The notes below the pieces were generated by a model. That model did no database searches. It worked only from the letters and a program-made list of their open reading frames with translations, and was not told the origin of the DNA. A DNA stretch of 64,000 bases from Bifidobacterium gallicum DSM 20093 = LMG 11596 (GTDB taxonomy: Bacteria > Actinomycetota > Actinomycetes > Actinomycetales > Bifidobacteriaceae), in contig NZ_JGYW01000002.1 in the NCBI RefSeq assembly GCF_000741205.1, positions 186,001-250,000 on the forward strand. The letters run 5' to 3'. Both the position numbers and the translations under genes were made by a program. This document shows, in pieces, positions 1-64,000 of the stretch. Each line of letters starts with the position of its first letter. The stretch's first letter is position 1.

Positions 1-91
1 ATTCATCGATTCCACTCGCCCGCAGCATTCATCATGAACCAGGCGTATCTGCGAAACCGTATATGCAGCACGGCAGCCGGCAGATCCACGA

Positions 92-132
92 GCAGACTCA
101 CTGGCAGACTCACTGGCAGGCTTACTGGCAGG
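92..132. repeat. 12-bp tandem repeat, about 3.4 units
   Basis: Units GCAGACTCACTG at 92 and 104, a variant GCAGGCTTACTG at 116, then a partial GCAGG. It lies just downstream of the folA stop codon. No gene is recognisable in bases 1-140, which may belong to a neighbour cut off by the window edge. Confidence 0.6.
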
Positions 133-140
133 TAGTGGAA

Positions 141-827
141 TCACTCCCCTTCTTCATCACCATCGTGGTCCGCCCGCTGGTAGGTCACGAAACGGAACCG
201 GCCAATCGGCGAGTCGGGATTTGAAGGAGTCTTCCATCCGGATCCCTCGGCCACTTCCCACAAGCCGTCCTTGACCAATGGCGATATGGCTGGCGCATAC
301 GTATCGGCATCCACAGGCATGTCGATCTCGGTGATACAAATTTTGGAAGCCAACGGCAGCAATTGTTCAAAAAGCTGCGCGCCGCCAATCACCCAGATTT
401 CACTGCGGTCAAGCCCGTCGTCAGGAATCGCTTCCTGGCGGGCGATGTCGAGCGCGTCATCAATGTTGTCCACCACCACAGCGCCAGTGGCATCGAAATC
501 CTTGCTGCGCGAGACCACAATATTGTCACGGTTCGGCAGCGGACGGTACTTGGGATTCAACGCTTCCCAAGTGCGACGTCCCATAATGATTGGATGGGAA
601 ACAGTCAGCTCTTTGAAATGCTTGAGATCCTCAGGCAGATGCCAAGGCATGCCACCATTGAACCCGATGGCGCCGGGGCGCCCGTCGCGATCGAAGGCCT
701 CAGCCCAGATCATATTGAGCGAGAAAGTCTTGGGGAAATCATCACCCCAATCGTCCTCCAGCTCTTCCAGCCCGGCAAATCCGGGCACGGGTTCGTGATA
801 GCCACTGCGGCTACTGTCATGCTCCAT
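141..827 (-). CDS. folA: Dihydrofolate reductase
   Basis: Reduces dihydrofolate to tetrahydrofolate with NADPH in the cytoplasm, regenerating the cofactor oxidised by thymidylate synthase. The substrate-site segment W-H-L-P-E-D is at 62-67, with D67 the likely catalytic carboxylate. M-G-R-R-T-W (82-87) and V-I-G-G-A (146-150) are the usual NADPH-binding segments. At 228 residues it is longer than the common 160-190, because about 36 acidic, low-complexity residues precede the enzyme core. The ATG has AAGGAG 6 bases upstream, which supports the long form. It lies 212 bp downstream of thyA on the same strand, the classic thyA-folA pairing. The family call is firm; the role of the N-terminal extension is unknown. 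Confidence 0.95.
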   Translation of the reverse strand: MEHDSSRSGYHEPVPGFAGLEELEDDWGDDFPKTFSLNMIWAEAFDRDGRPGAIGFNGGMPWHLPEDLKHFKELTVSHPIIMGRRTWEALNPKYRPLPNRDNIVVSRSKDFDATGAVVVDNIDDALDIARQEAIPDDGLDRSEIWVIGGAQLFEQLLPLASKICITEIDMPVDADTYAPAISPLVKDGLWEVAEGSGWKTPSNPDSPIGRFRFVTYQRADHDGDEEGE

Positions 828-1039
828 TTCGACTCCTTGCGTATGCGCCTAATCGGGTCACAGTCTATTCATGGCTCGCGACGGGTCGCAATGATTATGC
901 ACATATGTTTCACAGGCAGCAAGAGTGCACCAACCAGTGTGGAAAGGGGGATGGCGGTTGTTTGGCGCACTACACCCCTTTCCGGTTGGGCTCTTGGCAA
1001 GTCATGTTGCCGCTGAGCCCATACCGCCACTGGCTGGCG

Positions 1040-1921
1040 TCACACGGCGATCGGCGCTTTGATTGTGGGATGGTACTGGTAATTCTGAATCGTGAAATCA
1101 TCCCAGTCATACTCGAACAGCGAGTCCGCCTTGCGAATCTCCAACTGCGGGTAAGGATACGGTTCTCGAGACAGTTGCTCCAACACCTGCTCCACATGGT
1201 TGTCGTAAATATGGCAGTCGCCGCCCGTCCATACGAACTCACCTGGCTCAAGCCCCGCCTGCTGGGCCATCATCATCGTGAGCATCGAATACGACGCGAT
1301 ATTGAACGGCACACCAAGGAACATGTCGCACGAACGCTGATACAACTGGCAACTGAGCTTGCCGTTGGCCACATAGAACTGGAACAGCGCATGGCACGGA
1401 GGCAACGCCATCTGCTCAACCTCGGCCGGGTTCCAAGCCGACACCACCATGCGGCGAGAATCAGGATTGGTGCGAATCAATTCAAGCACATTGCTGATCT
1501 GGTCAATCGTGCGATTGGGATCGTCTGCAGTTGGCGCCGGCCAGCTGCGCCACTGCACACCGTATACGGGTCCCAGATCACCGTGCTCATCGGCCCATTC
1601 ATCCCAAATATGCACATTGTGCTCCTGCAGCCAGCGCACATTACTCGAACCTTTAAGGAACCACAGCAATTCATAGGTGATGCCTTTCAGGAACACGCGT
1701 TTCGTGGTCAACAGCGGGAACCCCTGGGTCAAATCAAACCGCATCTGCTGTCCAAACAGCGAGATGGTTCCCGTTCCAGTCCGATCGGATTTGAGGTTGC
1801 CTTCCATCAAAATCTTGCGCAGCAAATCTTCATATGGCATCGGAATGTCAGTCTGAGGCCGCGCCGGCACGCGCGCACGAATGGCATCGAGTTCTTCTTG
1901 AGTCAGCATATCTTCAGTCAA
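1040..1921 (-). CDS. thyA: Thymidylate synthase
   Basis: Methylates dUMP to dTMP using methylene-tetrahydrofolate and releases dihydrofolate, which the downstream folA product recycles. The catalytic cysteine is C176 in P-P-C-H-A-L-F-Q-F. The N-terminal phosphate-binding arginine lies in S-D-R-T-G-T-G (45-51), and the [10 protein letters not shown] loop precedes the active site. It has 293 residues, about 30 more than the E. coli enzyme, mostly N-terminal. The longest frame starts at a TTG (1921) with no clear ribosome site; the ATG four codons later (1909) is a good alternative. A cluster of palindromic repeats begins about 100 bp upstream of the start. Confidence 0.95.
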
Positions 1922-2021
1922 CCATATTGCGCGGGCAATGGCACCGTCTCCTTCATATCCTCACCATTCCTCCTGCATCCTCTTACGTCCCCATACATCC
2001 CCGCAGCACCCTCTCCACCTT

Positions 2022-2229
2022 CCCGCACGTAAGCCAGTTACGTTACGTGCGGATTGGGACGTTGAGAACCCACGCGGGCACCACAGTGATAACCATTCTC
2101 ACCTTCCCGCACGTAACGTAATTGCGTTACGTGCGGGGAAGAAAACCGGGACACACAAGTTGAGAACGATTCCCAACTTCCTCCACCACTCCACCTTCCC
2201 GCACGTAAGCCAGTTACGTTACGTGCGGG
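2022..2229. repeat. Palindromic-repeat cluster 1 (3 copies)
   Basis: Copies of the 30-bp near-palindrome (10-base arms CCGCACGTAA and TTACGTGCGG around a variable 10-base centre) lie at 2022-2052, 2107-2137 and 2198-2229. The first and third have centre GCCAGTTACG. The second (CGTAATTGCG) is one base from a perfect palindrome. The cluster lies between the divergent starts of thyA and the osmC gene. Two Zur/Fur-box-like 15-mers, at 2087-2101 and 2161-2175, sit between the copies. Confidence 0.9.
2087..2175. promoter_or_regulatory. Two Zur/Fur-box-like 15-mers
   Basis: TGATAACCATTCTCA (2087-2101) and TGAGAACGATTCCCA (2161-2175) resemble the 7-1-7 inverted repeat bound by Fur-family regulators; actinobacterial Zur boxes are close to TGAAAATGATTTTCA. 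They are the only such sites in this cluster and lie 235-323 bp upstream of the osmC-family start, between palindromic repeats. Binding is an inference from sequence. Confidence 0.35.
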
Positions 2230-2409
2230 AAAGCCCCCCAAAAAAGCCCGACTCTGGACCGGCGGAAACTTGGCAGGTACGCCGCTTCGGCCACAAGATG
2301 AAGGCTGTGCGTGCGAAAACAGGCCTCAGGTCCTAGGATTGACAAGACGGGCATGGGCAGCAAGCGCACCCATGCTGAACACAGCGTCGCAGCACAATGA
2401 AGGAGTGAC

Positions 2410-2823
2410 ATGAGCGATAGAATTTGGGTGGAACGCAATAAAGACGGTTCGTGGGACGCCTTCAGCGATGACGGCGCACATATCAAATTCGGCAAAGGAC
2501 GTGGACAGTTCACGCCTGGAGACCTGATGAAAATCGCGCTCGCCGGCTGCGCGGCACTCTCCAGCCAATTCGCGATCGAATCGGCACTTGGTGAGGGTCA
2601 CGGCGCAACAATCGTGGTGGACGGCCGGTATGATGCCGAAACTGATTCGTACTTGAATTTTGAGGAGCACGTCCAGGTGGACGCGGTGGACGCGGGACTG
2701 TCTGACGAGGATGCCGAAAAACTCAAGAAGCGTATCACAGCCCACATCGACAAGGGCTGCACGGTCATGCATACGTACGAGCAGGAAACTCCTGTGCGCA
2801 TGGACGTTACGATCCGTCACTGA
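2410..2823 (+). CDS. OsmC/Ohr-family peroxiredoxin-like protein
   Basis: OsmC-family proteins reduce organic hydroperoxides with a pair of cysteines in the cytoplasm. Both are present: C47 in A-G-C-A-A-L and C117 in K-G-C-T-V-M-H-T. At 137 residues it has the usual family length. The start has GGAGTG about 6 bases upstream. It is monocistronic: divergent thyA lies on one side, and a strong hairpin separates it from the convergent universal stress gene. The name OsmC or Ohr cannot be fixed by eye, so no symbol is given. Confidence 0.88.
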   Translation: MSDRIWVERNKDGSWDAFSDDGAHIKFGKGRGQFTPGDLMKIALAGCAALSSQFAIESALGEGHGATIVVDGRYDAETDSYLNFEEHVQVDAVDAGLSDEDAEKLKKRITAHIDKGCTVMHTYEQETPVRMDVTIRH

Positions 2824-2910
2824 AAGACTGGAATTCTGAAATACTGAAAAAATTGTGTCGGGAGCCCGCCCTCCACGTCACTTTCCCGACACACTATTGA
2901 AGAAAATTTA

Positions 2911-2955
2911 GTGAGGCCCTGCCGAGTGCATTTACACACTTCAGCAGGGCCTCAC
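2911..2955 (-). terminator. Intrinsic terminator, 12-bp stem
   Basis: A perfect stem pairs GTGAGGCCCTGC (2911-2922) with GCAGGGCCTCAC (2944-2955). On the minus strand it is followed by TAAATTTTC, so it should end transcription of the universal stress gene. It may also stop reading from the OsmC gene. Confidence 0.8.
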
Positions 2956-3031
2956 CTTGCCGCCGGATTCCCCATCACGCACCGGCGGCCGTCTTTATTC
3001 TTGTGATTATTAGTATTTCTGTGGTTGCAAT

Positions 3032-4078
3032 TTAGCGGTCGTTGCCAGTATCCGACGCGTTTGGATCAATGGCTTGCTCCAATTCACGCGTTGCCTGATC
3101 GCTGGCACGTTCCACGGGAACTTCCTGAATGAGCTCATCAATGGAGACGGTTTCAACGACCTCTTCGACCACTTCAACGCTGGCAGCACGCGCTTCATCA
3201 GCTTCAACGTACTTGCGAGGCACCACATACACGGGAGATGCTGAATGCTGCAGCAGCCCCTGGCTTGTGGAATTGAGCAGCAACCCAGTGAATCCTCCGC
3301 GACCGCAGGAGCCGACAACCACGATATCGTGATTGCGGCTAGCCTTCGTCAGCGTGGCGACGGCATTGCCAGGAATAATGGACTTACGGATCTTCAAATC
3401 CGGATATTTCGCCATGATTGGGGCGATACGTTCGTCGAGTTCAGCTGTATACTTGGCGATCGTCTCAGCATCATCAGCATTTTTATTGGCTGGAACCGCG
3501 TAAATGACGTCGAGCTCAGCATCCCACTGATCAGAGAATGAAGCGGCAATATCAAGCGCCTTGATACCCCACTTGGTGTTGTCGGAACCCACGGCGACAC
3601 GAGTGATGTAATTGTTCAAGTGCAGCAGATTGCCCTCGTCATCGGTGTAGGGCACCACCACAATCGGGCAGTACGCATAAGCCGGCAAGCTCGAGCTCGT
3701 CGTACCCAGCAAACGCTCAGCCAAACCGCCCTTGCCGCGGTTGCCAATCACAATGAGATTGTAGTTGCGTGACAACTCCACAAACACCGAAGACGGATCG
3801 CCCGTCACAATGAGCGTTTGTGCATCCACACCCTGCTCGTTTGCGATGGCCTTGGCTTTCGACAGAATCTCCTGCGCGTCGTGATGCGCGGCATGATCGT
3901 CACCGACCGCCGTATACGAGGAGTCAAAAGAAACGGCAGCATAGCTGGGCAGGGAGTATGCACACACAATTTGCAGGGAGTACCCAGCATGCTTGGCATA
4001 GTTGGCGGCCCACCACGTAGCTTTGTAACTCGCGTGAGAACCATCGACTCCAACCAGAATCGTCTTGTCATTCACCAT
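3032..4078 (-). CDS. Universal stress protein, two tandem Usp domains
   Basis: Cytoplasmic ATP-binding UspA-family protein. Domain 1 spans about 5-145 and carries the full ATP motif G-x2-G-x9-G-T (G112, G115, G125). Domain 2 spans about 157-290 with G-S-C-G followed nine residues later by N instead of G, so its nucleotide loop is slightly degenerate. A 55-residue acidic tail (290-348) follows that is not part of the usual two-domain fold. The start is set by GGAGG 6 bases before the ATG. It is a single-gene unit with a strong terminator. The family is certain; the particular stress role is unknown. Confidence 0.93.
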   Translation of the reverse strand: MVNDKTILVGVDGSHASYKATWWAANYAKHAGYSLQIVCAYSLPSYAAVSFDSSYTAVGDDHAAHHDAQEILSKAKAIANEQGVDAQTLIVTGDPSSVFVELSRNYNLIVIGNRGKGGLAERLLGTTSSSLPAYAYCPIVVVPYTDDEGNLLHLNNYITRVAVGSDNTKWGIKALDIAASFSDQWDAELDVIYAVPANKNADDAETIAKYTAELDERIAPIMAKYPDLKIRKSIIPGNAVATLTKASRNHDIVVVGSCGRGGFTGLLLNSTSQGLLQHSASPVYVVPRKYVEADEARAASVEVVEEVVETVSIDELIQEVPVERASDQATRELEQAIDPNASDTGNDR

Positions 4079-4309
4079 GAGGACCTCCTAGACTGTGAGG
4101 CGCTTCAGCGCGCCACCTTCCTTAAGAATACATGCCTTCAACCATGAGGACCCGCGAGTCTGGCGGGAAAAACCCAAATATCAGCTCATGGTTTCAAGCT
4201 CACTAGGCACTATCAATAGCACAGCGGAACCTGAAGCATCAAGCATGCTTACAACATATGCGCAATTTTGAGTGCCAATATCCGGCGCAAAGCGCGGTCG
4301 TGAGCATAA

Positions 4310-4338
4310 CGAGAAAAACCCGCCCCCAAAGGGCGGGT
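4310..4338 (-). terminator. Terminator of the NlpC/P60 gene
   Basis: ACCCGCCC (4318-4325) pairs with GGGCGGGT (4331-4338) around a 5-base loop, and GGTTTTTCTC follows on the minus strand. It lies 75 bases after the stop codon. The rest of 4079-4412 shows no gene. Confidence 0.8.
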
Positions 4339-4412
4339 CAATCGTTATCAGCACAGAAAAACCTGTGCAGCAGCCTCAATAATAGCTCACGGCTTACCGG
4401 GGCTGGTATGCA

Positions 4413-5216
4413 TCACAGCACGCGACGAATGGCAAAGCCTCCATTGAACACGGCAGTGCTGGTTACCTGAGTGCCTTGCGCAGGATTCAGCGCGTTAATC
4501 ACCATGCCGTTGCCGATATAAATAGCCGCATGGCTACCGTTGGCAATAATATCGCCCGGTTGAGCCTGAGCCAGGCTCGGCACAGCGGTGCCGACGCCCA
4601 TCTGGGCACCCGAGGAATGCGGCAGGCTCACACCAAATTGGCTATACACCCACATCACAAAGCCGGAGCAATCCCAGCCTGCAGGAGTGGTGCCACCATA
4701 GACATACGGGGCGCCTTGGTACTGCATGGCCAAGCTCGCCACAGCAGCACCGTTACCACTGGTAGGAACAGCCGGAGCGGCTACGGCAGCCGGAGCTGGT
4801 TCAGCGGCAGGAGCCTGCTGAGTTTGCTCGGGTTGCTGGTTCAGCGATTCACGGGCCTGTGCGCGAGAAGCCGCGGCAGCAGCCTCTTCCTGGGCCTTGC
4901 GTTCCGCTTCAGCCTGAGCAGCAGCTGCGGCTGCAGCAGCCTCAGCTTCCTTCTCGGCCGTGGACTTGGTTTGAGGCACGTCGAGCTTTTCCACGCCACC
5001 CCAGTTTGAATCTTCATCAACACTGGTGGAGGAAGCCTCAACGTACAGATTCTTCTTGACGGTGTTTACCTTGGGGAACGAACGTGCCGAGGTAATCATT
5101 GACTCGGCATCATTTGCAGAGTCACTGGCAAATGCCGCAGGAACCGCTGCCGACGAAAGCGTCAGCGCAGCTGCACAAGCGGCAATCAGGGCAGAAAAAC
5201 GTTTCTTGGTATTCAT
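4413..5216 (-). CDS. Secreted NlpC/P60 peptidoglycan hydrolase
   Basis: Predicted exported endopeptidase that cuts peptide stems of peptidoglycan. Residues 1-30 are a signal peptide (K-K-R, a hydrophobic stretch, then A-F-A before S31). About 85-150 is an Ala/Glu/Gln-rich helical and Pro-Ala linker. The C-terminal NlpC/P60 domain (155-267) has the catalytic C183 in W-D-C-S-G-F and H229 in S-H-A-A-I-Y-I-G. A CHAP-domain protein gene lies directly upstream on the same strand, so the two probably work together on the wall. The start has GGTGG 7 bases before the ATG. A leader of about 200 bases separates the two genes. Confidence 0.92.
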   Translation of the reverse strand: MNTKKRFSALIAACAAALTLSSAAVPAAFASDSANDAESMITSARSFPKVNTVKKNLYVEASSTSVDEDSNWGGVEKLDVPQTKSTAEKEAEAAAAAAAAQAEAERKAQEEAAAAASRAQARESLNQQPEQTQQAPAAEPAPAAVAAPAVPTSGNGAAVASLAMQYQGAPYVYGGTTPAGWDCSGFVMWVYSQFGVSLPHSSGAQMGVGTAVPSLAQAQPGDIIANGSHAAIYIGNGMVINALNPAQGTQVTSTAVFNGGFAIRRVL

Positions 5217-5423
5217 CAGTGCACCACCATACCACGGACCTGTATCAAGGGGGTGGTCATCTTCTCATTTCACCCCGGTCCGAATGACATCGACACGTCA
5301 GTTGTCGAGTTTGCAATTACGTTCCCTTAGCGCCCGTCATATCGGAGACGGTACGGGGTCCGCAGCGTCAGTTTCGTTGATTTTTCTTGTATTTCCGACG
5401 ATGCGACATGGCCCGAATACCCT
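5217..5423 (-). promoter_or_regulatory. Possible structured leader of the NlpC/P60 gene
   Basis: About 200 non-coding bases precede the NlpC/P60 start. Read on the minus strand they contain GGGCGCTAAGGGAACG, a CGACA/TGTCG hairpin and a GGGGTGAAA segment that can pair with an upstream ACCCCG. Actinobacterial wall-hydrolase genes often carry c-di-AMP riboswitches, but the conserved blocks of that motif are not in the right order here. I record only a probable regulatory leader. Confidence 0.25.
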
Positions 5424-5449
5424 CGCAGGCACCACCACGGGTGCCTGCG
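5424..5449 (-). terminator. Hairpin after the CHAP gene
   Basis: A perfect 10-bp stem (CGCAGGCACC with GGTGCCTGCG) and 6-base loop lie 11 bases after the CHAP stop. There is no T-run on the minus strand (there is a GTTTT on the plus side), so its strength as a terminator is uncertain. Confidence 0.55.
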
Positions 5450-5460
5450 CGTTTTCGAGA

Positions 5461-6450
5461 TCAGTAGTGAATGTAAGAGAATTGTGCAGCTTCTTCGGCT
5501 GTGAACGTACGGTCGGAAATCACGCCAAGTCCCTTGACGTTCGATTCAGAAATCTTGATCGATCCGTCCTTATGCACTTCTTCCACCACAGCCACATGAC
5601 CGTAGTATCCCGAAGCTCCAGCTTGTCCTGGTCCGAATACGACCACATCGCCCTGTGCACGAGGCGTGCTGTCCACCCAATAGCCAAGAGCCTTGGCGGA
5701 GCTGCTCCACATGCGGGCATCACCAAAACCGGATCCGGTAGGCAGACCCAGCTGTGCACGACGCGTATACGCCCACCACGTGCATTGTCCGTAAGGATAG
5801 GAACGCGACGGGGTGTTGCCTGTCTCATGGTTCGGATTGAAGCCTTCCGGCAGCACGTCACGGTCTTGGTCCATGCGCTGGGCGACCACAGGATTGTTGG
5901 CCTGCGACTTGGAAAGATTGTCAAGCTCGGTCACTTCGTTGGACGAGCCAAGATTCCAATCAGCATTGTCTCCCTCGTCAGATGCTGAAGCGGATGGCAC
6001 CGTGGAACTCAATGATTCACGGAATTCCGAACGAGACGCGGCATCAGAGCCGATACGTGTGATTTGTGTTGTGGTGGTCGGATCATCGGCCAAAGGAAGC
6101 TGGTTGGCACGATTGGCGTTCGTCAACGCCAACGCGGTAGCCGCAGTGCCGACCAGTGCGGCAAGGGCCGTGGACGACAGCATCACGGTACGACGCTGGT
6201 TCGCCTTGGCCTGCAAGCGCAGGGCACGACGCGTCATCGGCGCAACTTCATTGAGTTTGGCGGCAAGAGCCACATTTACTTCGGGCAATACCGCTGCAAC
6301 CATTGAGTCAGCGGCTTCCGGGCGCGCCACATGGCGTCCGGTTTTGGTTGGCCGCGCCACATGCATAGCTTTGGCGGAATGCGCTCCATGCGTCCCAGAT
6401 CGGCTGATAGCGGCAGAACCACGACGGGCTTTGCTTGCTGCATGCCTCAT
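5461..6450 (-). CDS. CHAP-domain cell-wall amidase/endopeptidase, membrane anchored
   Basis: Predicted peptidoglycan hydrolase acting outside the membrane. A basic cytoplasmic segment of about 85 residues leads to one membrane helix (89-110). A Ser/Asp-rich spacer runs to about 215, then a CHAP domain (218-329) with C223 in G-Q-C-T-W-W, H285 in G-H-V-A-V-V-E and the acidic S-E-S-N segment near 302. The N-terminus is long for a signal anchor; no short secretory start is visible. It is followed by an NlpC/P60 hydrolase on the same strand. Hydrolase class (amidase or endopeptidase) cannot be told from sequence. Confidence 0.88.
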   Translation of the reverse strand: MRHAASKARRGSAAISRSGTHGAHSAKAMHVARPTKTGRHVARPEAADSMVAAVLPEVNVALAAKLNEVAPMTRRALRLQAKANQRRTVMLSSTALAALVGTAATALALTNANRANQLPLADDPTTTTQITRIGSDAASRSEFRESLSSTVPSASASDEGDNADWNLGSSNEVTELDNLSKSQANNPVVAQRMDQDRDVLPEGFNPNHETGNTPSRSYPYGQCTWWAYTRRAQLGLPTGSGFGDARMWSSSAKALGYWVDSTPRAQGDVVVFGPGQAGASGYYGHVAVVEEVHKDGSIKISESNVKGLGVISDRTFTAEEAAQFSYIHY

Positions 6451-6770
6451 AAAGAACTACTACTCCTCAAACGACAATAAAAACCGTAATCCACACCTCA
6501 CTAACTCGCCTGGTTCTCGAGGTGCACGACCACTAGCTGAACACACTACCCCATCGCCTTGAACGTGCCAACATCACAACGCCACATTCACAGACATCTC
6601 ACACACCTGTGTTCGACCCTCCACACATCCCAATACCATGGAAATAACGGCATTCCCCCATGCTTTTCTCAGGTTGGCTACGCTATTGCCGAACGTATCT
6701 TACGCATCCATCACACTTCGGCGTGTCACATGCCATCACCCCCCACCACAAAAATCATCATTCTCCTCTC

Positions 6771-7172
6771 CCCGCACGTAAGCCAGTTACGTTACGTGCG
6801 GGGAAGAAGAGGACAAGAAACCAGCGGAGAACTCAACGACGAAAAACGAACTCAACCTCCCTCTTTCCTTCCCGCACGTAAGCCAGTTACGTTACGTGCG
6901 GGCGGATAGCGCCCTTCCCCTGCCTGGAAACTCGCCAAATCCCCATCCCTCCCCGCACGTAAGGCAATTGCATTACGTGCGGACAGACACCAGCCCTCTC
7001 TATTCCCCTATCCCAGCAATTCCAGCAATCACCTTCCCTCCCGCACGTAAGCCAGTTACGTTACGTGCGGGAGGGGAGCTGGCAATAAGAAGGCCAAGAG
7101 GCAGAAACGAAAATAAGATCAGCCCATCCCTTCCCTACCGCCCCGCACGTAAGCCAGTTGCGTTACGTGCGG
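6771..7172. repeat. Palindromic-repeat cluster 2 (5 copies)
   Basis: Copies at 6771-6803, 6871-6902, 6952-6982, 7040-7071 and 7142-7172, all in the same orientation (centres GCCAGTTACG, GCCAGTTACG, GGCAATTGCA, GCCAGTTACG, GCCAGTTGCG). Spacing is irregular, 81-102 bp. The cluster fills the middle of the divergent region between the CHAP gene and serC; 6451-6770 shows no other feature. Confidence 0.9.
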
Positions 7173-7288
7173 ATAGACGGGGGTATGTTCTCGAAAAATA
7201 GAGAGACGACTCCATAGCGGCACACGTGCAGCGACCACCCACCTCTATATATTCACCCCTTATATAAAGGAGTTCTCAACTAGATATA

Positions 7289-7398
7289 CGGCTGAATTTC
7301 AGCCGCCCCATCGCCCCAGAACCAACTCACCGCACACCCTGCGACCAGATGGAGTTCTTGAATCAAGAAAATTGCGCCTTCAACTTTTCTTGTTGAAG
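7289..7398 (+). promoter_or_regulatory. Three inverted repeats in the serC leader
   Basis: CGGCTGAA and TTCAGCCG share a single central base (7289-7305). TTCTTG/CAAGAA around AAT spans 7355-7369. CTTCAAC/GTTGAAG with a 7-base loop spans 7378-7398. All lie within 180 bp upstream of serC and none looks like a terminator. They could be operator sites or leader structure controlling serC. Confidence 0.4.
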
Positions 7399-7463
7399 CA
7401 CGGCAATAACACCATTTTGGTCAACGTCACGCAATGATAACGGATCCTGACTAAGGTGAGAGC

Positions 7464-8603
7464 ATGTCCAATATTCAGATTCCGCAATCCATGCTCCCTG
7501 AAGACGGCCGTTTCGGCTCGGGCCCCACGAAGATTCGTGAGGCGCAAATGCAAGCGCTTAATGACGCCTTCCCGAGCGTCATCGGCACGTCTCATCGCCA
7601 AAGTCCCGTGAAACTCATCGTCGCGTCACTGCGTGAAGGCCTGCCTCAGTTCTTCTCACTGCCCGACGGATACGAAATCGCGCTTGGTAACGGCGGAGCT
7701 TCAGCGTTCTGGGAAATTGCCTGCGCCAATCTCATCTCGCGCAAGGCAGCGTGCGGTGTCTACGGCTCGTTCACCAAGAAGTTCGCAAAGTCGATCGAGA
7801 CCGCACCATTTTTGGAGAAGCCGGCTATTTTCGAGTGCGAACCAGGCGACTACCGCTTGCCTGAGTTCACCGAATATGCCGACAGCTATTGCTGGGCACA
7901 CAACGAAACGTCAACAGGCGTCGCGGCTCCCGTCCAACGCGTGGAGGGTAGCGAGCGCCAGAATGCGTTGACAATCATCGACGCCACGAGCGGCGCCGGC
8001 GCGTTGCCGATTGACATTTCCCAGACGGACGCCTACTACTTCTCCCCTCAGAAAGCGTTTGGCGCCGAGGGAGGCCTGTGGGTTTCAGTGCTGTCACCGG
8101 CTGCGATTGAGCGCGCCTACCATATTGAGGAAAGCGCAAGTCTTCCGGGAGCCGCGCGCTGGATTCCCCCATTCCTGTCGCTGACTTCAGCGCTGGAGAA
8201 CTCACGCAAGAACCAGACGCTGAACACGCCTGCTTTGGCCACGCTTATTCTCATGGACAACCAGGTCAAGTATCTCAATGAGCAGGGCGGCTTGCAGTGG
8301 GCGACGGAACGGTGCAAGCGTAGCGCTTCGATTCTGTATCGTTGGGCTGAGCAGAGCGAGTATGCAAGTCCGTTTGTCACGAATCCTGAGGCTCGGTCGA
8401 ACGCTGTGGTCACTGTTGATTTGGATGAATCCGTTTCCGACAACGCTGTGCTCGCCGCTCTGCGCGACAACGGCATTGTGGATGTCAACAGCTACCGCAA
8501 GTTGGGTCGTAACCAGTTGCGTATCGGCGTGTTCCCGTCCGTCGAACCGTCCGACGTGCGCGCGCTGACCGAGTGCATTGATTACGTTGTTGAGCATCTG
8601 TAA
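7464..8603 (+). CDS. serC: Phosphoserine aminotransferase
   Basis: Pyridoxal-phosphate enzyme converting 3-phosphohydroxypyruvate and glutamate to phosphoserine in serine biosynthesis. The 379-residue sequence is of the actinobacterial (mycobacterial-type) SerC. The PLP lysine is K197 in S-P-Q-K-A-F-G. G-N-G-G-A-S (75-80) is the phosphate-binding loop, and F-G-S-G-P-T-K near the N-terminus is typical. The start has AAGGTGAG 5-6 bases upstream. No serA or serB is adjacent. It stands alone between repeat clusters 2 and 3. Confidence 0.93.
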   Translation: MSNIQIPQSMLPEDGRFGSGPTKIREAQMQALNDAFPSVIGTSHRQSPVKLIVASLREGLPQFFSLPDGYEIALGNGGASAFWEIACANLISRKAACGVYGSFTKKFAKSIETAPFLEKPAIFECEPGDYRLPEFTEYADSYCWAHNETSTGVAAPVQRVEGSERQNALTIIDATSGAGALPIDISQTDAYYFSPQKAFGAEGGLWVSVLSPAAIERAYHIEESASLPGAARWIPPFLSLTSALENSRKNQTLNTPALATLILMDNQVKYLNEQGGLQWATERCKRSASILYRWAEQSEYASPFVTNPEARSNAVVTVDLDESVSDNAVLAALRDNGIVDVNSYRKLGRNQLRIGVFPSVEPSDVRALTECIDYVVEHL

Positions 8604-8672
8604 AGTGACGCTGTTCTGTAGCCGGCGCAGTGCGGTTGTGTGAACCGCTAGCTTAACAGCTGGAATGCAATC

Positions 8673-8711
8673 GACAAAGGCCGTGGGTTCATATAACCTG
8701 CGGCCTTTGTC
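8673..8711 (+). terminator. Hairpin after serC
   Basis: GACAAAGGCCG (8673-8683) pairs perfectly with CGGCCTTTGTC (8701-8711), and inner bases GGTT/AACC extend the stem. No long T-run follows. Confidence 0.6.
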
Positions 8712-8767
8712 ATGCCCAGTACCGTCACCGGCCTCCCGCACAACTCTCGCCCCCATCCTCCCTTCCT

Positions 8768-9164
8768 CCCGCACGTAAGCTAGTTGCGTTACGTGCGGTC
8801 AAGAGGAGGGCAAGTCAGTGAAGTCCCCCAAACCACACCGCCCCCTTCTCTCTTCCCTTCCCGCACGTAAGACAGTTACGTTACGTGCGGGAAGATGAGA
8901 ATGATTATCACTGTGATACTTCCCGCAGGATCCCCTCCCCGTTTCCCCGCACGTAACGTAACTGGCTTACGTGCGGGAGAGAAAATCGTTGAGGACAAGT
9001 GAGAACGATTCTCATCCTCTTTTCTGTCAACTCGAAGCCCCCTTGTCCCGCACGTAACGCAATTGCCTTACGTGCGGAAAGATGAGAATGATTATCACCG
9101 TGATACTCCCAGTAGGTTGCCTACCCCGCTTCCCCGCACGTAACGTAACTGGCTTACGTGCGGG
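8768..9164. repeat. Palindromic-repeat cluster 3 (5 copies, mixed orientation)
   Basis: Copies at 8768-8798, 8860-8891 (forward centres GCTAGTTGCG and GACAGTTACG), 8946-8977, 9047-9077 and 9133-9164 (reverse centres CGTAACTGGC, CGCAATTGCC, CGTAACTGGC). It lies between the convergent ends of serC and manA. A block of about 87 bp (8891-8977) recurs with changes at 9078-9164, so the cluster partly grew by duplication. Confidence 0.9.
8896..9097. promoter_or_regulatory. Three Zur/Fur-box-like 15-mers in repeat cluster 3
   Basis: TGAGAATGATTATCA occurs at 8896-8910 and 9083-9097, and TGAGAACGATTCTCA at 9000-9014. The last is a perfect inverted repeat with a 3-base centre. They match the 7-1-7 layout of Fur/Zur boxes but lie between convergent gene ends, far from a start codon. 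A regulator-titrating or purely structural role is possible. Confidence 0.4.
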
Positions 9165-9360
9165 AGGAAAAGAGGGGGGAACGGGAATTCAGACGGTGGA
9201 GAGTAAACGGGGTGAATAAATAGATATAGATAATATGGACACAACCAATACGAACCACGAACAATCAGATCCAGGCAGCGGTGCTGATTATCCATACGCA
9301 GCGTTGATTCAGCCAAATGAGATAGCGGTGACGCGCGGTGGTTGCGGAGCCAACGTCTGA

Positions 9361-10911
9361 TCAGAATGGCGTGGACGCGATGACATATGAACCGGTGGAG
9401 CTTGCCGAGCCGTCGGTGACGGGATTGACAGCCGCCCAGCCATCGCTTGCGGGAACGAAGACGGCTTGACCACGATGAAGCACACGGGACTCGCGTTCCG
9501 TGTCGCATCGCACAGCGCCTTTGGTGCATACCACTATGCGCGGTCCCAGATGTGGTAGACGTGTGTGTCCTCCGACCTGCTGAATCAACGCATCATACCG
9601 TTTTGCCAAGGAGTCCATGACAGGCCATGAGGTGTGGGCCGCATCGACATGGCCATAAATGAGCATGAATTCGTTGACGCCAGGCCGGTACAACACCATG
9701 TCACGCGTCAACAGTCGTCCTATTCTCGTGTCGGACGGATCAATCGGGGATGCGGGCTTGCAATCCAAACAGTTCAACAGATGTGGCACATCCTTGTGTT
9801 TCACTGTCAATCCTGCGCGCAATACGTTGTCGGAGTTGGTCATGATTTCCGCGCCAGTGCCATGAATGTATGCGTGAGGCGTGCCCGTGGGAATGAATAC
9901 GCTCTCGCCTTCCTGCAAACTCACGGGATTCATCATCAGCAACGCCAATGCGCTCACATCCCCAGGGAATGCTTGCGCGGCGCGTATGGCGTAGTCAAAA
10001 GCCAGGCGTTGCTTGGCATTGGATGCGTGGCCACGGGCTTGGCGGAGCGCATCGAGCAGCATGGCATCATGTTCTGCAGGCGCAGTGATGGCGGCATGAA
10101 ACGCCCGGAAAATCCGCTTGGTACCAAGGTGCCAGACTGCCGACGCCACTGGCATCAACACGTCGGCATCACGGAAATCAAAGAAAGAAGCGGTGCTTGA
10201 GCTCGACGCGCCGCGAGAATCCCCACCTGATTCGGCAGGGTTGCCTGTCGCCAGATGCCGCTGCTGCGGAAGTGACTTGTCTGACCGAGACGAGGAAGCA
10301 GCCTGCAGGAACCTCTCCTTCTTCAGCGAGGGCTCCAACACGTCAAAACCGGCATGCCCAGCGTTATCCGACTGCAGTGCCGCCACCATGCGGACGGCCA
10401 CAGGATGCTCGACCAACGTAAGATTGCGCAGTGCAGTGGCACGCGGCGCAAACCCGACCACTGCCTCAAACGGCTCGAGCGCCACGACCATCTCATTTTT
10501 TGCGTTCGTGTCTTTGAACGAACGCGTCGGATCTGTCAGCGCAATGCCTTTGGCATTCTCTTCGTTGAAACCGGCGCGCGCCTCGAAATCAACGGGATGA
10601 ACCTGCAAGGACAACGGTTCATTGGCCGAAATGATTTTGAACAAGTACGGCAGCACGGGACCGAATTCATCCGATGAACGTCGCCCAACCATGCCGAGCG
10701 GATTACCGACGATGGCATCGGGCACTGTCAGAAACGACTGGTGCTCAGTTTCGGCAGGCAATTCAAGTACGGACGCCGAACCGCTGTGACCGCTGAACCA
10801 CATTTCAGCCACCGGCCCTTGCCCTTCCTGCTCACTCATATTGAACAGTTGTTGCAATCGGTCCGGGGAGCCCCAAGCGTACCGTTTGGGCACGGGATGA
10901 ATCACATACAT
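9361..10911 (-). CDS. manA: Mannose-6-phosphate isomerase, class I
   Basis: Interconverts mannose-6-phosphate and fructose-6-phosphate with a bound zinc ion. Family marks are the N-terminal K-R-Y-A-W-G-S, the zinc ligands in S-L-Q-V-H-P (Q103, H105), the G-T-P-H-A-Y loop and the final T-V-K-H-K-D segment. It has 516 residues, against about 390-420 usually. The excess is a Ser/Arg/Gly-rich insertion near 205-245, probably a flexible surface loop. The gene is alone; upstream it is divergent from a small membrane protein, and downstream lies repeat cluster 3. Confidence 0.92.
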   Translation of the reverse strand: MYVIHPVPKRYAWGSPDRLQQLFNMSEQEGQGPVAEMWFSGHSGSASVLELPAETEHQSFLTVPDAIVGNPLGMVGRRSSDEFGPVLPYLFKIISANEPLSLQVHPVDFEARAGFNEENAKGIALTDPTRSFKDTNAKNEMVVALEPFEAVVGFAPRATALRNLTLVEHPVAVRMVAALQSDNAGHAGFDVLEPSLKKERFLQAASSSRSDKSLPQQRHLATGNPAESGGDSRGASSSSTASFFDFRDADVLMPVASAVWHLGTKRIFRAFHAAITAPAEHDAMLLDALRQARGHASNAKQRLAFDYAIRAAQAFPGDVSALALLMMNPVSLQEGESVFIPTGTPHAYIHGTGAEIMTNSDNVLRAGLTVKHKDVPHLLNCLDCKPASPIDPSDTRIGRLLTRDMVLYRPGVNEFMLIYGHVDAAHTSWPVMDSLAKRYDALIQQVGGHTRLPHLGPRIVVCTKGAVRCDTERESRVLHRGQAVFVPASDGWAAVNPVTDGSASSTGSYVIASTPF

Positions 10912-11062
10912 CCTTGTGGCTCCTTTCCATATCGCATTTCCATGCCATGCGTAATGTCATTAGCCTACCGGAAAACTCCAAAACGCACGCATGCCGACCC
11001 GATTCATCCGCAATACTGCGCCGTCAGCGAGCGCGGGAATACCCCCGGCTATGGTGGTTGTC

Positions 11063-11323
11063 ATGAAATTCGCACCACTCTATGATCCCAACGCGCGTAA
11101 GGAGAGCCCCAAACCCGTCCAGGTCGACTTGCGGAAAGTCTTTGGTATTGGTTTAGCGTTATGGATTATTGCTTTTGTAGTGGTACTCGTGATGATGGCC
11201 ATGGGTCAACCCCATATGCATAATGCTTTCGTCATCACGCTTTCCGGTGTGATTATTGGCATTTGTCTGCTGATTTGGGAATTTTTTGACCGCTCCGATT
11301 ACCGTCGACTCGGCGCGGACTGA
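11063..11323 (+). CDS. Small DUF2530-like membrane protein
   Basis: 86 residues with two predicted membrane helices (about 31-50 and 57-77) after a polar N-terminus ending in V-D-L-R-K-V-F-G. This layout and the F-G-I-G-L-A-L-W start of helix 1 resemble the actinobacterial DUF2530 family, of unknown function. The ATG at 11063 is preferred because GGTGG lies 5 bases upstream; an in-frame ATG at 11051 is possible. It is divergent from manA and converges on a histidine kinase gene. Confidence 0.75.
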   Translation: MKFAPLYDPNARKESPKPVQVDLRKVFGIGLALWIIAFVVVLVMMAMGQPHMHNAFVITLSGVIIGICLLIWEFFDRSDYRRLGAD

Positions 11324-11377
11324 CACCGCTGGTCAATATTTCTCATCAACACTTCGCTACTTCGCAGCAATATCAAC

Positions 11378-12685
11378 TCACGCCAGCGGTAGCAACAAGG
11401 TAAAGGTGCTGCCCTGCCCCGGTCTGCTCCACACGCCGACGCTGCCATGATGCGTCAATGCCACATGCTTGACAATCGCAAGTCCCAAGCCCACACCGTC
11501 ATCATTGCGCCCATTATGCTCGGCACCGCGGTAGAACCGCTCAAAAATACGCGACTGGTCTTTGAGTGGAATGCCACTGCCGCGGTCGACGACTCGCACG
11601 GAGGCTTCACGGCCATCTCGCGTGCGCGATACTATCACATTGACCACGCCTCCTTGCGGCGAATACTCCATGGCGTTTTCCACCAGTTTCGTAATTGCCG
11701 ACCGCAACTGGCCGGACTCACCATGCACTTGTACGGCATCGCGCACGCTGACTTGCACATCAACCTCCAGCTCCTGCGCCATAGGCTGCAACGTAGCCAC
11801 AGTTTGCTGCACTTCAGCGCCCAAATCGATCAGGTTGGCGCTTGAAGGTTTCACAGGTTCCTGCGCTTTGATCAACAGCAGCAAATCGGAGACCATATGA
11901 TCCACATGATTGCTGGAAATACGTACACGCCGCGCATCTTGGGCCAGTTGGTCCCGACTGGTTTCCCCACGTTCCAGCGAATCCGCGAGCGCACGTAATT
12001 CTTGGCCCGGTTTGAGCAATTGCTCGCTGACATTGACAATAAAATCGTCGCGCACTTGGTTGAACCGTATTTGCTCGCTCACGTCTTCAATAAGGATCAC
12101 CACGAATTGCGCATCGATCCGTCCGATACGCACTTTGAGCCAATTGGGCCGGCTCACTTCACTGCCGACCGCATCCTCGGAGTCGGATGGGTCAGCCGTA
12201 ACGGTGCCGCCCGCGGCATCCAATGCTTGCTGATGGGCGAATGTTTGCTCAAATAGGCTGGCGGTTTGCGTGGTGACATCCAACAGCATTCTCCCGCCCG
12301 TTTCACGCACTTGTTTCACAGCTTGGGCAATGTGCGGCTCCACAACCGCATCGTTCGCGACAATACCCAACCGGTAGGCTTCCGGATTCGAGCGAATCAC
12401 TTCGCCATCCTCGTCCACTACAATCGCCGCCGCTGGCAATAACGTCAACAGTGAGGCGAGGGCTGCGTCGATATCATCGTCGTCATCGTCGCTATCCCGG
12501 GAATCATCATGACGAAACGTGCGCCACCAGTCACCGACCCGTTCACGCACCGGCACACCGCCCGAGGCACGCTCCAGCAGCGGCGCCAACAGACCGTACG
12601 CCAGCACGCACAGGCCGAGCAGGGCGGCGATGCCCAGCAGCACAAACGCCACAAAGATGAACGTCGATCCGTCAAGATGTTGCAT
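11378..12685 (-). CDS. SenX3/PhoR-like sensor kinase lacking the phosphoacceptor histidine
   Basis: Membrane sensor: one helix (10-34), an Asp-rich linker (58-72), a PAS-like domain (about 78-205), a DHp helix (210-275) and an ATPase domain. The ATPase motifs are intact: N box L-V-E-N-A-M-E-Y-S (335-343), G1 D-R-G-S-G-I, F box F-E-R-F-Y-R and G2 G-V-G-L-G-L-A. In the DHp, however, the usual V-S-H-E-L-K-T-P reads V-S-E-Q-L-L-K-P, so glutamate E221 (codon 12023-12025) takes the place of the phosphorylated histidine. I checked this on the minus strand. phoU lies divergently 580 bp away, which fits phosphate signalling, but no response regulator gene is adjacent. It may act as a phosphatase or a structural partner. 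Confidence 0.88.
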   Translation of the reverse strand: MQHLDGSTFIFVAFVLLGIAALLGLCVLAYGLLAPLLERASGGVPVRERVGDWWRTFRHDDSRDSDDDDDDIDAALASLLTLLPAAAIVVDEDGEVIRSNPEAYRLGIVANDAVVEPHIAQAVKQVRETGGRMLLDVTTQTASLFEQTFAHQQALDAAGGTVTADPSDSEDAVGSEVSRPNWLKVRIGRIDAQFVVILIEDVSEQIRFNQVRDDFIVNVSEQLLKPGQELRALADSLERGETSRDQLAQDARRVRISSNHVDHMVSDLLLLIKAQEPVKPSSANLIDLGAEVQQTVATLQPMAQELEVDVQVSVRDAVQVHGESGQLRSAITKLVENAMEYSPQGGVVNVIVSRTRDGREASVRVVDRGSGIPLKDQSRIFERFYRGAEHNGRNDDGVGLGLAIVKHVALTHHGSVGVWSRPGQGSTFTLLLPLA

Positions 12686-12764
12686 GTGCCCATTCTTTCA
12701 CACCCAGTCCCAGTTTTTCAGCCCACCGACATACCACACCTCCTCCCCCTCTCGTTCTTTACTC

Positions 12765-12914
12765 CCCGCACGTAAGCCAGTTGCGTTACGTGCGGAATGG
12801 AACGCGAGCCGCCTCTCCACCTCCCCGCACGTAAGCCAGTTACGTTACGTGCGGAATGGAACGCGAGCCGCCTCTCCACCTCCCCGCACGTAAGCCAGTT
12901 GCATTACGTGCGGG
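12765..12914. repeat. Palindromic-repeat cluster 4 (3 copies, 59-bp tandem unit)
   Basis: Copies at 12765-12795, 12824-12854 and 12883-12914, exactly 59 bp apart. The 28-base spacers are identical, so this is a tandem duplication of palindrome plus spacer. It lies between the divergent kinase gene and phoU. The rest of 12686-13264 shows no gene. Confidence 0.9.
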
Positions 12915-13264
12915 GAGGAACGGGAGCGCAAAGATACGACCGCGAGGACAGCAGGGATAGAGAGGCAGCGATATAAGGAGACCCAAAGCGGCAAAGAGAA
13001 CAGAAGTTCTCGAATTACGCCCCCGCAACAGCATCCCTCAAGATCCGCTAATCATCGCACCGACGCGACGAAACATGAATGATTGGCGAATTCTCCGCTG
13101 AATTCTCCCCTAACGCGGCACGTGCGAAACGTCATCCTCTAGACTGTGAAGAGAATACAGACAACGTTTGCTCGCGTCAACCAACCGAAAGCGCCGAACA
13201 GCCAGGCTCTTTCGGCAACAATCATTGACGTCATCGTAGAGAAATCGTATGGAGGAGGCAGCCG

Positions 13265-13945
13265 ATGCGCGTGCTGTTTAACGAAGAGCTCAAGGCCGTG
13301 GCCGACGATCTGGATCACCTGGTCCGCAATGTGCGCGACGCCATCCATGATGCCGGCCGGGCACTGCTACAGCAGGATTTGGACGTCGCCCAGCAGGTCA
13401 TCGACATGGACGTCGAGACTGATACACTATCCGCTTCCGTCGTCGACCAGTGCGTTCGGTTGTTGGCTCGCCAAAATCCCGTGGCCACCGACCTTCGTGT
13501 CATCGTCGCCACACTGCGTTTGGCTATCACATTCGAACGCATGGGAGATTTGGCCCGTCATATCGCCGAGGCGGCGCGCCGCACCTATCCGCAATCCCCA
13601 CTTCCCGCCGCCGCGCAGCCGTTATTCGCCAAAATGCAGGATTTTCTGGACATTACAGCCGACCGTCTCGTCATCATGCTGGCCGATCGCGACACGGAAG
13701 TCGCCGAGCAGATCATCCGCGACGACGACCAGCTCGACAACATCCACAAGCAGACATTCGAACTCGCGCTCGCCGAGGATTGGGAGGGCACACGCCAACA
13801 GGTTGTTGACATTGTGTTGATCGGCCGGTTCATGGAGCGTCTCGGCGACCACGCCGTTTCGGCTTCGCGCCGTGTGGTTTATATCGTGTCCGGTTTCGAT
13901 CCGAGCAAGGAGCCGTCGCGCGATGAGGGCACCGACATCGACTGA
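13265..13945 (+). CDS. phoU: Phosphate-uptake regulator PhoU
   Basis: Cytoplasmic helical-bundle protein that links the Pst phosphate transporter to the phosphate two-component system. The two PhoU repeats are visible: E-L-x3-A-D-D-L near residue 5 with the D-x3-A-x3-V-I-D-M segment, then the second copy around 120-210. R-V-I-V-A-T-L-R-L-A-I-T-F-E-R-M-G-D-L is a classic family block. It is 226 residues, normal length. GGAGGAG lies 8 bases before the ATG. No pst genes are in the window; the divergent neighbour is the SenX3-like sensor. Confidence 0.93.
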   Translation: MRVLFNEELKAVADDLDHLVRNVRDAIHDAGRALLQQDLDVAQQVIDMDVETDTLSASVVDQCVRLLARQNPVATDLRVIVATLRLAITFERMGDLARHIAEAARRTYPQSPLPAAAQPLFAKMQDFLDITADRLVIMLADRDTEVAEQIIRDDDQLDNIHKQTFELALAEDWEGTRQQVVDIVLIGRFMERLGDHAVSASRRVVYIVSGFDPSKEPSRDEGTDID

Positions 13946-13998
13946 ACCACGCTCTGCGCACAGCTTTGTTATCTGCCGCAATTTTCAGAAATAAAGAA

Positions 13999-14043
13999 AC
14001 AAGAAAGTGGGTCACTCCTTCAGCGAGTGGCCCACTTTCTTGT
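13999..14043. terminator. Bidirectional terminator, 19-bp stem
   Basis: A long stem with one G-U pair joins ACAAGAAAGTGGGTCACTC to the matching bases ending at 14043, around a 7-base loop. A-rich and T-rich flanks on both sides suit termination of both phoU and the convergent oxidoreductase gene. Confidence 0.85.
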
Positions 14044-14086
14044 TATCTATTTCCGTTACTGCAACAGATTGCAGCACAACCGGCAA

Positions 14087-15076
14087 TCACTGTGCGATAC
14101 TGACAACGAGTTTGCCAATGTTCTCATGATTCTTCAACATGCGCAGCCCATCAATCAAACGGTCGAACGGCAGAATCTCGCCGAGCAGAGGATCGACTTT
14201 GCCGTCGGAGACAAGCTCGAGCACCTCAGCGTTCATGCGACCCAAATCGCGCTTCTGTTCCGGATTTCCTGACTCGTGAGCCCCACCCAAATTGACCACA
14301 GCCATTGAGAAAGCGTTTGCAAACATTCGATTGGAATCTACTGGCGGCACACCCACAATGGTGACAAGCTGACCGTTGTAAGCCAACATGTCGAAATCGC
14401 TCTCAGCCTCAGCTCCACTAACCGGATCAATGATGAGATCCACGCCATGACCGTCAGTAAATTCCTCCACTTCTTGCGCAACATTTTGCGTCTTGTAATC
14501 AATAATAAGATCCGCACCCGTGCGTGACGTGAAATCAACCTTGCCCGTCGAACAAGTCGTGGCCACACGCAAGCCGTGCAGTTTGGCGAACTGAACAGCC
14601 AAGGATCCCACAGAACCCGAACCAGCCTGGACGAGCACCGTATGCACGTTGTTCAGGTTCGGCTTGCGGTTGATTGTTTGATACGCCGTCAACGCGCCGC
14701 ACAACATGGCAGCCGCCTGCTCATACGACACATTCTCCGGAATCTGGGCCAGTTCATAAGTCGGCACACTTACATATTCAGCAAAGCAGCCATTTTTCGT
14801 CAGATTCAGATGGCCCGACACGCGCATGCCCGTCGACCAATCCGTGACCCCCTCACCAAGCTCGACAATCTCGCCGGCCATATCAAGGCCGAGCACATGC
14901 GGATACGCCCACGAGGAATTGCCCCCCTCCACGAGCTTGTAATCCACAGGATTGAGCCCCGTCGCATGCACTTTGACCAGCACTTCCCCCACAGCCAGCC
15001 GCGGCTTGTCCAGTTCGACAAGCTTGACCTGATCAAGTGAATCAACAGTAGCGTTTTCAACAACATACGCTTTCAT
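14087..15076 (-). CDS. Zinc-free MDR-family NAD(P)H oxidoreductase
   Basis: Quinone-oxidoreductase-like member of the medium-chain dehydrogenase/reductase superfamily. It has the GroES-like N-terminal domain (about 25-115, with G-L-N-P-V-D-Y-K and G-x-D-M-A-G) and a Rossmann domain with the A-G-S-G-S-V-G-S-L-A-V-Q loop near 152-163. The cysteines of the structural and catalytic zinc sites of alcohol dehydrogenases are absent. 329 residues is normal. It is a single gene with a shared terminator downstream and repeat cluster 5 upstream. Substrate cannot be predicted; quinones or enones are typical. Confidence 0.87.
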   Translation of the reverse strand: MKAYVVENATVDSLDQVKLVELDKPRLAVGEVLVKVHATGLNPVDYKLVEGGNSSWAYPHVLGLDMAGEIVELGEGVTDWSTGMRVSGHLNLTKNGCFAEYVSVPTYELAQIPENVSYEQAAAMLCGALTAYQTINRKPNLNNVHTVLVQAGSGSVGSLAVQFAKLHGLRVATTCSTGKVDFTSRTGADLIIDYKTQNVAQEVEEFTDGHGVDLIIDPVSGAEAESDFDMLAYNGQLVTIVGVPPVDSNRMFANAFSMAVVNLGGAHESGNPEQKRDLGRMNAEVLELVSDGKVDPLLGEILPFDRLIDGLRMLKNHENIGKLVVSIAQ

Positions 15077-15220
15077 GTTCCACTTCTTTCATTGGTGAAG
15101 AATAGAAAAACAAAAGTTGCTACCCACGATAACGGCTTCACTGCCGGGTTCCGTTGACGGCATACCCAGGAATATTTCCGTTCGCCCTCCCTCGCCGCCC
15201 GCGCTATTGTCTCCTCTCAT

Positions 15221-15487
15221 CCCGCACGTAAGCCAGTTGCGTTACGTGCGGAAAGAGCGGGAAGGCCCTGCTTCAGATTCCCGCACGTAAGCCAGTTACG
15301 TTACGTGCGGAAGAGTCCGAGATGGGTACCACTCCCCTCCCGCACGTAAGGCAATTGCGTTACGTGCGGGACAGGACGCGATTGATGCCTCTCATCTCCC
15401 GCACGTAAGCCAGTTACGTTACGTGTGGAATACAACCGAAAGCGAGTCACCCCTTCCCCGCACGTAACGCAACTAGCTTACGTGCGG
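15221..15487. repeat. Palindromic-repeat cluster 5 (5 copies at exactly 59 bp)
   Basis: Copies begin at 15221, 15280, 15339, 15398 and 15457, each exactly 59 bp after the last, with different 27-29-base spacers. Centres are GCCAGTTGCG, GCCAGTTACG, GGCAATTGCG, GCCAGTTACG (right arm TTACGTGTGG) and reverse CGCAACTAGC. The pattern imitates a small CRISPR array, but repeat orientation and centre vary and no cas genes are present. Confidence 0.9.
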
Positions 15488-15499
15488 GAGGAAAAAATA

Positions 15500-15528
15500 A
15501 AGGAACCCACCAGGGAGGTGGGTTCCTT
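15500..15528 (-). terminator. gpmA terminator
   Basis: AAGGAACCCACC pairs with GGTGGGTTCCTT around a 5-base loop. On the minus strand a T-rich tail (TTATTTTTTCC) follows. The last palindromic repeat of cluster 5 begins just beyond it. Confidence 0.85.
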
Positions 15529-15607
15529 CAGCGTTGATCACTCAAGTGAGTTGGCCACTCAAGTGATGGGTGACCTAAGCCAGCAGTCAGCAGTCAATCA
15601 CTGAGAT

Positions 15608-16351
15608 TCACTTGGACTGGCCCTGGGCTGCGACAGCGGCAGCGCCGGCGGCGGCAGCCTCAGGATCGAGGTACTCGCCACCCTTCTTGATCGGCTTCAT
15701 ATCATCATCAAGCTCGTACACGAGCGGCATGGCCGTCGGGATGTTGACCTTGGCGATCTCTTCTTCACTCAGGCCGTCGAGCATCTTGACGATGGCGCGC
15801 AACGAGTTGCCGTGAGCGGCAATCATCACGGTCTTGCCGGACTTGAGTTCCGGCACAATTTCAGCTTCCCAGTAGGGGGTCACGCGAGCGACAACGTCGG
15901 CCAGGCACTCGGCTTCCGGCACCGGATCGCCCGCGTAACGCGGATCGTTGTTCTGGGCGTACTGGTCGTTCGGATCGATCTCCGGCGGCGGCGTGCCGTA
16001 GGAGCGGCGCCACAGCATGAACTTCTCATCGCCGTATTCCTCGCGGATTTCAGTCTTGTTCTTGCCCTGCAGAGCGCCGTAGTGACGCTCGTTGAGACGC
16101 CAATCGCGCTTCACGGGGATCCACAGACGGTCAGCTTCATCAAGAGCGATGTTGGCCGTGTTGATGGAGCGGCGCAGCAGCGACGTGAAAACGATGTCTG
16201 GCAAGACATCCTTTTCCTTGAGCAGGCGGCCGCCGTTCTTGGCTTCCTCAACGCCCTTCTCGGTCAGCGGGACGTCGACCCAGCCAGTGAACTGGTTTGT
16301 TTTATTCCATGCGCTCTGACCATGTCGGAGCAGAATCAATTTATACGTCAT
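15608..16351 (-). CDS. gpmA: 2,3-bisphosphoglycerate-dependent phosphoglycerate mutase
   Basis: Interconverts 3- and 2-phosphoglycerate in glycolysis. The histidine-phosphatase signature L-L-R-H-G-Q-S-A-W (phosphorylated H10) opens the protein, [10 protein letters not shown] follows, and the second catalytic histidine is in A-A-H-G-N-S-L-R-A. It has 247 residues with a C-terminal Ala-rich tail. The start is taken at M-T-Y-K-L-I-L because this is where the family begins and GTGGAG lies just upstream; a 20-residue longer frame has no support. Confidence 0.95.
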
Positions 16352-16498
16352 GGCTCCACAGTCTACCGTCACGGCCGCACAAACCTTGCGAAACATGCGG
16401 CAACCACTCATGTTGCGTCCGTTATGCGATGTTTATATTTCCGCATAACGCGCACATGGCATGCTCAGATTCCATTACGCGCACCCCACTGCGACGGT

Positions 16499-17458
16499 TC
16501 ACAGCACAATGCATGAAAGACATACGTACGTGGCTGCAAACACCAAACTCATGCCTGAGCACATCATCAACGCACGGCCAAAGCGGCCATGCACGACTTG
16601 CCGAGTGACAATCGCAGCCATGGCTACCGTACCCACTGTGCCAACGCAGGCTCCTATTGCCAATGGCATGCCGTACGGTATCACTTCAATCGAGCGCACT
16701 GCGTCAATCCAAGGAATAATCAGCAACAGCACGTACACCGCCAGCATCGTGCACAACGCCACAGCGCCACGTTCAGTGCCAAACATGACCATCCAGGTAC
16801 GTTTGCCACTGCTCGTGTCGGATTGCACATCACGCAAATTGTTGACCGACAGCACAGCCATCGAGTTCAACCCCATGGCCACCGCCCCGACCACGCCAAA
16901 CTGGGATATTGCCCCACACATGGCATACTGCGTACCAAGCACCGCGACCGGGCCAAAAAACAGGAATGCAGCAGGCTCACCCCAGCCCATGTACCCATAA
17001 GGATGACGACCGCCCACATACCACCATGCGGCTGCGATTGACAGCACACCAATCGCGAGCAACACCCACCGTTGGGTAAGCGCGATGACGCCCAGACCGC
17101 ATAAACACGCCAATGCCACCGACACCAACGCCGCCGCCAACACTTGGCGTGCCGGCACACCGGATGCCACAAGCCGTGCAGGAGCGTTGGCATCACGATG
17201 CTCATCCGTGCCACGGATGCCATCCGAGTAATCATTCATGTAATTGGCCGCAATCTGGAGGAATACAGCGACGCCCAGACACAGAAGAAATACCCAAACC
17301 ATGCTGCGCCACGCCACCAGAACGCTGTCTGGCACATTGTTGAACAGCAGCACGCGCCCCTGCCAGTTGACTGCGCAACCCGCACCAGTCACCACGGCGG
17401 CAACTGATAACGGTAACGTGCGCAAGCGCGCGCCACGCACAATATCAGTGGGTGCCAT
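16499..17458 (-). CDS. MenA-like UbiA-family prenyltransferase
   Basis: Integral membrane prenyltransferase resembling 1,4-dihydroxy-2-naphthoate polyprenyltransferase. Both Asp-rich motifs are present: N-D-Y-S-D (75-79) for the prenyl diphosphate, and N-N-L-R-D-V-Q-S-D further on. Eight or nine hydrophobic helices fill the rest of 319 residues. The ATG at 17458 overlaps the end of the upstream gene by 14 bases, suggesting co-transcription; longer frames are a shadow of that gene. No other menaquinone gene is in the window, so the acceptor is uncertain and I give no symbol. Confidence 0.82.
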   Translation of the reverse strand: MAPTDIVRGARLRTLPLSVAAVVTGAGCAVNWQGRVLLFNNVPDSVLVAWRSMVWVFLLCLGVAVFLQIAANYMNDYSDGIRGTDEHRDANAPARLVASGVPARQVLAAALVSVALACLCGLGVIALTQRWVLLAIGVLSIAAAWWYVGGRHPYGYMGWGEPAAFLFFGPVAVLGTQYAMCGAISQFGVVGAVAMGLNSMAVLSVNNLRDVQSDTSSGKRTWMVMFGTERGAVALCTMLAVYVLLLIIPWIDAVRSIEVIPYGMPLAIGACVGTVGTVAMAAIVTRQVVHGRFGRALMMCSGMSLVFAATYVCLSCIVL

Positions 17459-18284
17459 ATGGATGCGATACTCCAGCTGCACCATCGGCAGGATTGCCAC
17501 CAGGCTGCATTGCAGAAGGCGCCGGCATAGGCATGGCTGAACCGGGAGCAGCAGCGGGTGCAGCCGGAGCCGGCTGCGCAGATGGCGGTGCCGGGAACGC
17601 TGGCGGAGCTGACATGGCTTGAGGTGGCATAGCGGGAGCAGGGCCTGGCCCACCCGGCTGTACCGGCGCAGCCAGCGGCGACGCCACCGGTGATACACCA
17701 GCAGGAGCGGATGGTCGGGAGACCGGAGTTGCCTGTTTACCACGCTTCATCTGCGCCAAGAACTGCATAATGCCGCTAAATAAAGGAACGACTGCCGCAG
17801 GAATCAAGAGCCAGGCACCAATGCCACGGCCGCTGTTGCCGACCGTGGGCAACGCCAGCATCAGTATGACCGACAGCGTCAGCACTGCGGAAACCACAAG
17901 GTTGCCGAAAGCCTGCTTGGCAGCTGAGGCGAGTACCGCCGCACCAATTGCCATAAGCAACAGCATGTATCCCATAACGCTTTGAATCAGCGTCACATTC
18001 ACGCTGAGGTATGCCGCACTCAAGAAAGGCAGGCATACGGCAACCAGCATGATCAGCACGCCGAGATAGGAAATCAGCGAATTGTAGGTGATCCGAATCG
18101 CCTTGTTCTCCACGAACGGTGTTTCCATCACGTCCACAAATGTTTTCCGCTGTGCACCAGGTGCAGCGGCCGTGGCGGCCATGGGCGGCTGAGCGGCCCG
18201 GTACTGTTGTGCCGGCGCAGGATTAGGCTGCGGCGGAAACTGCGGCTGCTGCATAGGCGCGCCAGGCTGGGGATTCGGGTTCAT
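17445..18284 (-). CDS. Pro/Ala-rich four-helix membrane protein (paralogue 1)
   Basis: Unrecognised family. Using the start at the second of two adjacent ATGs (GAGAGG 6 bases upstream), it has a Pro/Gln-rich N-terminus (about 1-45), a hydrophobic core with four membrane helices (about 65-180) and a long Pro/Ala/Met-rich tail ending in H-P-Y-G-T-H. The core resembles that of the next gene upstream on the same strand: both have a P-F/P-Y turn after helix 1, A-x-K-x-x-F/G-F in the middle and A-W-L-L-I or P-W-L-L-I at the start of helix 4. Both tails are probably disordered and cytoplasmic. Function unknown. Confidence 0.75.
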   Translation of the reverse strand: MNPNPQPGAPMQQPQFPPQPNPAPAQQYRAAQPPMAATAAAPGAQRKTFVDVMETPFVENKAIRITYNSLISYLGVLIMLVAVCLPFLSAAYLSVNVTLIQSVMGYMLLLMAIGAAVLASAAKQAFGNLVVSAVLTLSVILMLALPTVGNSGRGIGAWLLIPAAVVPLFSGIMQFLAQMKRGKQATPVSRPSAPAGVSPVASPLAAPVQPGGPGPAPAMPPQAMSAPPAFPAPPSAQPAPAAPAAAPGSAMPMPAPSAMQPGGNPADGAAGVSHPYGTH

Positions 18285-18495
18285 CATCGTCCTCTCTGAG
18301 CGTCCATGGGGTGTCATCAATCATTGATTAACGTCCGGTGATGCTTCATTCCCTACCCAAACATATGCGGTGACACTTCGTCAACACAGACACCCCGCAT
18401 TAGGATACCAATTCGGGCGTGTCGCGCATTTGTGGTTGCCGCAGCTTACGCCCATCGCCGCATCGTATATCGCATGCCTCGCATACATCGCATGC

Positions 18496-18531
18496 AAAAA
18501 GAGGGCAGGAAGCATTGCCTTCCTGCCCTCT
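18496..18531 (-). terminator. Terminator between the paralogous membrane genes
   Basis: AGAGGGCAGGAAG pairs with CTTCCTGCCCTCT around a 6-base loop, and a T-run (TTTTTG) follows on the minus strand. It ends the 18580-19899 gene before the next gene starts. Confidence 0.85.
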
Positions 18532-18579
18532 GAGAGGTTTGCGGGATTCACATCCTTCAACTGCGCTTATTTGCCGTAC

Positions 18580-19899
18580 TCACTGCTCAGGCTGATTTGG
18601 CATGCCCTGTCCAGTGGCAGCGGGCGCAGCGGGTGCAGCCGGAGCCGCGGGCACCACCGGAGCTGCCGGGGCTTGCGCGTCGACCGGCATGTCCTGTGCA
18701 GGCTCAGCCGGAGCCGCAGAGCCCACGTAGTACGCGCTAACCGAAGCGGCATAGGCATCGTTCGGGCCTTGGGCAGCCGCTGTGTTCACGGGTACATTGT
18801 TGTAATAATTGCTCACGGACTGTGCAAAAGCATCGTTGACAGCCGCTGCACCCGTACCGGCAGCCGCCGCTGCAGCCTTGGCCGCATTCTTACGGTTGAG
18901 CTGGTTGTAGAACATGATGAAGGTGCCGATGATCATCACGATGACACCGATGATCAGCAGCCAGGGTGCCGCGCCATAACGCGCCGACATGTATGCGTTC
19001 TGATTCGTCACATTCGCCATTGACGACGCGTTGGCCACCACGAACACTACAAACACCGCCAGATTGGCGTTCAAAATCAACGCAGCGAACCCTTCCTTGC
19101 ACGCGGAAAGAATCACCACTTCCACAAGCACAATAAGAATGACCCAAGCCACCGTGGTGGAGATGTCCATGAGAGACGCCCACTGAGTCTGTCGCAAGAA
19201 ACTCACGCCCACATACGGCACAAACACGCCGATGAGCGCCAGAATCGCACCCGCCAACGTGATCAGGAACGACACTTCAAACGCCACGCGACCCACTTTG
19301 ACCGAGCGCACTGCGGATGCCGCCAATCCTTGCGATTGGGGTGTTTGTGGCATCTGCTGCATTTGCGCAGCCGGCTGCGGTTGTGCGGGTTGCGCAGCTG
19401 CTGGAGCCGGCGCGCCCTGCGCACTTGCGCTAGGGGCAAAAGCGGCGTCCGCAGCCGTATACGTCGCCTGCTGCGGCGTTGACGGCCCGCTAGCGGGCTG
19501 ACCAGCGGCGGCTTGCGTTGTCACTGCCGGGTTTGCTTGAAAGGGCTGTTGTTCGCGCGGTCCTTCCACAGGGGCTTGGGAAGCCTCATCATCAATCGGA
19601 TGGCTCGCCTGTGCCGTTTCGAATGCAGTCGTACCGTATTCGGCGATTGGTGGTTCAAATCCCGGAAGACCTTGGTCCACGCCTGGGAACTGCGTTTCAA
19701 TCGGCGGCATCAGTGGCGGTCCAGGCTGGCCCATGAGTGGAGCCTCGTCAATCTGCGCACGTTGCTGCTCGTTGATCACCGGCTGGCGCACGCCATCCAC
19801 AATGTTGGGTTGGGTAGCTGTGGCGGCCTGCTGGGAATTGGCAACATCGCGCGGCGCCCCACCGGTTGTTGCATTGGTCTCGTTGGATGTCTGATCCAT
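18580..19899 (-). CDS. Pro/Ala-rich four-helix membrane protein (paralogue 2)
   Basis: 439 residues starting at M-D-Q-T-S-N-E, chosen because AAGGAGGG lies 4 bases upstream. The N-terminal 200 residues are polar and rich in Gln, Pro, Ala and Thr. Four membrane helices lie near 210-350, and the tail is Ala-rich with two copies of a short D-A-(F/Y)-A-x-S-V-S-x-Y-Y motif near 357 and 384. The membrane core is like that of the downstream gene at 17445. No family is recognised. Low-complexity arms on both sides of a small membrane core suggest a scaffold or stress protein, but that is a guess. Confidence 0.75.
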   Translation of the reverse strand: MDQTSNETNATTGGAPRDVANSQQAATATQPNIVDGVRQPVINEQQRAQIDEAPLMGQPGPPLMPPIETQFPGVDQGLPGFEPPIAEYGTTAFETAQASHPIDDEASQAPVEGPREQQPFQANPAVTTQAAAGQPASGPSTPQQATYTAADAAFAPSASAQGAPAPAAAQPAQPQPAAQMQQMPQTPQSQGLAASAVRSVKVGRVAFEVSFLITLAGAILALIGVFVPYVGVSFLRQTQWASLMDISTTVAWVILIVLVEVVILSACKEGFAALILNANLAVFVVFVVANASSMANVTNQNAYMSARYGAAPWLLIIGVIVMIIGTFIMFYNQLNRKNAAKAAAAAAGTGAAAVNDAFAQSVSNYYNNVPVNTAAAQGPNDAYAASVSAYYVGSAAPAEPAQDMPVDAQAPAAPVVPAAPAAPAAPAATGQGMPNQPEQ

Positions 19900-20189
19900 G
19901 GGTCCCTCCTTGACATACGACGAAATATGACCGGTTCTTACGTCACCATCGAGTGCGCGCCACGCCGGCTTGGAATCCGTCTCACAATCTATGTGCCACT
20001 GTAGTGCGCTGACGGTTGGAAAGGCGGCGAATCGGCTCACTCTTTGCCACAAGGATAGGAAGAGTCTCCTGAAAGCTTGCTGAACATCGTTGTTCTTCCG
20101 CGCGGCGACACTTCCGTCAGCAGTGTTCTTGATATTTCTGCCAAGCTACGCTACGCAGCCACCTTCGAAGGCACCACCTCACATACGAA

Positions 20190-20224
20190 AAGGTGGCACT
20201 CCCGACAGCTAGGAATGCCACCTT
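20190..20224 (-). terminator. lysS terminator
   Basis: AAGGTGGCA (20190-20198) pairs with TGCCACCTT (20216-20224), and CCTTTTCG follows on the minus strand. The remaining 19900-20301 region contains no recognisable gene. Confidence 0.7.
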
Positions 20225-20301
20225 ACAGGTTCTGCGGAAATACAGAACAATAAATAAACAGCTCAGCCTTGCGAAATTGCTGTACCCGCAAGGTTATAAA
20301 A

Positions 20302-22026
20302 TCAGCCCACCAACGGCTTGACGAGCGGGAACGTGATCGTCTCGCGGATTGTGGCGCCTGTCAGCGCAATCAGCAGACGGTCGATACCCATGCCCATGCC
20401 ACCTGCGGGCGGCATGCCCACGCCGAGCGCCTCCAGAAAGTCCTCGTCGATATCGCACGCTTCCTCGTCGCCCGCCAACGCAGCCTTAGCCTGCTCAACA
20501 AAACGTTCACGCTGCACAATCGGATCATTGAGCTCGGAGTAACCCGTGGCCAGCTCGAAGCCGCGCACATACAGATCCCACTTCTCCACCACGCCTGGCT
20601 TGGTTCGGTGCCCCTTGACGAGCGGCGACGTCTCCACAGGGAAGTCGCGCACGAACGTGGGCTCATAAAGCTTGTCTTCGTAGAAATGCTCCCACAAATG
20701 TTCCACGAGCTTGCCGCGGTTCTCCACCTCATCGCGCTCCACGCCAAGCTTGTCAGCGAACTTGGCGAGCGTTTCCATCGATGTTTCCGGCGTGATCTGC
20801 TCACCCAACGCTTCGGACAGCGAATCATACATGCTGATTTGCTTCCATTCGCCACCGAAATCGTATTCAGTGCCGTCCAGCAGCGTCACCGTGAGCGAAC
20901 CGAACACGTCCATGGCCGTCTTCTGAATCAGCTCCTTCGTAAGCTTGGCAATGGTGTCATAGTTGCCATATGCCTCGTAGGCTTCCACCATGGTGAACTC
21001 GGGAGCGTGCGTGGCATCCACACCTTCATTACGGAAATCGCGGTTAATCTCGAACACGCGGTCAATGCCGCCGACCAGGCAACGCTTCAAGAACAATTCA
21101 GGGGCGATGCGCATGTACAGGTCCAGGTCAAACGCGTTCATATGCGTCGTGAACGGACGGGCGGCAGCACCACCATGAATCGTCTGCAACATCGGCGTTT
21201 CCACCTCAAGGAAGCCGTGCTCCTCAAACGTGTGACGCAACGACGACACAGCCTTGGAACGGTTACGCACCATGTTGCGAATGTTCTCATCAGCAATCAT
21301 GCCGATATACGGCTTGCGCGTGCGCGTATCCTCGTTGAGCTCCTTATGCAGGGCTGGCAACGGTTGCAAAGCCTTCGCCGCAATGGCCCATTCGGTGGCG
21401 AAAATGGAGAGCTCACCCGTCTTGGATGCGATGACACGGCCCTTGAGATACAGATGGTCACCCAGATCGACAAGCTGCTTGAACCGCTTGAGCGAATCGG
21501 CACCAAGCTCCTTCTTCGACAGCATGCCCTGGATCTTCGTGCCGTCACCAGCCGACAGCTGTACGAAGCACAAGCCACCCGCGTTACGGATGAACAGCAC
21601 ACGACCGGCAACGCCAACGATGTCGTCCGTCTCCTGACCGGCCTCAAGCTTGCCGTCATACTTCTTGCGCACGTCCTCAATCGTGTCCGTCACATCGAGC
21701 GTCACAGGATACGGGTTCTCACCATCCTTGAGCATCATCGCGCGCTTGGCCACACGCATCTGCACCTGCTCGGGGTGGCCCATCGGACCAAACTCGCTGT
21801 TGGACGGGTCAACCGCTTCGTCCAGCGTGGCGCCGGCTTCAATACGCTCGCGGATCGCCTCGTCTTGCGCCAGCAGCAGTTCCGCGCGCTCCACAGTCGT
21901 CATGACCGGCACGCTCTGCTCACCTTCAGCATTTGCAGGTTCTGTTGTCATTCCATTGATTTCATTGATTTCTGTGGTTGCTTCGCTATCCTTCGCACCA
22001 CACACATGCTCACTGTTCTCAGCCAT
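20302..22026 (-). CDS. lysS: Lysine-tRNA ligase, class II
   Basis: Charges tRNA-Lys in the cytoplasm. After a non-conserved N-terminus of about 65 residues comes the OB-fold anticodon-binding domain (about 75-200, V-A-G-R-V-L-F-I-R). The class II catalytic core carries motif 2 F-R-N-E-G-V-D-A-T-H-A-P-E-F and motif 3 G-M-G-I-D-R-L-L. At about 574 residues it exceeds the usual 490-510 only at the N-terminus. The start at 22026 is uncertain: no strong ribosome site is visible, and in-frame ATGs further in could be used. It is divergent from the tRNA-Pro gene. Confidence 0.93.
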   Translation of the reverse strand: MAENSEHVCGAKDSEATTEINEINGMTTEPANAEGEQSVPVMTTVERAELLLAQDEAIRERIEAGATLDEAVDPSNSEFGPMGHPEQVQMRVAKRAMMLKDGENPYPVTLDVTDTIEDVRKKYDGKLEAGQETDDIVGVAGRVLFIRNAGGLCFVQLSAGDGTKIQGMLSKKELGADSLKRFKQLVDLGDHLYLKGRVIASKTGELSIFATEWAIAAKALQPLPALHKELNEDTRTRKPYIGMIADENIRNMVRNRSKAVSSLRHTFEEHGFLEVETPMLQTIHGGAAARPFTTHMNAFDLDLYMRIAPELFLKRCLVGGIDRVFEINRDFRNEGVDATHAPEFTMVEAYEAYGNYDTIAKLTKELIQKTAMDVFGSLTVTLLDGTEYDFGGEWKQISMYDSLSEALGEQITPETSMETLAKFADKLGVERDEVENRGKLVEHLWEHFYEDKLYEPTFVRDFPVETSPLVKGHRTKPGVVEKWDLYVRGFELATGYSELNDPIVQRERFVEQAKAALAGDEEACDIDEDFLEALGVGMPPAGGMGMGIDRLLIALTGATIRETITFPLVKPLVG

Positions 22027-22082
22027 GCGGTTCAGTCTACCGCCGGCGTGCGAACAGCTAGGCAAGTCGCAACACGCCGTAT

Positions 22083-22110
22083 TTGCACTTCCTCCACAAA
22101 AGCGTAATAT
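22083..22110 (+). promoter_or_regulatory. Promoter of the tRNA-Pro gene
   Basis: TTGCAC (22083-22088) and TAATAT (22105-22110) are separated by 16 bases. The likely transcription start falls 15-20 bases before the tRNA. Confidence 0.6.
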
Positions 22111-22134
22111 ATGCAACGTTGCCTATGAGGCATT

Positions 22135-22208
<74 letters not shown>

Positions 22209-22214
22209 CCCATC

Positions 22215-22247
22215 AAAACCGGAAACCAACAAGGTTTCCGGTTTTTT
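22215..22247 (+). terminator. tRNA-Pro terminator
   Basis: AAAACCGGAAACC pairs with GGTTTCCGGTTTT around loop AACAA, and more T follow. It starts 6 bases after the tRNA. Confidence 0.9.
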
Positions 22248-22405
22248 GTTGTGTACGATCTTCTCGATCCCTTCCCAAACGCCACCCATCTTCTTGACGC
22301 CCCAGAGACACGCTCCCAACTTCCATAAGTGTTACCCGGGCGGTCAGCGACAGTCAGCGTCACACGCCTCTCTCCATATTCGGCCGCCACTCCCCATCCC
22401 TCATT

Positions 22406-23119
22406 CCCGCACGTAAGCCAGTTACATTACGTGCGGGGAAGAGATGAAAAGAGAAGAAAGCCTTATTTTCCAAGGCCTGACGAGTAACTCGCTTATGTGC
22501 GGGGAAGGACGACCTCCCGCACGTAACGCAACTGGCTTACGTGCGAGAAGGAAAGTGGTATAAGCAAATTGGGAATCGTTCTCAACTATCCATACACCCC
22601 GCACGTAATGTAATTCGCTTACGTGCGAAAAAGAGAAGAATCCTCCATTCCCCAAGACTTGGCAGACAACTCACTTACATGCGAAGAAGGAGAGGAAAGG
22701 GAAAGAAAACCCTTATTCCACAAGGCCTGACAGGTAACTCGCTTACGTGCGGGAAGAAGATGGTCTCCCGCACGTAACGTAACTCGCTTACGTGCGAAGA
22801 AGGAAAGGAAAGGGAAAGAAAACCCTTATTCCACAAGGCCTGACAGGTAACTCGCTTACGTGCGGCGAAGGACGGTCTCCCGCACGTAACGCAACTGGCT
22901 TACGTGCGGGAGGGAGAAATGGTGTGGGCAAATTGGGAATAGTTCTTAACTACCTATATGGCGGCTTTTACCCTCGTGAAACGCAACTCGCTTACGTGCG
23001 GGAAAAACAGAGGAGAAGAAAAGCCTTGTCGCACAAGGCCTGACAGGTAACTCGCTTACGTGCGGAACGAATGGACCGCCCTATCCTCCCGCACGTAACG
23101 TAACTCGCTTACGTGCGGG
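22406..23119. repeat. Palindromic-repeat cluster 6, simple and composite units
   Basis: Full palindromes at 22406-22437, 22516-22546, 22598-22628, 22767-22797, 22879-22910 and 23088-23119, with a degenerate one near 22981-23002. Between them lie composite units in which the left arm is replaced by a segment like CCTTATTCCACAAGGCCTGA, ending in the normal right half: 22461-22503, about 22640-22686, 22710-22753, 22823-22865 and about 23020-23065. A stretch of about 70 bp is duplicated (22683-22752 and 22796-22865). It lies between the tRNA-Pro terminator and the convergent fetB-like gene. Confidence 0.88.
22570..22948. promoter_or_regulatory. Two weak Zur/Fur-box-like 15-mers in cluster 6
   Basis: TGGGAATCGTTCTCA (22570-22584) and TGGGAATAGTTCTTA (22934-22948) resemble, on the opposite strand, the TGAGAACGATTCTCA type in cluster 3. 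They lie downstream of the FetB-like gene rather than at a promoter. Confidence 0.25.
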
Positions 23120-23208
23120 AGAGGGACGCCAGAAGGACGCGAGTCGGGCGAGAGGAAGCGAAGAGATGGGACGAGCAGAGAAGAGCAGAAAAAGGCAGAG
23201 ATGAGACG

Positions 23209-24108
23209 TTACTTGCTCTGCTTCTTGGCGGAGGCGCCGTCAGTGCCATGCTCAAGCAGTTGTTGGTGAGTGGCTTTGCGGAACATCGAGCCGATGGTCT
23301 TGAAACTCAGCGCAGGAGCAGGAGGTGGCACCAGGTACCGGTCATACGAGGTGAAGCAGCGCTTGTACACGAGCAACAGGATGATCGCGTCGGCCACGAG
23401 CGTGAGCGCTGCGATGGCCGTCAACAGTACGAACTGGTATTTCGCGGCGTCAAACGGGTTTTCACCGGAGATAATCTGACCTGACATCATGCCAGGAATC
23501 GTGACGATACCCGACGTCTCCAGTTTTGCGATGGAAGGCAACAGACCAAGTTTGACTGAATTGCGGATTGACGGACGCGCCGCTTCCCATGGGGACGCCC
23601 CCAAAGCCAACATCGTTTGCACATCGTCCGCCCGTTCACGCATCGAGTCGAAGAACCGGCTCAATCCCAGCGCCAGAGCAGACACGGCATTGCCCAGCAG
23701 CATGCCTGTCAACGGAATGATCAGGCTTGGTTCAGCCCAGTTCTTCGGGCGAATAATGACCTCGGCCACCAACGTCAACATCAACAGCATCGTGATGGCC
23801 AGCGAAAGCAGCACAATACCGGCCATGCCGCTTGGCACACCCTTGGCACGGTTCATCGTGATTTCCGTTGCGGCTAGCACCATCAAGCAAATCAGGCCAA
23901 TCGTGACCCAAGCGTTGTCGAGTTTGATCACATAGGCAATCACAATGGCCATGGCCAGCAATTGCACGATCGAACGCACGGAGTTCCATACGAGCGAGCG
24001 CCCCACACCAAGTTTCATGGCCATCGAAATGCCTGCGGCCACGCAGACCATCAGCATGGCGAACACTAGTCCCCATACGTCAATTTGTGTATATGCGGTA
24101 CCGCTCAT
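23209..24108 (-). CDS. fetB: FetB/UPF0014-family ABC transporter permease
   Basis: Membrane subunit of a FetAB-type exporter; in E. coli this pair exports iron. It has 299 residues, seven or so helices, and the family blocks R-x-x-V-Q-L-L-A-M near residue 45 and G-A-S-P-W-E-A-A near 170, then S-x-x-V-K-L-G-L-L-P and I-P-G-M-M-S-G-Q-I-I-S-G. The stop codon is followed at once by repeat cluster 6. It overlaps the upstream ATPase gene by 4 bases, so the two are translationally coupled. The exported substrate is an inference from family. Confidence 0.88.
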   Translation of the reverse strand: MSGTAYTQIDVWGLVFAMLMVCVAAGISMAMKLGVGRSLVWNSVRSIVQLLAMAIVIAYVIKLDNAWVTIGLICLMVLAATEITMNRAKGVPSGMAGIVLLSLAITMLLMLTLVAEVIIRPKNWAEPSLIIPLTGMLLGNAVSALALGLSRFFDSMRERADDVQTMLALGASPWEAARPSIRNSVKLGLLPSIAKLETSGIVTIPGMMSGQIISGENPFDAAKYQFVLLTAIAALTLVADAIILLLVYKRCFTSYDRYLVPPPAPALSFKTIGSMFRKATHQQLLEHGTDGASAKKQSK

Positions 24109-24842
24109 GCCTCGCCCCCTTGCGCCGCGTCCGCGGCTGAAATTTGCTGCAACGCACCATTGGCAAGCTCATACATGCGCGAGGCCCGGTGGTCGGTGGC
24201 CCGGTGACGGATGCGCACGATGCCCATGCCAGTTTTGGCGGCTTTCGCCATGATTTCCCCCACCAGATTCGCGTTATCGGGGTCGAGCCCCGCGTCCACT
24301 TCATCCGCCAGCAGCACCTTGGGATTCGTCAACAACGTGCGTACGAGCGACACGCGCGCCGCTTGGCCGCCCGAAAGGTCACGCGGGTTGCGCGTCAGAT
24401 CAATGTCAGAGCAGCCGACGGAATCCAACGTGGCACGGATTTTGGCATCCGGCAGTTTCTCCTGCGCGCTACCGGTTCCCGAGGCGCGAACTTTGAACGT
24501 GAAGGGCAGACGGATGGCTTGCGCCACGTTCTCCCCCATCAGCGTGGAGGTTTGCGGCAAGTACGACACTTGTTCACGCCATTGCTCGGGTGACATCGTT
24601 GTCGAATCGATGCCGTCAATAAGGAACGTGCCGTCTGTATGCACGTTAAGTCGCGCAAACGCTGTCAATAGCGTGGATTTGCCGGCTCCCGAGGCTCCGG
24701 TGATATCAACAATCTCGCCACCGTCAAGGTAAAACGACAGGTTTTCAAAGATCACGCGGGGACCGTCCGGCGAGGGCATGCGGCCGCTCACATTGTTGGC
24801 CTCGAACAGATGCGTGGCCTGGGGGTTGACTTGAGTGGTCAT
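24105..24842 (-). CDS. fetA: FetA-type ABC transporter ATP-binding protein
   Basis: ATPase subunit powering the FetB-like permease that follows it. Walker A is G-A-S-G-A-G-K-S (49-56, K55), the signature is L-S-G-G-Q-A-A-R, and Walker B is V-L-L-A-D-E-V-D with E as the catalytic base. It has 245 residues, complete for a single-domain ATPase. The ATGA overlap with fetB shows one operon. Upstream is a short region with a hairpin ending the next gene. Confidence 0.88.
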   Translation of the reverse strand: MTTQVNPQATHLFEANNVSGRMPSPDGPRVIFENLSFYLDGGEIVDITGASGAGKSTLLTAFARLNVHTDGTFLIDGIDSTTMSPEQWREQVSYLPQTSTLMGENVAQAIRLPFTFKVRASGTGSAQEKLPDAKIRATLDSVGCSDIDLTRNPRDLSGGQAARVSLVRTLLTNPKVLLADEVDAGLDPDNANLVGEIMAKAAKTGMGIVRIRHRATDHRASRMYELANGALQQISAADAAQGGEA

Positions 24843-24879
24843 AGGCTCACTCTAACGCTGTTATACATAGCGCGAGACC

Positions 24880-24914
24880 GTCTTTCAGCGCCTGCGAACA
24901 CAGTGCTGAAAGAC
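24880..24914 (-). terminator. Hairpin upstream of fetA
   Basis: GTCTTTCAGC (24880-24889) pairs with GCTGAAAGAC (24905-24914). It lies 43 bases after the stop of the next gene upstream and before fetA. No T-run follows. Confidence 0.5.
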
Positions 24915-24956
24915 GCTCCTGACATCAGTATGAAGTCGCGCGGCGAGTCTCGCGGG

Positions 24957-25715
24957 TTAACGGTTGGCTGGGTTCGTTTCCGCATCGGCACGCTCACGCA
25001 TACCATGGGTGATGGCAACGGCAATGGCTCCAATGATCAGTATGACGCCCAGTCCAGCCAGCATCCATACACCCAAATGGTCAATATTGCCAATCCAATT
25101 CACACCGCTCGGGAATTGCACGGCCACCCAAACACCCAATCCACCGATGACGAGCATGATGATGGCCAGCACAATCGTTCCCGCGCTCGCCCCTTGGGGC
25201 TGAATAACACGCGGTTCCTGCTGTGGCGCGGCCACTTGGTAGACGGGTACGCTCTGCGCCGGCTGCGTCTGCCAAGTAGGAGGCGCAGACGGTTGTGTTG
25301 GCTGCGCTTCAGCCTGAGCACCCTGGTTGTGAGCTTCCGCTTGGACGCTCTGGCCTTGCGGTTCGCAAGCTTCCGGCTGGATGGTTGACGTTTCGTCCAC
25401 ACCCATGAGTTGCGTGGTCTGCTCACCATCGTTGCCATCCGCTTGCTCAAGCGGTTCTGTCACGATGGTTGTTTCCATAATGATTTCCGTGTCTGCGTCA
25501 GTGGCGTCACCGTTGTCAATAATCATCATCGTTTCTGTTTCGACGGTATCGTTTTCCAATGCCTCATTGCGAACAATGTCATTGTGAGTGTTCTGGTTCA
25601 TGGCCGAGTCTTTCGATTGGTCGGATGGTATGGTAAGGGATTCTTGAGATGAGGACGTTTGCGCATCGATTGCCGCTTCACGCTGTTCGTTGTTGGAATC
25701 GACCATGGCGATCAC
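24957..25715 (-). CDS. Acidic, low-complexity protein with two C-terminal membrane helices
   Basis: Not recognised. The first 170 residues are Asp/Glu/Thr/Gln-rich and probably disordered. Two helices follow (about 180-200 and 214-236), with a polar loop between. The frame opens with a GTG that overlaps the stop of the PspC gene by 4 bases; an ATG three codons on (25706) is an alternative. The tight coupling puts it in the same transcript as the PspC membrane protein, so a role in the same envelope-stress response is plausible but unproven. Confidence 0.7.
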   Translation of the reverse strand: MIAMVDSNNEQREAAIDAQTSSSQESLTIPSDQSKDSAMNQNTHNDIVRNEALENDTVETETMMIIDNGDATDADTEIIMETTIVTEPLEQADGNDGEQTTQLMGVDETSTIQPEACEPQGQSVQAEAHNQGAQAEAQPTQPSAPPTWQTQPAQSVPVYQVAAPQQEPRVIQPQGASAGTIVLAIIMLVIGGLGVWVAVQFPSGVNWIGNIDHLGVWMLAGLGVILIIGAIAVAITHGMRERADAETNPANR

Positions 25716-27817
25716 TCATCCTCGTCCTCAATGTCGAAATCGAATTCTTCATCTTCGTCGTCATCGTCATCGTCGTCATGTGCTCCCTGGATGCCGATCA
25801 TGCCGGCATTGGGCACGCTTGAGCGCGGATATCCGTCGATTTGCACAGCGACCGAGGCGTGGGACAAGGCGGCAACGGCAATCGTGAGTTCAGGTGAGGA
25901 GGATGCCTGATCGGCCTCAACTGCGCAAGGCCACATGATGCCTTGGCGCACATCCTTGGCCATGGATTTGTTGGCGACCGTGCTATCGATGTGTACTTTT
26001 TCAGCACTATCGGTAGTGATGCCCGTACAGAGCGCTTGTGTATACGCATCCGATCCCACGGTCCAACCGGTGCCCCCATCAGGAGTACCCCAGTGCACGC
26101 TCAATCCTGGCACCTGCATGGCCAGCGTGTCGAAACCCTCATTGCTGACCACTGTGACTGTGCCATTCATCGCATACGCGGCCTCAATATGGGCGCCACC
26201 AATGGAATCCACCACAACCTCATAATCGTCTTCGACGGCTCCCAGTTGCGTGAACTTCGTGGCACACCCTTGAGGCACCGTAACCACGACTTGCACTTTG
26301 GAAGCGGCCATCTTCAACGCGCCAGTGGGGCAGGTCGACGTGGCTTCTTTGCCATTGTTCAACGTCACCGTATGCTTGGTGCCCTTGAGCTTTGTCAAGT
26401 CCACATTGATGGAACTCTTGTCATACCCTTGGCCTTTGAAGTTGATGCCATGTTCCAGTTTGCGCAGCCCGGCCTGATCAACCACCCAATGCTCATCACC
26501 TTCAACGGTGCGCGAGGCATAGGCTTTCATTTGCATATCCAGCACTCCGTTCACTCCGTTGGTATAGGCATTCACATAGGAGAATCCCCAACAAGTAACG
26601 GTCAGCACGAATGAAGTGATCATCGCAATCCACACAAACGGATGCAGTCCGCCAGTGCGACGACCCATGCAGCCGAGCACAAGCATGATTGCGCCAAGGA
26701 TGCAGCAGCACAATGCCAGAGCCAATGTCCAGCCTCGCAACGCTCCCATTGGTTCCCACGATTCGCCAATCATGGCCGACACGGCTGCGCCGACAAACAT
26801 CAGGCCCACAGCAATCAGCACAACAATCGGGCCGGCCGGCTTACGGCGCTTACGGATGACTTGCGGTTTGCGCGGACGAACATAGCCATTCGGCGTACCA
26901 GGCTGCTGGGCTGGGGTTTGCTGCACTGGTGGTTGCTGCGGGAACGGCTGTTGCGGCCCGGGCTGTGCGGTTGGCGGCATGGCCGCCGCGTAACCGCCAG
27001 CTGGCACACGCTGCTGGTATCCCGAGACATACGGTTGTTGTTGTGCTGAAGCAGCGGGGCCTTGCGATGTGCGGCCCGCGCCTGAGGCGCCTGCAGATGA
27101 AGGAGGAACAGGCATGGATGGAGCTCCTGAAGCTGTAGAGATTGGATGGGACTGCGGCGATGCAGGTTGTGGACATGGTTGAGCGGCTTGCGGCTGCGGT
27201 TGTGACTGCGGTTGCGGACCGGCTGCAGCATATGCGGTCTGCGCGTATGCTTGCGCGCCTGATGCTCCTGCATTTGGCACATGGTTCGTAGTCATCAGGT
27301 TCACACCGCGTTCCACAAGCAGGTAGAACAGCAGTGACGCCACCAGAAGCGCGGTAAGGTTCAGCCCCCACCCTAGCCCGAAGATGAAGAGTGATCCAGA
27401 GAACATGGTGCCGACCGCCAGCAGCAAGCAGATGCCCACACCGATGTATTGCCAATCCCAACGGCCTGCAATCATCTCTTCGAGCAAAATGCTGCCATCA
27501 CTGTCATCAGGCAGCAGTAACCAGCCCAACGCATAGAACACCAGGCCAAGGCCTCCGATGAACGAGGTCACAATCATGAGGACTCGCACGAGCGTCACGC
27601 TCCAACCCAGTTCACGGGCCACAGCTCCACATACACCCGCGACCCAGCGGTCACGCGGACGCACCAGTCCGCTGGAACGAATCCATGAGAAGAACTTTGA
27701 CGACGTTGGCGGTTCGGATTGTTGAGGATTGTAGTTGTAGACAGGCGCAGGGCCCGACTGCCCGGAGTATTGTGGACCGCCAGCGTTGCCCTGTGGTGGA
27801 ACCGTTGTATTGCTCAT
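25712..27817 (-). CDS. PspC-domain membrane protein with C-terminal beta-rich domain
   Basis: A 701-residue envelope-stress protein. The PspC domain lies at about 50-106 (R-D-R-W-V-A-G-V-C-G-A-V-A-R-E-L). Two further membrane helices (about 120-170) and a long Gln/Pro/Ala-rich linker follow, then three more helices (about 325-420). The C-terminal 250 residues alternate short polar and hydrophobic strands, as in beta-sandwich domains (toast-rack type) that often accompany PspC, and end in a run of Asp/Glu. The start was taken at M-S-N-T-T-V-P; a 37-residue longer frame lacks support. A PspC histidine kinase is divergent 207 bp away, a known arrangement in actinobacteria. Confidence 0.82.
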   Translation of the reverse strand: MSNTTVPPQGNAGGPQYSGQSGPAPVYNYNPQQSEPPTSSKFFSWIRSSGLVRPRDRWVAGVCGAVARELGWSVTLVRVLMIVTSFIGGLGLVFYALGWLLLPDDSDGSILLEEMIAGRWDWQYIGVGICLLLAVGTMFSGSLFIFGLGWGLNLTALLVASLLFYLLVERGVNLMTTNHVPNAGASGAQAYAQTAYAAAGPQPQSQPQPQAAQPCPQPASPQSHPISTASGAPSMPVPPSSAGASGAGRTSQGPAASAQQQPYVSGYQQRVPAGGYAAAMPPTAQPGPQQPFPQQPPVQQTPAQQPGTPNGYVRPRKPQVIRKRRKPAGPIVVLIAVGLMFVGAAVSAMIGESWEPMGALRGWTLALALCCCILGAIMLVLGCMGRRTGGLHPFVWIAMITSFVLTVTCWGFSYVNAYTNGVNGVLDMQMKAYASRTVEGDEHWVVDQAGLRKLEHGINFKGQGYDKSSINVDLTKLKGTKHTVTLNNGKEATSTCPTGALKMAASKVQVVVTVPQGCATKFTQLGAVEDDYEVVVDSIGGAHIEAAYAMNGTVTVVSNEGFDTLAMQVPGLSVHWGTPDGGTGWTVGSDAYTQALCTGITTDSAEKVHIDSTVANKSMAKDVRQGIMWPCAVEADQASSSPELTIAVAALSHASVAVQIDGYPRSSVPNAGMIGIQGAHDDDDDDDEDEEFDFDIEDEDE

Positions 27818-28024
27818 AGTCTTATTGCACCATCCCCGAGATGGAATATGGGTCGGGGAACACCCTGTCTTTTCCCTGATTTGTACGCATGCCCCCGAAC
27901 GCGACCCCCTACGGTGAACACCAACCATCCGTAGCGGCTACACTCCCCAAGCACCCTGACCATGATGGCAAAAGGTGATATTGCACGCTACCGACTGCTC
28001 AAAGAAACTGCAAGAATATGGGAT

Positions 28025-29614
28025 ATGACTACCGCCGCACCATATCAACCCGAGACTGGCCGCGAATATGCCCAACAGGCCGCACCAGACTCGACTGCCA
28101 CATCCAACGACCCCACTTGGCATCCTGATCCACGCACGGCAGCCAAACTACCGCTGTTGCGTCCGTTGCGAGGTCGCTGGATTGCAGGTGTGTGCCGTGG
28201 TGTCTCCTTGCATCTTGGCGTGCCCGTGGCATGGATTCGTGTAATTGCGCTGGCATTATGCGCATTCACCGGTGCCGGGGCCATCGGCTATGTGCTGTTG
28301 TGGATTTTAGTGCCTACTGGCAATCCTGAAGAACAAGCGCAACGCCTCAATACCTACCAATCCCAATCCCCAGTTTCCACCCAAACGCCGCTGTCGCGAG
28401 GCAACCGACCGTATACTGCACCCCAGTCAGCGCAGGCGAGAGCTTCTTCACCCGGCAACCCCACGTATCAGACCGCTGGCGCAGGCATCAGCACTGCGAC
28501 AACGCCCGATTACACCGAAATCACGGCCTATACCGATAACGCACCACATGGATCGGCGTCGCAAACCTTGTCCGACGCGTTCCGCCACGCGTCCAAACCT
28601 GCGACGATTGCCGCCATTGGTGTGGGATGCCTGTTCGTGGCATTGCTGCTGTGGTCGGCCGGAGGCAATCTCGTGCCCGTGCTGTGTGTGGTGCTCTCAC
28701 TGGCCGGCATTGCTATTCCCTGGATGCGCTTGCGTCAAGCGGGCGGCCATTTGGCCACCACCGTAATCGGCATGGCGTTGGTATTTCTCGGTTATGCACT
28801 CGTCATGGTCGAATCGGCACTGACCACAGGAACCGTGCCGCTGTTACGCAGCGTAATCACCGGATTGGCACTCGTGTTGTGCGTGGCAGCGGCAGTAATC
28901 CCTTGGGTGTCATCGCTCATACGCGATTTGGGTGAGGAACGCGCGTTGAAAGAACGTGAAGAGGAACGCGCCGACATGACAGCGCATCTGCACGACGGTG
29001 TGTTGCAAACGCTCGTGCTCATCCAATCGCATGCCGATGACGCGGGATACGTGGCATCCTTGGCCCGATCCCAAGAACGTGAATTGCGTAACTGGCTATA
29101 TCAGGAACGTGTCACTTCCGACCGTTCCGTGAGTGCCGGATTACGTGAAGTGGCGGCTGAAGCCGAAGACACGCATGGCGTTGCCGTGGATGTGGTCACT
29201 GTGGGAGATGCACAACCTAGCGAGCAGACTGATGCGCTGCTTGATGCCGCCGCACAAGCCATTGTCAACGCGCTCACGCATGGCAAACCACCGATTGCCG
29301 TGTATTGCGAAGCCAGCGAAAACCTTGTGGAAATCGACGTGCGCGACCATGGTGACGGTTTCGATCCGCAACATATTCCTGAAGGTCGTTTGGGCATTCG
29401 AGAATCCATCATCGGCCGCGTGCAACGCCGCGGCGGCAATGTGACAATCGTTTCACGTCCCGAATGGGGTACCGAGGTGCGCATGACGATGCCGATGACC
29501 ACGCAACATGACGCAGCCCAAGAACCACATGCTGCTCAGGGCAGCCATAACGAGGCGCCGAGTAATGGCGAGCCGCTTACAGCAGAACGAGCAACACGAG
29601 GCACACCAGAATGA
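28025..29614 (+). CDS. PspC-domain histidine kinase
   Basis: Membrane sensor kinase of the NarL/LiaS class. A PspC domain lies at 47-98 (R-W-I-A-G-V-C-R-G-V). A Ser/Thr/Pro-rich linker leads to four membrane helices (about 192-296). The dimerisation helix has H-L-H-D-G-V-L-Q, with H323 the likely phosphorylated residue. The ATPase domain shows N-A-L-T-H-G and D-H-G-D-G-F. The start is at M-T-T-A-A-P; a 21-residue longer frame is possible. It probably phosphorylates the LuxR-type regulator encoded 365 bp downstream and controls the divergent PspC gene. A small convergent gene overlaps its last 38 bases. Confidence 0.88.
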   Translation: MTTAAPYQPETGREYAQQAAPDSTATSNDPTWHPDPRTAAKLPLLRPLRGRWIAGVCRGVSLHLGVPVAWIRVIALALCAFTGAGAIGYVLLWILVPTGNPEEQAQRLNTYQSQSPVSTQTPLSRGNRPYTAPQSAQARASSPGNPTYQTAGAGISTATTPDYTEITAYTDNAPHGSASQTLSDAFRHASKPATIAAIGVGCLFVALLLWSAGGNLVPVLCVVLSLAGIAIPWMRLRQAGGHLATTVIGMALVFLGYALVMVESALTTGTVPLLRSVITGLALVLCVAAAVIPWVSSLIRDLGEERALKEREEERADMTAHLHDGVLQTLVLIQSHADDAGYVASLARSQERELRNWLYQERVTSDRSVSAGLREVAAEAEDTHGVAVDVVTVGDAQPSEQTDALLDAAAQAIVNALTHGKPPIAVYCEASENLVEIDVRDHGDGFDPQHIPEGRLGIRESIIGRVQRRGGNVTIVSRPEWGTEVRMTMPMTTQHDAAQEPHAAQGSHNEAPSNGEPLTAERATRGTPE

Positions 29615-29825
29615 CGATGATGGCGCCCCCAATGAACAGCATGCGGTGGATGCGCATCTTGCGCTCGCGAGCCGCCACCTCTTCACGTTCCTGCTGCAAC
29701 AGATGCTCAGGCATGCGCATGACCGAAGAATCCACATCCATCAGCGAGCGCCGCGGCGACGCGGCTTGCGCGTTGGTGTTCGGGGCGTCAGAAGTGTGAG
29801 TTTCGTGCGATTCCTGCATATCCAT
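29577..29825 (-). CDS. Small single-helix membrane protein (convergent overlap)
   Basis: 82 residues: a polar, charged N-terminal part with an E-R-E-E-V-A-A-R-E-R-K-M-R helix, then one C-terminal membrane helix (I-G-G-A-I-I-V-I-L-V-C-L-V-L-L-V-L-L). The last 38 bases overlap the kinase gene on the other strand. No clear ribosome site precedes the ATG. A tail-anchored layout is convincing as a real protein, but its start and function are not certain. Confidence 0.5.
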   Translation of the reverse strand: MDMQESHETHTSDAPNTNAQAASPRRSLMDVDSSVMRMPEHLLQQEREEVAARERKMRIHRMLFIGGAIIVILVCLVLLVLL

Positions 29826-29979
29826 GCTTTTGACACTACCATTGGGGCATTATGGGCGAACAAGGCTTAGGCATTCATGTTCAAACAGTATCGCGGTGCC
29901 ATGGGAGTTGGGACGCGATGCTAGTGTGCGAGTAATCAAAAATCGTTTGCACAGCAGCAAACGTGATGGGAGAACGGCT

Positions 29980-30672
29980 ATGACTGGCGTGAGTGAACAT
30001 CCGGATACGAACCATATTCGAGTGGCGGTTGTGGATGACCATGAAATGTTCCGGGCCGGCGTCATTGCCACGTTGCAGCCGGCGTTCACGATTGTGGGGC
30101 AGGCGGGTGACGTGGATTCGTCAGTGGCCATGATTGCGCAAACCAAACCGGATGTGGTGCTGCTTGACGTGCACGTGCCTGGCGGTGAGGGCGGTGGCGG
30201 CACGGAGATACTGACGAAAGCGTTGTCATACTCGCCGAACACGGCGTTCCTCGCGCTGTCAGTTTCTGATTCAGCACAAGATGTGGGAGCCGTAATCCGT
30301 GCCGGAGCGCGAGGATACGTGACCAAAACAATCAATGCCACCGATCTGGTCGCGGCCATTCACCAGGTCAGTGAAGGGTACGCCGTGTTTTCTCCGAAGC
30401 TGGCCGGGTTCGTACTTTCAGCGTTCCAAGGGGCCCCTGCTGCCGGCGCGGACAACGATGTCAATGCGGATGAGGAGCTTGATCGACTCTCGTCACGTGA
30501 GCAGGAGGTCATGCGATTGATTGCACGCGGCTACACCTATCGTGAGGTGGCGGCGGAACTGTTCATTTCGGTCAAAACGGTGGAAACGCACATGAGTGCC
30601 GTGCTGCGCAAACTGCAGCTGTCGAACCGTTCGGAACTGACTCGTTGGGCCACGGTGCGGCGCATTATCTGA
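29980..30672 (+). CDS. NarL/LiaR-type response regulator
   Basis: A 230-residue DNA-binding regulator. The receiver domain has the acidic pocket V-V-D-D-H-E and the phosphorylated D63 in L-L-D-V-H-V-P, with T near 90 and K in Y-V-T-K-T. The C-terminal LuxR helix-turn-helix reads L-S-S-R-E-Q-E-V-M-R-L-I-A-R-G-Y-T-Y-R and V-K-T-V-E-T-H. The start has GGGAG 9 bases upstream; an upstream frame of 52 codons is spurious. It is the probable partner of the PspC histidine kinase. Confidence 0.92.
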   Translation: MTGVSEHPDTNHIRVAVVDDHEMFRAGVIATLQPAFTIVGQAGDVDSSVAMIAQTKPDVVLLDVHVPGGEGGGGTEILTKALSYSPNTAFLALSVSDSAQDVGAVIRAGARGYVTKTINATDLVAAIHQVSEGYAVFSPKLAGFVLSAFQGAPAAGADNDVNADEELDRLSSREQEVMRLIARGYTYREVAAELFISVKTVETHMSAVLRKLQLSNRSELTRWATVRRII

Positions 30673-30804
30673 ACCCGAAATATCCGTATTTTGGCCGCGA
30701 ACACAGCTGCGAGCGCTACTGCAAACGCAATCATTGCGCGAATGCCAGCCGACGGCGCCCAGCAACCCACCAACCTGTACCATGCCGACCAAAGGAGGCT
30801 TCAT

Positions 30805-33627
30805 ATGGCAGCAACGAACGAATGGGATGCGCTGCGCTCCTGGTGTGACGGGAACGAGGAGCATGCTGAGAACGATGCGCACGCGGACAACGATGAGCAC
30901 GCTGAGAACGATGCGCATAACACCGAACGTCCTACCACGTCCAACCTGTTTGATGCCGAACGCTTCACCACTCAATTGGATGACCTGTTTGCCCGGCACG
31001 CCTCACCTGAACAGGTGGACGACTTTCTGCAGCAATCGATGATTGATGCTGAGAACGCTGGCGATCAAGCGGGATTGCTGAGCGTGCTCAACGAAACGAT
31101 GGGGTTTTACCGTTCGCAGGAACGTCACGAGGATAATCAGTGGGTCGTGCAGCGCGCAATCGAACTGGCTGTACGCATGGGGTTGCTGGGCACGGCTGCT
31201 TGGGCCACCACACTCGTGAATGCCGCGACGGCCATGCGCGCCGCCAAACACTACGACCAAGCGGAAGATCTTTATAATCAGGCCCTTGACGCGGCCAAAC
31301 AAGCTTACGGGCCTACGGACCGCAACCTTGCGGCGCTGCATAACAACCGTTCGATGCTGTTCATGGAAACCGGGAGTCCGGTCCAGGCTCGCGATGAACT
31401 CGAGCAGGCGTTGCAAATCATGCGGCAGTGCTCTCCAAATCCATCAACGGATTTGGACATCGCTTCAACGCTGACCAATTTGGCGCAAACCTGGCAGGCC
31501 ATTGCTACGCAAGAAGACGTTCACGAAGACGCTCAAGATACGACTCGGCAGCCTGCGTCCACGCCGCCCGAAGAGGAAGCACAACCGATCGCGCAGATAA
31601 AGGAAAGGGCTGATGCGAGCGCTGCAACCGGAACGAGCGCTGCGGCTCAGACCAACACCGGTCCTCAAGCGAGCGCCGATTTTCAGACAAGCGCCGACCC
31701 TCAGGCGAGCGTACCGGCTGAGACGACTGGTAAAGCTGCAGCTGGCGTCGACGAAAATAATAATGCTGCCAAAAATAATGCTGTCAACTCCGCAAATAAT
31801 TGCGCACATACCCCACCATTGCGTCGCGCACTCGAGTATGCACGCCAGGCACTTGACATCTATGAGCGTTCCGGTCATGGCGACGACGGTCATGCGGCGG
31901 CCGCGCTGATTGCCTACGCTAATATTGAAGTAGCACTGGGTCAGGCGAGGGAAGCTGTGGAGCCGCTCAAGCATGCCGTGCGGATTCTCGCACTGAATTA
32001 TGGTGAGCACTCGCCGCGCACGCAAGAGTTTCGCGATTACGTGCAGCAGATTGAACAGTTGGCGGTCCAGCAGTCCCGTCTCGATTCCAGAAAACCGGAT
32101 GAGCAAGCAGCTGCGGTATCGGGTGAGGAATCGGCAGAGTCGTCAAACGAGCTGCCGAATGCCGCTTCGGACGACGTAGAGTCAGCAACTCAAACGACAC
32201 CCCCGCGTCGCGCCGCGCAGACGGCCCAGACATCACAGGGAACACAAGGAACACAGGAAACACCGGAAACGCAAACAACACAGGCCACTCAAGTCCCGCA
32301 GACACCCCCAGTAACGTCCGCAGCACGAGCGTTCCAGTCAGTGGCAGATACATCCGCTTCATCGCAACCTGCAGCGAGTTCCCCGTTGGGGCGCCTCTCT
32401 GAGTCCTCGTCATCGCAGCCACGGGAACGGCGCACCGGCATGGAACTGGCGCACGCGTTTTGGACCGAAGCCGTCAAACCGATGATCGCTAGCGAGTTTC
32501 CCGAGTTGCTGCCGCGTGTTGCCGCCGGTCTCGTTGGACACGGTTCCGAATGTTACGGATTCGACGACGCGATTTCCGAAGACCACGATTTCTTCGCGCG
32601 CGTCTGCCTGTGGCTCACCCCCGACGATTACGCCCAATACGGCAGTCAGCTGCAAACCGCATACGGACGCTGCCAACTCGCCTATCTGCAATCCCAACAC
32701 CCTTCCCCGCACGTAAGCCAGTTGCGTTACGTGCGGGAGGAAAATCAGGAAGATTCCAACGCCGAGCCCGCAACTTCCCCGACCCCAACCTCTTCGCACG
32801 TAAGCCAGTTGCGTTACGTGCGGGAGGAGAATCTGCAGGGCGCGTTGCCGGATAACTCGCTGAAAGAGCTGAAAGAGCTGAAATCCGAGGAGGAGCTTGG
32901 CATGGTGCGCTCGATTCGTGCGCGCGGTGAGCAGCGGCGCGATGGTGTGTTTTCGGTGCCGCGGTTCTTCGAGTCGATCACGGGCTTGCCGCAGGCGCCA
33001 GGCGCTCACGAGCCGCACTTGTGGCTCATGCTTGACGAGCCGACATTGGCCGCCGCCACGAACGGTCGAGTGTTCGCCGATCCGCTCGGCTTGTTTTCCA
33101 AGACGCGCCAAGGGTTCCTGCTCATGCCGGATGACGTGCGGCTTTCGCTTGTTTCACGCCGGCTTGGCATGGCGGGTCAGGCCGGTCAGGCCAATCTGAC
33201 TCGCATATGGGCCCGTGAGGATGCGGCCGCTGCAATGTTGTGCATCACCGAGTTTGTCAACGCCGTCTGTTCGCTTGTGTTTTTGCTTAACGAACCCATT
33301 CGTGCGGGTTACATGCCGTATTACAAATGGCAGTTTGCGGCGCTGCGTCGTTTGAGCCGTCGCCCCGCGATGGTGCTTGACGACGTGTGTGCGGATCTTG
33401 AAGAGCTGCTCGCGCTGGCGTCCCCAGCGTGCGGCACGTCCAACAAGACCGCCCGTTCCCGCGTCGCCGAGCTCGTTGACACGATTTGCAGCCACGTCAC
33501 GCGGGCGTTGCTTGCACTTGGGTTGACGTCAAGTTCACACACGTTCCTGGAATGGCAACGTCCGTATGTTGAGGAGCATATCGGTTCGTCCGATTCCTCA
33601 CTACACAGCATCCACAATACTCGTTGA
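30805..33627 (+). CDS. TPR and DUF4037 protein with two in-frame palindromic repeats
   Basis: 940 residues. The start has AAAGGAGG 6 bases upstream. TPR-like helices occupy about 60-230, followed by low-complexity Ala/Thr/Gln-rich linkers and a further TPR-like pair near 330-410. A DUF4037 domain begins near 545, with the nucleotidyltransferase-like block G-S-E-C-Y-G-F-D-D and, a little after, E-D-H-D (about 579-593). The domain is split at about 634-674 by two copies of the window's palindromic repeat, both read in the frame P-H-V-S-Q-L-R-Y-V-R (the second begins S-H-V), 87 bp apart. The rest of DUF4037 (W-x-M-L-D-E-P, L-L-N-E-P-I, Y-Y-K-W) resumes afterwards. The next gene encodes DUF4125, a usual partner. 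Biochemical activity is unknown. Confidence 0.85.
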   Translation: MAATNEWDALRSWCDGNEEHAENDAHADNDEHAENDAHNTERPTTSNLFDAERFTTQLDDLFARHASPEQVDDFLQQSMIDAENAGDQAGLLSVLNETMGFYRSQERHEDNQWVVQRAIELAVRMGLLGTAAWATTLVNAATAMRAAKHYDQAEDLYNQALDAAKQAYGPTDRNLAALHNNRSMLFMETGSPVQARDELEQALQIMRQCSPNPSTDLDIASTLTNLAQTWQAIATQEDVHEDAQDTTRQPASTPPEEEAQPIAQIKERADASAATGTSAAAQTNTGPQASADFQTSADPQASVPAETTGKAAAGVDENNNAAKNNAVNSANNCAHTPPLRRALEYARQALDIYERSGHGDDGHAAAALIAYANIEVALGQAREAVEPLKHAVRILALNYGEHSPRTQEFRDYVQQIEQLAVQQSRLDSRKPDEQAAAVSGEESAESSNELPNAASDDVESATQTTPPRRAAQTAQTSQGTQGTQETPETQTTQATQVPQTPPVTSAARAFQSVADTSASSQPAASSPLGRLSESSSSQPRERRTGMELAHAFWTEAVKPMIASEFPELLPRVAAGLVGHGSECYGFDDAISEDHDFFARVCLWLTPDDYAQYGSQLQTAYGRCQLAYLQSQHPSPHVSQLRYVREENQEDSNAEPATSPTPTSSHVSQLRYVREENLQGALPDNSLKELKELKSEEELGMVRSIRARGEQRRDGVFSVPRFFESITGLPQAPGAHEPHLWLMLDEPTLAAATNGRVFADPLGLFSKTRQGFLLMPDDVRLSLVSRRLGMAGQAGQANLTRIWAREDAAAAMLCITEFVNAVCSLVFLLNEPIRAGYMPYYKWQFAALRRLSRRPAMVLDDVCADLEELLALASPACGTSNKTARSRVAELVDTICSHVTRALLALGLTSSSHTFLEWQRPYVEEHIGSSDSSLHSIHNTR
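32706..32824. repeat. Two palindromic repeats inside a coding region
   Basis: Copies at 32706-32737 and 32793-32824 (the second begins TTCGCACG rather than CCCGCACG), 87 bp apart, which is 29 codons. Both are in the same frame and orientation, and both are followed by G-A-G-G. They are the only copies in this window lying wholly within a gene. Confidence 0.92.
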
Positions 33628-33684
33628 TATTTTTTGATTTTTGTGCACCACAGAAATCACAATAAACCTGATGAAGGGAGCACG

Positions 33685-34302
33685 ATGGCACGCGAGCAAA
33701 CGCAGCAGCGCATCATTGATACGGAATGGCAGATGTTCCAGCGCACGCAAGGGCGTGAGGGGCGGGCGCAATGCCAGAATGACCGTCCTCAGTTCGAGCT
33801 CATGCGCTTGAGCCAGTTCATGACGTGGCCTGAGCCGTTGCTTGATTCCTACTTGACGGACCTGGAACAAGCGCAACGCGAGGGGCGCAATCTCGTGACC
33901 GAAAAATACGCGCGCATGATGGCGTCCACTGATCGGGAAATCTATGAGCGCGAAATCAAGCCGTTCCTGCAACCGTTGTCTGAGGAACGTCAAGCTACGC
34001 AGGAACATGTGATTGCCGTACAAGTAGCATGGGCACGGCAATTTCGCAAGCAATACCCGAATCTTGGCAACGCCATGCGCGTGTTGACAACGGACGAAGA
34101 TAGCGCTGCCGGAACATCGTTTGAAACATACTTGCGTGGCGAACTCAGCACATATAGTCCACGAACAATTGATCGTTATGCTCATTTTGTGGACACCTTG
34201 CAGAGCGATCATAAGAATTTGACCGAAATGACGATCCGCAACACTGTGCAGCTTTCCGGATATGACGACCTCCCCGACGCGGAAGCCGCGCAACAGCAAT
34301 GA
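33685..34302 (+). CDS. DUF4125-family protein
   Basis: 205 residues, all-helical in appearance, starting M-A-R-E-Q-T with GAAGGGAG 5 bases upstream. The N-terminal I-I-D-T-E-W-x-M-F block and the Y-A-R-M-M-A-S-T-D segment are typical of DUF4125, a family often encoded next to DUF4037 proteins as here (57 bp apart, likely one operon). Its function is not established. It is rich in Gln and Arg, with no membrane helix or signal peptide. Confidence 0.85.
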   Translation: MAREQTQQRIIDTEWQMFQRTQGREGRAQCQNDRPQFELMRLSQFMTWPEPLLDSYLTDLEQAQREGRNLVTEKYARMMASTDREIYEREIKPFLQPLSEERQATQEHVIAVQVAWARQFRKQYPNLGNAMRVLTTDEDSAAGTSFETYLRGELSTYSPRTIDRYAHFVDTLQSDHKNLTEMTIRNTVQLSGYDDLPDAEAAQQQ

Positions 34303-34365
34303 CGACACGCGACACCGGCCCCATCCTCTAGCCATGGCGGCGGGCAGCGAAAGTATACGCAACTG

Positions 34366-34395
34366 TTCGGGGGCATCGGGGCAGATACCCCCGAA
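34366..34395 (+). terminator. Hairpin after the DUF4125 gene
   Basis: TTCGGGGG (34366-34373) pairs with CCCCCGAA (34388-34395) around a 14-base loop, 64 bases after the stop. There is no T-run, so it may be only a weak terminator. The rest of 34303-34649 holds no gene. Confidence 0.4.
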
Positions 34396-34649
34396 ATAAC
34401 GGCGTTGATAACCCCGAACTCGAAGCGCTACCCCCCTGTGAAAACGCGAACAGTCACGCGATTGGAGTATCGCCGTTCTTTCTGTGTTCGCGGACTGCTT
34501 TATCTTGGCGCACTATCCTTTACACTCGAACCATAACCCAACTTTTTGCCGTAACCGTTCCCCACGTTGCGCACTGTTTCGTGTGCGCCGACGGAATCCA
34601 GCGGAATCTGGGAGCGGCAAACCATATGGACATATAGATAGGTCGTCGA

Positions 34650-36386
34650 GTGAGTACTTCCCAAAACAGGTTGAAGCCTTTCGCGTGCGCTGTGGGACTC
34701 GCCATTGTGCTGTTCGCAGTACTGAGCGTGCTATCTGCGGCGATGACGCCTCCTTGGAAAGTGCAGCCACTAGCCACCCACCTGTCGGTGACGGACCGCG
34801 ACACGGCGATTCGCGCGAAGAACCTGAATACACCTCAGGAAGGAACCTATCAAGTCAAGACCACGAAGCTGAAACTGACCGTATCGGGAGGCGAGCGCGT
34901 CACGGCGATTGTGCGCGAACCTATCGGTGCACCCCAAGGCAGGCCGGCCGTGGAATTCGTGCACGGCGCGGGAACCGGAAAAGCCGAGGAAGTCTATGCC
35001 GACTTGGCCAACGCGATGGCGTCGGCCGGTATCACGACACTCGTGCAAGACAAAGCACTTGACAATTACACGCCATTGCACCGTGACTATACGGCCATGG
35101 CCCATGATTATTTGACGGGCGTCAACCATTTGCGCACGGTGGCGGGAGTTGACAAAAATAAGGTCGGTGTCTACGCCGAATCGGAAGGCACCTGGATTAC
35201 GTCAGTCATGGCGTCCATCGACCCGTCACTTGCGTTCGCAGTGCTGACCTCCCCACCCGTGGTGTCTCCGCGCCAACAAATAGCCATGGCCGCCACGGCT
35301 TATTTGCATATCGCCGGCGCACCTTCCGCCGTAATCGGTGTGGTGCCCAAAGTAACGAGCATGAATTTCGGCATGCTTGACTTGAACTACGCAAATTTTG
35401 ATGCCAAAAAATACCTGCCATACTTAACGATGCCGTTGCTGGTGAACTATGGCACCAAAGATCCCGCCATGCCGGTGGAACAGGGCGCGGAGAAGCTGCT
35501 GTTCAACGGCGAAAAAATCGGCAACCGCAACATTCTCGTACGCTATTATCCGACCAATCATCAGATGCGTACCGGATCGATGCTGTCCAAACCGGGACTG
35601 CCACTTGAGCAGCATTACACGCACAATCTTGAGGACTGGGTGAATGCCGTGGCAGCAGGCACCACGGCTGACGATTGGGCAACACCACAGATTGCAGGCG
35701 TCCAACCGTTCCAGGAGTGGGCCGCCCCATCATCAACCAAGCCGGGCTTGATCACGTCACTCAACGTGATTCTGATTCTTGGTGCGCTTGAACTGATCCT
35801 GTGCGCATGCTCGCTGGTGTCGTGGATTATTGGCGGCATCGTCAACGCCGTTCGTATCCGCAAGATCCGTCAAGTGGAACGCCAGCTCGTGGAAGGCCGT
35901 TGGGCGACAGACGTTGAGGATGCCCCAGGCGTCAGCACTGCCGCATCCAACACTAGCGCAGACGCCAAGGCAGCGAACAAACCTTGCAAGAAAGTGCATG
36001 TTCCCTCACTCAAGCGACCCCGGCGTGTTTCGGGATCTACCAAAGCCTTGGTCATGACTACCATGCTGCTCTCCGTCATGCTGACGGTAGGGTTCATCGC
36101 ATACTTCGCGTTCGCCATGGACAGTGCGCTCAACTTGCAAGACCATGTCGATCAGCTGCATATCTGGTGGGGGGTGCTGCAAGTCATCACGATATTGACC
36201 ATTCTTGTGTTCTCGTTCATGGTCATGCGCATCCTGCTGCATAAGACGACATTCCATCTGCCGGGTGAGCCCGCACACCATGCGAAGCACATTCTGAGCA
36301 CGCATTGGTTCATCATTTGCTCGGTCATCCTGTGTGCGCTGATCATGATGTTCATGGCGGCGTTCTTTGGATTGCTGACGTTCTAG
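34650..36386 (+). CDS. Membrane-bound alpha/beta hydrolase
   Basis: 578 residues beginning at a GTG. One N-terminal helix (13-31) is followed by an alpha/beta-hydrolase domain (about 60-345). The oxyanion segment is V-E-F-V-H-G-A-G and the nucleophile elbow is Y-A-E-S-E-G-T, where alanine replaces the first glycine of G-x-S-x-G. The acid and base are probably in the N-Y-G-T-K-D and Y-P-T-N-H regions. Three more membrane helices lie in the C-terminal part (about 370, 465 and 540). The catalytic domain is probably outside the cell and the C-terminal part is a membrane anchor. Substrate unknown; a lipid or ester is plausible. The GTG has only a weak ribosome site. Confidence 0.8.
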   Translation: MSTSQNRLKPFACAVGLAIVLFAVLSVLSAAMTPPWKVQPLATHLSVTDRDTAIRAKNLNTPQEGTYQVKTTKLKLTVSGGERVTAIVREPIGAPQGRPAVEFVHGAGTGKAEEVYADLANAMASAGITTLVQDKALDNYTPLHRDYTAMAHDYLTGVNHLRTVAGVDKNKVGVYAESEGTWITSVMASIDPSLAFAVLTSPPVVSPRQQIAMAATAYLHIAGAPSAVIGVVPKVTSMNFGMLDLNYANFDAKKYLPYLTMPLLVNYGTKDPAMPVEQGAEKLLFNGEKIGNRNILVRYYPTNHQMRTGSMLSKPGLPLEQHYTHNLEDWVNAVAAGTTADDWATPQIAGVQPFQEWAAPSSTKPGLITSLNVILILGALELILCACSLVSWIIGGIVNAVRIRKIRQVERQLVEGRWATDVEDAPGVSTAASNTSADAKAANKPCKKVHVPSLKRPRRVSGSTKALVMTTMLLSVMLTVGFIAYFAFAMDSALNLQDHVDQLHIWWGVLQVITILTILVFSFMVMRILLHKTTFHLPGEPAHHAKHILSTHWFIICSVILCALIMMFMAAFFGLLTF

Positions 36387-36496
36387 GACGTTCCCGATGA
36401 TTGCCGCCACACGGCGGTCTACGGGCGAGGCGGCGCCTCGCAGAGCTTCTTTCTGCGGAGCGTTACTCGGTGAAACTCCGTCTCTGCCTTACGTGA

Positions 36497-38059
36497 CTAC
36501 CCGTGCCGTTTGCCAATCCAGCGCAACAATCGCGATGAAACAAAGAATGTGGCCGCAGCGCCCAGCACGGCACGCACTTTGGCATTGCGCAACCAATTGC
36601 CGATAGAACTCAAATCAGCGACCATGGTTTCGCCAAACAGCACGCGCATCGGCCTGGTAGGCATATGTCCAACCAAATCACCATAGGTGAGCAACTTCGT
36701 CTCATAGTTGGCCGGATTGTGTTCATGGAACACGAACAGACGCAAGGCTCGGTCGGCGGCTTTGGGACCATATGAAGTGAATCCGGCAGTCGGCGCATAT
36801 CCGAGCTCAAAATTGCCAATATCACCAATAAACGTATTGGAATGGTCATGACCGGCAAACAGCGCAAAATAACCGCCAGCCTGACGCATCGCCTGCACTT
36901 CGCCCGTGTTGGTTTCGCCGCAGCATGGCCGCTCCGACATCGTCGATCCAGGACGGCACAACCGTCGGTTCACCACAAACACACGGTCAGAAAACTTGCG
37001 ATACCCACGGATACCGTTTGCAGTGAATCGTGAAACCGGTTTCAAACAGTCATAAATTTCCGGCGCCGGAATATGCTGAAATGCAATCGCTGGCAACCGG
37101 CCGGGGCGATTGTGGGACAAAGCATCCATTGCCGAACCCAACCAGGCCACCGCACCCTGTGAAGGTGACCCATAGCCGCCACCCGGTTCATAATCACCCG
37201 AATTGACAAGCACCACGGCCATCGCGTGGCCGTCACCTCGTGAGGCTTCAATCGGCACGGCAAACGTACCTGATTCATAGCTCAGCGGATCGCCCTCGTG
37301 CTGCCCCGTAAGCCGGTTCCATTGATGCACGACTTGCTGGTTGACTTTGCGTCTCAATGAAGAAAAACGCGAAACAGCAGCATGCGCCAACCATGTGCCC
37401 ATAGTGCCCATAGTCGAGCGATCAATACGGCGAGGCACTGCATGGCTCCCGTCATCCCCACGCGTTTCCCGCGAGGGCGAATCCTCAGCATTCGGCGGCG
37501 CAGCCGCCACGGGCGTGGGCGGATTCATACATCCCTCATACGAACGATATATCGCATCCTGCTCGTCAAGTGTCAATCCGCATTGGAAATCATGATTGCC
37601 GTAGGTCACGGCGAACGGTATGCCGCGTCGCACAATCGGTTCAAGAAATGCGTCAATCGTGGCCCGCACCTTTTGCGTCGCGCGGTCATGCGCATCCTGG
37701 CCATCGGCATCGGGCACATTCACACGCCGCCACCATTGCGTGCGCACGTCGCCATATCCGCGCGTCAACCATCGTTCAATCCGCGAGCCCACCGGCTGCG
37801 CGGTGCCCGGCGTATCCCCTTGCCGGTTCACATAATATTCAGCAAACGCCGGATCGTATCCGCGAATCTGATCTCCAGTCAGCACCACCAGATCAGGATC
37901 CGCTTGTGCAATGGCTTCATCAATCAGGCGGATTGTATCTGGGCTGACCACCGGACCATCCTGGATATCGGCCAGCTGCAACACCCTAAACGTCCCATCC
38001 TTGCGGAACCGCAATGTTCGTCCCACCGGACCTCCTCTTGACTGTGCCTCAGTTCCCAC
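36497..38059 (-). CDS. Calcineurin-like metallophosphoesterase
   Basis: 520 residues, starting at a GTG with GGGGAGA about 6 bases upstream. The dinuclear-metal motifs of the family are in order: D-I-Q-D near 31 (Gln where His is usual), G-D-Q near 62 (for G-D-x-x), G-N-H-D and, near the C-terminus, G-H-D-H-S-N. A long insertion rich in Arg, Pro and Ser lies between them. No signal peptide or membrane helix is clear. Purple-acid-phosphatase-like cytoplasmic enzymes share this layout. Substrate unknown. Confidence 0.85.
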   Translation of the reverse strand: MGTEAQSRGGPVGRTLRFRKDGTFRVLQLADIQDGPVVSPDTIRLIDEAIAQADPDLVVLTGDQIRGYDPAFAEYYVNRQGDTPGTAQPVGSRIERWLTRGYGDVRTQWWRRVNVPDADGQDAHDRATQKVRATIDAFLEPIVRRGIPFAVTYGNHDFQCGLTLDEQDAIYRSYEGCMNPPTPVAAAPPNAEDSPSRETRGDDGSHAVPRRIDRSTMGTMGTWLAHAAVSRFSSLRRKVNQQVVHQWNRLTGQHEGDPLSYESGTFAVPIEASRGDGHAMAVVLVNSGDYEPGGGYGSPSQGAVAWLGSAMDALSHNRPGRLPAIAFQHIPAPEIYDCLKPVSRFTANGIRGYRKFSDRVFVVNRRLCRPGSTMSERPCCGETNTGEVQAMRQAGGYFALFAGHDHSNTFIGDIGNFELGYAPTAGFTSYGPKAADRALRLFVFHEHNPANYETKLLTYGDLVGHMPTRPMRVLFGETMVADLSSIGNWLRNAKVRAVLGAAATFFVSSRLLRWIGKRHG

Positions 38060-38315
38060 TCATCTCTCCCCAAATACAACCATGCTAGCAATGCCGCTTC
38101 AAGAGGGATATGCCCCTCATCCTCTCTACGCGCAATCCTCACCTTTACCATCGCCGGTTTCTCCAGTCGCGTTCAAATCCCCGGCATACCCACGAGGCAC
38201 ATGACAGCTATTCATGGAAAAGCAGAAATAATAATCCTTATATATTTCACAATTCTATAGTGATATTCCACACCCCTCACTCCCCCACCCAACATCCACC
38301 TCTCCCCACCCCTCT

Positions 38316-38974
38316 CCCGCACGTAACGCAACTAGCTTACGTGCGGGAAGAAAAGTCGGGCACCCTCCCGCACGTAAGCGAGTTACTGTGTATCCCTTGG
38401 AAATAAAGGAATTTACCCCGCCTTCCCGCACGTAAGCCAGTTACGTTACGTGCCGGAGGAAGAATCAGGCCACCCATCCCGCACGTAAGCGAGTTATGGT
38501 ACACTCCTTGGAAATAAAGGGATTCACGTTGCCTTTCCCCGCACGTAACGCAACTGGCTTACGTGCGGGAGGCTGGAAGGGAGAGCTCGACAATTCATCC
38601 TAGCCCTCGGCACAGGACTCCATCATCCCAGGCGTCACCCTGCTGCACGTCACGCAACTAGCTTAGATGCGGGAGTAGAAAATATCAGAGAATATAGAAA
38701 TAATTTCCGTCACCTATCTGCGCGAAGACCCCTTGCCGCACGTAACGTAATTGCGTTACGTGCGGGAGGATAAGAATGATTTTCATCACGGACCTTCTCA
38801 GGATTCCAGCAGGATTCCAGCTACCGCCCTCCCCGCACATAACGTAACTGGCTTACGTGCGGGAGAAAGAAGCGACTGCCATCCCGCACGTAAGCGAGTT
38901 ACAGCGCACCCCTTGAAAATAAAGGGATTCACGTTGCCTTTCCCCGCACGTAACGTAACTGGCTTACGTGCGGG
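38316..38974. repeat. Palindromic-repeat cluster 7, simple and composite units
   Basis: Simple palindromes at 38316-38347, 38425-38456, 38538-38569, about 38735-38767, 38832-38862 and 38943-38974; a decayed one near 38643-38672. Composite units (left arm, then AAGCGAGTTA and a tail like CCTTGGAAATAAAGG) lie at 38367-38411, 38478-38522 and 38883-38930. Units of the two kinds alternate about every 51-60 bp. The last palindrome overlaps the 3' end of the GntR gene. Confidence 0.88.
38771..38785. promoter_or_regulatory. Zur/Fur-box-like 15-mer in cluster 7
   Basis: TAAGAATGATTTTCA matches 13 of 15 bases of the TGAGAATGATTATCA seen in cluster 3. It lies next to a palindromic repeat, downstream of the GntR gene. 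Confidence 0.25.
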
Positions 38975-39797
38975 AGATGGGAGGAGACAGGGGGACAGCG
39001 GGTGGGAACGCGTCAGGGTCGGGCGCTGTTTTGGTGGCGGACAGGCGCAGGTAGCCCGAGTGGTGCATCGTGACGCGTACGCGGTCGGCGCGGTAGATAT
39101 CACTCGCCCGTTCGAGTGGCGTGCCATCGGGCGCGTAGGCGAGTCGATGGATTTTCAGCAGGCAGGTACCTGGAGTCACGTTGAGCAGCTTCGACTCGCG
39201 CGCGCCAGCCGTCACGCATTCGAGCGTTTCGTCCACGGCGTGCACACGCAGGCCGTAGTGTTCGGCAAACAGCGCGTAGAACGGCCGCGTCAAATCAAGT
39301 TGGGCAAAGCCTGGAAACAGTTGCGCCGGCAGGTGGTTTTCCTCAACGCTCAACGGTTCGCCATCGAGCAGCCGCAGACGCGTCATCGACAGCACCGTGT
39401 GCCGCCCATCACCCAACCGCAACAGCCGCACATCCGACTGGTCAGCGGCAATCAGCGCCGAGGTGAGCGGCTTGGACGTCAGCATCCATCCTTGTCGACG
39501 CGCGATTTCGGGTAGCGATTCAGCCGTGTTGAGGTTGCGTTCGAGCTTGCCGTCGGCCACTACGATGCCGCCGCCACGTCCGATGCGCCGCACAATCTCA
39601 CGTTGTGATTCGAGCACGGCCAACGCGCGACGTAGTTGGGCTCTTGAAATGCCGTAACGCTCAGCCAGTGCCCGTTCAGAACTCACTTTTTCACCGGGCA
39701 TGAATCCGTTGTCACGAATGTGCGCGCGCAGTCGCCGCACGAGTTCATCCGTGCGCGCTTCTTGCGGTTGTTGCGCGGCTCCATCGTTGTCACTCAT
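38964..39797 (-). CDS. GntR/HutC-family regulator with UTRA domain
   Basis: A 277-residue DNA-binding regulator starting M-S-D-N-D-G, with GGAGGTG before the ATG. A winged-helix domain lies at about 13-80 (A-L-A-E-R-Y-G-I-S-R-A-Q-L-R-R-A-L). The ligand-binding UTRA domain spans about 105-255. The last codons (I-S-R-T) and the TAA stop come from a palindromic repeat (38943-38974), so the C-terminus has probably been rewritten by the repeat. It sits immediately downstream of the PLP enzyme gene and likely controls the 39-45 kb cluster. A shared 14-base site lies upstream of both genes. Confidence 0.9.
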   Translation of the reverse strand: MSDNDGAAQQPQEARTDELVRRLRAHIRDNGFMPGEKVSSERALAERYGISRAQLRRALAVLESQREIVRRIGRGGGIVVADGKLERNLNTAESLPEIARRQGWMLTSKPLTSALIAADQSDVRLLRLGDGRHTVLSMTRLRLLDGEPLSVEENHLPAQLFPGFAQLDLTRPFYALFAEHYGLRVHAVDETLECVTAGARESKLLNVTPGTCLLKIHRLAYAPDGTPLERASDIYRADRVRVTMHHSGYLRLSATKTAPDPDAFPPAVPLSPPISRT

Positions 39798-39846
39798 ACC
39801 CGTCACCTCCGTAGTTCCTCTATTGTGCTTTTGATATTTCTGCAAT

Positions 39847-39860
39847 CATGTACATGGCAT
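39847..39860. promoter_or_regulatory. Candidate GntR operator upstream of gntR
   Basis: CATGTACATGGCAT, with inner palindrome CATGTACATG, lies about 50 bases upstream of the regulator's start. It differs by one base from a site upstream of the PLP enzyme gene at 41632-41645. This suggests autoregulation. Confidence 0.45.
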
Positions 39861-39912
39861 TGCATAGCAACCTGATGTTCGCGTTTCTGGCACGTCCAGC
39901 GGCATGGCAATG

Positions 39913-39957
39913 CCGCCTGCAGCATGGTCGATGCTAGAAAGACCATGTTGCAGGCGG
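39913..39957 (-). terminator. Long hairpin after the PLP enzyme gene
   Basis: A 17-bp stem with one G-T pair: CCGCCTGCAGCATGGTC (39913-39929) with its partner at 39941-39957, around an 11-base loop. It lies 94 bases after the stop and before the GntR gene. No T-run follows. Confidence 0.6.
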
Positions 39958-40050
39958 TGGCGCATGATGTTACGAAACCGATACCTCACCGTTGGCGTGG
40001 CCATGAGGCAGCCACAGAAATCAACAGGAATATTGCGCGGGGACGCGGCG

Positions 40051-41526
40051 TCACAAGCCCAACTCGAGCAGCACGGATTCAAAACCTTCAAGGAAGAAGT
40101 TGCCGTCGTCCTCAGTGAAGACGAGCGGCGGACGCAACTTGAGAATGTTGCCAAAGCGTCCGCAGACCGATGTCAAAATGTGGCGGTCGCGCAACAGTTC
40201 AAGCATGTCAAGCGCAGCCTTCTGATCAGGCTCCTTCGTGCCAGGCTTGACAATCTCGCAGCCAATATACAAACCAGCACCGCGCACGTCGCCAATGCAA
40301 GCGTGGGCAGGCTGCAATGCGATGACGCCTTCCTTGAACAGACGGCCCACATGCTTGGCATTGCCTTGCGTGTCGTCGTCACGCATCACGTTGAGCGTGG
40401 CCTGGGCGGCGCCCATGCACACGGGGTTACCACCGAACGTATTGAAATACGGAATCGAACCTGCAAACGGTTCCAATACTTCATGACGGGCCGCCATAAG
40501 CGAGGTCGGCAGGCCGTTGGCCATGGGCTTTCCCGACGTAACGAGATCGGGCACGATGCCTTGGCGTTCAAAGCCCCAGAACGCATCGCCTGTACGCGTG
40601 AACCCAGGCTGCACTTCGTCGGCGATCCAAACTCCGCCAAGCTCATGGACCGTGTCAATGACGGGCTTGAGGAAACCAACAGGATCCGGGTACACGCCGT
40701 CGGACGAGAAGATCGAGTCGGCGAGCAAGCCGGCAAACTTGATGCCGTGGCGGTTCATGTCGGCGACAGCACGATGCACTTCACCAGCCATCCAGTTGCC
40801 GAACTGTTCGGCGCTGGCTTCGCCGGCACGGATCAGCGCGCCAGATTCCAAACCGGCCTGCATCGCGGCGAGCGCGGCCGCATCCGTGTCGATGCCTTCC
40901 GAATAGGCGATGCCCGTGTTGATTGTCGGGGCGAGCGTGTCGGACACGGGAATCACGAGGCGGTAGGTGTCTGGCGTTGGAATCATACGCATTGTGGGGC
41001 CGACGGGCTGAGCCGTACCCAAGGCCGGCGACAGTGCGGAAGTCAGTTCGGTGTTGCCGTGGTAGGCTTCGGCAGTCACGATGATGCCTTCGCCGCCCGT
41101 GTAGGTTTGGGCCACGCGAACTGCGAGATCATTGGCTTCCGAGCCTGTGCACTGGAACATGATGCGGTCGATTTCTTCCGGCATCGTGGACAGGATGTCT
41201 TCGGCGTAATGCAGCACGTTTTCATGCAGGTAGCGCGTGTGCGTGTTGAGTTGCGAAGCCTGGTCGGTGATGGCCTGCACGACGCGTTCGTTGGCATGGC
41301 CGACTGAGGCCACATTGTTGTAGACGTCCAGATATTCGGTGCCGTCGGCGTCCCACAGGCGTGCGCCGCGACCTTTGACGAGGTGCACGGGCGTGCGGTA
41401 GAACAAGCGGTATGCGGGACCGAGCACTTCGCGTTCTTCCGTGAGTTTGCGCGTTTGCTCATCGAGCGCGTCCGCCATGTCCGGACGGAAGCTGTTGGTG
41501 TCCATGATTGTGGATCGCGTGGCCAT
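40051..41526 (-). CDS. Class III PLP enzyme, AGXT2/phospho-lyase type
   Basis: Fold-type I pyridoxal-phosphate enzyme, 491 residues; the start has AAGGAG 6 bases upstream. The PLP lysine is K333 in S-G-K-P-M-A-N-G; the ring-binding aspartate is D303 in I-A-D-E-V-Q-P-G-F-T-R. The G-K-P-x-x-N-G form, rather than the usual S-K-x-L-x-G-G of omega-aminotransferases, is typical of the AGXT2 group. That group includes ethanolamine-phosphate and phosphohydroxylysine phospho-lyases. The adjacent kinase and ethanolamine-type permease genes strengthen a phospho-lyase role: phosphorylated amino alcohol to aldehyde, ammonia and phosphate. An ordinary transaminase cannot be excluded. Confidence 0.8.
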   Translation of the reverse strand: MATRSTIMDTNSFRPDMADALDEQTRKLTEEREVLGPAYRLFYRTPVHLVKGRGARLWDADGTEYLDVYNNVASVGHANERVVQAITDQASQLNTHTRYLHENVLHYAEDILSTMPEEIDRIMFQCTGSEANDLAVRVAQTYTGGEGIIVTAEAYHGNTELTSALSPALGTAQPVGPTMRMIPTPDTYRLVIPVSDTLAPTINTGIAYSEGIDTDAAALAAMQAGLESGALIRAGEASAEQFGNWMAGEVHRAVADMNRHGIKFAGLLADSIFSSDGVYPDPVGFLKPVIDTVHELGGVWIADEVQPGFTRTGDAFWGFERQGIVPDLVTSGKPMANGLPTSLMAARHEVLEPFAGSIPYFNTFGGNPVCMGAAQATLNVMRDDDTQGNAKHVGRLFKEGVIALQPAHACIGDVRGAGLYIGCEIVKPGTKEPDQKAALDMLELLRDRHILTSVCGRFGNILKLRPPLVFTEDDGNFFLEGFESVLLELGL

Positions 41527-41628
41527 GAGGGGCTCCTTGGTGTTTAATTCGTAGGTGGGGGAAATGACAATCACACGGTTGGGTGGCCGTAGTGGCACCG
41601 TCAATGCGGTTCCGCGTTTGCAACTGTT

Positions 41629-41645
41629 TGCCATGCACATGGCAT
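41629..41645. promoter_or_regulatory. 16-bp palindrome upstream of the PLP enzyme gene
   Basis: TGCCATGCACATGGCA (41629-41644) is a perfect inverted repeat with a 2-base centre, 103 bases upstream of the PLP enzyme start. Its right part recurs upstream of gntR. It is a good candidate operator for the GntR regulator. The remainder of 41527-41896 holds no gene. Confidence 0.5.
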
Positions 41646-41896
41646 GAAGGCCGGAACATATGCTGTGGCCACTGGTGAACGTGCCAACGTGTGCAGTGTG
41701 GCAGCTGCCGTCAGCGTGTGGGAGACCAGGGAACGGCTGATGTGGTGAACAGCTCACCGTCAGCCGTTTCCACAGTTGCGGGGCCGCTGCAGCTAGCGGT
41801 CATGCATGACGGGTAGGTGACGGCGTGTATGCCGCGCCGTCACCACTCGTTTGACTGTTGGGTTTGGGCAGTTGGTTTGCAGGTTGCGTCTACTGC

Positions 41897-43399
41897 TCAC
41901 TCGTGCGTCTTGTATTCGACGGTGCCGCCGGACGCGGCGAACTCCTCTTCCGGGGAGAGCACAAGATGCTTGCGGCCGTAGACTGCGAAGAACACCGAGG
42001 CTGCCAGATAGATGCCGACCATGACGTAGACGGCCAGGCGGTAATCGGGGTTGAGCAGCACGGCCACGAAGATTGCAAACGAGAGCAAACCGGCGATCAC
42101 AGCGCCAGGAATGCCGAACTTTGACACAAACGGACGCTTGATGTTCGGCATGCGCTTGCGCAACAGCACGTATGACACCATTTGCAGTAGGTAAGCGAGC
42201 ACTGCGCCCCACACGGCGATGTTCAGCACGACCGAACCGGCTCCCTCACCGCCGTAAGCGATGATGAACAGGGCCGCGAAACCGATGACGGCACCGACGA
42301 TCAGACCCCAGTATGGCGTCTTCTTCTTGCCTGTCAGCGACAGGAACGCCGGATAGTAACCCGCGCGGCTCAGCGAGTAGAGGTTGCGGCCGTAGGCGAA
42401 CGTGATGCCTTGCACCGAGGCCAGCAGGCCGATCAACGCGAAGGCTGACAGCACTGCGGCCAGGTTGCCGGGCAGCACGGCGCGGAAACCGTCGAGCAGC
42501 GGCTCATCCGATCCGGATAGTGCGGCGGCGCCCATGACGGACGGGTTGAGCAGCACCACGAGCACGCCCGTGATGCCGAGCGTGGCGATGCACAGGCGCG
42601 AAGCCTTGGGAATGTTGCGTTCAGGTTCACGCACTTCTTCAGCGGCGAGCGGCAACTGTTCGATGCCGAGGAAGAGCCACATGGCGAATGGCATCGCGAA
42701 GAAAATCGCGCCGATACCGAACGGCAGGAACGAGCTGTTGCCAGCGGTAGGCGTGATGTTGAACAGTGAAGTCAAGTCGATTTTGCCGCTGAACAGCGCA
42801 CTGACCACAAAGAATGCGAGCACGGCCAACGCGGCAATCGACACGACTTGGGCGAATCGGAACGACGTTTCGGCGCCCACCCAGTTGAGCGTGACGAACG
42901 CCACGTAGATGACGAGCCACCACACCCACTGGTATCCGGCCTCGTTGAGTGAGAATCCGCTGATATCAGACAGGATCGCGTCCGCGTAAGCCGAGGAGAA
43001 GTAGACAATCGTTGCGGCCGTCATCACATATTCGACCGTTTCGGCAAGACCCGTGAAAAATCCGCCCCACGGTCCCATGGCCGCTCGCGCGAACGAGTAG
43101 GCGCCTCCCGTATGCGGCATGGCTGATGCCATCTCAGAAATGGAGTTCAACATGAGCACATACATCGTGTACACCACGGCTGCCGCAATGATCATGCCAC
43201 CCCAACCGGCTTGGGCGATACCGCCGTTCCAGCCGGAAAAATCACCGGAGATGACTGCTGACACGCCCATCGCCCACAGGCCGAACGCTCCGGCCGTGCG
43301 CTTGAGTTGGCGCTTCTTGAAATAGTCGGTGCCGGTTTGTCGATAGGTCACGGCGCCGAGGCCCGCGCCTCGCACCCTGGTTACTTCTGGACTGGTCAT
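41897..43399 (-). CDS. APC-family transporter, ethanolamine-permease-like
   Basis: A 500-residue cytoplasmic-membrane transporter with 12 predicted helices. The first helix reads G-V-S-A-V-I-S-G-D-F-S-G-W-N-G-G, close to the G-x-x-x-V-I-S-G-D-F-F-G-W-N pattern of ethanolamine permeases in the APC superfamily. The conserved family segment E-x-L-P-L-A-A-E-E-V-R-x-P-E-R-N follows helix 6 (F-L-G-I-E-Q-L-P). It lies between the kinase gene and the PLP enzyme gene, all on one strand. An amino-alcohol substrate is therefore likely, though amino-acid transport is also possible. Confidence 0.85.
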   Translation of the reverse strand: MTSPEVTRVRGAGLGAVTYRQTGTDYFKKRQLKRTAGAFGLWAMGVSAVISGDFSGWNGGIAQAGWGGMIIAAAVVYTMYVLMLNSISEMASAMPHTGGAYSFARAAMGPWGGFFTGLAETVEYVMTAATIVYFSSAYADAILSDISGFSLNEAGYQWVWWLVIYVAFVTLNWVGAETSFRFAQVVSIAALAVLAFFVVSALFSGKIDLTSLFNITPTAGNSSFLPFGIGAIFFAMPFAMWLFLGIEQLPLAAEEVREPERNIPKASRLCIATLGITGVLVVLLNPSVMGAAALSGSDEPLLDGFRAVLPGNLAAVLSAFALIGLLASVQGITFAYGRNLYSLSRAGYYPAFLSLTGKKKTPYWGLIVGAVIGFAALFIIAYGGEGAGSVVLNIAVWGAVLAYLLQMVSYVLLRKRMPNIKRPFVSKFGIPGAVIAGLLSFAIFVAVLLNPDYRLAVYVMVGIYLAASVFFAVYGRKHLVLSPEEEFAASGGTVEYKTHE

Positions 43400-43592
43400 G
43401 ATGGGTTCCTCTCTCCCGTTGTTTGTGAACGCTATTGGTTCTGTTCAGTCACCTTCCGATGTGGTTGGTTGGGTGTGTGGTGTGGTATTTCCGAGGTCGC
43501 GGCAGTGGCTGCCGTAGCCCCAGACCGCCACGAAACGGTGTGCCATGGCCGGTTGGAAATGCCATATGTTGCGTGGCGGAAGTCAATATCAA

Positions 43593-44663
43593 TCAGTGGA
43601 GTAACCACTGTGAATCCGCGAGATACCGGTGTGCGCACAGCACACTGCCGAGAGCTTGTGCGGCGGCTAACCCGTCGGGAAGCGCGTCCTCACGGTGGTT
43701 GGTGGTCCAGCCGAGCATTTGCAGGCGACGGATCATTGACAAAGCCGACATGATTTCACGCTGCTCATCGGTGAACTCGCCGGCTACGGACTCGTAGCCG
43801 CGTACCCACGCCTTGGCGAGGTCGGAAGCGTAAGATTCGTGTTCAATGAAACTCAAAGAAGACGCGTAATCGTAGAGATACCAGCTGTATCCGGCGTCGT
43901 CGAAATCGATGACGGTCAACTCGCCGTTGTCGGCACGAATAATGTTGCTCGGACGCAGGTCAGCGTGAATCAAACCCCACGAGTCCGGCGTGCGCGGCGC
44001 TTGCATCATGACGGACAGGGCTTTCCACAAAGCCTTCTCGCAGATTTCCTTATCAATGTCCGATAATCCGGCCGTTTCCCAACGTCCCCAACGCGGAGCC
44101 GGACCAACCATGTCGGCGATATCCCAGTGGAAGCGACGGAAACCGAACGGCGCTGTCCAAGAACGCGACTGGTCGTGGAACTTGGCGGCCCACTGGCCGA
44201 TCGTTTCATAATACGGAGCCGGATTGTCCAAATCTTCAAGCACAGTGCCCTCGACGAACTTCGTGGACACGACCGTCCAACCCACGCCGTTCGTGTCGCG
44301 GATTTTGGTGACGAATGTGCCGCGCACGGTGGGCACAGGCTTAATCAGGCGTACGCCTTGCACATCGTGCAGGGCAGCGAGCCAGCAGATTTCGGACGCC
44401 ACAGCGTCAGCGCCACCCACGTAACCGGGTTGCGACACGCGTACGACGCCCGCCTCCTTGCCATCGAGCAGCAGCACGAACGTGGCGTTTTCAGAAACGG
44501 TAATCAGGTTGAGTTGCGCGCGCTCAGGCTCGATACCCCACGCGCCGCACACGCCTTGGAACAGCCAGTAGGGTGCCGGACTGCCTTTGGCCAAGTCGCT
44601 GAACGTGTCGAGTGAGAGTACGTCGACGGGATTGTCGAGCAGACTCATGATGGCTTGCGGCAT
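43593..44663 (-). CDS. APH-family small-molecule kinase
   Basis: 356 residues of the aminoglycoside phosphotransferase/choline-kinase fold; the start has GAGG 6 bases before the ATG. The catalytic loop is L-I-H-A-D-L-R-P-S-N-I (H233, D235, N240) and the metal-binding D-F-D-D is at 253-256. Hydroxylysine and homoserine kinases and ethanolamine/choline kinases share this fold. Together with the APC transporter and phospho-lyase-type PLP enzyme downstream it most likely phosphorylates the imported amino alcohol. An antibiotic-resistance function is unlikely in this setting. No strong terminator separates it from the permease (193 bp). Confidence 0.82.
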   Translation of the reverse strand: MPQAIMSLLDNPVDVLSLDTFSDLAKGSPAPYWLFQGVCGAWGIEPERAQLNLITVSENATFVLLLDGKEAGVVRVSQPGYVGGADAVASEICWLAALHDVQGVRLIKPVPTVRGTFVTKIRDTNGVGWTVVSTKFVEGTVLEDLDNPAPYYETIGQWAAKFHDQSRSWTAPFGFRRFHWDIADMVGPAPRWGRWETAGLSDIDKEICEKALWKALSVMMQAPRTPDSWGLIHADLRPSNIIRADNGELTVIDFDDAGYSWYLYDYASSLSFIEHESYASDLAKAWVRGYESVAGEFTDEQREIMSALSMIRRLQMLGWTTNHREDALPDGLAAAQALGSVLCAHRYLADSQWLLH

Positions 44664-45024
44664 GGTGACCTCGATTCCCCGCGCGGGCGGCGCGTCGTAC
44701 TAAGGTTTGCGCTCTGAATGGCGCGGTGGGCAACGACGGGCCGCAAGGACGGATTCGGTGACGGACGGATGGTTATTGAAGGGCGTCTCACCGTGAGTTG
44801 CAGGTGTGGACGCCGGGATGCCATCGATTGTGCCGTAACGAAGCGGGGGGCGTGCTGGCGTGAGGTTTCCGAACCGTAAAGAAATCGGGTGCGCAGATTA
44901 ATGGCCGGTAACCGGATGCTGAAGATTCATTGAGGATGCGACGCGAGAAAGACAGCGCGGGGACTACGTATTGATACAGGCGTCCAAAACGCGAACACCA
45001 TCAGAGGCCGCCGTGATCCCGCTG
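44664..45024. other. Intergenic region with no recognisable feature
   Basis: About 360 bases upstream of the kinase start. I see no gene, strong hairpin or repeat. The kinase promoter should be here but I could not identify it. Confidence 0.4.
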
Positions 45025-45309
45025 TCAGTCGTTGATCAGCTCGGCCAATGACACGGCGTGCACCGTCGCGCACTGGCGTTGGAACTCTTTGCTGAGCAAT
45101 GCTCCCGGACGGAACTGACGCAACGGAACCACCAGAGCGCACGCATAGCCAGCCCCTTGGAACGTCTCCACAGGAACGGCCACAACCATAACAATCAGCA
45201 CAGGAAACTGACGGGCGGTTGATACAGCGGACGAGTCGGCGGCACTGGACGGAACGGGTGCAGCGGTTCGGAGCGTTTCTGTAGGGAATGGGCGGGGCAT
45301 ATATGCCAC
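45025..45309 (-). pseudogene. Degenerate fragment related to the membrane protein at 45480
   Basis: A 94-residue frame with no ribosome site whose last 55 residues resemble the C-terminus of the gene at 45480: V-V-P-L-R-Q-F against V-I-P-L-N-Q-M, K-E-F-Q-R-Q-C against K-A-F-Q-R-E-C, then S-L-A-E-L-I-N-D against S-L-R-K-L-L-G-D. By eye about 15 of 35 aligned residues are identical. The rest of that protein has no counterpart here. It looks like the remnant of a duplicated or recombined gene. A perfect GGCATATATGCC palindrome lies at its 5' end (45297-45308). Confidence 0.6.
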
Positions 45310-45479
45310 ATATATGTTCGACCGCCTCTAGGTATAGTCGATGCGCACAAACGTGACGTAGTGCCATTTGCCATGCGTCATCGCAGCGCAACATTCGTCA
45401 CAGCGCGCAGGGATACCGCCGCCTGCGAATGGCGAGCGCGGACGCGGACGCGGGACGTAAGTGCCACGCGCAAGTGCCG

Positions 45480-46454
45480 CTATTTCGTGTCGCCCAGCAA
45501 CTTTCTCAACGAATCAGCACCCACAATCTTGCATTCACGCTGGAACGCCTTACGCGACGAGGGATCGTCTTTCATCTGGTTCAGCGGAATTACCAGCACG
45601 TCAAAGCGCATCGTCTCATCTTGCACATGAATTTTGAGCGGCACACTGTAGAGCGTGAGTTTCTTGGAATCCAGGTAGGGGGACACCCAGTTATAGATGA
45701 CCTCGAACGCAATGGCGTCAACGGGCATCGTCAAACACACATTGGGCTCGTCTTTGACCGCTGAGGCGTTGGTGCCGAACAGTTTGATATGTTTGAGTGC
45801 GCCTTCCTTGAGCTGCATGAACCGATCCAGACAATACCGTTGATACAGATTGCTGATGGCCAACGGAACGGCCACCAACATAATCAGGCAGCCGATGGCC
45901 AACACGGTGTTATGCCACATATTCATGCACAGGTAGGAGAGCACAGCGAACAGGATTGCGCTCAGTATTTCAGCAGCCAGAACTGCTGCGCGCACGCCTG
46001 GTTTGGGTCGGCTCGACACGATTTGGCGCAGTTGACCGTTGCTACGCGAACCGAGCTGGGGTGAAATCTGGCCGTTACGGCTCATCCATACGCATAGTGG
46101 CCCTAAGACCATGGCCATCACGCCAATGATCAGGCAGAATGACAGCACCATCGAATACCACGAGGCATCCGGCGACACCTTGTTGCCCACAATGGACACG
46201 CCCAGCCCCACCAACACGATGACGATACCGATGATTTCAATCAGCCAATACGGATGATTGCGTGCGAACCCGGCGTTTTCATCGGCCACATGCTTACTTT
46301 TCGGCGGCTTGGGCACGTCCAATGGCACCAACACGGGCTTGCCATTGCGCCCCACTTTGGCTTTGGCAGTATGCACGGTATTGGTATCACTGGTGTCGTT
46401 GCCGTTGCGGTGCTGCACATCCGCACGACGATACCCCTTAGCTATATGCACCAT
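45480..46454 (-). CDS. Membrane protein of unknown family, four helices
   Basis: 324 residues; the start is at M-V-H-I-A-K, with GGAAGGG about 7 bases upstream. A basic N-terminal 70 residues is followed by helices at about 75-95, 103-125, 165-185 and 190-210, and then a soluble C-terminal domain of about 110 residues. The second loop carries R-N-G-Q-I-S-P-Q-L-G-S-R. I do not recognise the family. A fragment similar to its last 55 residues lies downstream. Confidence 0.75.
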   Translation of the reverse strand: MVHIAKGYRRADVQHRNGNDTSDTNTVHTAKAKVGRNGKPVLVPLDVPKPPKSKHVADENAGFARNHPYWLIEIIGIVIVLVGLGVSIVGNKVSPDASWYSMVLSFCLIIGVMAMVLGPLCVWMSRNGQISPQLGSRSNGQLRQIVSSRPKPGVRAAVLAAEILSAILFAVLSYLCMNMWHNTVLAIGCLIMLVAVPLAISNLYQRYCLDRFMQLKEGALKHIKLFGTNASAVKDEPNVCLTMPVDAIAFEVIYNWVSPYLDSKKLTLYSVPLKIHVQDETMRFDVLVIPLNQMKDDPSSRKAFQRECKIVGADSLRKLLGDTK

Positions 46455-46607
46455 TGCACATCCCTTCCGCGAGTGTCTCGTCACAACGGGCAAGACCGAC
46501 CTTCACTTCTCTACACTGCCTCCTACCGTAATCGCCTCCTCTCGTCCCCGCAATACCTCGCGCGTTCCCATCCCCCTTCGCCCGCTCCATCCTTCCGCCT
46601 ATTCCAT

Positions 46608-47096
46608 CCCGAACGTAAGCCAGTTACGTTACGTGCGAAGCAAGGACACGACAAAACCCTGTATTTCCAAAGGCTGCCAAGTAACTCGCTTACGTGCGGG
46701 ACGACAACCAGCTTTCCATCCCGCACGTAAGCCAGTTGCGTTACGTGCGGGAAGAGGGGCGGCCTTCACCCTCCCGCACGTAGCGCAATTGTCTTTCATA
46801 TGAAAAAAGCAACGCAATCCCCTATATTTTCAAGGCACGCCAGGTAACTCGCTTACGTGCGAAACGACAGTCATCTTTCCCTCCCGCACATAAGCCAGTT
46901 ACGTTACGTGCGGAAAAAGGAAATGACAAAACCCTGTATTTCCAGGGGTCGTCAAGCAACCCGCTTACGTGCGGGAAGACGACCGGACTTTTCCTCCCGC
47001 ACGTAACGCAACTCGCTTACGTGCGGGAAGAGGGCAGCAAATCCTTAATTTCCAAGGGATAGGAGATAACTCGCTTACGTGCGGGATACGTGCGGG
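46608..47096. repeat. Palindromic-repeat cluster 8, simple and composite units
   Basis: Simple palindromes at about 46609-46638 (GAACG for GCACG), 46720-46751, 46883-46913 and 46996-47027, with a truncated copy from 46773. Composite units ending in TAACTCGCTTACGTGCGGG or close variants, and starting with CCCTGTATTTCCA-like tails, lie at about 46657-46700, 46820-46862, 46931-46975 and 47041-47086. The last is followed by a duplicated TACGTGCGGG. Simple and composite units alternate about every 55 bp. Confidence 0.88.
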
Positions 47097-47212
47097 AAAG
47101 GATTGGGAGTGGGGGCGATATGTGGGGTTAGCGGAAATAATGATAATCAGTAACGGCAATCAATAACGATAGTCAATAATGACAATAGAGAAGGCAACAA
47201 CGTAGGGACAGA

Positions 47213-47246
47213 TAAACAAAACAGGCTCCGGGTTTCCGGAGCCTGT
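47213..47246 (-). terminator. tRNA-Ser terminator
   Basis: CAGGCTCCGG (47222-47231) pairs with CCGGAGCCTG (47236-47245) around GTTT, and TGTTTTGTTT follows on the minus strand. Confidence 0.85.
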
Positions 47247-47248
47247 GA

Positions 47249-47336
47249 TGGCGGATGAGGCGAGATTCGAACTCGCGGACGGTTGCCCGTCAACGGTTTT
47301 CAAGACCGTCTCCTTCGACCGCTCGGACACTCATCC
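47249..47336 (-). tRNA. tRNA-Ser (anticodon TGA)
   Basis: An 85-base class II tRNA plus encoded CCA (47249-47251). Acceptor GGATGAG pairs with CTCATCC, the anticodon loop is CTTGAAA (TGA) on stem ACGGT/ACCGT, a long variable arm follows, and the T loop is TTCGAAT. It reads TCA-family serine codons. It lies 60 bases downstream of serS on the same strand, so the two may be co-transcribed. Confidence 0.96.
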
Positions 47337-47395
47337 ATGCATCATGCAGCATAGCACGCAACCGTGTACAACACCATGCAGCAGACGCAAGACTA

Positions 47396-48682
47396 TTATG
47401 CTTCCCACGTGGTCGGCTCAATGACTTCCTTGCCGCCCATGTAGGGACGCATGGCCGTTGGGATCACGATCGAACCGTCCTTCTGCTGGTGGTTCTCCAT
47501 GATCGCGACAAGCCAACGCGTGGTGGCCAGCGTGCCGTTGAGCGTGGCGACGGGTTCAGTGCCGCCGTCGGCGATGCGCTCGCGGATGTTGAGACGACGC
47601 GCCTGATACTGCGTGCAGTTTGACGTGGACGTCAATTCGCGGTAGCGGCCCTGCGTCGGCACCCAAGCTTCACAGTCGAACTTGCGTGCGGCTGAAGAGC
47701 CCAGGTCACCGGCCGCCGTGTCGATCACACGATACGGCACTTCAACCTTGCCCAGCATTTCCTCTTCCATCGCAAGCAAGTGCTTGTGCTCGTCGTACGA
47801 GTCCTCAGGCTTGGCGTAAACGAACATCTCAACTTTGTCAAACTGGTGCACACGGATAATGCCCTGCGTGTCCTTGCCTGCCGAGCCAGCCTCACGGCGG
47901 TAGCAGGAGCTCCATCCGCAGTAACGCAACGGGCCGTTCGACAAATCAAGGATCTCATCCTCATGCATACCGGCGAGCGCCACTTCCGACGTGCCGACGA
48001 GATACTGGTCGTCGGGTTCACGCAAGCGGTAGATTTCATCGGCGTGCGAGTTCAGGAAGCCCGTGCCGCGCATGACTTCAGGACGCACGAGCGTAGGCGT
48101 GATGGCCAGCGTGAAACCGTGTTCATCGGCCTGGTCCACGGCCATTGTCAGCATGGCGATCTGCAGGCGTGCGATGGCGCCGCGCAGGAAGTAGAAGCGC
48201 GATCCGGCAACCTTCACGCCGCGTTCCATATCAATACCGGCAACGCCGCGACCCAATGTCAAGTGGTCCTTGGGTTCGAAGCCTTCTGCAGCGAAGTCGC
48301 GGATCTGGCCGACCTTCTTGACGACAACGTAATCATCCTCGCCGCCCTCGGGAGCTTCGGGCTCCACGATGTTGGACAGCTTCCACATGGCGGTCGTGTA
48401 CTGTTCCGTGGCGGCGTCCGCATCCGCTTTGAACTGTGAGACACGCTCGGACAGTTCTTTGGTGCGCTTAATCAGTTCGGCTTTTTCATCGGCTGACGCC
48501 TTGGCGACCTGCTTGCCGATTTCTTTCTGCTGCGCACGTGCGGCCTCGAATTCTTTGAGTGAAGCACGACGCACTTCGTCTGCATGGAGCACTTCGTCTA
48601 CGAGTTCCACGGATTCACCGCGCTTGCGCTGCGATTCCTTGACCACATCCGGATGCTCACGAATGAATTGAATATCAAGCAT
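47396..48682 (-). CDS. serS: Serine-tRNA ligase
   Basis: Charges tRNA-Ser. The N-terminal long coiled-coil arm (about 28-100, rich in A/E/K/Q) reaches to the tRNA long variable arm. The class II core begins with R-F-Y-F-L-R-G-A-I and carries motif 2 (F-D-K-V-E-M-F following S-C-Y-R-R-E-A-G-S) and motif 3 near T-L-N-G-T-L-A-T-T-R. It has 428 residues, normal. A serine tRNA gene follows immediately, a functional match with its own substrate. Upstream is the mobile-element island. Confidence 0.96.
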   Translation of the reverse strand: MLDIQFIREHPDVVKESQRKRGESVELVDEVLHADEVRRASLKEFEAARAQQKEIGKQVAKASADEKAELIKRTKELSERVSQFKADADAATEQYTTAMWKLSNIVEPEAPEGGEDDYVVVKKVGQIRDFAAEGFEPKDHLTLGRGVAGIDMERGVKVAGSRFYFLRGAIARLQIAMLTMAVDQADEHGFTLAITPTLVRPEVMRGTGFLNSHADEIYRLREPDDQYLVGTSEVALAGMHEDEILDLSNGPLRYCGWSSCYRREAGSAGKDTQGIIRVHQFDKVEMFVYAKPEDSYDEHKHLLAMEEEMLGKVEVPYRVIDTAAGDLGSSAARKFDCEAWVPTQGRYRELTSTSNCTQYQARRLNIRERIADGGTEPVATLNGTLATTRWLVAIMENHQQKDGSIVIPTAMRPYMGGKEVIEPTTWEA

Positions 48683-48994
48683 GGGGCTACCCTACCGCGG
48701 CAACATGACAGGAACAGGAGGTTGCGAATCCTATGGAACCGTACTGGCAGAACGGTTGAGCGCACCCTGTCTCCCCTTTTTCAGCAGGTCGACGTGAGCG
48801 GCGCCACGAGATTCATGACCGCCTTCCTGCAACGGTCATGGGCAACGCGCGCGGAAGTCTTGCAGAAAGCTGACGAAAGATATATGGAAAGCGTTGCCGA
48901 AGGCTTACGCAAGCGTTCTCAACTGGGTTGCCGAGAGTAATCGTCAGTTAATGAATATATTGACATTCGCTGTCATTGCATATGTAATGTGATC
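48683..48994. other. Boundary between serS and the island
   Basis: No convincing gene. A frame in the plus direction runs through from inside serS to 48940 but has no ribosome site. GC falls near the right end, where the IS607 fragment begins. Confidence 0.3.
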
Positions 48995-49459
48995 ATGTTG
49001 AAGCCGAAGGATGTGGCGACCCGTCTCGGGGTGAGCGTCAAGACGTTGCAGCGTTGGGACAACGCGGGCATTTTCCCCGCTCACCGCAACCCGCAAGGCC
49101 GGCGCTACTACACCGAGGAGCAGGTGCTCGCCTATCTGGGAAAAATCCAGAAACCCCAACGTCTGCACGTCGCCTACGCGCGCGTGTCCAGCAGCGGACA
49201 GAAGGACGACCGGCAATCACAGGTCACGTTCCTGCGCCAATACGCGAACGCGAAGGGCGTCATCCTTAATGATGTGTTCACCGACATCGGTTCGGGCATG
49301 AACTACAAAAGGAAAAACTGGAACCACCTGATTTTCGACCTGATACTGCAAGGGCAGATGGAAACCGTGTACGTGACCTACAAGGATAGGTTTGCCCCGG
49401 CGGAATTCGGGCATGCGCATCCGTCCATGATTATGGGTTCACAGGGAATGCGTTCATGA
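48995..49459 (+). pseudogene. Truncated IS607-family serine recombinase
   Basis: Begins as a normal IS607 transposase: a MerR-like helix-turn-helix (1-45, L-G-V-S-V-K-T-L-Q-R-W-D) followed by a small serine-recombinase domain with the catalytic serine in Y-A-R-V-S-S-S-G-Q-K. From about residue 130 (Y-K-D-R-F, nt 49390) the sequence no longer matches the family and stops at 49459. The C-terminal recombinase helix and the usual TnpB partner are missing. It is a remnant left by deletion or another insertion. Confidence 0.85.
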
Positions 49460-49662
49460 AGCAGCATCCCAACATGCTCATCTTGTTCTATGAGTACTTC
49501 GATTCGCCGGAGAAAGTAGAATCGTCACCCCAGACCGCCGATGAGGGACGCCCATATATGGCCTCTCGTGCGCACCCCGGAAATGGGCGTCAGCTGATGG
49601 GTGCTGTCGTCACGCTGAATGGAACGAGACAGGCACTCCAACCTGAATCCATTAACAGCTGA
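49456..49662 (+). CDS. Uncertain short ORF after the recombinase
   Basis: 68 residues, with its ATG overlapping the recombinase stop by 4 bases. It is polar and Pro/Ser-rich and matches no family I recognise. It may be debris of the deleted part of the element rather than a gene. The stretch 49664-49921 shows no gene. Confidence 0.25.
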   Translation: MKQHPNMLILFYEYFDSPEKVESSPQTADEGRPYMASRAHPGNGRQLMGAVVTLNGTRQALQPESINS

Positions 49663-49782
49663 GAATCTGCGTCAAAGAGCCTGGGACGAGCACATGGGGA
49701 TGCAGGCCGTACGTGGTGATGCACAATTCACCGTTCAATCCGTAGGCATCCGAAGTCGACGATGACTCAATCATGCACTTTT

Positions 49783-49809
49783 TTGCATCTTCCCATTATT
49801 AACTATATT
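49783..49809 (+). promoter_or_regulatory. Possible promoter of the DUF262 operon
   Basis: TTGCAT (49783-49788) and TATATT (49804-49809) with a 15-base spacer, 110 bases before the first gene. ATGCA and TGCAT around CTTTTT also form a small inverted repeat that covers the -35 region. Confidence 0.35.
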
Positions 49810-49921
49810 GTCACAAAACAAACATAACGCAAATAGAGCAGACACACTGCACAGCCACAATCCCACACCACGTTAATACTGAAAACAGCATCTGATCAAT
49901 ACTATTAAGGAACCACCATTT

Positions 49922-51256
49922 ATGAAGGATACAAACACAACAGATATAACAAAAGTAGAAGAACCAAGCGAACATGCGCAAATCAAAAGTATAGAGGAAC
50001 TTTTGAAGATGCCCCTGACCATTCCGGACTATCAACGACCCTACAAGTGGACGACTCATAACGTTTCCGATCTTCTGGATGATATTGAAACAGCCATCGA
50101 ACAAAGCAGGCATTCCCATGGATCTGAAGGCCAAGCTGATTTCAAATATCGGATCGGCACCATCATCCTGCACCGAAACGACCAAAAGTATGAGATTGTA
50201 GATGGCCAGCAGAGAACGACTACGCTGCTCTTGCTTCGCCGCTATCTTATGGATGAATCAATAGATGCCCAGTTCATTGACATTGATTTACGCAATTCTG
50301 CAACACAAGCGAATCTCGCTGCCAATTATAGCTTTATCAGGGATTGGTTCAGCTCAAAAACCTCAAGCAGGAAGGATTTTCTTAATGCGTTCTCTAATGT
50401 GCTCGAGGTTGTGGTCATCACAGTCGAAAAACTCTCTGAAGCCTTCCAGTTATTCGATTCCCAGAATTCCAGAGGCCGCGCAATCGACCCACCAGATCTA
50501 CTCAAAGCATACCATCTGCGCGAGATGAAAGACGACCTATTCAACATGCAACGCGCAGTCATCAAATGGGAAGCACGAAACCCATCCGAAATCAATACAC
50601 TATTCCATGACTACCTCTTTCCGATTATCAAATGGTCAGACAAGAACAAGTGGGAACCCTTCACCGCTCAGCAAATCGACATATTCAAAGGAAGCCCAGT
50701 GGATTCCCCGTATTCATACGTCGCACGAACAAGAAAAGCCATGCCTTCATTCCAGATCACGGAGTCATTCATCGCCGGTGGAGATTTCTTTTCCATGGTT
50801 GATTATTACTTGGATATGCATCGCTATCTTGACAATGCCATTCAGGAAAAATCTGAATTCCGCGAAATCAACAAAATTATGAATAATTCGAAATGGAATG
50901 AATCTACTGGCTTCAAATATGCGAAAACCTTGTTTAAATGCGCATTGCTGCGCTATTACGACCGTTTCAGCAATCTTGACAAACACGCTGTGGAAAAACT
51001 GTTCCTTTGGGCATTCATGTTAAGAGTGGATATGCAAAACCTATCATTAACCAGCGTGAACCGGTATTCTATTGGCACAGACAGTACACGAGCAACACTC
51101 TATACAAACAATCTCCCAATGTTTTCAATCATCGATCACGCGCGAACACATACTGAGATTTCCAATCTGCAGATCACTGTGGAGCCTAAGGAAAATGGTC
51201 GCTGGAATAATTTGTACGAAGCATTGAAAAACATGACCAATAACACAATTTCTTGA
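49922..51256 (+). CDS. DUF262-domain protein without nuclease domain
   Basis: 444 residues, starting with AAGGA 10 bases before the ATG. The DUF262 motifs are I-P-D-Y-Q-R-P-Y-K-W (34-43), G-T-I-I-L-H and E-I-V-D-G-Q-Q-R-T-T (91-100), which form the ParB-like nucleotide-binding site of GmrS-type proteins. The rest is helical, with no DUF1524 HNH motif. DUF262 proteins are NTP-dependent subunits of modification-dependent restriction systems such as GmrSD. The next gene, 16 bp on, has its own DUF262 plus the nuclease domain, so this may be a regulatory or companion subunit. The region is AT-richer than its surroundings. Confidence 0.85.
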   Translation: MKDTNTTDITKVEEPSEHAQIKSIEELLKMPLTIPDYQRPYKWTTHNVSDLLDDIETAIEQSRHSHGSEGQADFKYRIGTIILHRNDQKYEIVDGQQRTTTLLLLRRYLMDESIDAQFIDIDLRNSATQANLAANYSFIRDWFSSKTSSRKDFLNAFSNVLEVVVITVEKLSEAFQLFDSQNSRGRAIDPPDLLKAYHLREMKDDLFNMQRAVIKWEARNPSEINTLFHDYLFPIIKWSDKNKWEPFTAQQIDIFKGSPVDSPYSYVARTRKAMPSFQITESFIAGGDFFSMVDYYLDMHRYLDNAIQEKSEFREINKIMNNSKWNESTGFKYAKTLFKCALLRYYDRFSNLDKHAVEKLFLWAFMLRVDMQNLSLTSVNRYSIGTDSTRATLYTNNLPMFSIIDHARTHTEISNLQITVEPKENGRWNNLYEALKNMTNNTIS

Positions 51257-51272
51257 ATACAGGAGAAGAATC

Positions 51273-53228
51273 ATGACGCATGGCAATGAACGGATGATTG
51301 ACGAGTTGGTTGCGGACTCAATATTCAGCGGCAGCGAAATAACGAAGTACGTGATACCTATTTATCAGCGTGCATATGCATGGGGGGAAACTGAAATCGG
51401 ACAATTGATCGATGATATCTGGGAGCATGAAGACGATACCTACTACATCGGTTCGCTCATCGTTCACAAGCGTGGCGATGAATATGAGGTGATTGATGGT
51501 CAGCAGCGTCTGACGACACTCCTGCTTCTATCTATCGTTCTACGTCAAAAACCAAATCGCAACCTGTCTTTCGACTGCCGCAAAAAGGCCAATAACACCC
51601 TGGACAAATATATTGATGGCAGAGAGATTCCCAATGAGGAGCTGGAAAAAGGACTCGCCGAAGGCATTGGAATCATAAAAAATAAGTTCAAAATAAATGA
51701 GAAAGGTGTACAAGACAAAAACGCTGAAATCCAAAAGAGTGAGTTTCTCCGTAAACTTAGCACAGTCAAATTGTTCAGAATCCAAGTTCCAGAACAAACC
51801 GATCTGAACCGCTATTTTGAGATCATGAATACGCGAGGAGAACAGCTTGAGCAGCACGATATCCTTAAAGCAAGGTTGATGAATGGTATCCACAACGTTT
51901 CAAAAAGGGAATGGTTTGCCAAGATTTGGAATGCATGCAGCGACATGACAGGCTATGTTCAAATGCACTTTGGCACAAACGCACGAAATCACATATTCTC
52001 TAATGGCTGGGATCAACTCAAGACTGATTATGAGTACGAAAACAACCAAGACCAAGCAGAAGAACCAAAACTTACAATCGGAGATATCCTTTCCCCGGGA
52101 TTCAAAGCGAAAGTCGCGGATGTTGGAATAGAGACAAGCGGCCGCGTACGTTTTGAAAGCATCATTTCATTCCCATACTTCCTCCTTCATGTGCTTCGTG
52201 TCTTCGTCAACACTCATAGAATTACCCTAGGCAGTGGAGAAGAGCTGCCGGACCAGCTAGACGACAAGAAATTGCTCACTGAATTCAAGCATGTAGGTGA
52301 GCAAATCACGCAAGAGAGCCAGGTTGACATGGACATGGAAGAATTCGCATCGCAGTTTGCGCAGTGCTTACTCACGTGTCGCTTTCTGTTCGATAAATAC
52401 ATCATCAAACGAGAGTTCGCGAATGAATCCACAGATGGCGAATGGAGTCTCAAGCAACTTGAGGCACACGGCGAGAAAGGCAAGAGATCCGCGTTCTACA
52501 CAAATACAAAACTTCGAAAAAGCAGGGAGCGAAATACGACTGCAGAATACCGACATAAAGAAAGCATCATGCTGCAATCGTGCCTGCGCGTATCCTACAC
52601 GTCTGCTAAAACAATGCACTGGATAACGGAACTGCTTGAATGGCTGTATGAGAATATCGATGATCTTGCCGATGGCACGGAAAGCTGGGATCAATACCCT
52701 GTACGCATTGAGCAGATCGCCCAGAAAGCAGTAGTGCCTTTTCTGGAGAACAGGAATTTCGAAATGGGGGTGAGCACTCCACACATCGTGTTCAACTACC
52801 TTGACTATCTCCTGTGGAAAGAAAATCCTAAAAAATACGATGATTTTGCATTCGAGTTCCGCAACTCGGTAGAACATTGGTACCCGCAACACCCATCTGA
52901 AGGCACTTTTGATAGTTGGACAAAGGTAGACTGCTTCGGCAATCTTTGCATTCTCGCACGCAATGCCAATTCCAAATTCTCCAATCTGGCTCCGGATTCC
53001 AAGAAAAACACCTATCGTGACATCATCAAAAAGGGAAGCCTCAAACTGCGAATCATGGCAGAGAAGACCATTGACGGGCCAAATTCGAACGCAGATTGGA
53101 AAGACCACGCTGAGTCCTATGGCCTCGAAATGATAAAGAAACTCATAGAGGCATGTGGCTTACCCAAGACCGGATTTCCACGAAATTCTCAGTCCGACGC
53201 TCCAGTTGAATGTTTCCCGGACGCATAG
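51273..53228 (+). CDS. DUF262-DUF1524 GmrSD-type nuclease
   Basis: 651 residues, with AGGAGAAG 4 bases before the ATG. The N-terminal DUF262 domain has I-P-I-Y-Q-R-A-Y-A-W (28-37) and E-V-I-D-G-Q-Q-R-L-T (72-81). The C-terminal DUF1524 domain has an HNH-like motif: S-V-E-H-W-Y-P-Q-H-P (H535), then G-N-L-C-I-L (N557) and N-S-K-F-S-N-L before a conserved K. This single-chain form is GmrSD-like: NTP-dependent cleavage of modified DNA, typically of phages. The upstream DUF262 gene is part of the same operon. Specificity cannot be read from sequence. Confidence 0.88.
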   Translation: MTHGNERMIDELVADSIFSGSEITKYVIPIYQRAYAWGETEIGQLIDDIWEHEDDTYYIGSLIVHKRGDEYEVIDGQQRLTTLLLLSIVLRQKPNRNLSFDCRKKANNTLDKYIDGREIPNEELEKGLAEGIGIIKNKFKINEKGVQDKNAEIQKSEFLRKLSTVKLFRIQVPEQTDLNRYFEIMNTRGEQLEQHDILKARLMNGIHNVSKREWFAKIWNACSDMTGYVQMHFGTNARNHIFSNGWDQLKTDYEYENNQDQAEEPKLTIGDILSPGFKAKVADVGIETSGRVRFESIISFPYFLLHVLRVFVNTHRITLGSGEELPDQLDDKKLLTEFKHVGEQITQESQVDMDMEEFASQFAQCLLTCRFLFDKYIIKREFANESTDGEWSLKQLEAHGEKGKRSAFYTNTKLRKSRERNTTAEYRHKESIMLQSCLRVSYTSAKTMHWITELLEWLYENIDDLADGTESWDQYPVRIEQIAQKAVVPFLENRNFEMGVSTPHIVFNYLDYLLWKENPKKYDDFAFEFRNSVEHWYPQHPSEGTFDSWTKVDCFGNLCILARNANSKFSNLAPDSKKNTYRDIIKKGSLKLRIMAEKTIDGPNSNADWKDHAESYGLEMIKKLIEACGLPKTGFPRNSQSDAPVECFPDA

Positions 53229-53325
53229 AGAAAAGTAGCAAGACTCACTCCTGAAGCCTCTTGGGTATCAGGGCATCCATCCCCCGCATTCGCATCATTG
53301 CTTGGAGTGGTGTGGAGTCACGCTA

Positions 53326-54741
53326 TTATGAGCGCTTCTCCCGCCTAGCCTTCGCAATAGCCCGCGATTGCTGAATCCACGTATTGATCTGGGCGCGCAA
53401 CGACTCGTCATCCATGGCCTGCAGGGTCTTGACATCGCTCTTTACAATACGGGGGAGATTCATGCCGCGGGGAACGCTAATAGGATCATTCGGGAAGACG
53501 CCTCTGGTATCGCCAGAAAGATAGACGGGATCCTCACCAGTTCCTTCAGCGGGGAAGAAAGTCAATCCCTGCCCTTTTCCTGAAGTCATCTTTATTTCGA
53601 CGATATTATTACCGGCTTCCGAGTCAGTGGGACTAATACGAGACTCCTTAGGCTCCTTGCCATATGTGGTAGAATCATCTGCCCCCGGCAACTTATTGAG
53701 AGCATACAGATTGAAAATACGACGAACAAGCCGTTGCGCACCTACGTTCTTCGTATGAACTTGCTTGCCCGCGCATAGCGCCTCGTAGACCCTTCCCACA
53801 AGCATCTTGGCGTCCTGGAATGGCATCCGATCACCTAATGCCAGCTGGAAGGCTTGCCCAGCTTCCTGCACTTCCTGCATAGATGAATCATCGCCACCAT
53901 CTTCGTCATTATCACCCACGAAGTAGGTGTGCAGCAAGTCAATGTTTTCCTTATACGGCTCAAACGCAGAAAAAGCGTCATCTTCCAAATCCAGCTTGCT
54001 CTGTGTATTGATACGGAAATCTTTGACGAGCTTCATCGCATCCAGGTCTGTCAACTTGGGGAGCAAATCATCAAGCATGGAAACAAGATCAGCATATGAC
54101 ATGTCATGCCATTGATACTGCCATTGTGAATACTCCTCCTCATTCTCAGGGAAAGAAGGCGGACGATGTCCATCTATCGTCAGGAAGAGGTAAACGGCAT
54201 GCGGATATGAACGCTTATCGCCATAAAGTGCATGGCCATCTACAGTCTCATAGTATTTTTCGAGTTGAGAAACCTTCTTCTTGCATTTAACGACTTTCCC
54301 CTCAGCATCTTGCTCCTCGACTACAGCCTCCACGATGTCGCTTTCATGCTCGTCCGATCCCATTTTCGCTTCAATCACCACGAGTAATCCAGCGCTGCGA
54401 TCATGGGCAAAAACGTCAATATGGTTGCCTAAAGCTTCAGTCTCAGCACCATCTTGATCGTCAGGAACATACGTATCCCCGCTCTGGGTCAATTCCACGC
54501 CGGCATAATTCGCGATCCAACGCATGGCCGCATCCCCAAGGCCATGGTTTGCGGTAGGATCAAGCAACCAGCGCAACATCTTACAGAAACGTGTTTCGTA
54601 GCTCTCACGTCCATATTCGAGAATCGACCAAAAGTTAGGGGTTTTTGCATCCAGCAACAGTGCCTGCGTCTTCGGCTGTTGAGCCAGCTGCTCAAGTTGA
54701 CTGATCAACCCCTCCATTGCGTTTTTCTCATTATTGCCCAT
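53326..54741 (-). CDS. PD-(D/E)XK nuclease-superfamily protein
   Basis: 471 residues; the start is set by GGAGG 7 bases before the ATG. The N-terminal motif E-x-x-F-C-K-M-L-R-W-L-L-D-P (E50, about 50-62) with N-H-G (65-67), then H-I-D-V-F (D109) and V-I-E-A-K (E124, K126), match the PDDEXK_4 type of nuclease domain. The long C-terminal half (about 240-471) is helical and of unknown role. It lies 97 bp from the convergent DUF262-DUF1524 gene. Although it has its own transcript, placement in the same island suggests a defence function, possibly independent. Confidence 0.82.
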   Translation of the reverse strand: MGNNEKNAMEGLISQLEQLAQQPKTQALLLDAKTPNFWSILEYGRESYETRFCKMLRWLLDPTANHGLGDAAMRWIANYAGVELTQSGDTYVPDDQDGAETEALGNHIDVFAHDRSAGLLVVIEAKMGSDEHESDIVEAVVEEQDAEGKVVKCKKKVSQLEKYYETVDGHALYGDKRSYPHAVYLFLTIDGHRPPSFPENEEEYSQWQYQWHDMSYADLVSMLDDLLPKLTDLDAMKLVKDFRINTQSKLDLEDDAFSAFEPYKENIDLLHTYFVGDNDEDGGDDSSMQEVQEAGQAFQLALGDRMPFQDAKMLVGRVYEALCAGKQVHTKNVGAQRLVRRIFNLYALNKLPGADDSTTYGKEPKESRISPTDSEAGNNIVEIKMTSGKGQGLTFFPAEGTGEDPVYLSGDTRGVFPNDPISVPRGMNLPRIVKSDVKTLQAMDDESLRAQINTWIQQSRAIAKARREKRS

Positions 54742-55093
54742 ATTGGGCCTCCTTACGCTGCAGTGCATATGACGTACAACTGTTCTCAATCGAAGTTCTC
54801 CTTCGATCTGTATCAGTATGAAACGCAATTATCGGCATATGCAGTTTTCTGCATGTGCTAGGAGCCAAAGTCTAGGATGAAAATGTATCAGGGTATTTGT
54901 CATGTTGCGGAACAAGTGAGAGCGTAGCTCATATTGGCGATAGCAACCAGGCAGGGGCCCGACAAATGAATCGAACCCGTGGCTGTTTGCAATTCAAAAC
55001 CTCTTGAAACCAGTTCCCCAGCATTAGCATATGAGCAAGGCGGATTCTAATGGTCGTTGCAACGCTCGGAGGTTTTTCAGGGAGTGTTGAGTG
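54742..55093. other. AT-rich gap with a T-loop-like motif
   Basis: No gene is visible. The minus strand holds GGGTTCGATTC, which resembles a tRNA T loop, but the flanking bases do not pair as a T stem. It may be chance or a decayed tRNA or attachment scar. Confidence 0.25.
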
Positions 55094-55465
55094 ATGGGAT
55101 ACGAGTTCGAGGGCATGGAGTACGCCAGACTGGCGGACATGCGGCCGGTGCGCCGCCAACGCTACGTGGAGTTGCTCGACCGGGGGCTGAACTTCACACA
55201 GGCAGCGCATGTCGTGGGTGTCTCCAAGCGCACGGGCAACGCATGACGTAACGGGCGTACCCGTGCCATGGGACGCAACGAGAGGCCGTTGCTACATTGG
55301 TATCCTAAGGGCGTGAGAGCCAAGCAGCAGACCACTTCCGGGCGTTACCTGAGCGAGTCCGAACGGCTCTACGTCCAGGTGACGCTCGGCATGATGGACG
55401 AGCATGTGCGCATCCGCGAACATGCACGCGCCACTACCCGACCCTCTCAGCGTCTTTCCGACTGA
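55094..55465 (+). pseudogene. IS30-family transposase remnant
   Basis: The frame starts with an IS30-type helix-turn-helix (Q-R-Y-V-E-L-L-D-R-G and V-G-V-S-K-R-T) and continues in the same frame with N-G-R-T-R and Y-L-S-E-S-E-R. A single TGA at 55244-55246 breaks it, at the place where IS30 proteins usually have Trp. The frame ends at 55465, before the DDE catalytic domain, so the element is inactive. No terminal inverted repeats were found. Confidence 0.8.
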
Positions 55466-55676
55466 GAAACATTCTCCCGTAGGGGTTGGCAGTGGTTGGC
55501 GCTCTCCCGTAACAAGCCCTTCGCATTTGATTATGCAAGGGCTGCCCGTGCCGTTGTGTGAGAGTGTGCGCATTCTGACACGCGAGGGATGGCCTGTACG
55601 TGTCATATTGCGAGTGCGCGCAGGGAGTTTTGCACTCGATTGCATCCGGCTGCTGTGACACAATGGGAAGGCACGA

Positions 55677-56885
55677 GTGTTACGGAAAGTAGGCATACAC
55701 ATGAATGGGTGGATGGTCACGCTGATAGTGATTGGCTGCATTGTTGCCGTTGTGTTGCTGATCGTTGGCATTACCGCCATCATGCGTGCTGTGCAGCGCA
55801 AGCGTCACGCTGAACTCGTGGCGGCGCGTGACGATGACCAGGTGCGCTACACGTTTGTCATCAACCCGTCCAAGCCAATGGCTGAACAGCATCGCGAACG
55901 TATTCGCGAGTACTGCCAGGAACGTGGCATCACTGACGTTTCGTTCATCGACACCCAGCTTGACAAATCCGGTCGCGTGTGTGCTCTTGAAGCACTTGAG
56001 AAAGGCGCCGACGTGGTCATTGCCGTGGGTGGCGACGGCACTGTGCGCACGGTTGCCAGCGCCATGGCCGGTTCAGGCCACGCCATGGGCATCATTCCGA
56101 TTGGTACCGGCAATTTGTTCGCACGCAACATGGGCATTCCTGTGGACGACATTGACGCGGCCATCGGCATTGCGATTTCGCACGGTTCACGTCGCGTCGA
56201 TCTTGGACGCCTGTTCTTGCCGGAAGAGGAGCCGCTCAATACACGCGGCCATGCGTTCCTGATTATTGCCGGCATGGGTTTTGACGCGTTGATGATTGAC
56301 GACGCCGACCCCGAACTCAAGAAGAACATCTCCTGGCTCGCTTATTTCGTGTCTGGCGCCAAACATTTGTTCGCTCCGAAATACCATGCCAGCGTTCGCA
56401 TCACGCGCGCGGACGGTTCGGCCATCACGAATCCGTCGCTCGCGTTCCGCACGTTCATGGCTGGCAACTGCGGCCAGATTCCAGTGTTTTCACTGATGCC
56501 CGACGCCTCGTTCAGTGACGGCCTGCTGGATTTCGAGGTCATTGATACGTCGGGTGGCATATTGGGTTGGGCCAACCTGTTTGGTGACGTGGTCCATCAG
56601 ACGATTGTCAAACGCGCCGAACAGCATCCACTTTCGCATAATTCCACGATTGACCAGATTCAGGGTGTGGAAGCCGAGCTGCGGCTGGGTAAGAAAGTGC
56701 CCGTTCAGGTGGACGGCGATTTGCTACCGGCAGCCGACCACGTGATTTTCCGCGTGGAGAGCGACTCGTTAATTGTGCGCGTACCCGAGCCAATAGTCGG
56801 CGAGTCTACCGCTCAATTCCGTCTCGAAGATTTGCAACGCTACAGCGAGCAGCAGGAAAAAGCACGCCGTTCTTCGCGCCATTGA
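55677..56885 (+). CDS. Diacylglycerol-kinase-family lipid kinase
   Basis: 402 residues. One N-terminal membrane helix (about 13-38) is followed by the DAGK catalytic domain: V-I-N-P (61-64), G-G-D-G-T (118-122) and G-T-G-N (143-146), the nucleotide- and substrate-binding glycine loops, and the C-terminal domain with V-Q-V-D-G-D. This family phosphorylates diacylglycerol or other lipids. The GTG at 55677 has GGGAAGG upstream; the ATG at 55701 is an alternative. It probably neighboured serS before the island was inserted, which is an inference from the layout. Confidence 0.87.
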   Translation: MLRKVGIHMNGWMVTLIVIGCIVAVVLLIVGITAIMRAVQRKRHAELVAARDDDQVRYTFVINPSKPMAEQHRERIREYCQERGITDVSFIDTQLDKSGRVCALEALEKGADVVIAVGGDGTVRTVASAMAGSGHAMGIIPIGTGNLFARNMGIPVDDIDAAIGIAISHGSRRVDLGRLFLPEEEPLNTRGHAFLIIAGMGFDALMIDDADPELKKNISWLAYFVSGAKHLFAPKYHASVRITRADGSAITNPSLAFRTFMAGNCGQIPVFSLMPDASFSDGLLDFEVIDTSGGILGWANLFGDVVHQTIVKRAEQHPLSHNSTIDQIQGVEAELRLGKKVPVQVDGDLLPAADHVIFRVESDSLIVRVPEPIVGESTAQFRLEDLQRYSEQQEKARRSSRH

Positions 56886-57220
56886 TACGCATTGTTTGCG
56901 CTCTTGAAACGGTCTCTCAAGACTGCATTACGTCAGGCATATATCTCACGCTGCGCTAACAAGTATATGCACATTCTATAGTTGAGATTATTCTTGTGCC
57001 GCCATTCTTTATATCTTTTTTTATTTCCGCCACACCCCCCATGGCGTGCCCAAACTTCGCCACCCACCACCTCACTAACTCTCACCACTACCCCAGCCCG
57101 CCAAGCTCAGCCACCCTGACATCACCAGCACCCCAACAGTTGCATTTCCCAATCATTGCATCACTTCCCACTCCGCCCACACACCCCCTTTGCGCCCTCA
57201 CCCCACTCCCCGCTCACCCA

Positions 57221-57270
57221 CCCCCTTATCCCGCACGTAAGCTAACTACGTTACGTGCGGGATAAGGGGG
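57221..57270. repeat. Isolated palindromic repeat with 20-bp perfect stem
   Basis: CCCCCTTATCCCGCACGTAA (57221-57240) pairs perfectly with TTACGTGCGGGATAAGGGGG (57251-57270) around GCTAACTACG. It is the family palindrome with the arms extended by 10 bp. Pyrimidines dominate the 200 bases to the left, purines the 170 to the right. Confidence 0.9.
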
Positions 57271-57440
57271 GATGGGTGGGATGGAGCGGGAAAACGGGAA
57301 TAAGGGGGGAGGAAGAGGGGAATAAAGAAGGACAGGGAAGAATATAAGGAAAGGCAGGGAAGGATAGAGAAGAATAGGACAGGATAAAGAAGGACAAAGA
57401 GGAGTAGAGAAAGAATAAAGAGGAAATTTAGAACAAGAAA
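57271..57440. repeat. Polypurine tract
   Basis: About 170 bases on the plus strand consisting almost only of A and G in runs such as GGGGGGAGGAAGAGGGG. It follows a perfect palindrome and precedes an AT-rich stretch. No gene is present in 56886-57734. Confidence 0.8.
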
Positions 57441-57614
57441 GAAAATGGTCAGTATTGAAATGGAATAGATTTTGCCATGAATAATCTGACAGATAGAAGA
57501 CGCTGAATAGTCAGACAGTTAATAAGCAATGAACAACAGAGTTTCTCAATATAAATTAGTAGACAGATTAATATCAACAAATAGATAGATTGATCTAAAC
57601 AGGAATGGCATAAC

Positions 57615-57664
57615 AAAAATAAGCGGATTGGACGGTACCGCCAAGAAACGGTACTCAATCGCTT
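57615..57664 (-). terminator. bglF terminator
   Basis: An imperfect stem pairs the bases from AAGCGGATTG (57621) with the matching CAATCGCTT end (57656-57664). On the minus strand ATTTTTGTTATG follows. Confidence 0.55.
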
Positions 57665-57734
57665 ATTGAAGATTGGAACCGGGCTGCAGGAGGCAAGAGA
57701 GCTCACCTCGCGCAGCCCAGCAAGCTCGAGCAGA

Positions 57735-59888
57735 TCAGTGCTTGATTGTGATGACCTGCTCGCCGGCAGTGACGTCCTGCTCGGCGATCGGATCCACGGA
57801 CGCCAGAGCGGCCGTGTTGAGCACGGTCATCAGCGTCGTGGTGCTGTAACCGGCTTCAGCAACAGCGTTGAAATCAACGGTCACGAGCGGATCCTCGCCG
57901 ACGTTGACACGCTGGCCTTCCTTGACGTGCACGTTGAAGCCCTTGCCTTCCATCTTGACGGTGTCAATGCCCACGTGGACGAGAATCTCCACACCATCAT
58001 CGGTCTTGACGCCGAACGCGTGGCCGGTTTCCGCAACCGTTTGCAGCACGCCGGCGACCGGAGCGACGACTTCAGCATCGCGCGGCTCAATAGCCACACC
58101 AGAACCCAGCGCACCCGAAGCGAACACGGGGTCACCACAGTCCGCAAGCGCAATCACGTGGCCATTCATCGGCGAGTAGACAGCGCTCGTCACCGCGGGG
58201 TTCGCACCAGTGACATCCATCACAGGAGCGTCCACAGGCTTGTCTCCGGGCAGCAGGTTGTCGTCTTCGTGAGTCTCGGCGTACTCAACTGCAGCGCGGT
58301 TGGCATCGGTTTCATTCGCCTGCTCAGCACGGGCGGCGGCCACACGGGCCAGCACTTCAGCCTTCTGCTCAGGCGTGCGGTAATCGAAGAAGATGATCAG
58401 CAGCATCGAAACCACGAACGCCACGGCGATCGAAATCGCATACACCCACATCTGATTGAACACAGGAATCGTCAGCAGTGATGCGAAAGCGAATGCCGAC
58501 GTCGTCACACCACGCACCACTTCACCAGTGTCAGTCGTCGACGGGAACAGCCAGCCGAGCACAGCGATCGTGACACCACCGGCGGCGCAGCCAATCAGCA
58601 TGCGACGGTAGATGAGCTTGAAACGCAAGTGGGTGCCGTACAGCGACGGCTCGGAAACGCCACCAAGCAGGCCTGCTGCCAAAGCGCCACCAGCGGTCTG
58701 ACGCATCTCGGCGTCATGGTCACGCAGCGAAAGCACGAGCACGCCGGCCGTGGCGCCGAAGCAGGCGAAGTTCCACGTGCCCATCGGACCCTGGATGAAG
58801 TCGTAGCCGAGCGTCTGAATGTTGGCCAGCATCAACGCGTTGAGCGGCCAGTGCAGACCCAGTGGCACGAGGAACGGGTAAATCATAGGAATCAGGATCG
58901 CGAAAATGAACGGAGCGTGCGTGTTGAGCCACGACAAGCCAACGCCCAGGCCGTTGCCAACCCAAATGCCGATCGGGCCGATCAGGAAGGCCGTCAACGC
59001 GCCCACAATGATCATCGACAGGAACGGCACGAACACAAGCTGCACCGAATCAGGAATGACACTCTTCAAACCGCGATACACGAGCGCCAGCACGGCAGCC
59101 ATCAACAGCGGCACAAACACGTTGCCCGAGTAATCATTAAGCTGCATCGGAATGTTGAACACGCGCGTCATACACTGCGTGTTGCCCATGACCTTATGGC
59201 AGACCGTATCAGCCCAGTTGGTGCTCAGCAAGCTCATGAACGATGGCGTCATCAACGCGCCCATGATTGCGGCGCCAACCCACGGATCAACCTTGAGCTT
59301 CTTCGACGCGTTGTAGGCGATCATGATCGGCAGGAAGTAGAACACGCCCTTGTACAGCGCCTGGATGAACACAGTGGTCGGCGAATCGGTTTCCGACTGG
59401 ATCCAGCCGCATGCGATACACACGTTCAGGATTGCGATAATCAGCGATGCACCCAGCAACACGCCAAGGATCGGGCGGAACGAGTCGGAAAGGTACTCGA
59501 AGAACGAATCGATCCAAGCCGGCTTCTTCGTCTTGGCGCGCGCCTGCGCCTTGACTTCAGCATCGGAGAGGCCTTCGGTATTGCCGAACGTGCCATCGCC
59601 AGAATCCGCGCTCTTGGCGGCGGTTGCCGAACCGAGGTCCTGCATCTGGGGCAGCTGCATGATGTCGTTGTAAACGTTGGCCACGCCACCGCCGATGACC
59701 ACCTGATACCGGTCACCGCTCTGCGGCACAGCGCCCAGCACGCCCTTCATATGTTCCAGAGCGGACTGGTCCACCTTGTTTGCGTCAACAAGTTCAAAAC
59801 GCAGTCGCGTGGCACAGTGCGTCAGGCTCTTGACGTTGCCTGCACCGCCCACGGCATCAATGATCTGCGCGGCAGTTGATTGCGCCAT
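57735..59888 (-). CDS. Beta-glucoside-type PTS permease EIIBCA
   Basis: A 717-residue membrane enzyme that imports and phosphorylates a beta-glucoside or alpha-disaccharide. EIIB is at the N-terminus (C26 in L-T-H-C-A-T-R-L-R-F). A linker of about 40 residues precedes the EIIC channel (about 125-500, with G-L-H-W and S-E-P-S-L-Y-G). EIIA is at the C-terminus, with the phosphorylated histidine in I-L-V-H-V-G-I-D-T. AAGGA lies 7 bases before the ATG. No glycosidase or antiterminator gene is adjacent, so its sugar cannot be told. Upstream lie phased short tandem repeats. Confidence 0.92.
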   Translation of the reverse strand: MAQSTAAQIIDAVGGAGNVKSLTHCATRLRFELVDANKVDQSALEHMKGVLGAVPQSGDRYQVVIGGGVANVYNDIMQLPQMQDLGSATAAKSADSGDGTFGNTEGLSDAEVKAQARAKTKKPAWIDSFFEYLSDSFRPILGVLLGASLIIAILNVCIACGWIQSETDSPTTVFIQALYKGVFYFLPIMIAYNASKKLKVDPWVGAAIMGALMTPSFMSLLSTNWADTVCHKVMGNTQCMTRVFNIPMQLNDYSGNVFVPLLMAAVLALVYRGLKSVIPDSVQLVFVPFLSMIIVGALTAFLIGPIGIWVGNGLGVGLSWLNTHAPFIFAILIPMIYPFLVPLGLHWPLNALMLANIQTLGYDFIQGPMGTWNFACFGATAGVLVLSLRDHDAEMRQTAGGALAAGLLGGVSEPSLYGTHLRFKLIYRRMLIGCAAGGVTIAVLGWLFPSTTDTGEVVRGVTTSAFAFASLLTIPVFNQMWVYAISIAVAFVVSMLLIIFFDYRTPEQKAEVLARVAAARAEQANETDANRAAVEYAETHEDDNLLPGDKPVDAPVMDVTGANPAVTSAVYSPMNGHVIALADCGDPVFASGALGSGVAIEPRDAEVVAPVAGVLQTVAETGHAFGVKTDDGVEILVHVGIDTVKMEGKGFNVHVKEGQRVNVGEDPLVTVDFNAVAEAGYSTTTLMTVLNTAALASVDPIAEQDVTAGEQVITIKH

Positions 59889-60010
59889 AGTGATCCTTTC
59901 TCATTCTTTCCATCCCGTCCACGCATAGCAGCGCATGTGCCCCCTCGCACGGCAGCGACCCCGCTGCGTCTGACGACGACACTGTGCATCCAAACACGCC
60001 CAAAGCCGAA

Positions 60011-60087
60011 CGGACAAGCCCCGGACAAGCCTCGGACAAACACCGGTCAGTCCACGGACAAGCCCCGACCGAGCCAAGGTCGAGCCA
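60011..60087. repeat. 11-bp tandem repeats upstream of the PTS gene
   Basis: Seven units of 11 bases at 60011, 60022, 60033, 60044, 60055, 60066 and 60077. The consensus is CGGACAAGCCC with increasing divergence. Array A, 122 bases before the PTS start codon. The period is one helical turn. Confidence 0.75.
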
Positions 60088-60108
60088 AAAACGGTCCAAC
60101 AGCAAGCC

Positions 60109-60137
60109 ATGAACGCATCATGAACGCATCATGAACC
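60109..60137. repeat. 11-bp tandem repeats, second array
   Basis: ATGAACGCATC at 60109 and 60120, then a partial ATGAACC at 60131. The same 11-bp period as the neighbouring array but a different sequence. Confidence 0.7.
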
Positions 60138-60231
60138 ACCACCGACCCGTTTCAGCCACGCCTCGCAGGCCAACAGGCCCTGCCCGCAAGTCAGACTTGG
60201 GCGCATGCGAGAGAGCATTACTTCGATCACT

Positions 60232-60300
60232 CTGACGCAACCTGATGCAGCCTGAGGCAGCCGAGCTAGCCTGAGCCAGCCCGAGCCAACCTGATGGTCA
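60232..60300. repeat. 10-bp tandem repeats, third array
   Basis: CTGACGCAAC, CTGATGCAGC, CTGAGGCAGC, CGAGCTAGC (one base short), CTGAGCCAGC, CCGAGCCAAC, CTGATGGTCA: seven units, all but one of 10 bases. The third unit set in the bglF-pgm intergenic region. Confidence 0.7.
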
Positions 60301-60507
60301 AAGTCCACCCGACGGTCAACATGAGTCAGTCAACCAGCGCAATACCACATCAATGTTCAAAAATGATCAAAGCCCGCTCCTGCAGCTTCGTGAATCATCT
60401 CACACACTACATCGAACCACAGTCAGCAAACCTTTTCTGCCGCCATTTTCCGTTAATTCATTTAACTTTCTAACCCCCTTCACAACGACTTTTCCGCATG
60501 TTTTCAG

Positions 60508-60517
60508 AAAACGTTTT
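60508..60517. promoter_or_regulatory. Palindrome between PTS gene and pgm
   Basis: AAAACGTTTT, 105 bases upstream of the pgm start, is a perfect 10-bp palindrome like the cores of LacI-family operators. The rest of 60138-60621 holds no gene. Confidence 0.3.
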
Positions 60518-60621
60518 ACATATTGCGCCTACAGCGTTTCGACACGCCGGGGCTGTCGTGTCCCCCACTCGGCTTGGACAACTCGCCATTAAGAGCAAGG
60601 CCTCGTGGCACAATTGGCCGT

Positions 60622-62298
60622 ATGGTAGCAAACAATGCGGGTATGCCCGCCACCCCAGCAGATCTGATTGACGTGGATGAGGTCATCGGCAAGTACTATG
60701 ACGTCATCCCCAACCCCGACGTTCCGGCCGAGCGCGTGATTTTCGGCACGTCCGGACACCGTGGCTCCTCGCTGAAGAACTCCTTCAACGAAGCGCACAT
60801 CGTGGCCATCACGCAGGCCATCGCCGAGTACCGCAAGGCCGCCGGCGTCAACGGCCCGCTGTACATCGGCCGCGACACGCACGCGCTGTCCGAGCCGGCT
60901 TGGAAGACGGCCATCGAGGTGCTCGTCGCCAACGGTGTTACCGTTCGCATCGACTCGCGTGACGACTTCACGCCTACTCCCGTGGTCTCCCAGGCCATCC
61001 TCACGCACAACCGCGCCGCCGACGGCTCCCAGCGTTTCGAAGGCGACGGCCTGGCTGATGGCATCGTTGTCACCCCTTCCCACAACCCGCCCACCGATGG
61101 CGGCTTCAAGTACGATCCCGTAACGGGCGGCCCAGCTCCGTCCGAGGTCACGAACGCAATCGCCAACCGCGCCAATGAGCTGCTCGGCAACTACAAGAAC
61201 ATCAAGCGCGTGCCGTTCGAGCAGGCCATCAAGTCCGAGTTCGTGGAGCGCTTCGACTTCCGTGAGCACTATGTTGACGACCTGAAGAACGTCATCGACT
61301 TTGACGTGATCCGCTCTTCGGGCGTGCGCCTCGGCATCGACCCGCTCGGCGGCGCTTCGGTCAACTACTGGCCGCTGATCAACGAGAAGTACGGCCTGAA
61401 CATTGGCATCGTGCGCCCTGAAGTCGATCCGACCTGGCGCTTCATGACGATTGACCACGATGGCAAGATCCGTATGGACCCCTCCTCCACGTACGCCATG
61501 AAGGGTCTCGTGGACTCGCTCAACGCGGGCGCTTGGGACAACTACGATCTGGTTGGCGGCACCGATCCCGACGCCGACCGTCACGGCATCGTCTGCCCGA
61601 ACTGGGGCGTCATGAACCCGAACCACTACTTGGCCGTGTGCGTCGAGTATCTGTTCGGCGGCAACCGTCCCGACTGGCCGGCCGGCGCCGGCGTGGGCAA
61701 GACGCTCGTGTCGTCCTCGCTGATCGACCGCGTGGCCGCATCGATCAACGCCCCGGTCGTTGAGGTGCCCGTCGGTTTCAAGTGGTTCGTCGACCCGCTG
61801 TTCACTGGCGAAGTGGCATTCGGCGGCGAAGAGAGCTCCGGCATGAGCTTCCTGCGTTTCGACGGTCGCGTGTGGACCACCGACAAGGACGGCCTGATCC
61901 CCGACCTGCTGGCTGCCGAAATCACAGGCAAGACCGGAAAGAACCCGGCTCAGCTGCATCAGGAGCAGGTTGAACGTTTCGGCGAAAGCTGGTACAGCCG
62001 CATCGACACGCCGACCACGCTCGAGCAGAAGGCCAAGTTCGCCTCGCTGACCGGCGACGATGTGACGGCCACGACGCTGGGCGGCGAGGAGATCATCTCC
62101 AAGATCACACGCGCGCCAGGCAACGACGCTCCGATCGGCGGCCTCAAGGTTTCGACCAAGAACAACTGGTTCGCCGCCCGTCCGTCCGGTACCGAGAACA
62201 TCTACAAGGTCTACGCCGAGTCGTTCGTCTCCCCCGAGACGCTCGACGCCGTGCTCGAAGAGGCCACCCAGGTTGTGGACAAGGCTCTCGGAGAGTGA
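60622..62298 (+). CDS. pgm: Phosphoglucomutase (alpha-D-glucose-specific)
   Basis: Interconverts glucose-1- and glucose-6-phosphate. The 558-residue protein has the phosphoserine loop T-P-S-H-N-P-P, the metal-binding G-G-T-D-P-D-A-D-R-H, the sugar-binding G-G-E-E-S-S-G loop and the C-terminal phosphate-binding R-P-S-G-T-E-N. The start M-V-A-N-N-A-G-M-P-A has no clear ribosome site; a leaderless transcript or the next ATG (60643) is possible. It is divergent from the PTS gene. Confidence 0.94.
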   Translation: MVANNAGMPATPADLIDVDEVIGKYYDVIPNPDVPAERVIFGTSGHRGSSLKNSFNEAHIVAITQAIAEYRKAAGVNGPLYIGRDTHALSEPAWKTAIEVLVANGVTVRIDSRDDFTPTPVVSQAILTHNRAADGSQRFEGDGLADGIVVTPSHNPPTDGGFKYDPVTGGPAPSEVTNAIANRANELLGNYKNIKRVPFEQAIKSEFVERFDFREHYVDDLKNVIDFDVIRSSGVRLGIDPLGGASVNYWPLINEKYGLNIGIVRPEVDPTWRFMTIDHDGKIRMDPSSTYAMKGLVDSLNAGAWDNYDLVGGTDPDADRHGIVCPNWGVMNPNHYLAVCVEYLFGGNRPDWPAGAGVGKTLVSSSLIDRVAASINAPVVEVPVGFKWFVDPLFTGEVAFGGEESSGMSFLRFDGRVWTTDKDGLIPDLLAAEITGKTGKNPAQLHQEQVERFGESWYSRIDTPTTLEQKAKFASLTGDDVTATTLGGEEIISKITRAPGNDAPIGGLKVSTKNNWFAARPSGTENIYKVYAESFVSPETLDAVLEEATQVVDKALGE

Positions 62299-62342
62299 GA
62301 CTCGCGTTCATGCAATGACATATTGATTTCTGCATGACGCTT

Positions 62343-62372
62343 GAGGGGTGCCGCACTGCGGCACCCCTCTTC
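62343..62372 (+). terminator. pgm terminator
   Basis: GAGGGGTGCCGC and GCGGCACCCCTC form a perfect 12-bp stem with a 3-base loop, 45 bases after the stop. It is followed by TCTTCC, so its T-run is weak. Confidence 0.75.
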
Positions 62373-62426
62373 CATTTCCCCACGATGCTACTTGCCCAAG
62401 CCTCCTCATGGGCTAGGGTGGAGACC

Positions 62427-63563
62427 ATGACGATTACGGTTTCCACAGATGGCAGCGCACTGGGCAATCCCAACGGACCCATGGGTTGGGCATGGGCCGA
62501 CCATACCGACGGTGACGAAGCATCCCACCACCATGGCGGCGATTGCGATGCCGGTGGCGCCACAAACGGTACGAACCAGATTGGCGAACTGTGCGCCGTG
62601 TTGCAAGCATTGCGCGCCCATCCGGGCAGTGAGCCGCTGATTATTGAAACTGACTCGCAGTATGCGATCAACTGTTCCACCAAATGGGTGCATGGCTGGA
62701 AAAAGAACGGTTGGAAAAACTCGAAAAAAGAACCTGTCAAGAACGCGCCGTTGATCAAGGCCATTGACGCCGAATTGCGCGACCGTGCCGGTTCGGTCAC
62801 ATTCGTGTGGGTCAAAGGCCATGCCGGCAACGAAGGCAACGAAAAAGTCGATCTGCTCGCACGCACCTATGCCGAAGACGCACGTTCCCATGCGCGCGAC
62901 GGCTATCTGCCACGCGAAGGATGGCAGTCACTGCTCGAATCCCCCTATGCCAAAGGCACCGACGTGCCGATGGACGCGCAAATGCTACTCGACGGCACGA
63001 TGAGCGAGACCGACTACACGGCCGTATGCAGTATGGGCGGCGCTGCACCAACCGTTGATGACAACGGCGCTGTCGCGGAATCGGACACAAAGCCGACCAC
63101 AAAGCCAGCCCAGTCAGACGCCACCGCCAAGACTGTGAAACATAGCGTGAAACCTAAGGCTGAATCATCCGGCACAGCAAACAATCCCGAGTCATTCACG
63201 CAAGATCCCGCCACCTCATCCGCGGTTGATTCTGCATCACAGTCACCAGCAGCCCCGCTTAAAGTGCCCCAAGCCCAATCCCACCCCCAACCGACAACCG
63301 TTGACGTCGCAACCGCCACGCAAGCAGCAGCCCCCGCAGCCCAGCACACTGCAGGCAGCCGCATGCACGTGAACGATTTGCTGCATGCTACGGGCATCGA
63401 AGTCAGTGGCACATTGCATATGACGCCACCTCCCGAATCAAGCCCGACATTCGACGGTTCTCCACGCCCCGTGCACGGATGGATCCGCGTGGAAGGCTAT
63501 GTGCAAGGCGATGGCACGCTGGAACTCAAACCGCAACAATTCCTTATGGAATCACGTCATTAA
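62427..63563 (+). CDS. rnhA: Ribonuclease HI with long C-terminal extension
   Basis: Cuts the RNA strand of RNA-DNA hybrids. The catalytic residues are D8 (S-T-D-G-S), E54, D76 (E-T-D-S-Q-Y) and D142 (E-K-V-D-L-L-A), with H132 in the K-G-H-A-G-N-E loop. After about 155 residues of RNase H fold come an acidic linker and a long Ala/Pro/Thr/Ser-rich low-complexity region (about 200-310). A final domain of about 65 residues (M-H-V-N-D-L-L-H to the end) ends in a beta-rich segment. The total of 378 is over twice the E. coli length. The function of the added domain is unknown. GGAG lies 5 bases before the ATG. Confidence 0.92.
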   Translation: MTITVSTDGSALGNPNGPMGWAWADHTDGDEASHHHGGDCDAGGATNGTNQIGELCAVLQALRAHPGSEPLIIETDSQYAINCSTKWVHGWKKNGWKNSKKEPVKNAPLIKAIDAELRDRAGSVTFVWVKGHAGNEGNEKVDLLARTYAEDARSHARDGYLPREGWQSLLESPYAKGTDVPMDAQMLLDGTMSETDYTAVCSMGGAAPTVDDNGAVAESDTKPTTKPAQSDATAKTVKHSVKPKAESSGTANNPESFTQDPATSSAVDSASQSPAAPLKVPQAQSHPQPTTVDVATATQAAAPAAQHTAGSRMHVNDLLHATGIEVSGTLHMTPPPESSPTFDGSPRPVHGWIRVEGYVQGDGTLELKPQQFLMESRH

Positions 63564-63671
63564 TCAGCGCGGTTACGACCATGACGTCGCGTAGGATGGT
63601 CACGAAGCATAAGCACGCCTGTGATGCGCATGTGTGCGCATCACCCGTATTCCTAAACTAAGGAGAGTTGC

Positions 63672-64000
63672 ATGGATAAGGCGCAACAGGATGCATTGAA
63701 AAAAGCGGCCGGCATCGAAGCGGCCAAGCTCGTCAAGGACGGCATGATCGTGGGACTCGGCACGGGCTCGACCGTGCGTTTCCTCGTCGATGAGCTCGGC
63801 CGCCGTGTGCAGGAGGAAGGCCTGCAGTTCACTGGCGTTACCACCTCGCGCCGCACGCAGGAGCAGGCTGAAGGCTACGGCATCAAGATCGTGAACGTGG
63901 ACGATGTGGAAGAAATCGACGTGACGATTGATGGCGCCGACGAAGTCGATGACAACTTCAACGGCATCAAGGGCGGTGGCGCAGCGCTGCTGTGGGAAAA
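63672..64000 (+). CDS. rpiA: Ribose-5-phosphate isomerase A (partial)
   Basis: The first 109 codons of a gene that runs off the window. It carries the signature G-L-G-T-G-S-T, the catalytic region D-G-A-D-E and the K-G-G-G-A-A segment. AAGGAGAG lies 5 bases before the ATG. It links the pentose-phosphate path (and the bifid shunt) to ribose-5-phosphate. Confidence 0.95.

Follow-up and report, generated by a model that had tools for sequence, protein, structure and literature searches.

The window analysed here, a stretch of 64,000 nucleotides of Bifidobacterium gallicum (C2:186001-250000 of G000, a genome of 2,004,594 bases in 12 contigs), contains a gene for a protein with TPR repeats and DUF4037, the start of which is in our judgement probably the ATG at 30805, giving 940 residues. 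Two copies of the palindrome CGCACGTAAGCCAGTTGCGTTACGTGCG lie within this gene, at 32708-32735 and 32795-32822, with 87 nt or 29 codons from start to start, in a direct repeat of 39 nt with 97% identity, and are translated in frame as PHVSQLRYVREEN and SHVSQLRYVREEN. The original prediction had drawn attention to this pair, and its coordinates, reading frame and 29-codon spacing are verified. It had also placed the pair inside the DUF4037 domain, but the match to the Pfam model PF13228 covers residues 740-842, with M30805 as residue 1 (about 33022-33330 of the window), and the repeats, at about residues 635-673, lie upstream of this match in a different segment of the same protein. They occupy a loop that follows the conserved GHGSECYGFDDAISEDHDFF, which resembles a nucleotidyltransferase motif. 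That the segment is an insertion, as had been proposed, was confirmed by alignment with 28 orthologues (from 30 loci fetched from the 107 genomes with a match; G000 itself was excluded and L099 was dropped by a length filter), among which 21 have a short loop, six have a long and unrelated one, and one, from B. dolichotidis (G029), has a loop with decayed copies of the repeat. By hand count, the insert adds about 67 residues relative to the short-loop orthologues. The features of the locus are collected in the table.

Table. Palindromes, arrays and genes described in the text (window positions, except for the last row, which refers to the fetched B. dolichotidis locus)
Feature	Position	Strand	Remark
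Host ORF, TPR repeats and DUF4037	30691..33627	+	978 aa from TTG 30691
Palindrome copy 1	32703..32740	.	in frame, PHVSQLRYVR
Palindrome copy 2	32790..32827	.	in frame, SHVSQLRYVR
Intergenic array	2025..2226	.	3 palindromes
Intergenic array	6774..7170	.	5 palindromes
Intergenic array	8771..9161	.	5 palindromes
Intergenic array	12768..12911	.	3 palindromes, 59-bp period, identical spacers (tandem duplication)
Intergenic array	15224..15485	.	5 palindromes, exact 59-bp period, spacers unlike
Array	22409..23116	.	6 palindromes (first overlaps the end of a small ORF) and 4 interleaved degenerate one-arm copies (22725, 22838, 22974, 23038)
Array between conserved ORFs	38319..38971	.	7 copies (6 at <=2 arm mismatches)
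Intergenic array	46611..47024	.	6 copies (5 at <=2 arm mismatches)
Lone palindrome	57233..57258	.	
B. dolichotidis C2 loci with in-frame half-site inserts (RadA, TruB)	L090:4554-6095 and L090:10898-12151		

The pair in the DUF4037 gene represents 2 of 106 copies of a palindrome family, and the original interpretation was in this respect too narrow; it also missed the confinement of the family to one region of the chromosome, as this lay outside the view on which it was based. Within the window, the pattern GCACGTAAN10TTACGTGC is found 43 times at up to three mismatches versus 0.33 times expected from shuffles, and the 38-nt consensus 26 times at up to three mismatches versus 0.00 expected, counts so far above expectation that a chance origin of the repeats is excluded. 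The whole genome has 107 sites with at most two arm mismatches. C2:1-300000 holds 106 of these, with 41 falling within the window, and C2:300001-327839 holds none, leaving one site elsewhere in the genome. All 96 exact palindromes and all 186 genome-wide occurrences of the half-site CCGCACGTAANNYAR are located in C2:82,815-262,345, a stretch of 180 kb that makes up 9% of the genome and also includes these 106 sites, while the reversed-pattern controls gave no match in G000. Under our gene-gap definition, the 106 copies form 37 groups of one to six copies each, and distances between neighbours of up to 130 bp (n=56) span 51 to 127 bp. At 22725-23070 and 46835-46972 of the window, some copies are degenerate and retain a single arm (..CGCTTACGTGCG); three of them have the left part CACAAGGCCTGACAGGTAACTCGC in common. 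The window also includes a low-GC island at 50001-54000 (0.43-0.49 versus about 0.57) with ORFs that have no match in the relatives' stretches.

Copies of the palindrome are found mainly between genes. Conserved ORFs, defined by a tblastn match of at least 35% identity in the stretches of five relatives, cover 69% of the stretch, and yet 98 of the 106 copies touch none of them (binomial p 5e-40 if copies are independent). Only four of the eight remaining copies lie well inside a conserved ORF, the other four touching just ORF ends or uncertain starts. Apart from the DUF4037 pair, in-frame copies are carried by a GH43 gene (C2:144426) and by the TilS gene (C2:160939), in which ACGTTA replaces the arm's ACGTAA that would be a stop. 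In B. dolichotidis, a similar peptide occurs in the same insert of TilS, at the protein level only; an insert in RadA contains two direct half-sites 24 nt apart, and TruB has an N-terminal extension of six 27-nt units, with the half-site exact in two and changed in four. The original prediction had likened the repeats to the palindromic elements (RPEs) that spread in frame through the genes of Rickettsia. The part of this comparison that stands is the in-frame occurrence in unrelated genes, namely those for DUF4037, TilS, GH43, RadA and TruB, in two species. The preference for coding sequence does not stand, and neither does the type of unit: the repeats measure 28-38 nt instead of about 150 nt, and rather than a single peptide they yield different readings by frame (PHVxQLxYVR, ARKxxxLRA, SRTLDxCxTC). 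Coding elements of this kind would not be expected to stay within one region either, and the explanation, mostly refuted already by the intergenic majority, is scarcely credible for the family as a whole.

One other species, B. dolichotidis, has the family in a diverged version. Out of 112 genomes of the genus, the exact arm pattern occurs in G000 (96) and in B. dolichotidis (2). When up to two mismatches to the 24-nt pattern are allowed, the latter has 54 matches and most other genomes have 0-9, the reversed control giving 0-18. Forty-nine of the 54 matches lie in C2:140-400k of B. dolichotidis, the 260 kb fetched around the stretch syntenic to that of B. gallicum. The arms there mostly read GCACRTAA/TTAYGTGC, and 24 of the 26 half-sites are on C2, 19 of these in C2:140-400k, the remainder being strays that weigh against the binding-site reading; lone half-sites are present, some as direct repeats inside genes. 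Sites tend to occupy the same places in both species: of the 74 gene gaps that can be compared, both species have sites in 16, with sites in B. gallicum only in 7, in B. dolichotidis only in 10 and in neither in 41 (Fisher p 5.6e-5). The association persists when gaps are stratified by size and those above 3 kb are dropped (p 0.004-0.005, 66 gaps of the stretch), and is weak for the core of the stretch alone (p 0.045-0.093, 48 gaps). A de novo search for inverted repeats in the syntenic stretches of G011, G044, G086 (80 kb) and G064 (60 kb; the last two partial) gave no comparable family. A scan of GTDB, which may omit records near the window's own genome, returned 36 matching stretches, two from B. 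dolichotidis (L046, L049) and four from one Fluviicola MAG; among viral contigs, seven stretches match with one site each. The stretches from the Fluviicola MAG (L036, L048, L057, L066) belong to a separate family, with palindromes around GGCACGTAATATTGCAAATTTACGTGCC on several of its contigs, and the match to the arm pattern is probably a convergence. Another member of the genus, G102, carries a different palindrome family, CACGCAAA, with 29 matches to the 24-nt pattern (G098 also has 7). The G102 palindrome is about 52 bp long, CTAGTA..TCACGCAAA-N8-TTTGCGTGA..TACTAG, is often paired 62 bp apart, and is spread over many contigs (L162-L175: C11, C19, C24, C26, C28).

Synteny allows the region to be placed on the chromosome. 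C2:92-297k of G000 corresponds to G011:1,638-1,858k, with gene order around the sites largely conserved across species; the group that lies apart, at C2:82.8 kb, falls beyond the mapped synteny. In G011 (2,211,039 bases), dnaA is located at 1.3 kb, and among the stretches sampled for GC skew, most of those up to 0.8 Mb are weakly positive and most of those past 0.9 Mb negative, with a few exceptions. If G000, which is assembled in contigs, shares the order of G011, the sites would occupy the middle of an arm, at about 390-570 kb from the origin. In G000 itself, the lowest GC skew, of -0.05 to -0.10 per 10 kb, is found at C2:100000-210000, the part richest in palindromes.

The repeat unit spans 28-38 nt, and its consensus ends are CTTCCC and GGGAAG. 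Among sites preselected at up to two mismatches, arm mismatches in B. gallicum amount to 11 of 1696 positions. The 10-nt centre is mostly YARYTR, and its halves are heterotypic, with GCYAG on one side and CGYAA on the other, in 61 of 106 copies versus 28 expected. Nearly invariant inverted arms around such an asymmetric centre would suit the sites of a site-specific recombinase or another enzyme. However, one A of the centre and the T that mirrors it show no variation in any of the 106 copies, and gene order near the sites is largely kept across species, neither of which speaks for recombination; nor do we know of recombination sites with a 10-bp spacing in about one hundred copies. We therefore regard an enzyme of this type as a very improbable reader of the repeats.

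Palindromes may also act as hairpins in transcribed RNA, for example as terminators or as processing or stability signals for the genes of the stretch. Three units folded as RNA do give strong structures, of -19.3 to -23.5 kcal/mol with z of -4.2 to -6.9, and pairing covariation is seen in the flanks: flank positions 1-6 are paired in 429 of 636 cases in B. gallicum versus 406.6 expected (p 0.003; p 0.06 in B. dolichotidis), and flank positions 7-16 show pairing covariation in B. dolichotidis (p 0.011), although not in B. gallicum (p 0.67). The arms behave differently from these flanks. In B. dolichotidis (n=72 sites, <=4 mismatches), the variable arm position, number 4, shows pairing in 34 sites versus 33.0 expected, with A-C (15) at least as frequent as G-T (10), and all arm positions pooled are paired in 450 of 576 cases versus 451.9 expected, without any excess. 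A terminator U-run is lacking, as the 3' flanks are purine-rich with T in only 0-16 of 106 copies per position; our terminator scan (window 1-16000) admits loops of up to 8, so that these units fall outside its range. In addition, groups show no clear preference among tandem, convergent and divergent gaps (24, 8 and 5 groups versus 42, 12 and 12 gaps of at least 150 bp), Rfam matches in the window are limited to two tRNAs, and a role in RNA would leave the confinement to one region unexplained. Such a role is unlikely, if less so than a recombinase site.

A more serious alternative is a selfish or neutral palindrome similar to REPs and BIMEs, which would have multiplied by short-range copying (slippage, template switching or local hopping) and so would not have spread far from where it first inserted. 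The size of the repeat, its intergenic arrays, its potential to form hairpins and its occasional in-frame copies all agree with what is outlined for REPs in the literature (PMC3733652). Local copying is further suggested by the duplicated spacers in one 59-bp array and by the orientation common to neighbours within 300 bp in 38 of 54 cases, and another member of the genus, G102, has a different palindrome family on many contigs. The covariation in the outer flanks also fits a hairpin, or a copying process that makes palindromes, better than a short binding site; it led us to lower our confidence in the binding-site reading slightly and to raise that in a REP-like repeat by as little. On the other hand, in 2.0 Mb no exact copy or half-site is found outside the stretch, and similarity does not decay with distance between groups (Mantel r -0.06, p 0.22). 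Y1_Tnp (PF01797) has no match in B. dolichotidis, and its three matches in B. gallicum are on C3 and C5, contigs without an exact copy or half-site. Half-sites without partner, and arms without pairing covariation in B. dolichotidis, are likewise not what a copied hairpin would be expected to leave. In spacing, the 36-39-bp class dominates in B. dolichotidis; the periodicity has p = 0.054 once this class is removed, and we make no claim from it. If the family is a selfish repeat, it is a puzzle how it reached more than 30 places without leaving one region. Nevertheless, we consider a REP-like origin quite conceivable, even if on balance it is the less probable outcome.

The reading that we prefer, if tentatively and with somewhat less than even confidence, is that the palindromes form an array of binding sites for a putative protein whose task would be to mark or organise a single chromosomal domain. 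Arms that vary independently in B. dolichotidis, together with lone half-sites, suggest that it is the half-site that is constrained. Because hairpin readings predict paired changes in the arms, their absence, along with lone and directly repeated half-sites, favours recognition of the half-site in double-stranded DNA, for instance by a dimer. Likewise, confinement and the absence of any stray half-site in B. gallicum favour a domain-linked role rather than a repeat that moves freely. In the mechanism that we propose, a putative sequence-specific DNA-binding protein would read dyad-symmetric sites through the half-site CCGCACGTAANNYAR; the sites, for the most part intergenic and in groups of 1-6, would mark a domain of about 125-180 kb midway along one chromosome arm, and their role would be the organisation or marking of this domain, not the regulation of individual genes. 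The few sites in genes would be tolerated in loops or linkers, in frames that avoid stop codons.

A search for a candidate binder, which covered C2, found none. Four proteins of the stretch match B. dolichotidis and no other fetched relative; their Pfam assignments are DUF559, MazG, DUF417 below the cut-off, and no match. The DUF559 protein (C2:152847-153812, near the middle of the stretch) was rejected as the binder, given that its homologues in 81 of 112 genomes do not track the repeats. Assuming that the sites are bound, they might represent a domain system not described before, in which a putative protein would recognise a long palindrome whose roughly 100 copies are restricted to one mid-arm domain, with a site sequence shifted family-wide between two species and a need for sites strong enough that they are carried in frame in genes such as tilS, radA and truB. 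We consider this possible yet rather doubtful. In the literature on Bifidobacterium repeats, domain sites and in-frame palindromes, no description of the family was found among the top matches listed, judged by titles and the openings of abstracts. If these are binding sites, a mid-arm domain so densely marked, by about 100 palindromes, and located correspondingly in two clearly diverged species would offer a natural experiment in site function, and the 38-mer could be used as bait to search for the binder directly.

Among the known palindromic sites of bacteria, the CIRCE operator of HrcA resembles the family in having arms of about 9 bp with 9-10 bp between them; its sequence differs, and it serves regulation at a small number of sites instead of forming a regional family. 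The parS sites of ParB, with the consensus TGTTTCACGTGAAACA, are unlike the family in sequence, and the location of the family by synteny is not ori-proximal. Families of sites confined to one domain are, to our knowledge, known mainly from MatP/matS. RPEs share with the present repeats their palindromic nature and their occurrence in frame within unrelated genes, but as summarised in PMC10969869 they are about 150 bp long, encode a conserved peptide and lie in ORFs in nearly half of the cases, whereas the repeats here are 28-38 bp with more than 90% of copies off conserved ORFs. REPs, in the outline given by PMC3733652 and PMC3116915, are palindromes of 20-40 bp that are intergenic, grouped and occasionally found in genes; they have a GTAG or CGTC tag at one end, GTAG REPs go with RAYT transposases, and the REP doublets of P. 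fluorescens SBW25 are distributed randomly in extragenic space. REPs without a REPtron are also reported (PMC3733652). The family described here is similar as a 28-38-bp palindrome with many intergenic copies, 98 of 106 lying off conserved ORFs, but it has CTTCCC/GGGAAG ends in place of a GTAG or CGTC tag and, in B. gallicum, is strictly confined to one region instead of being dispersed over the chromosome. The matS sites read by MatP in E. coli are described as 13-bp sequences, with 23 sites in the 800-kb terminus domain (PMC3330122). As with matS, short palindromic sites are here repeated within one large domain of the chromosome; in contrast to matS, they are 28-38 bp long, number 106 in 180 kb, are grouped, belong to Bifidobacterium and lie mid-arm by synteny and not at the terminus. 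The matS-like confinement to a single domain nevertheless holds in B. gallicum, and mostly so in B. dolichotidis.
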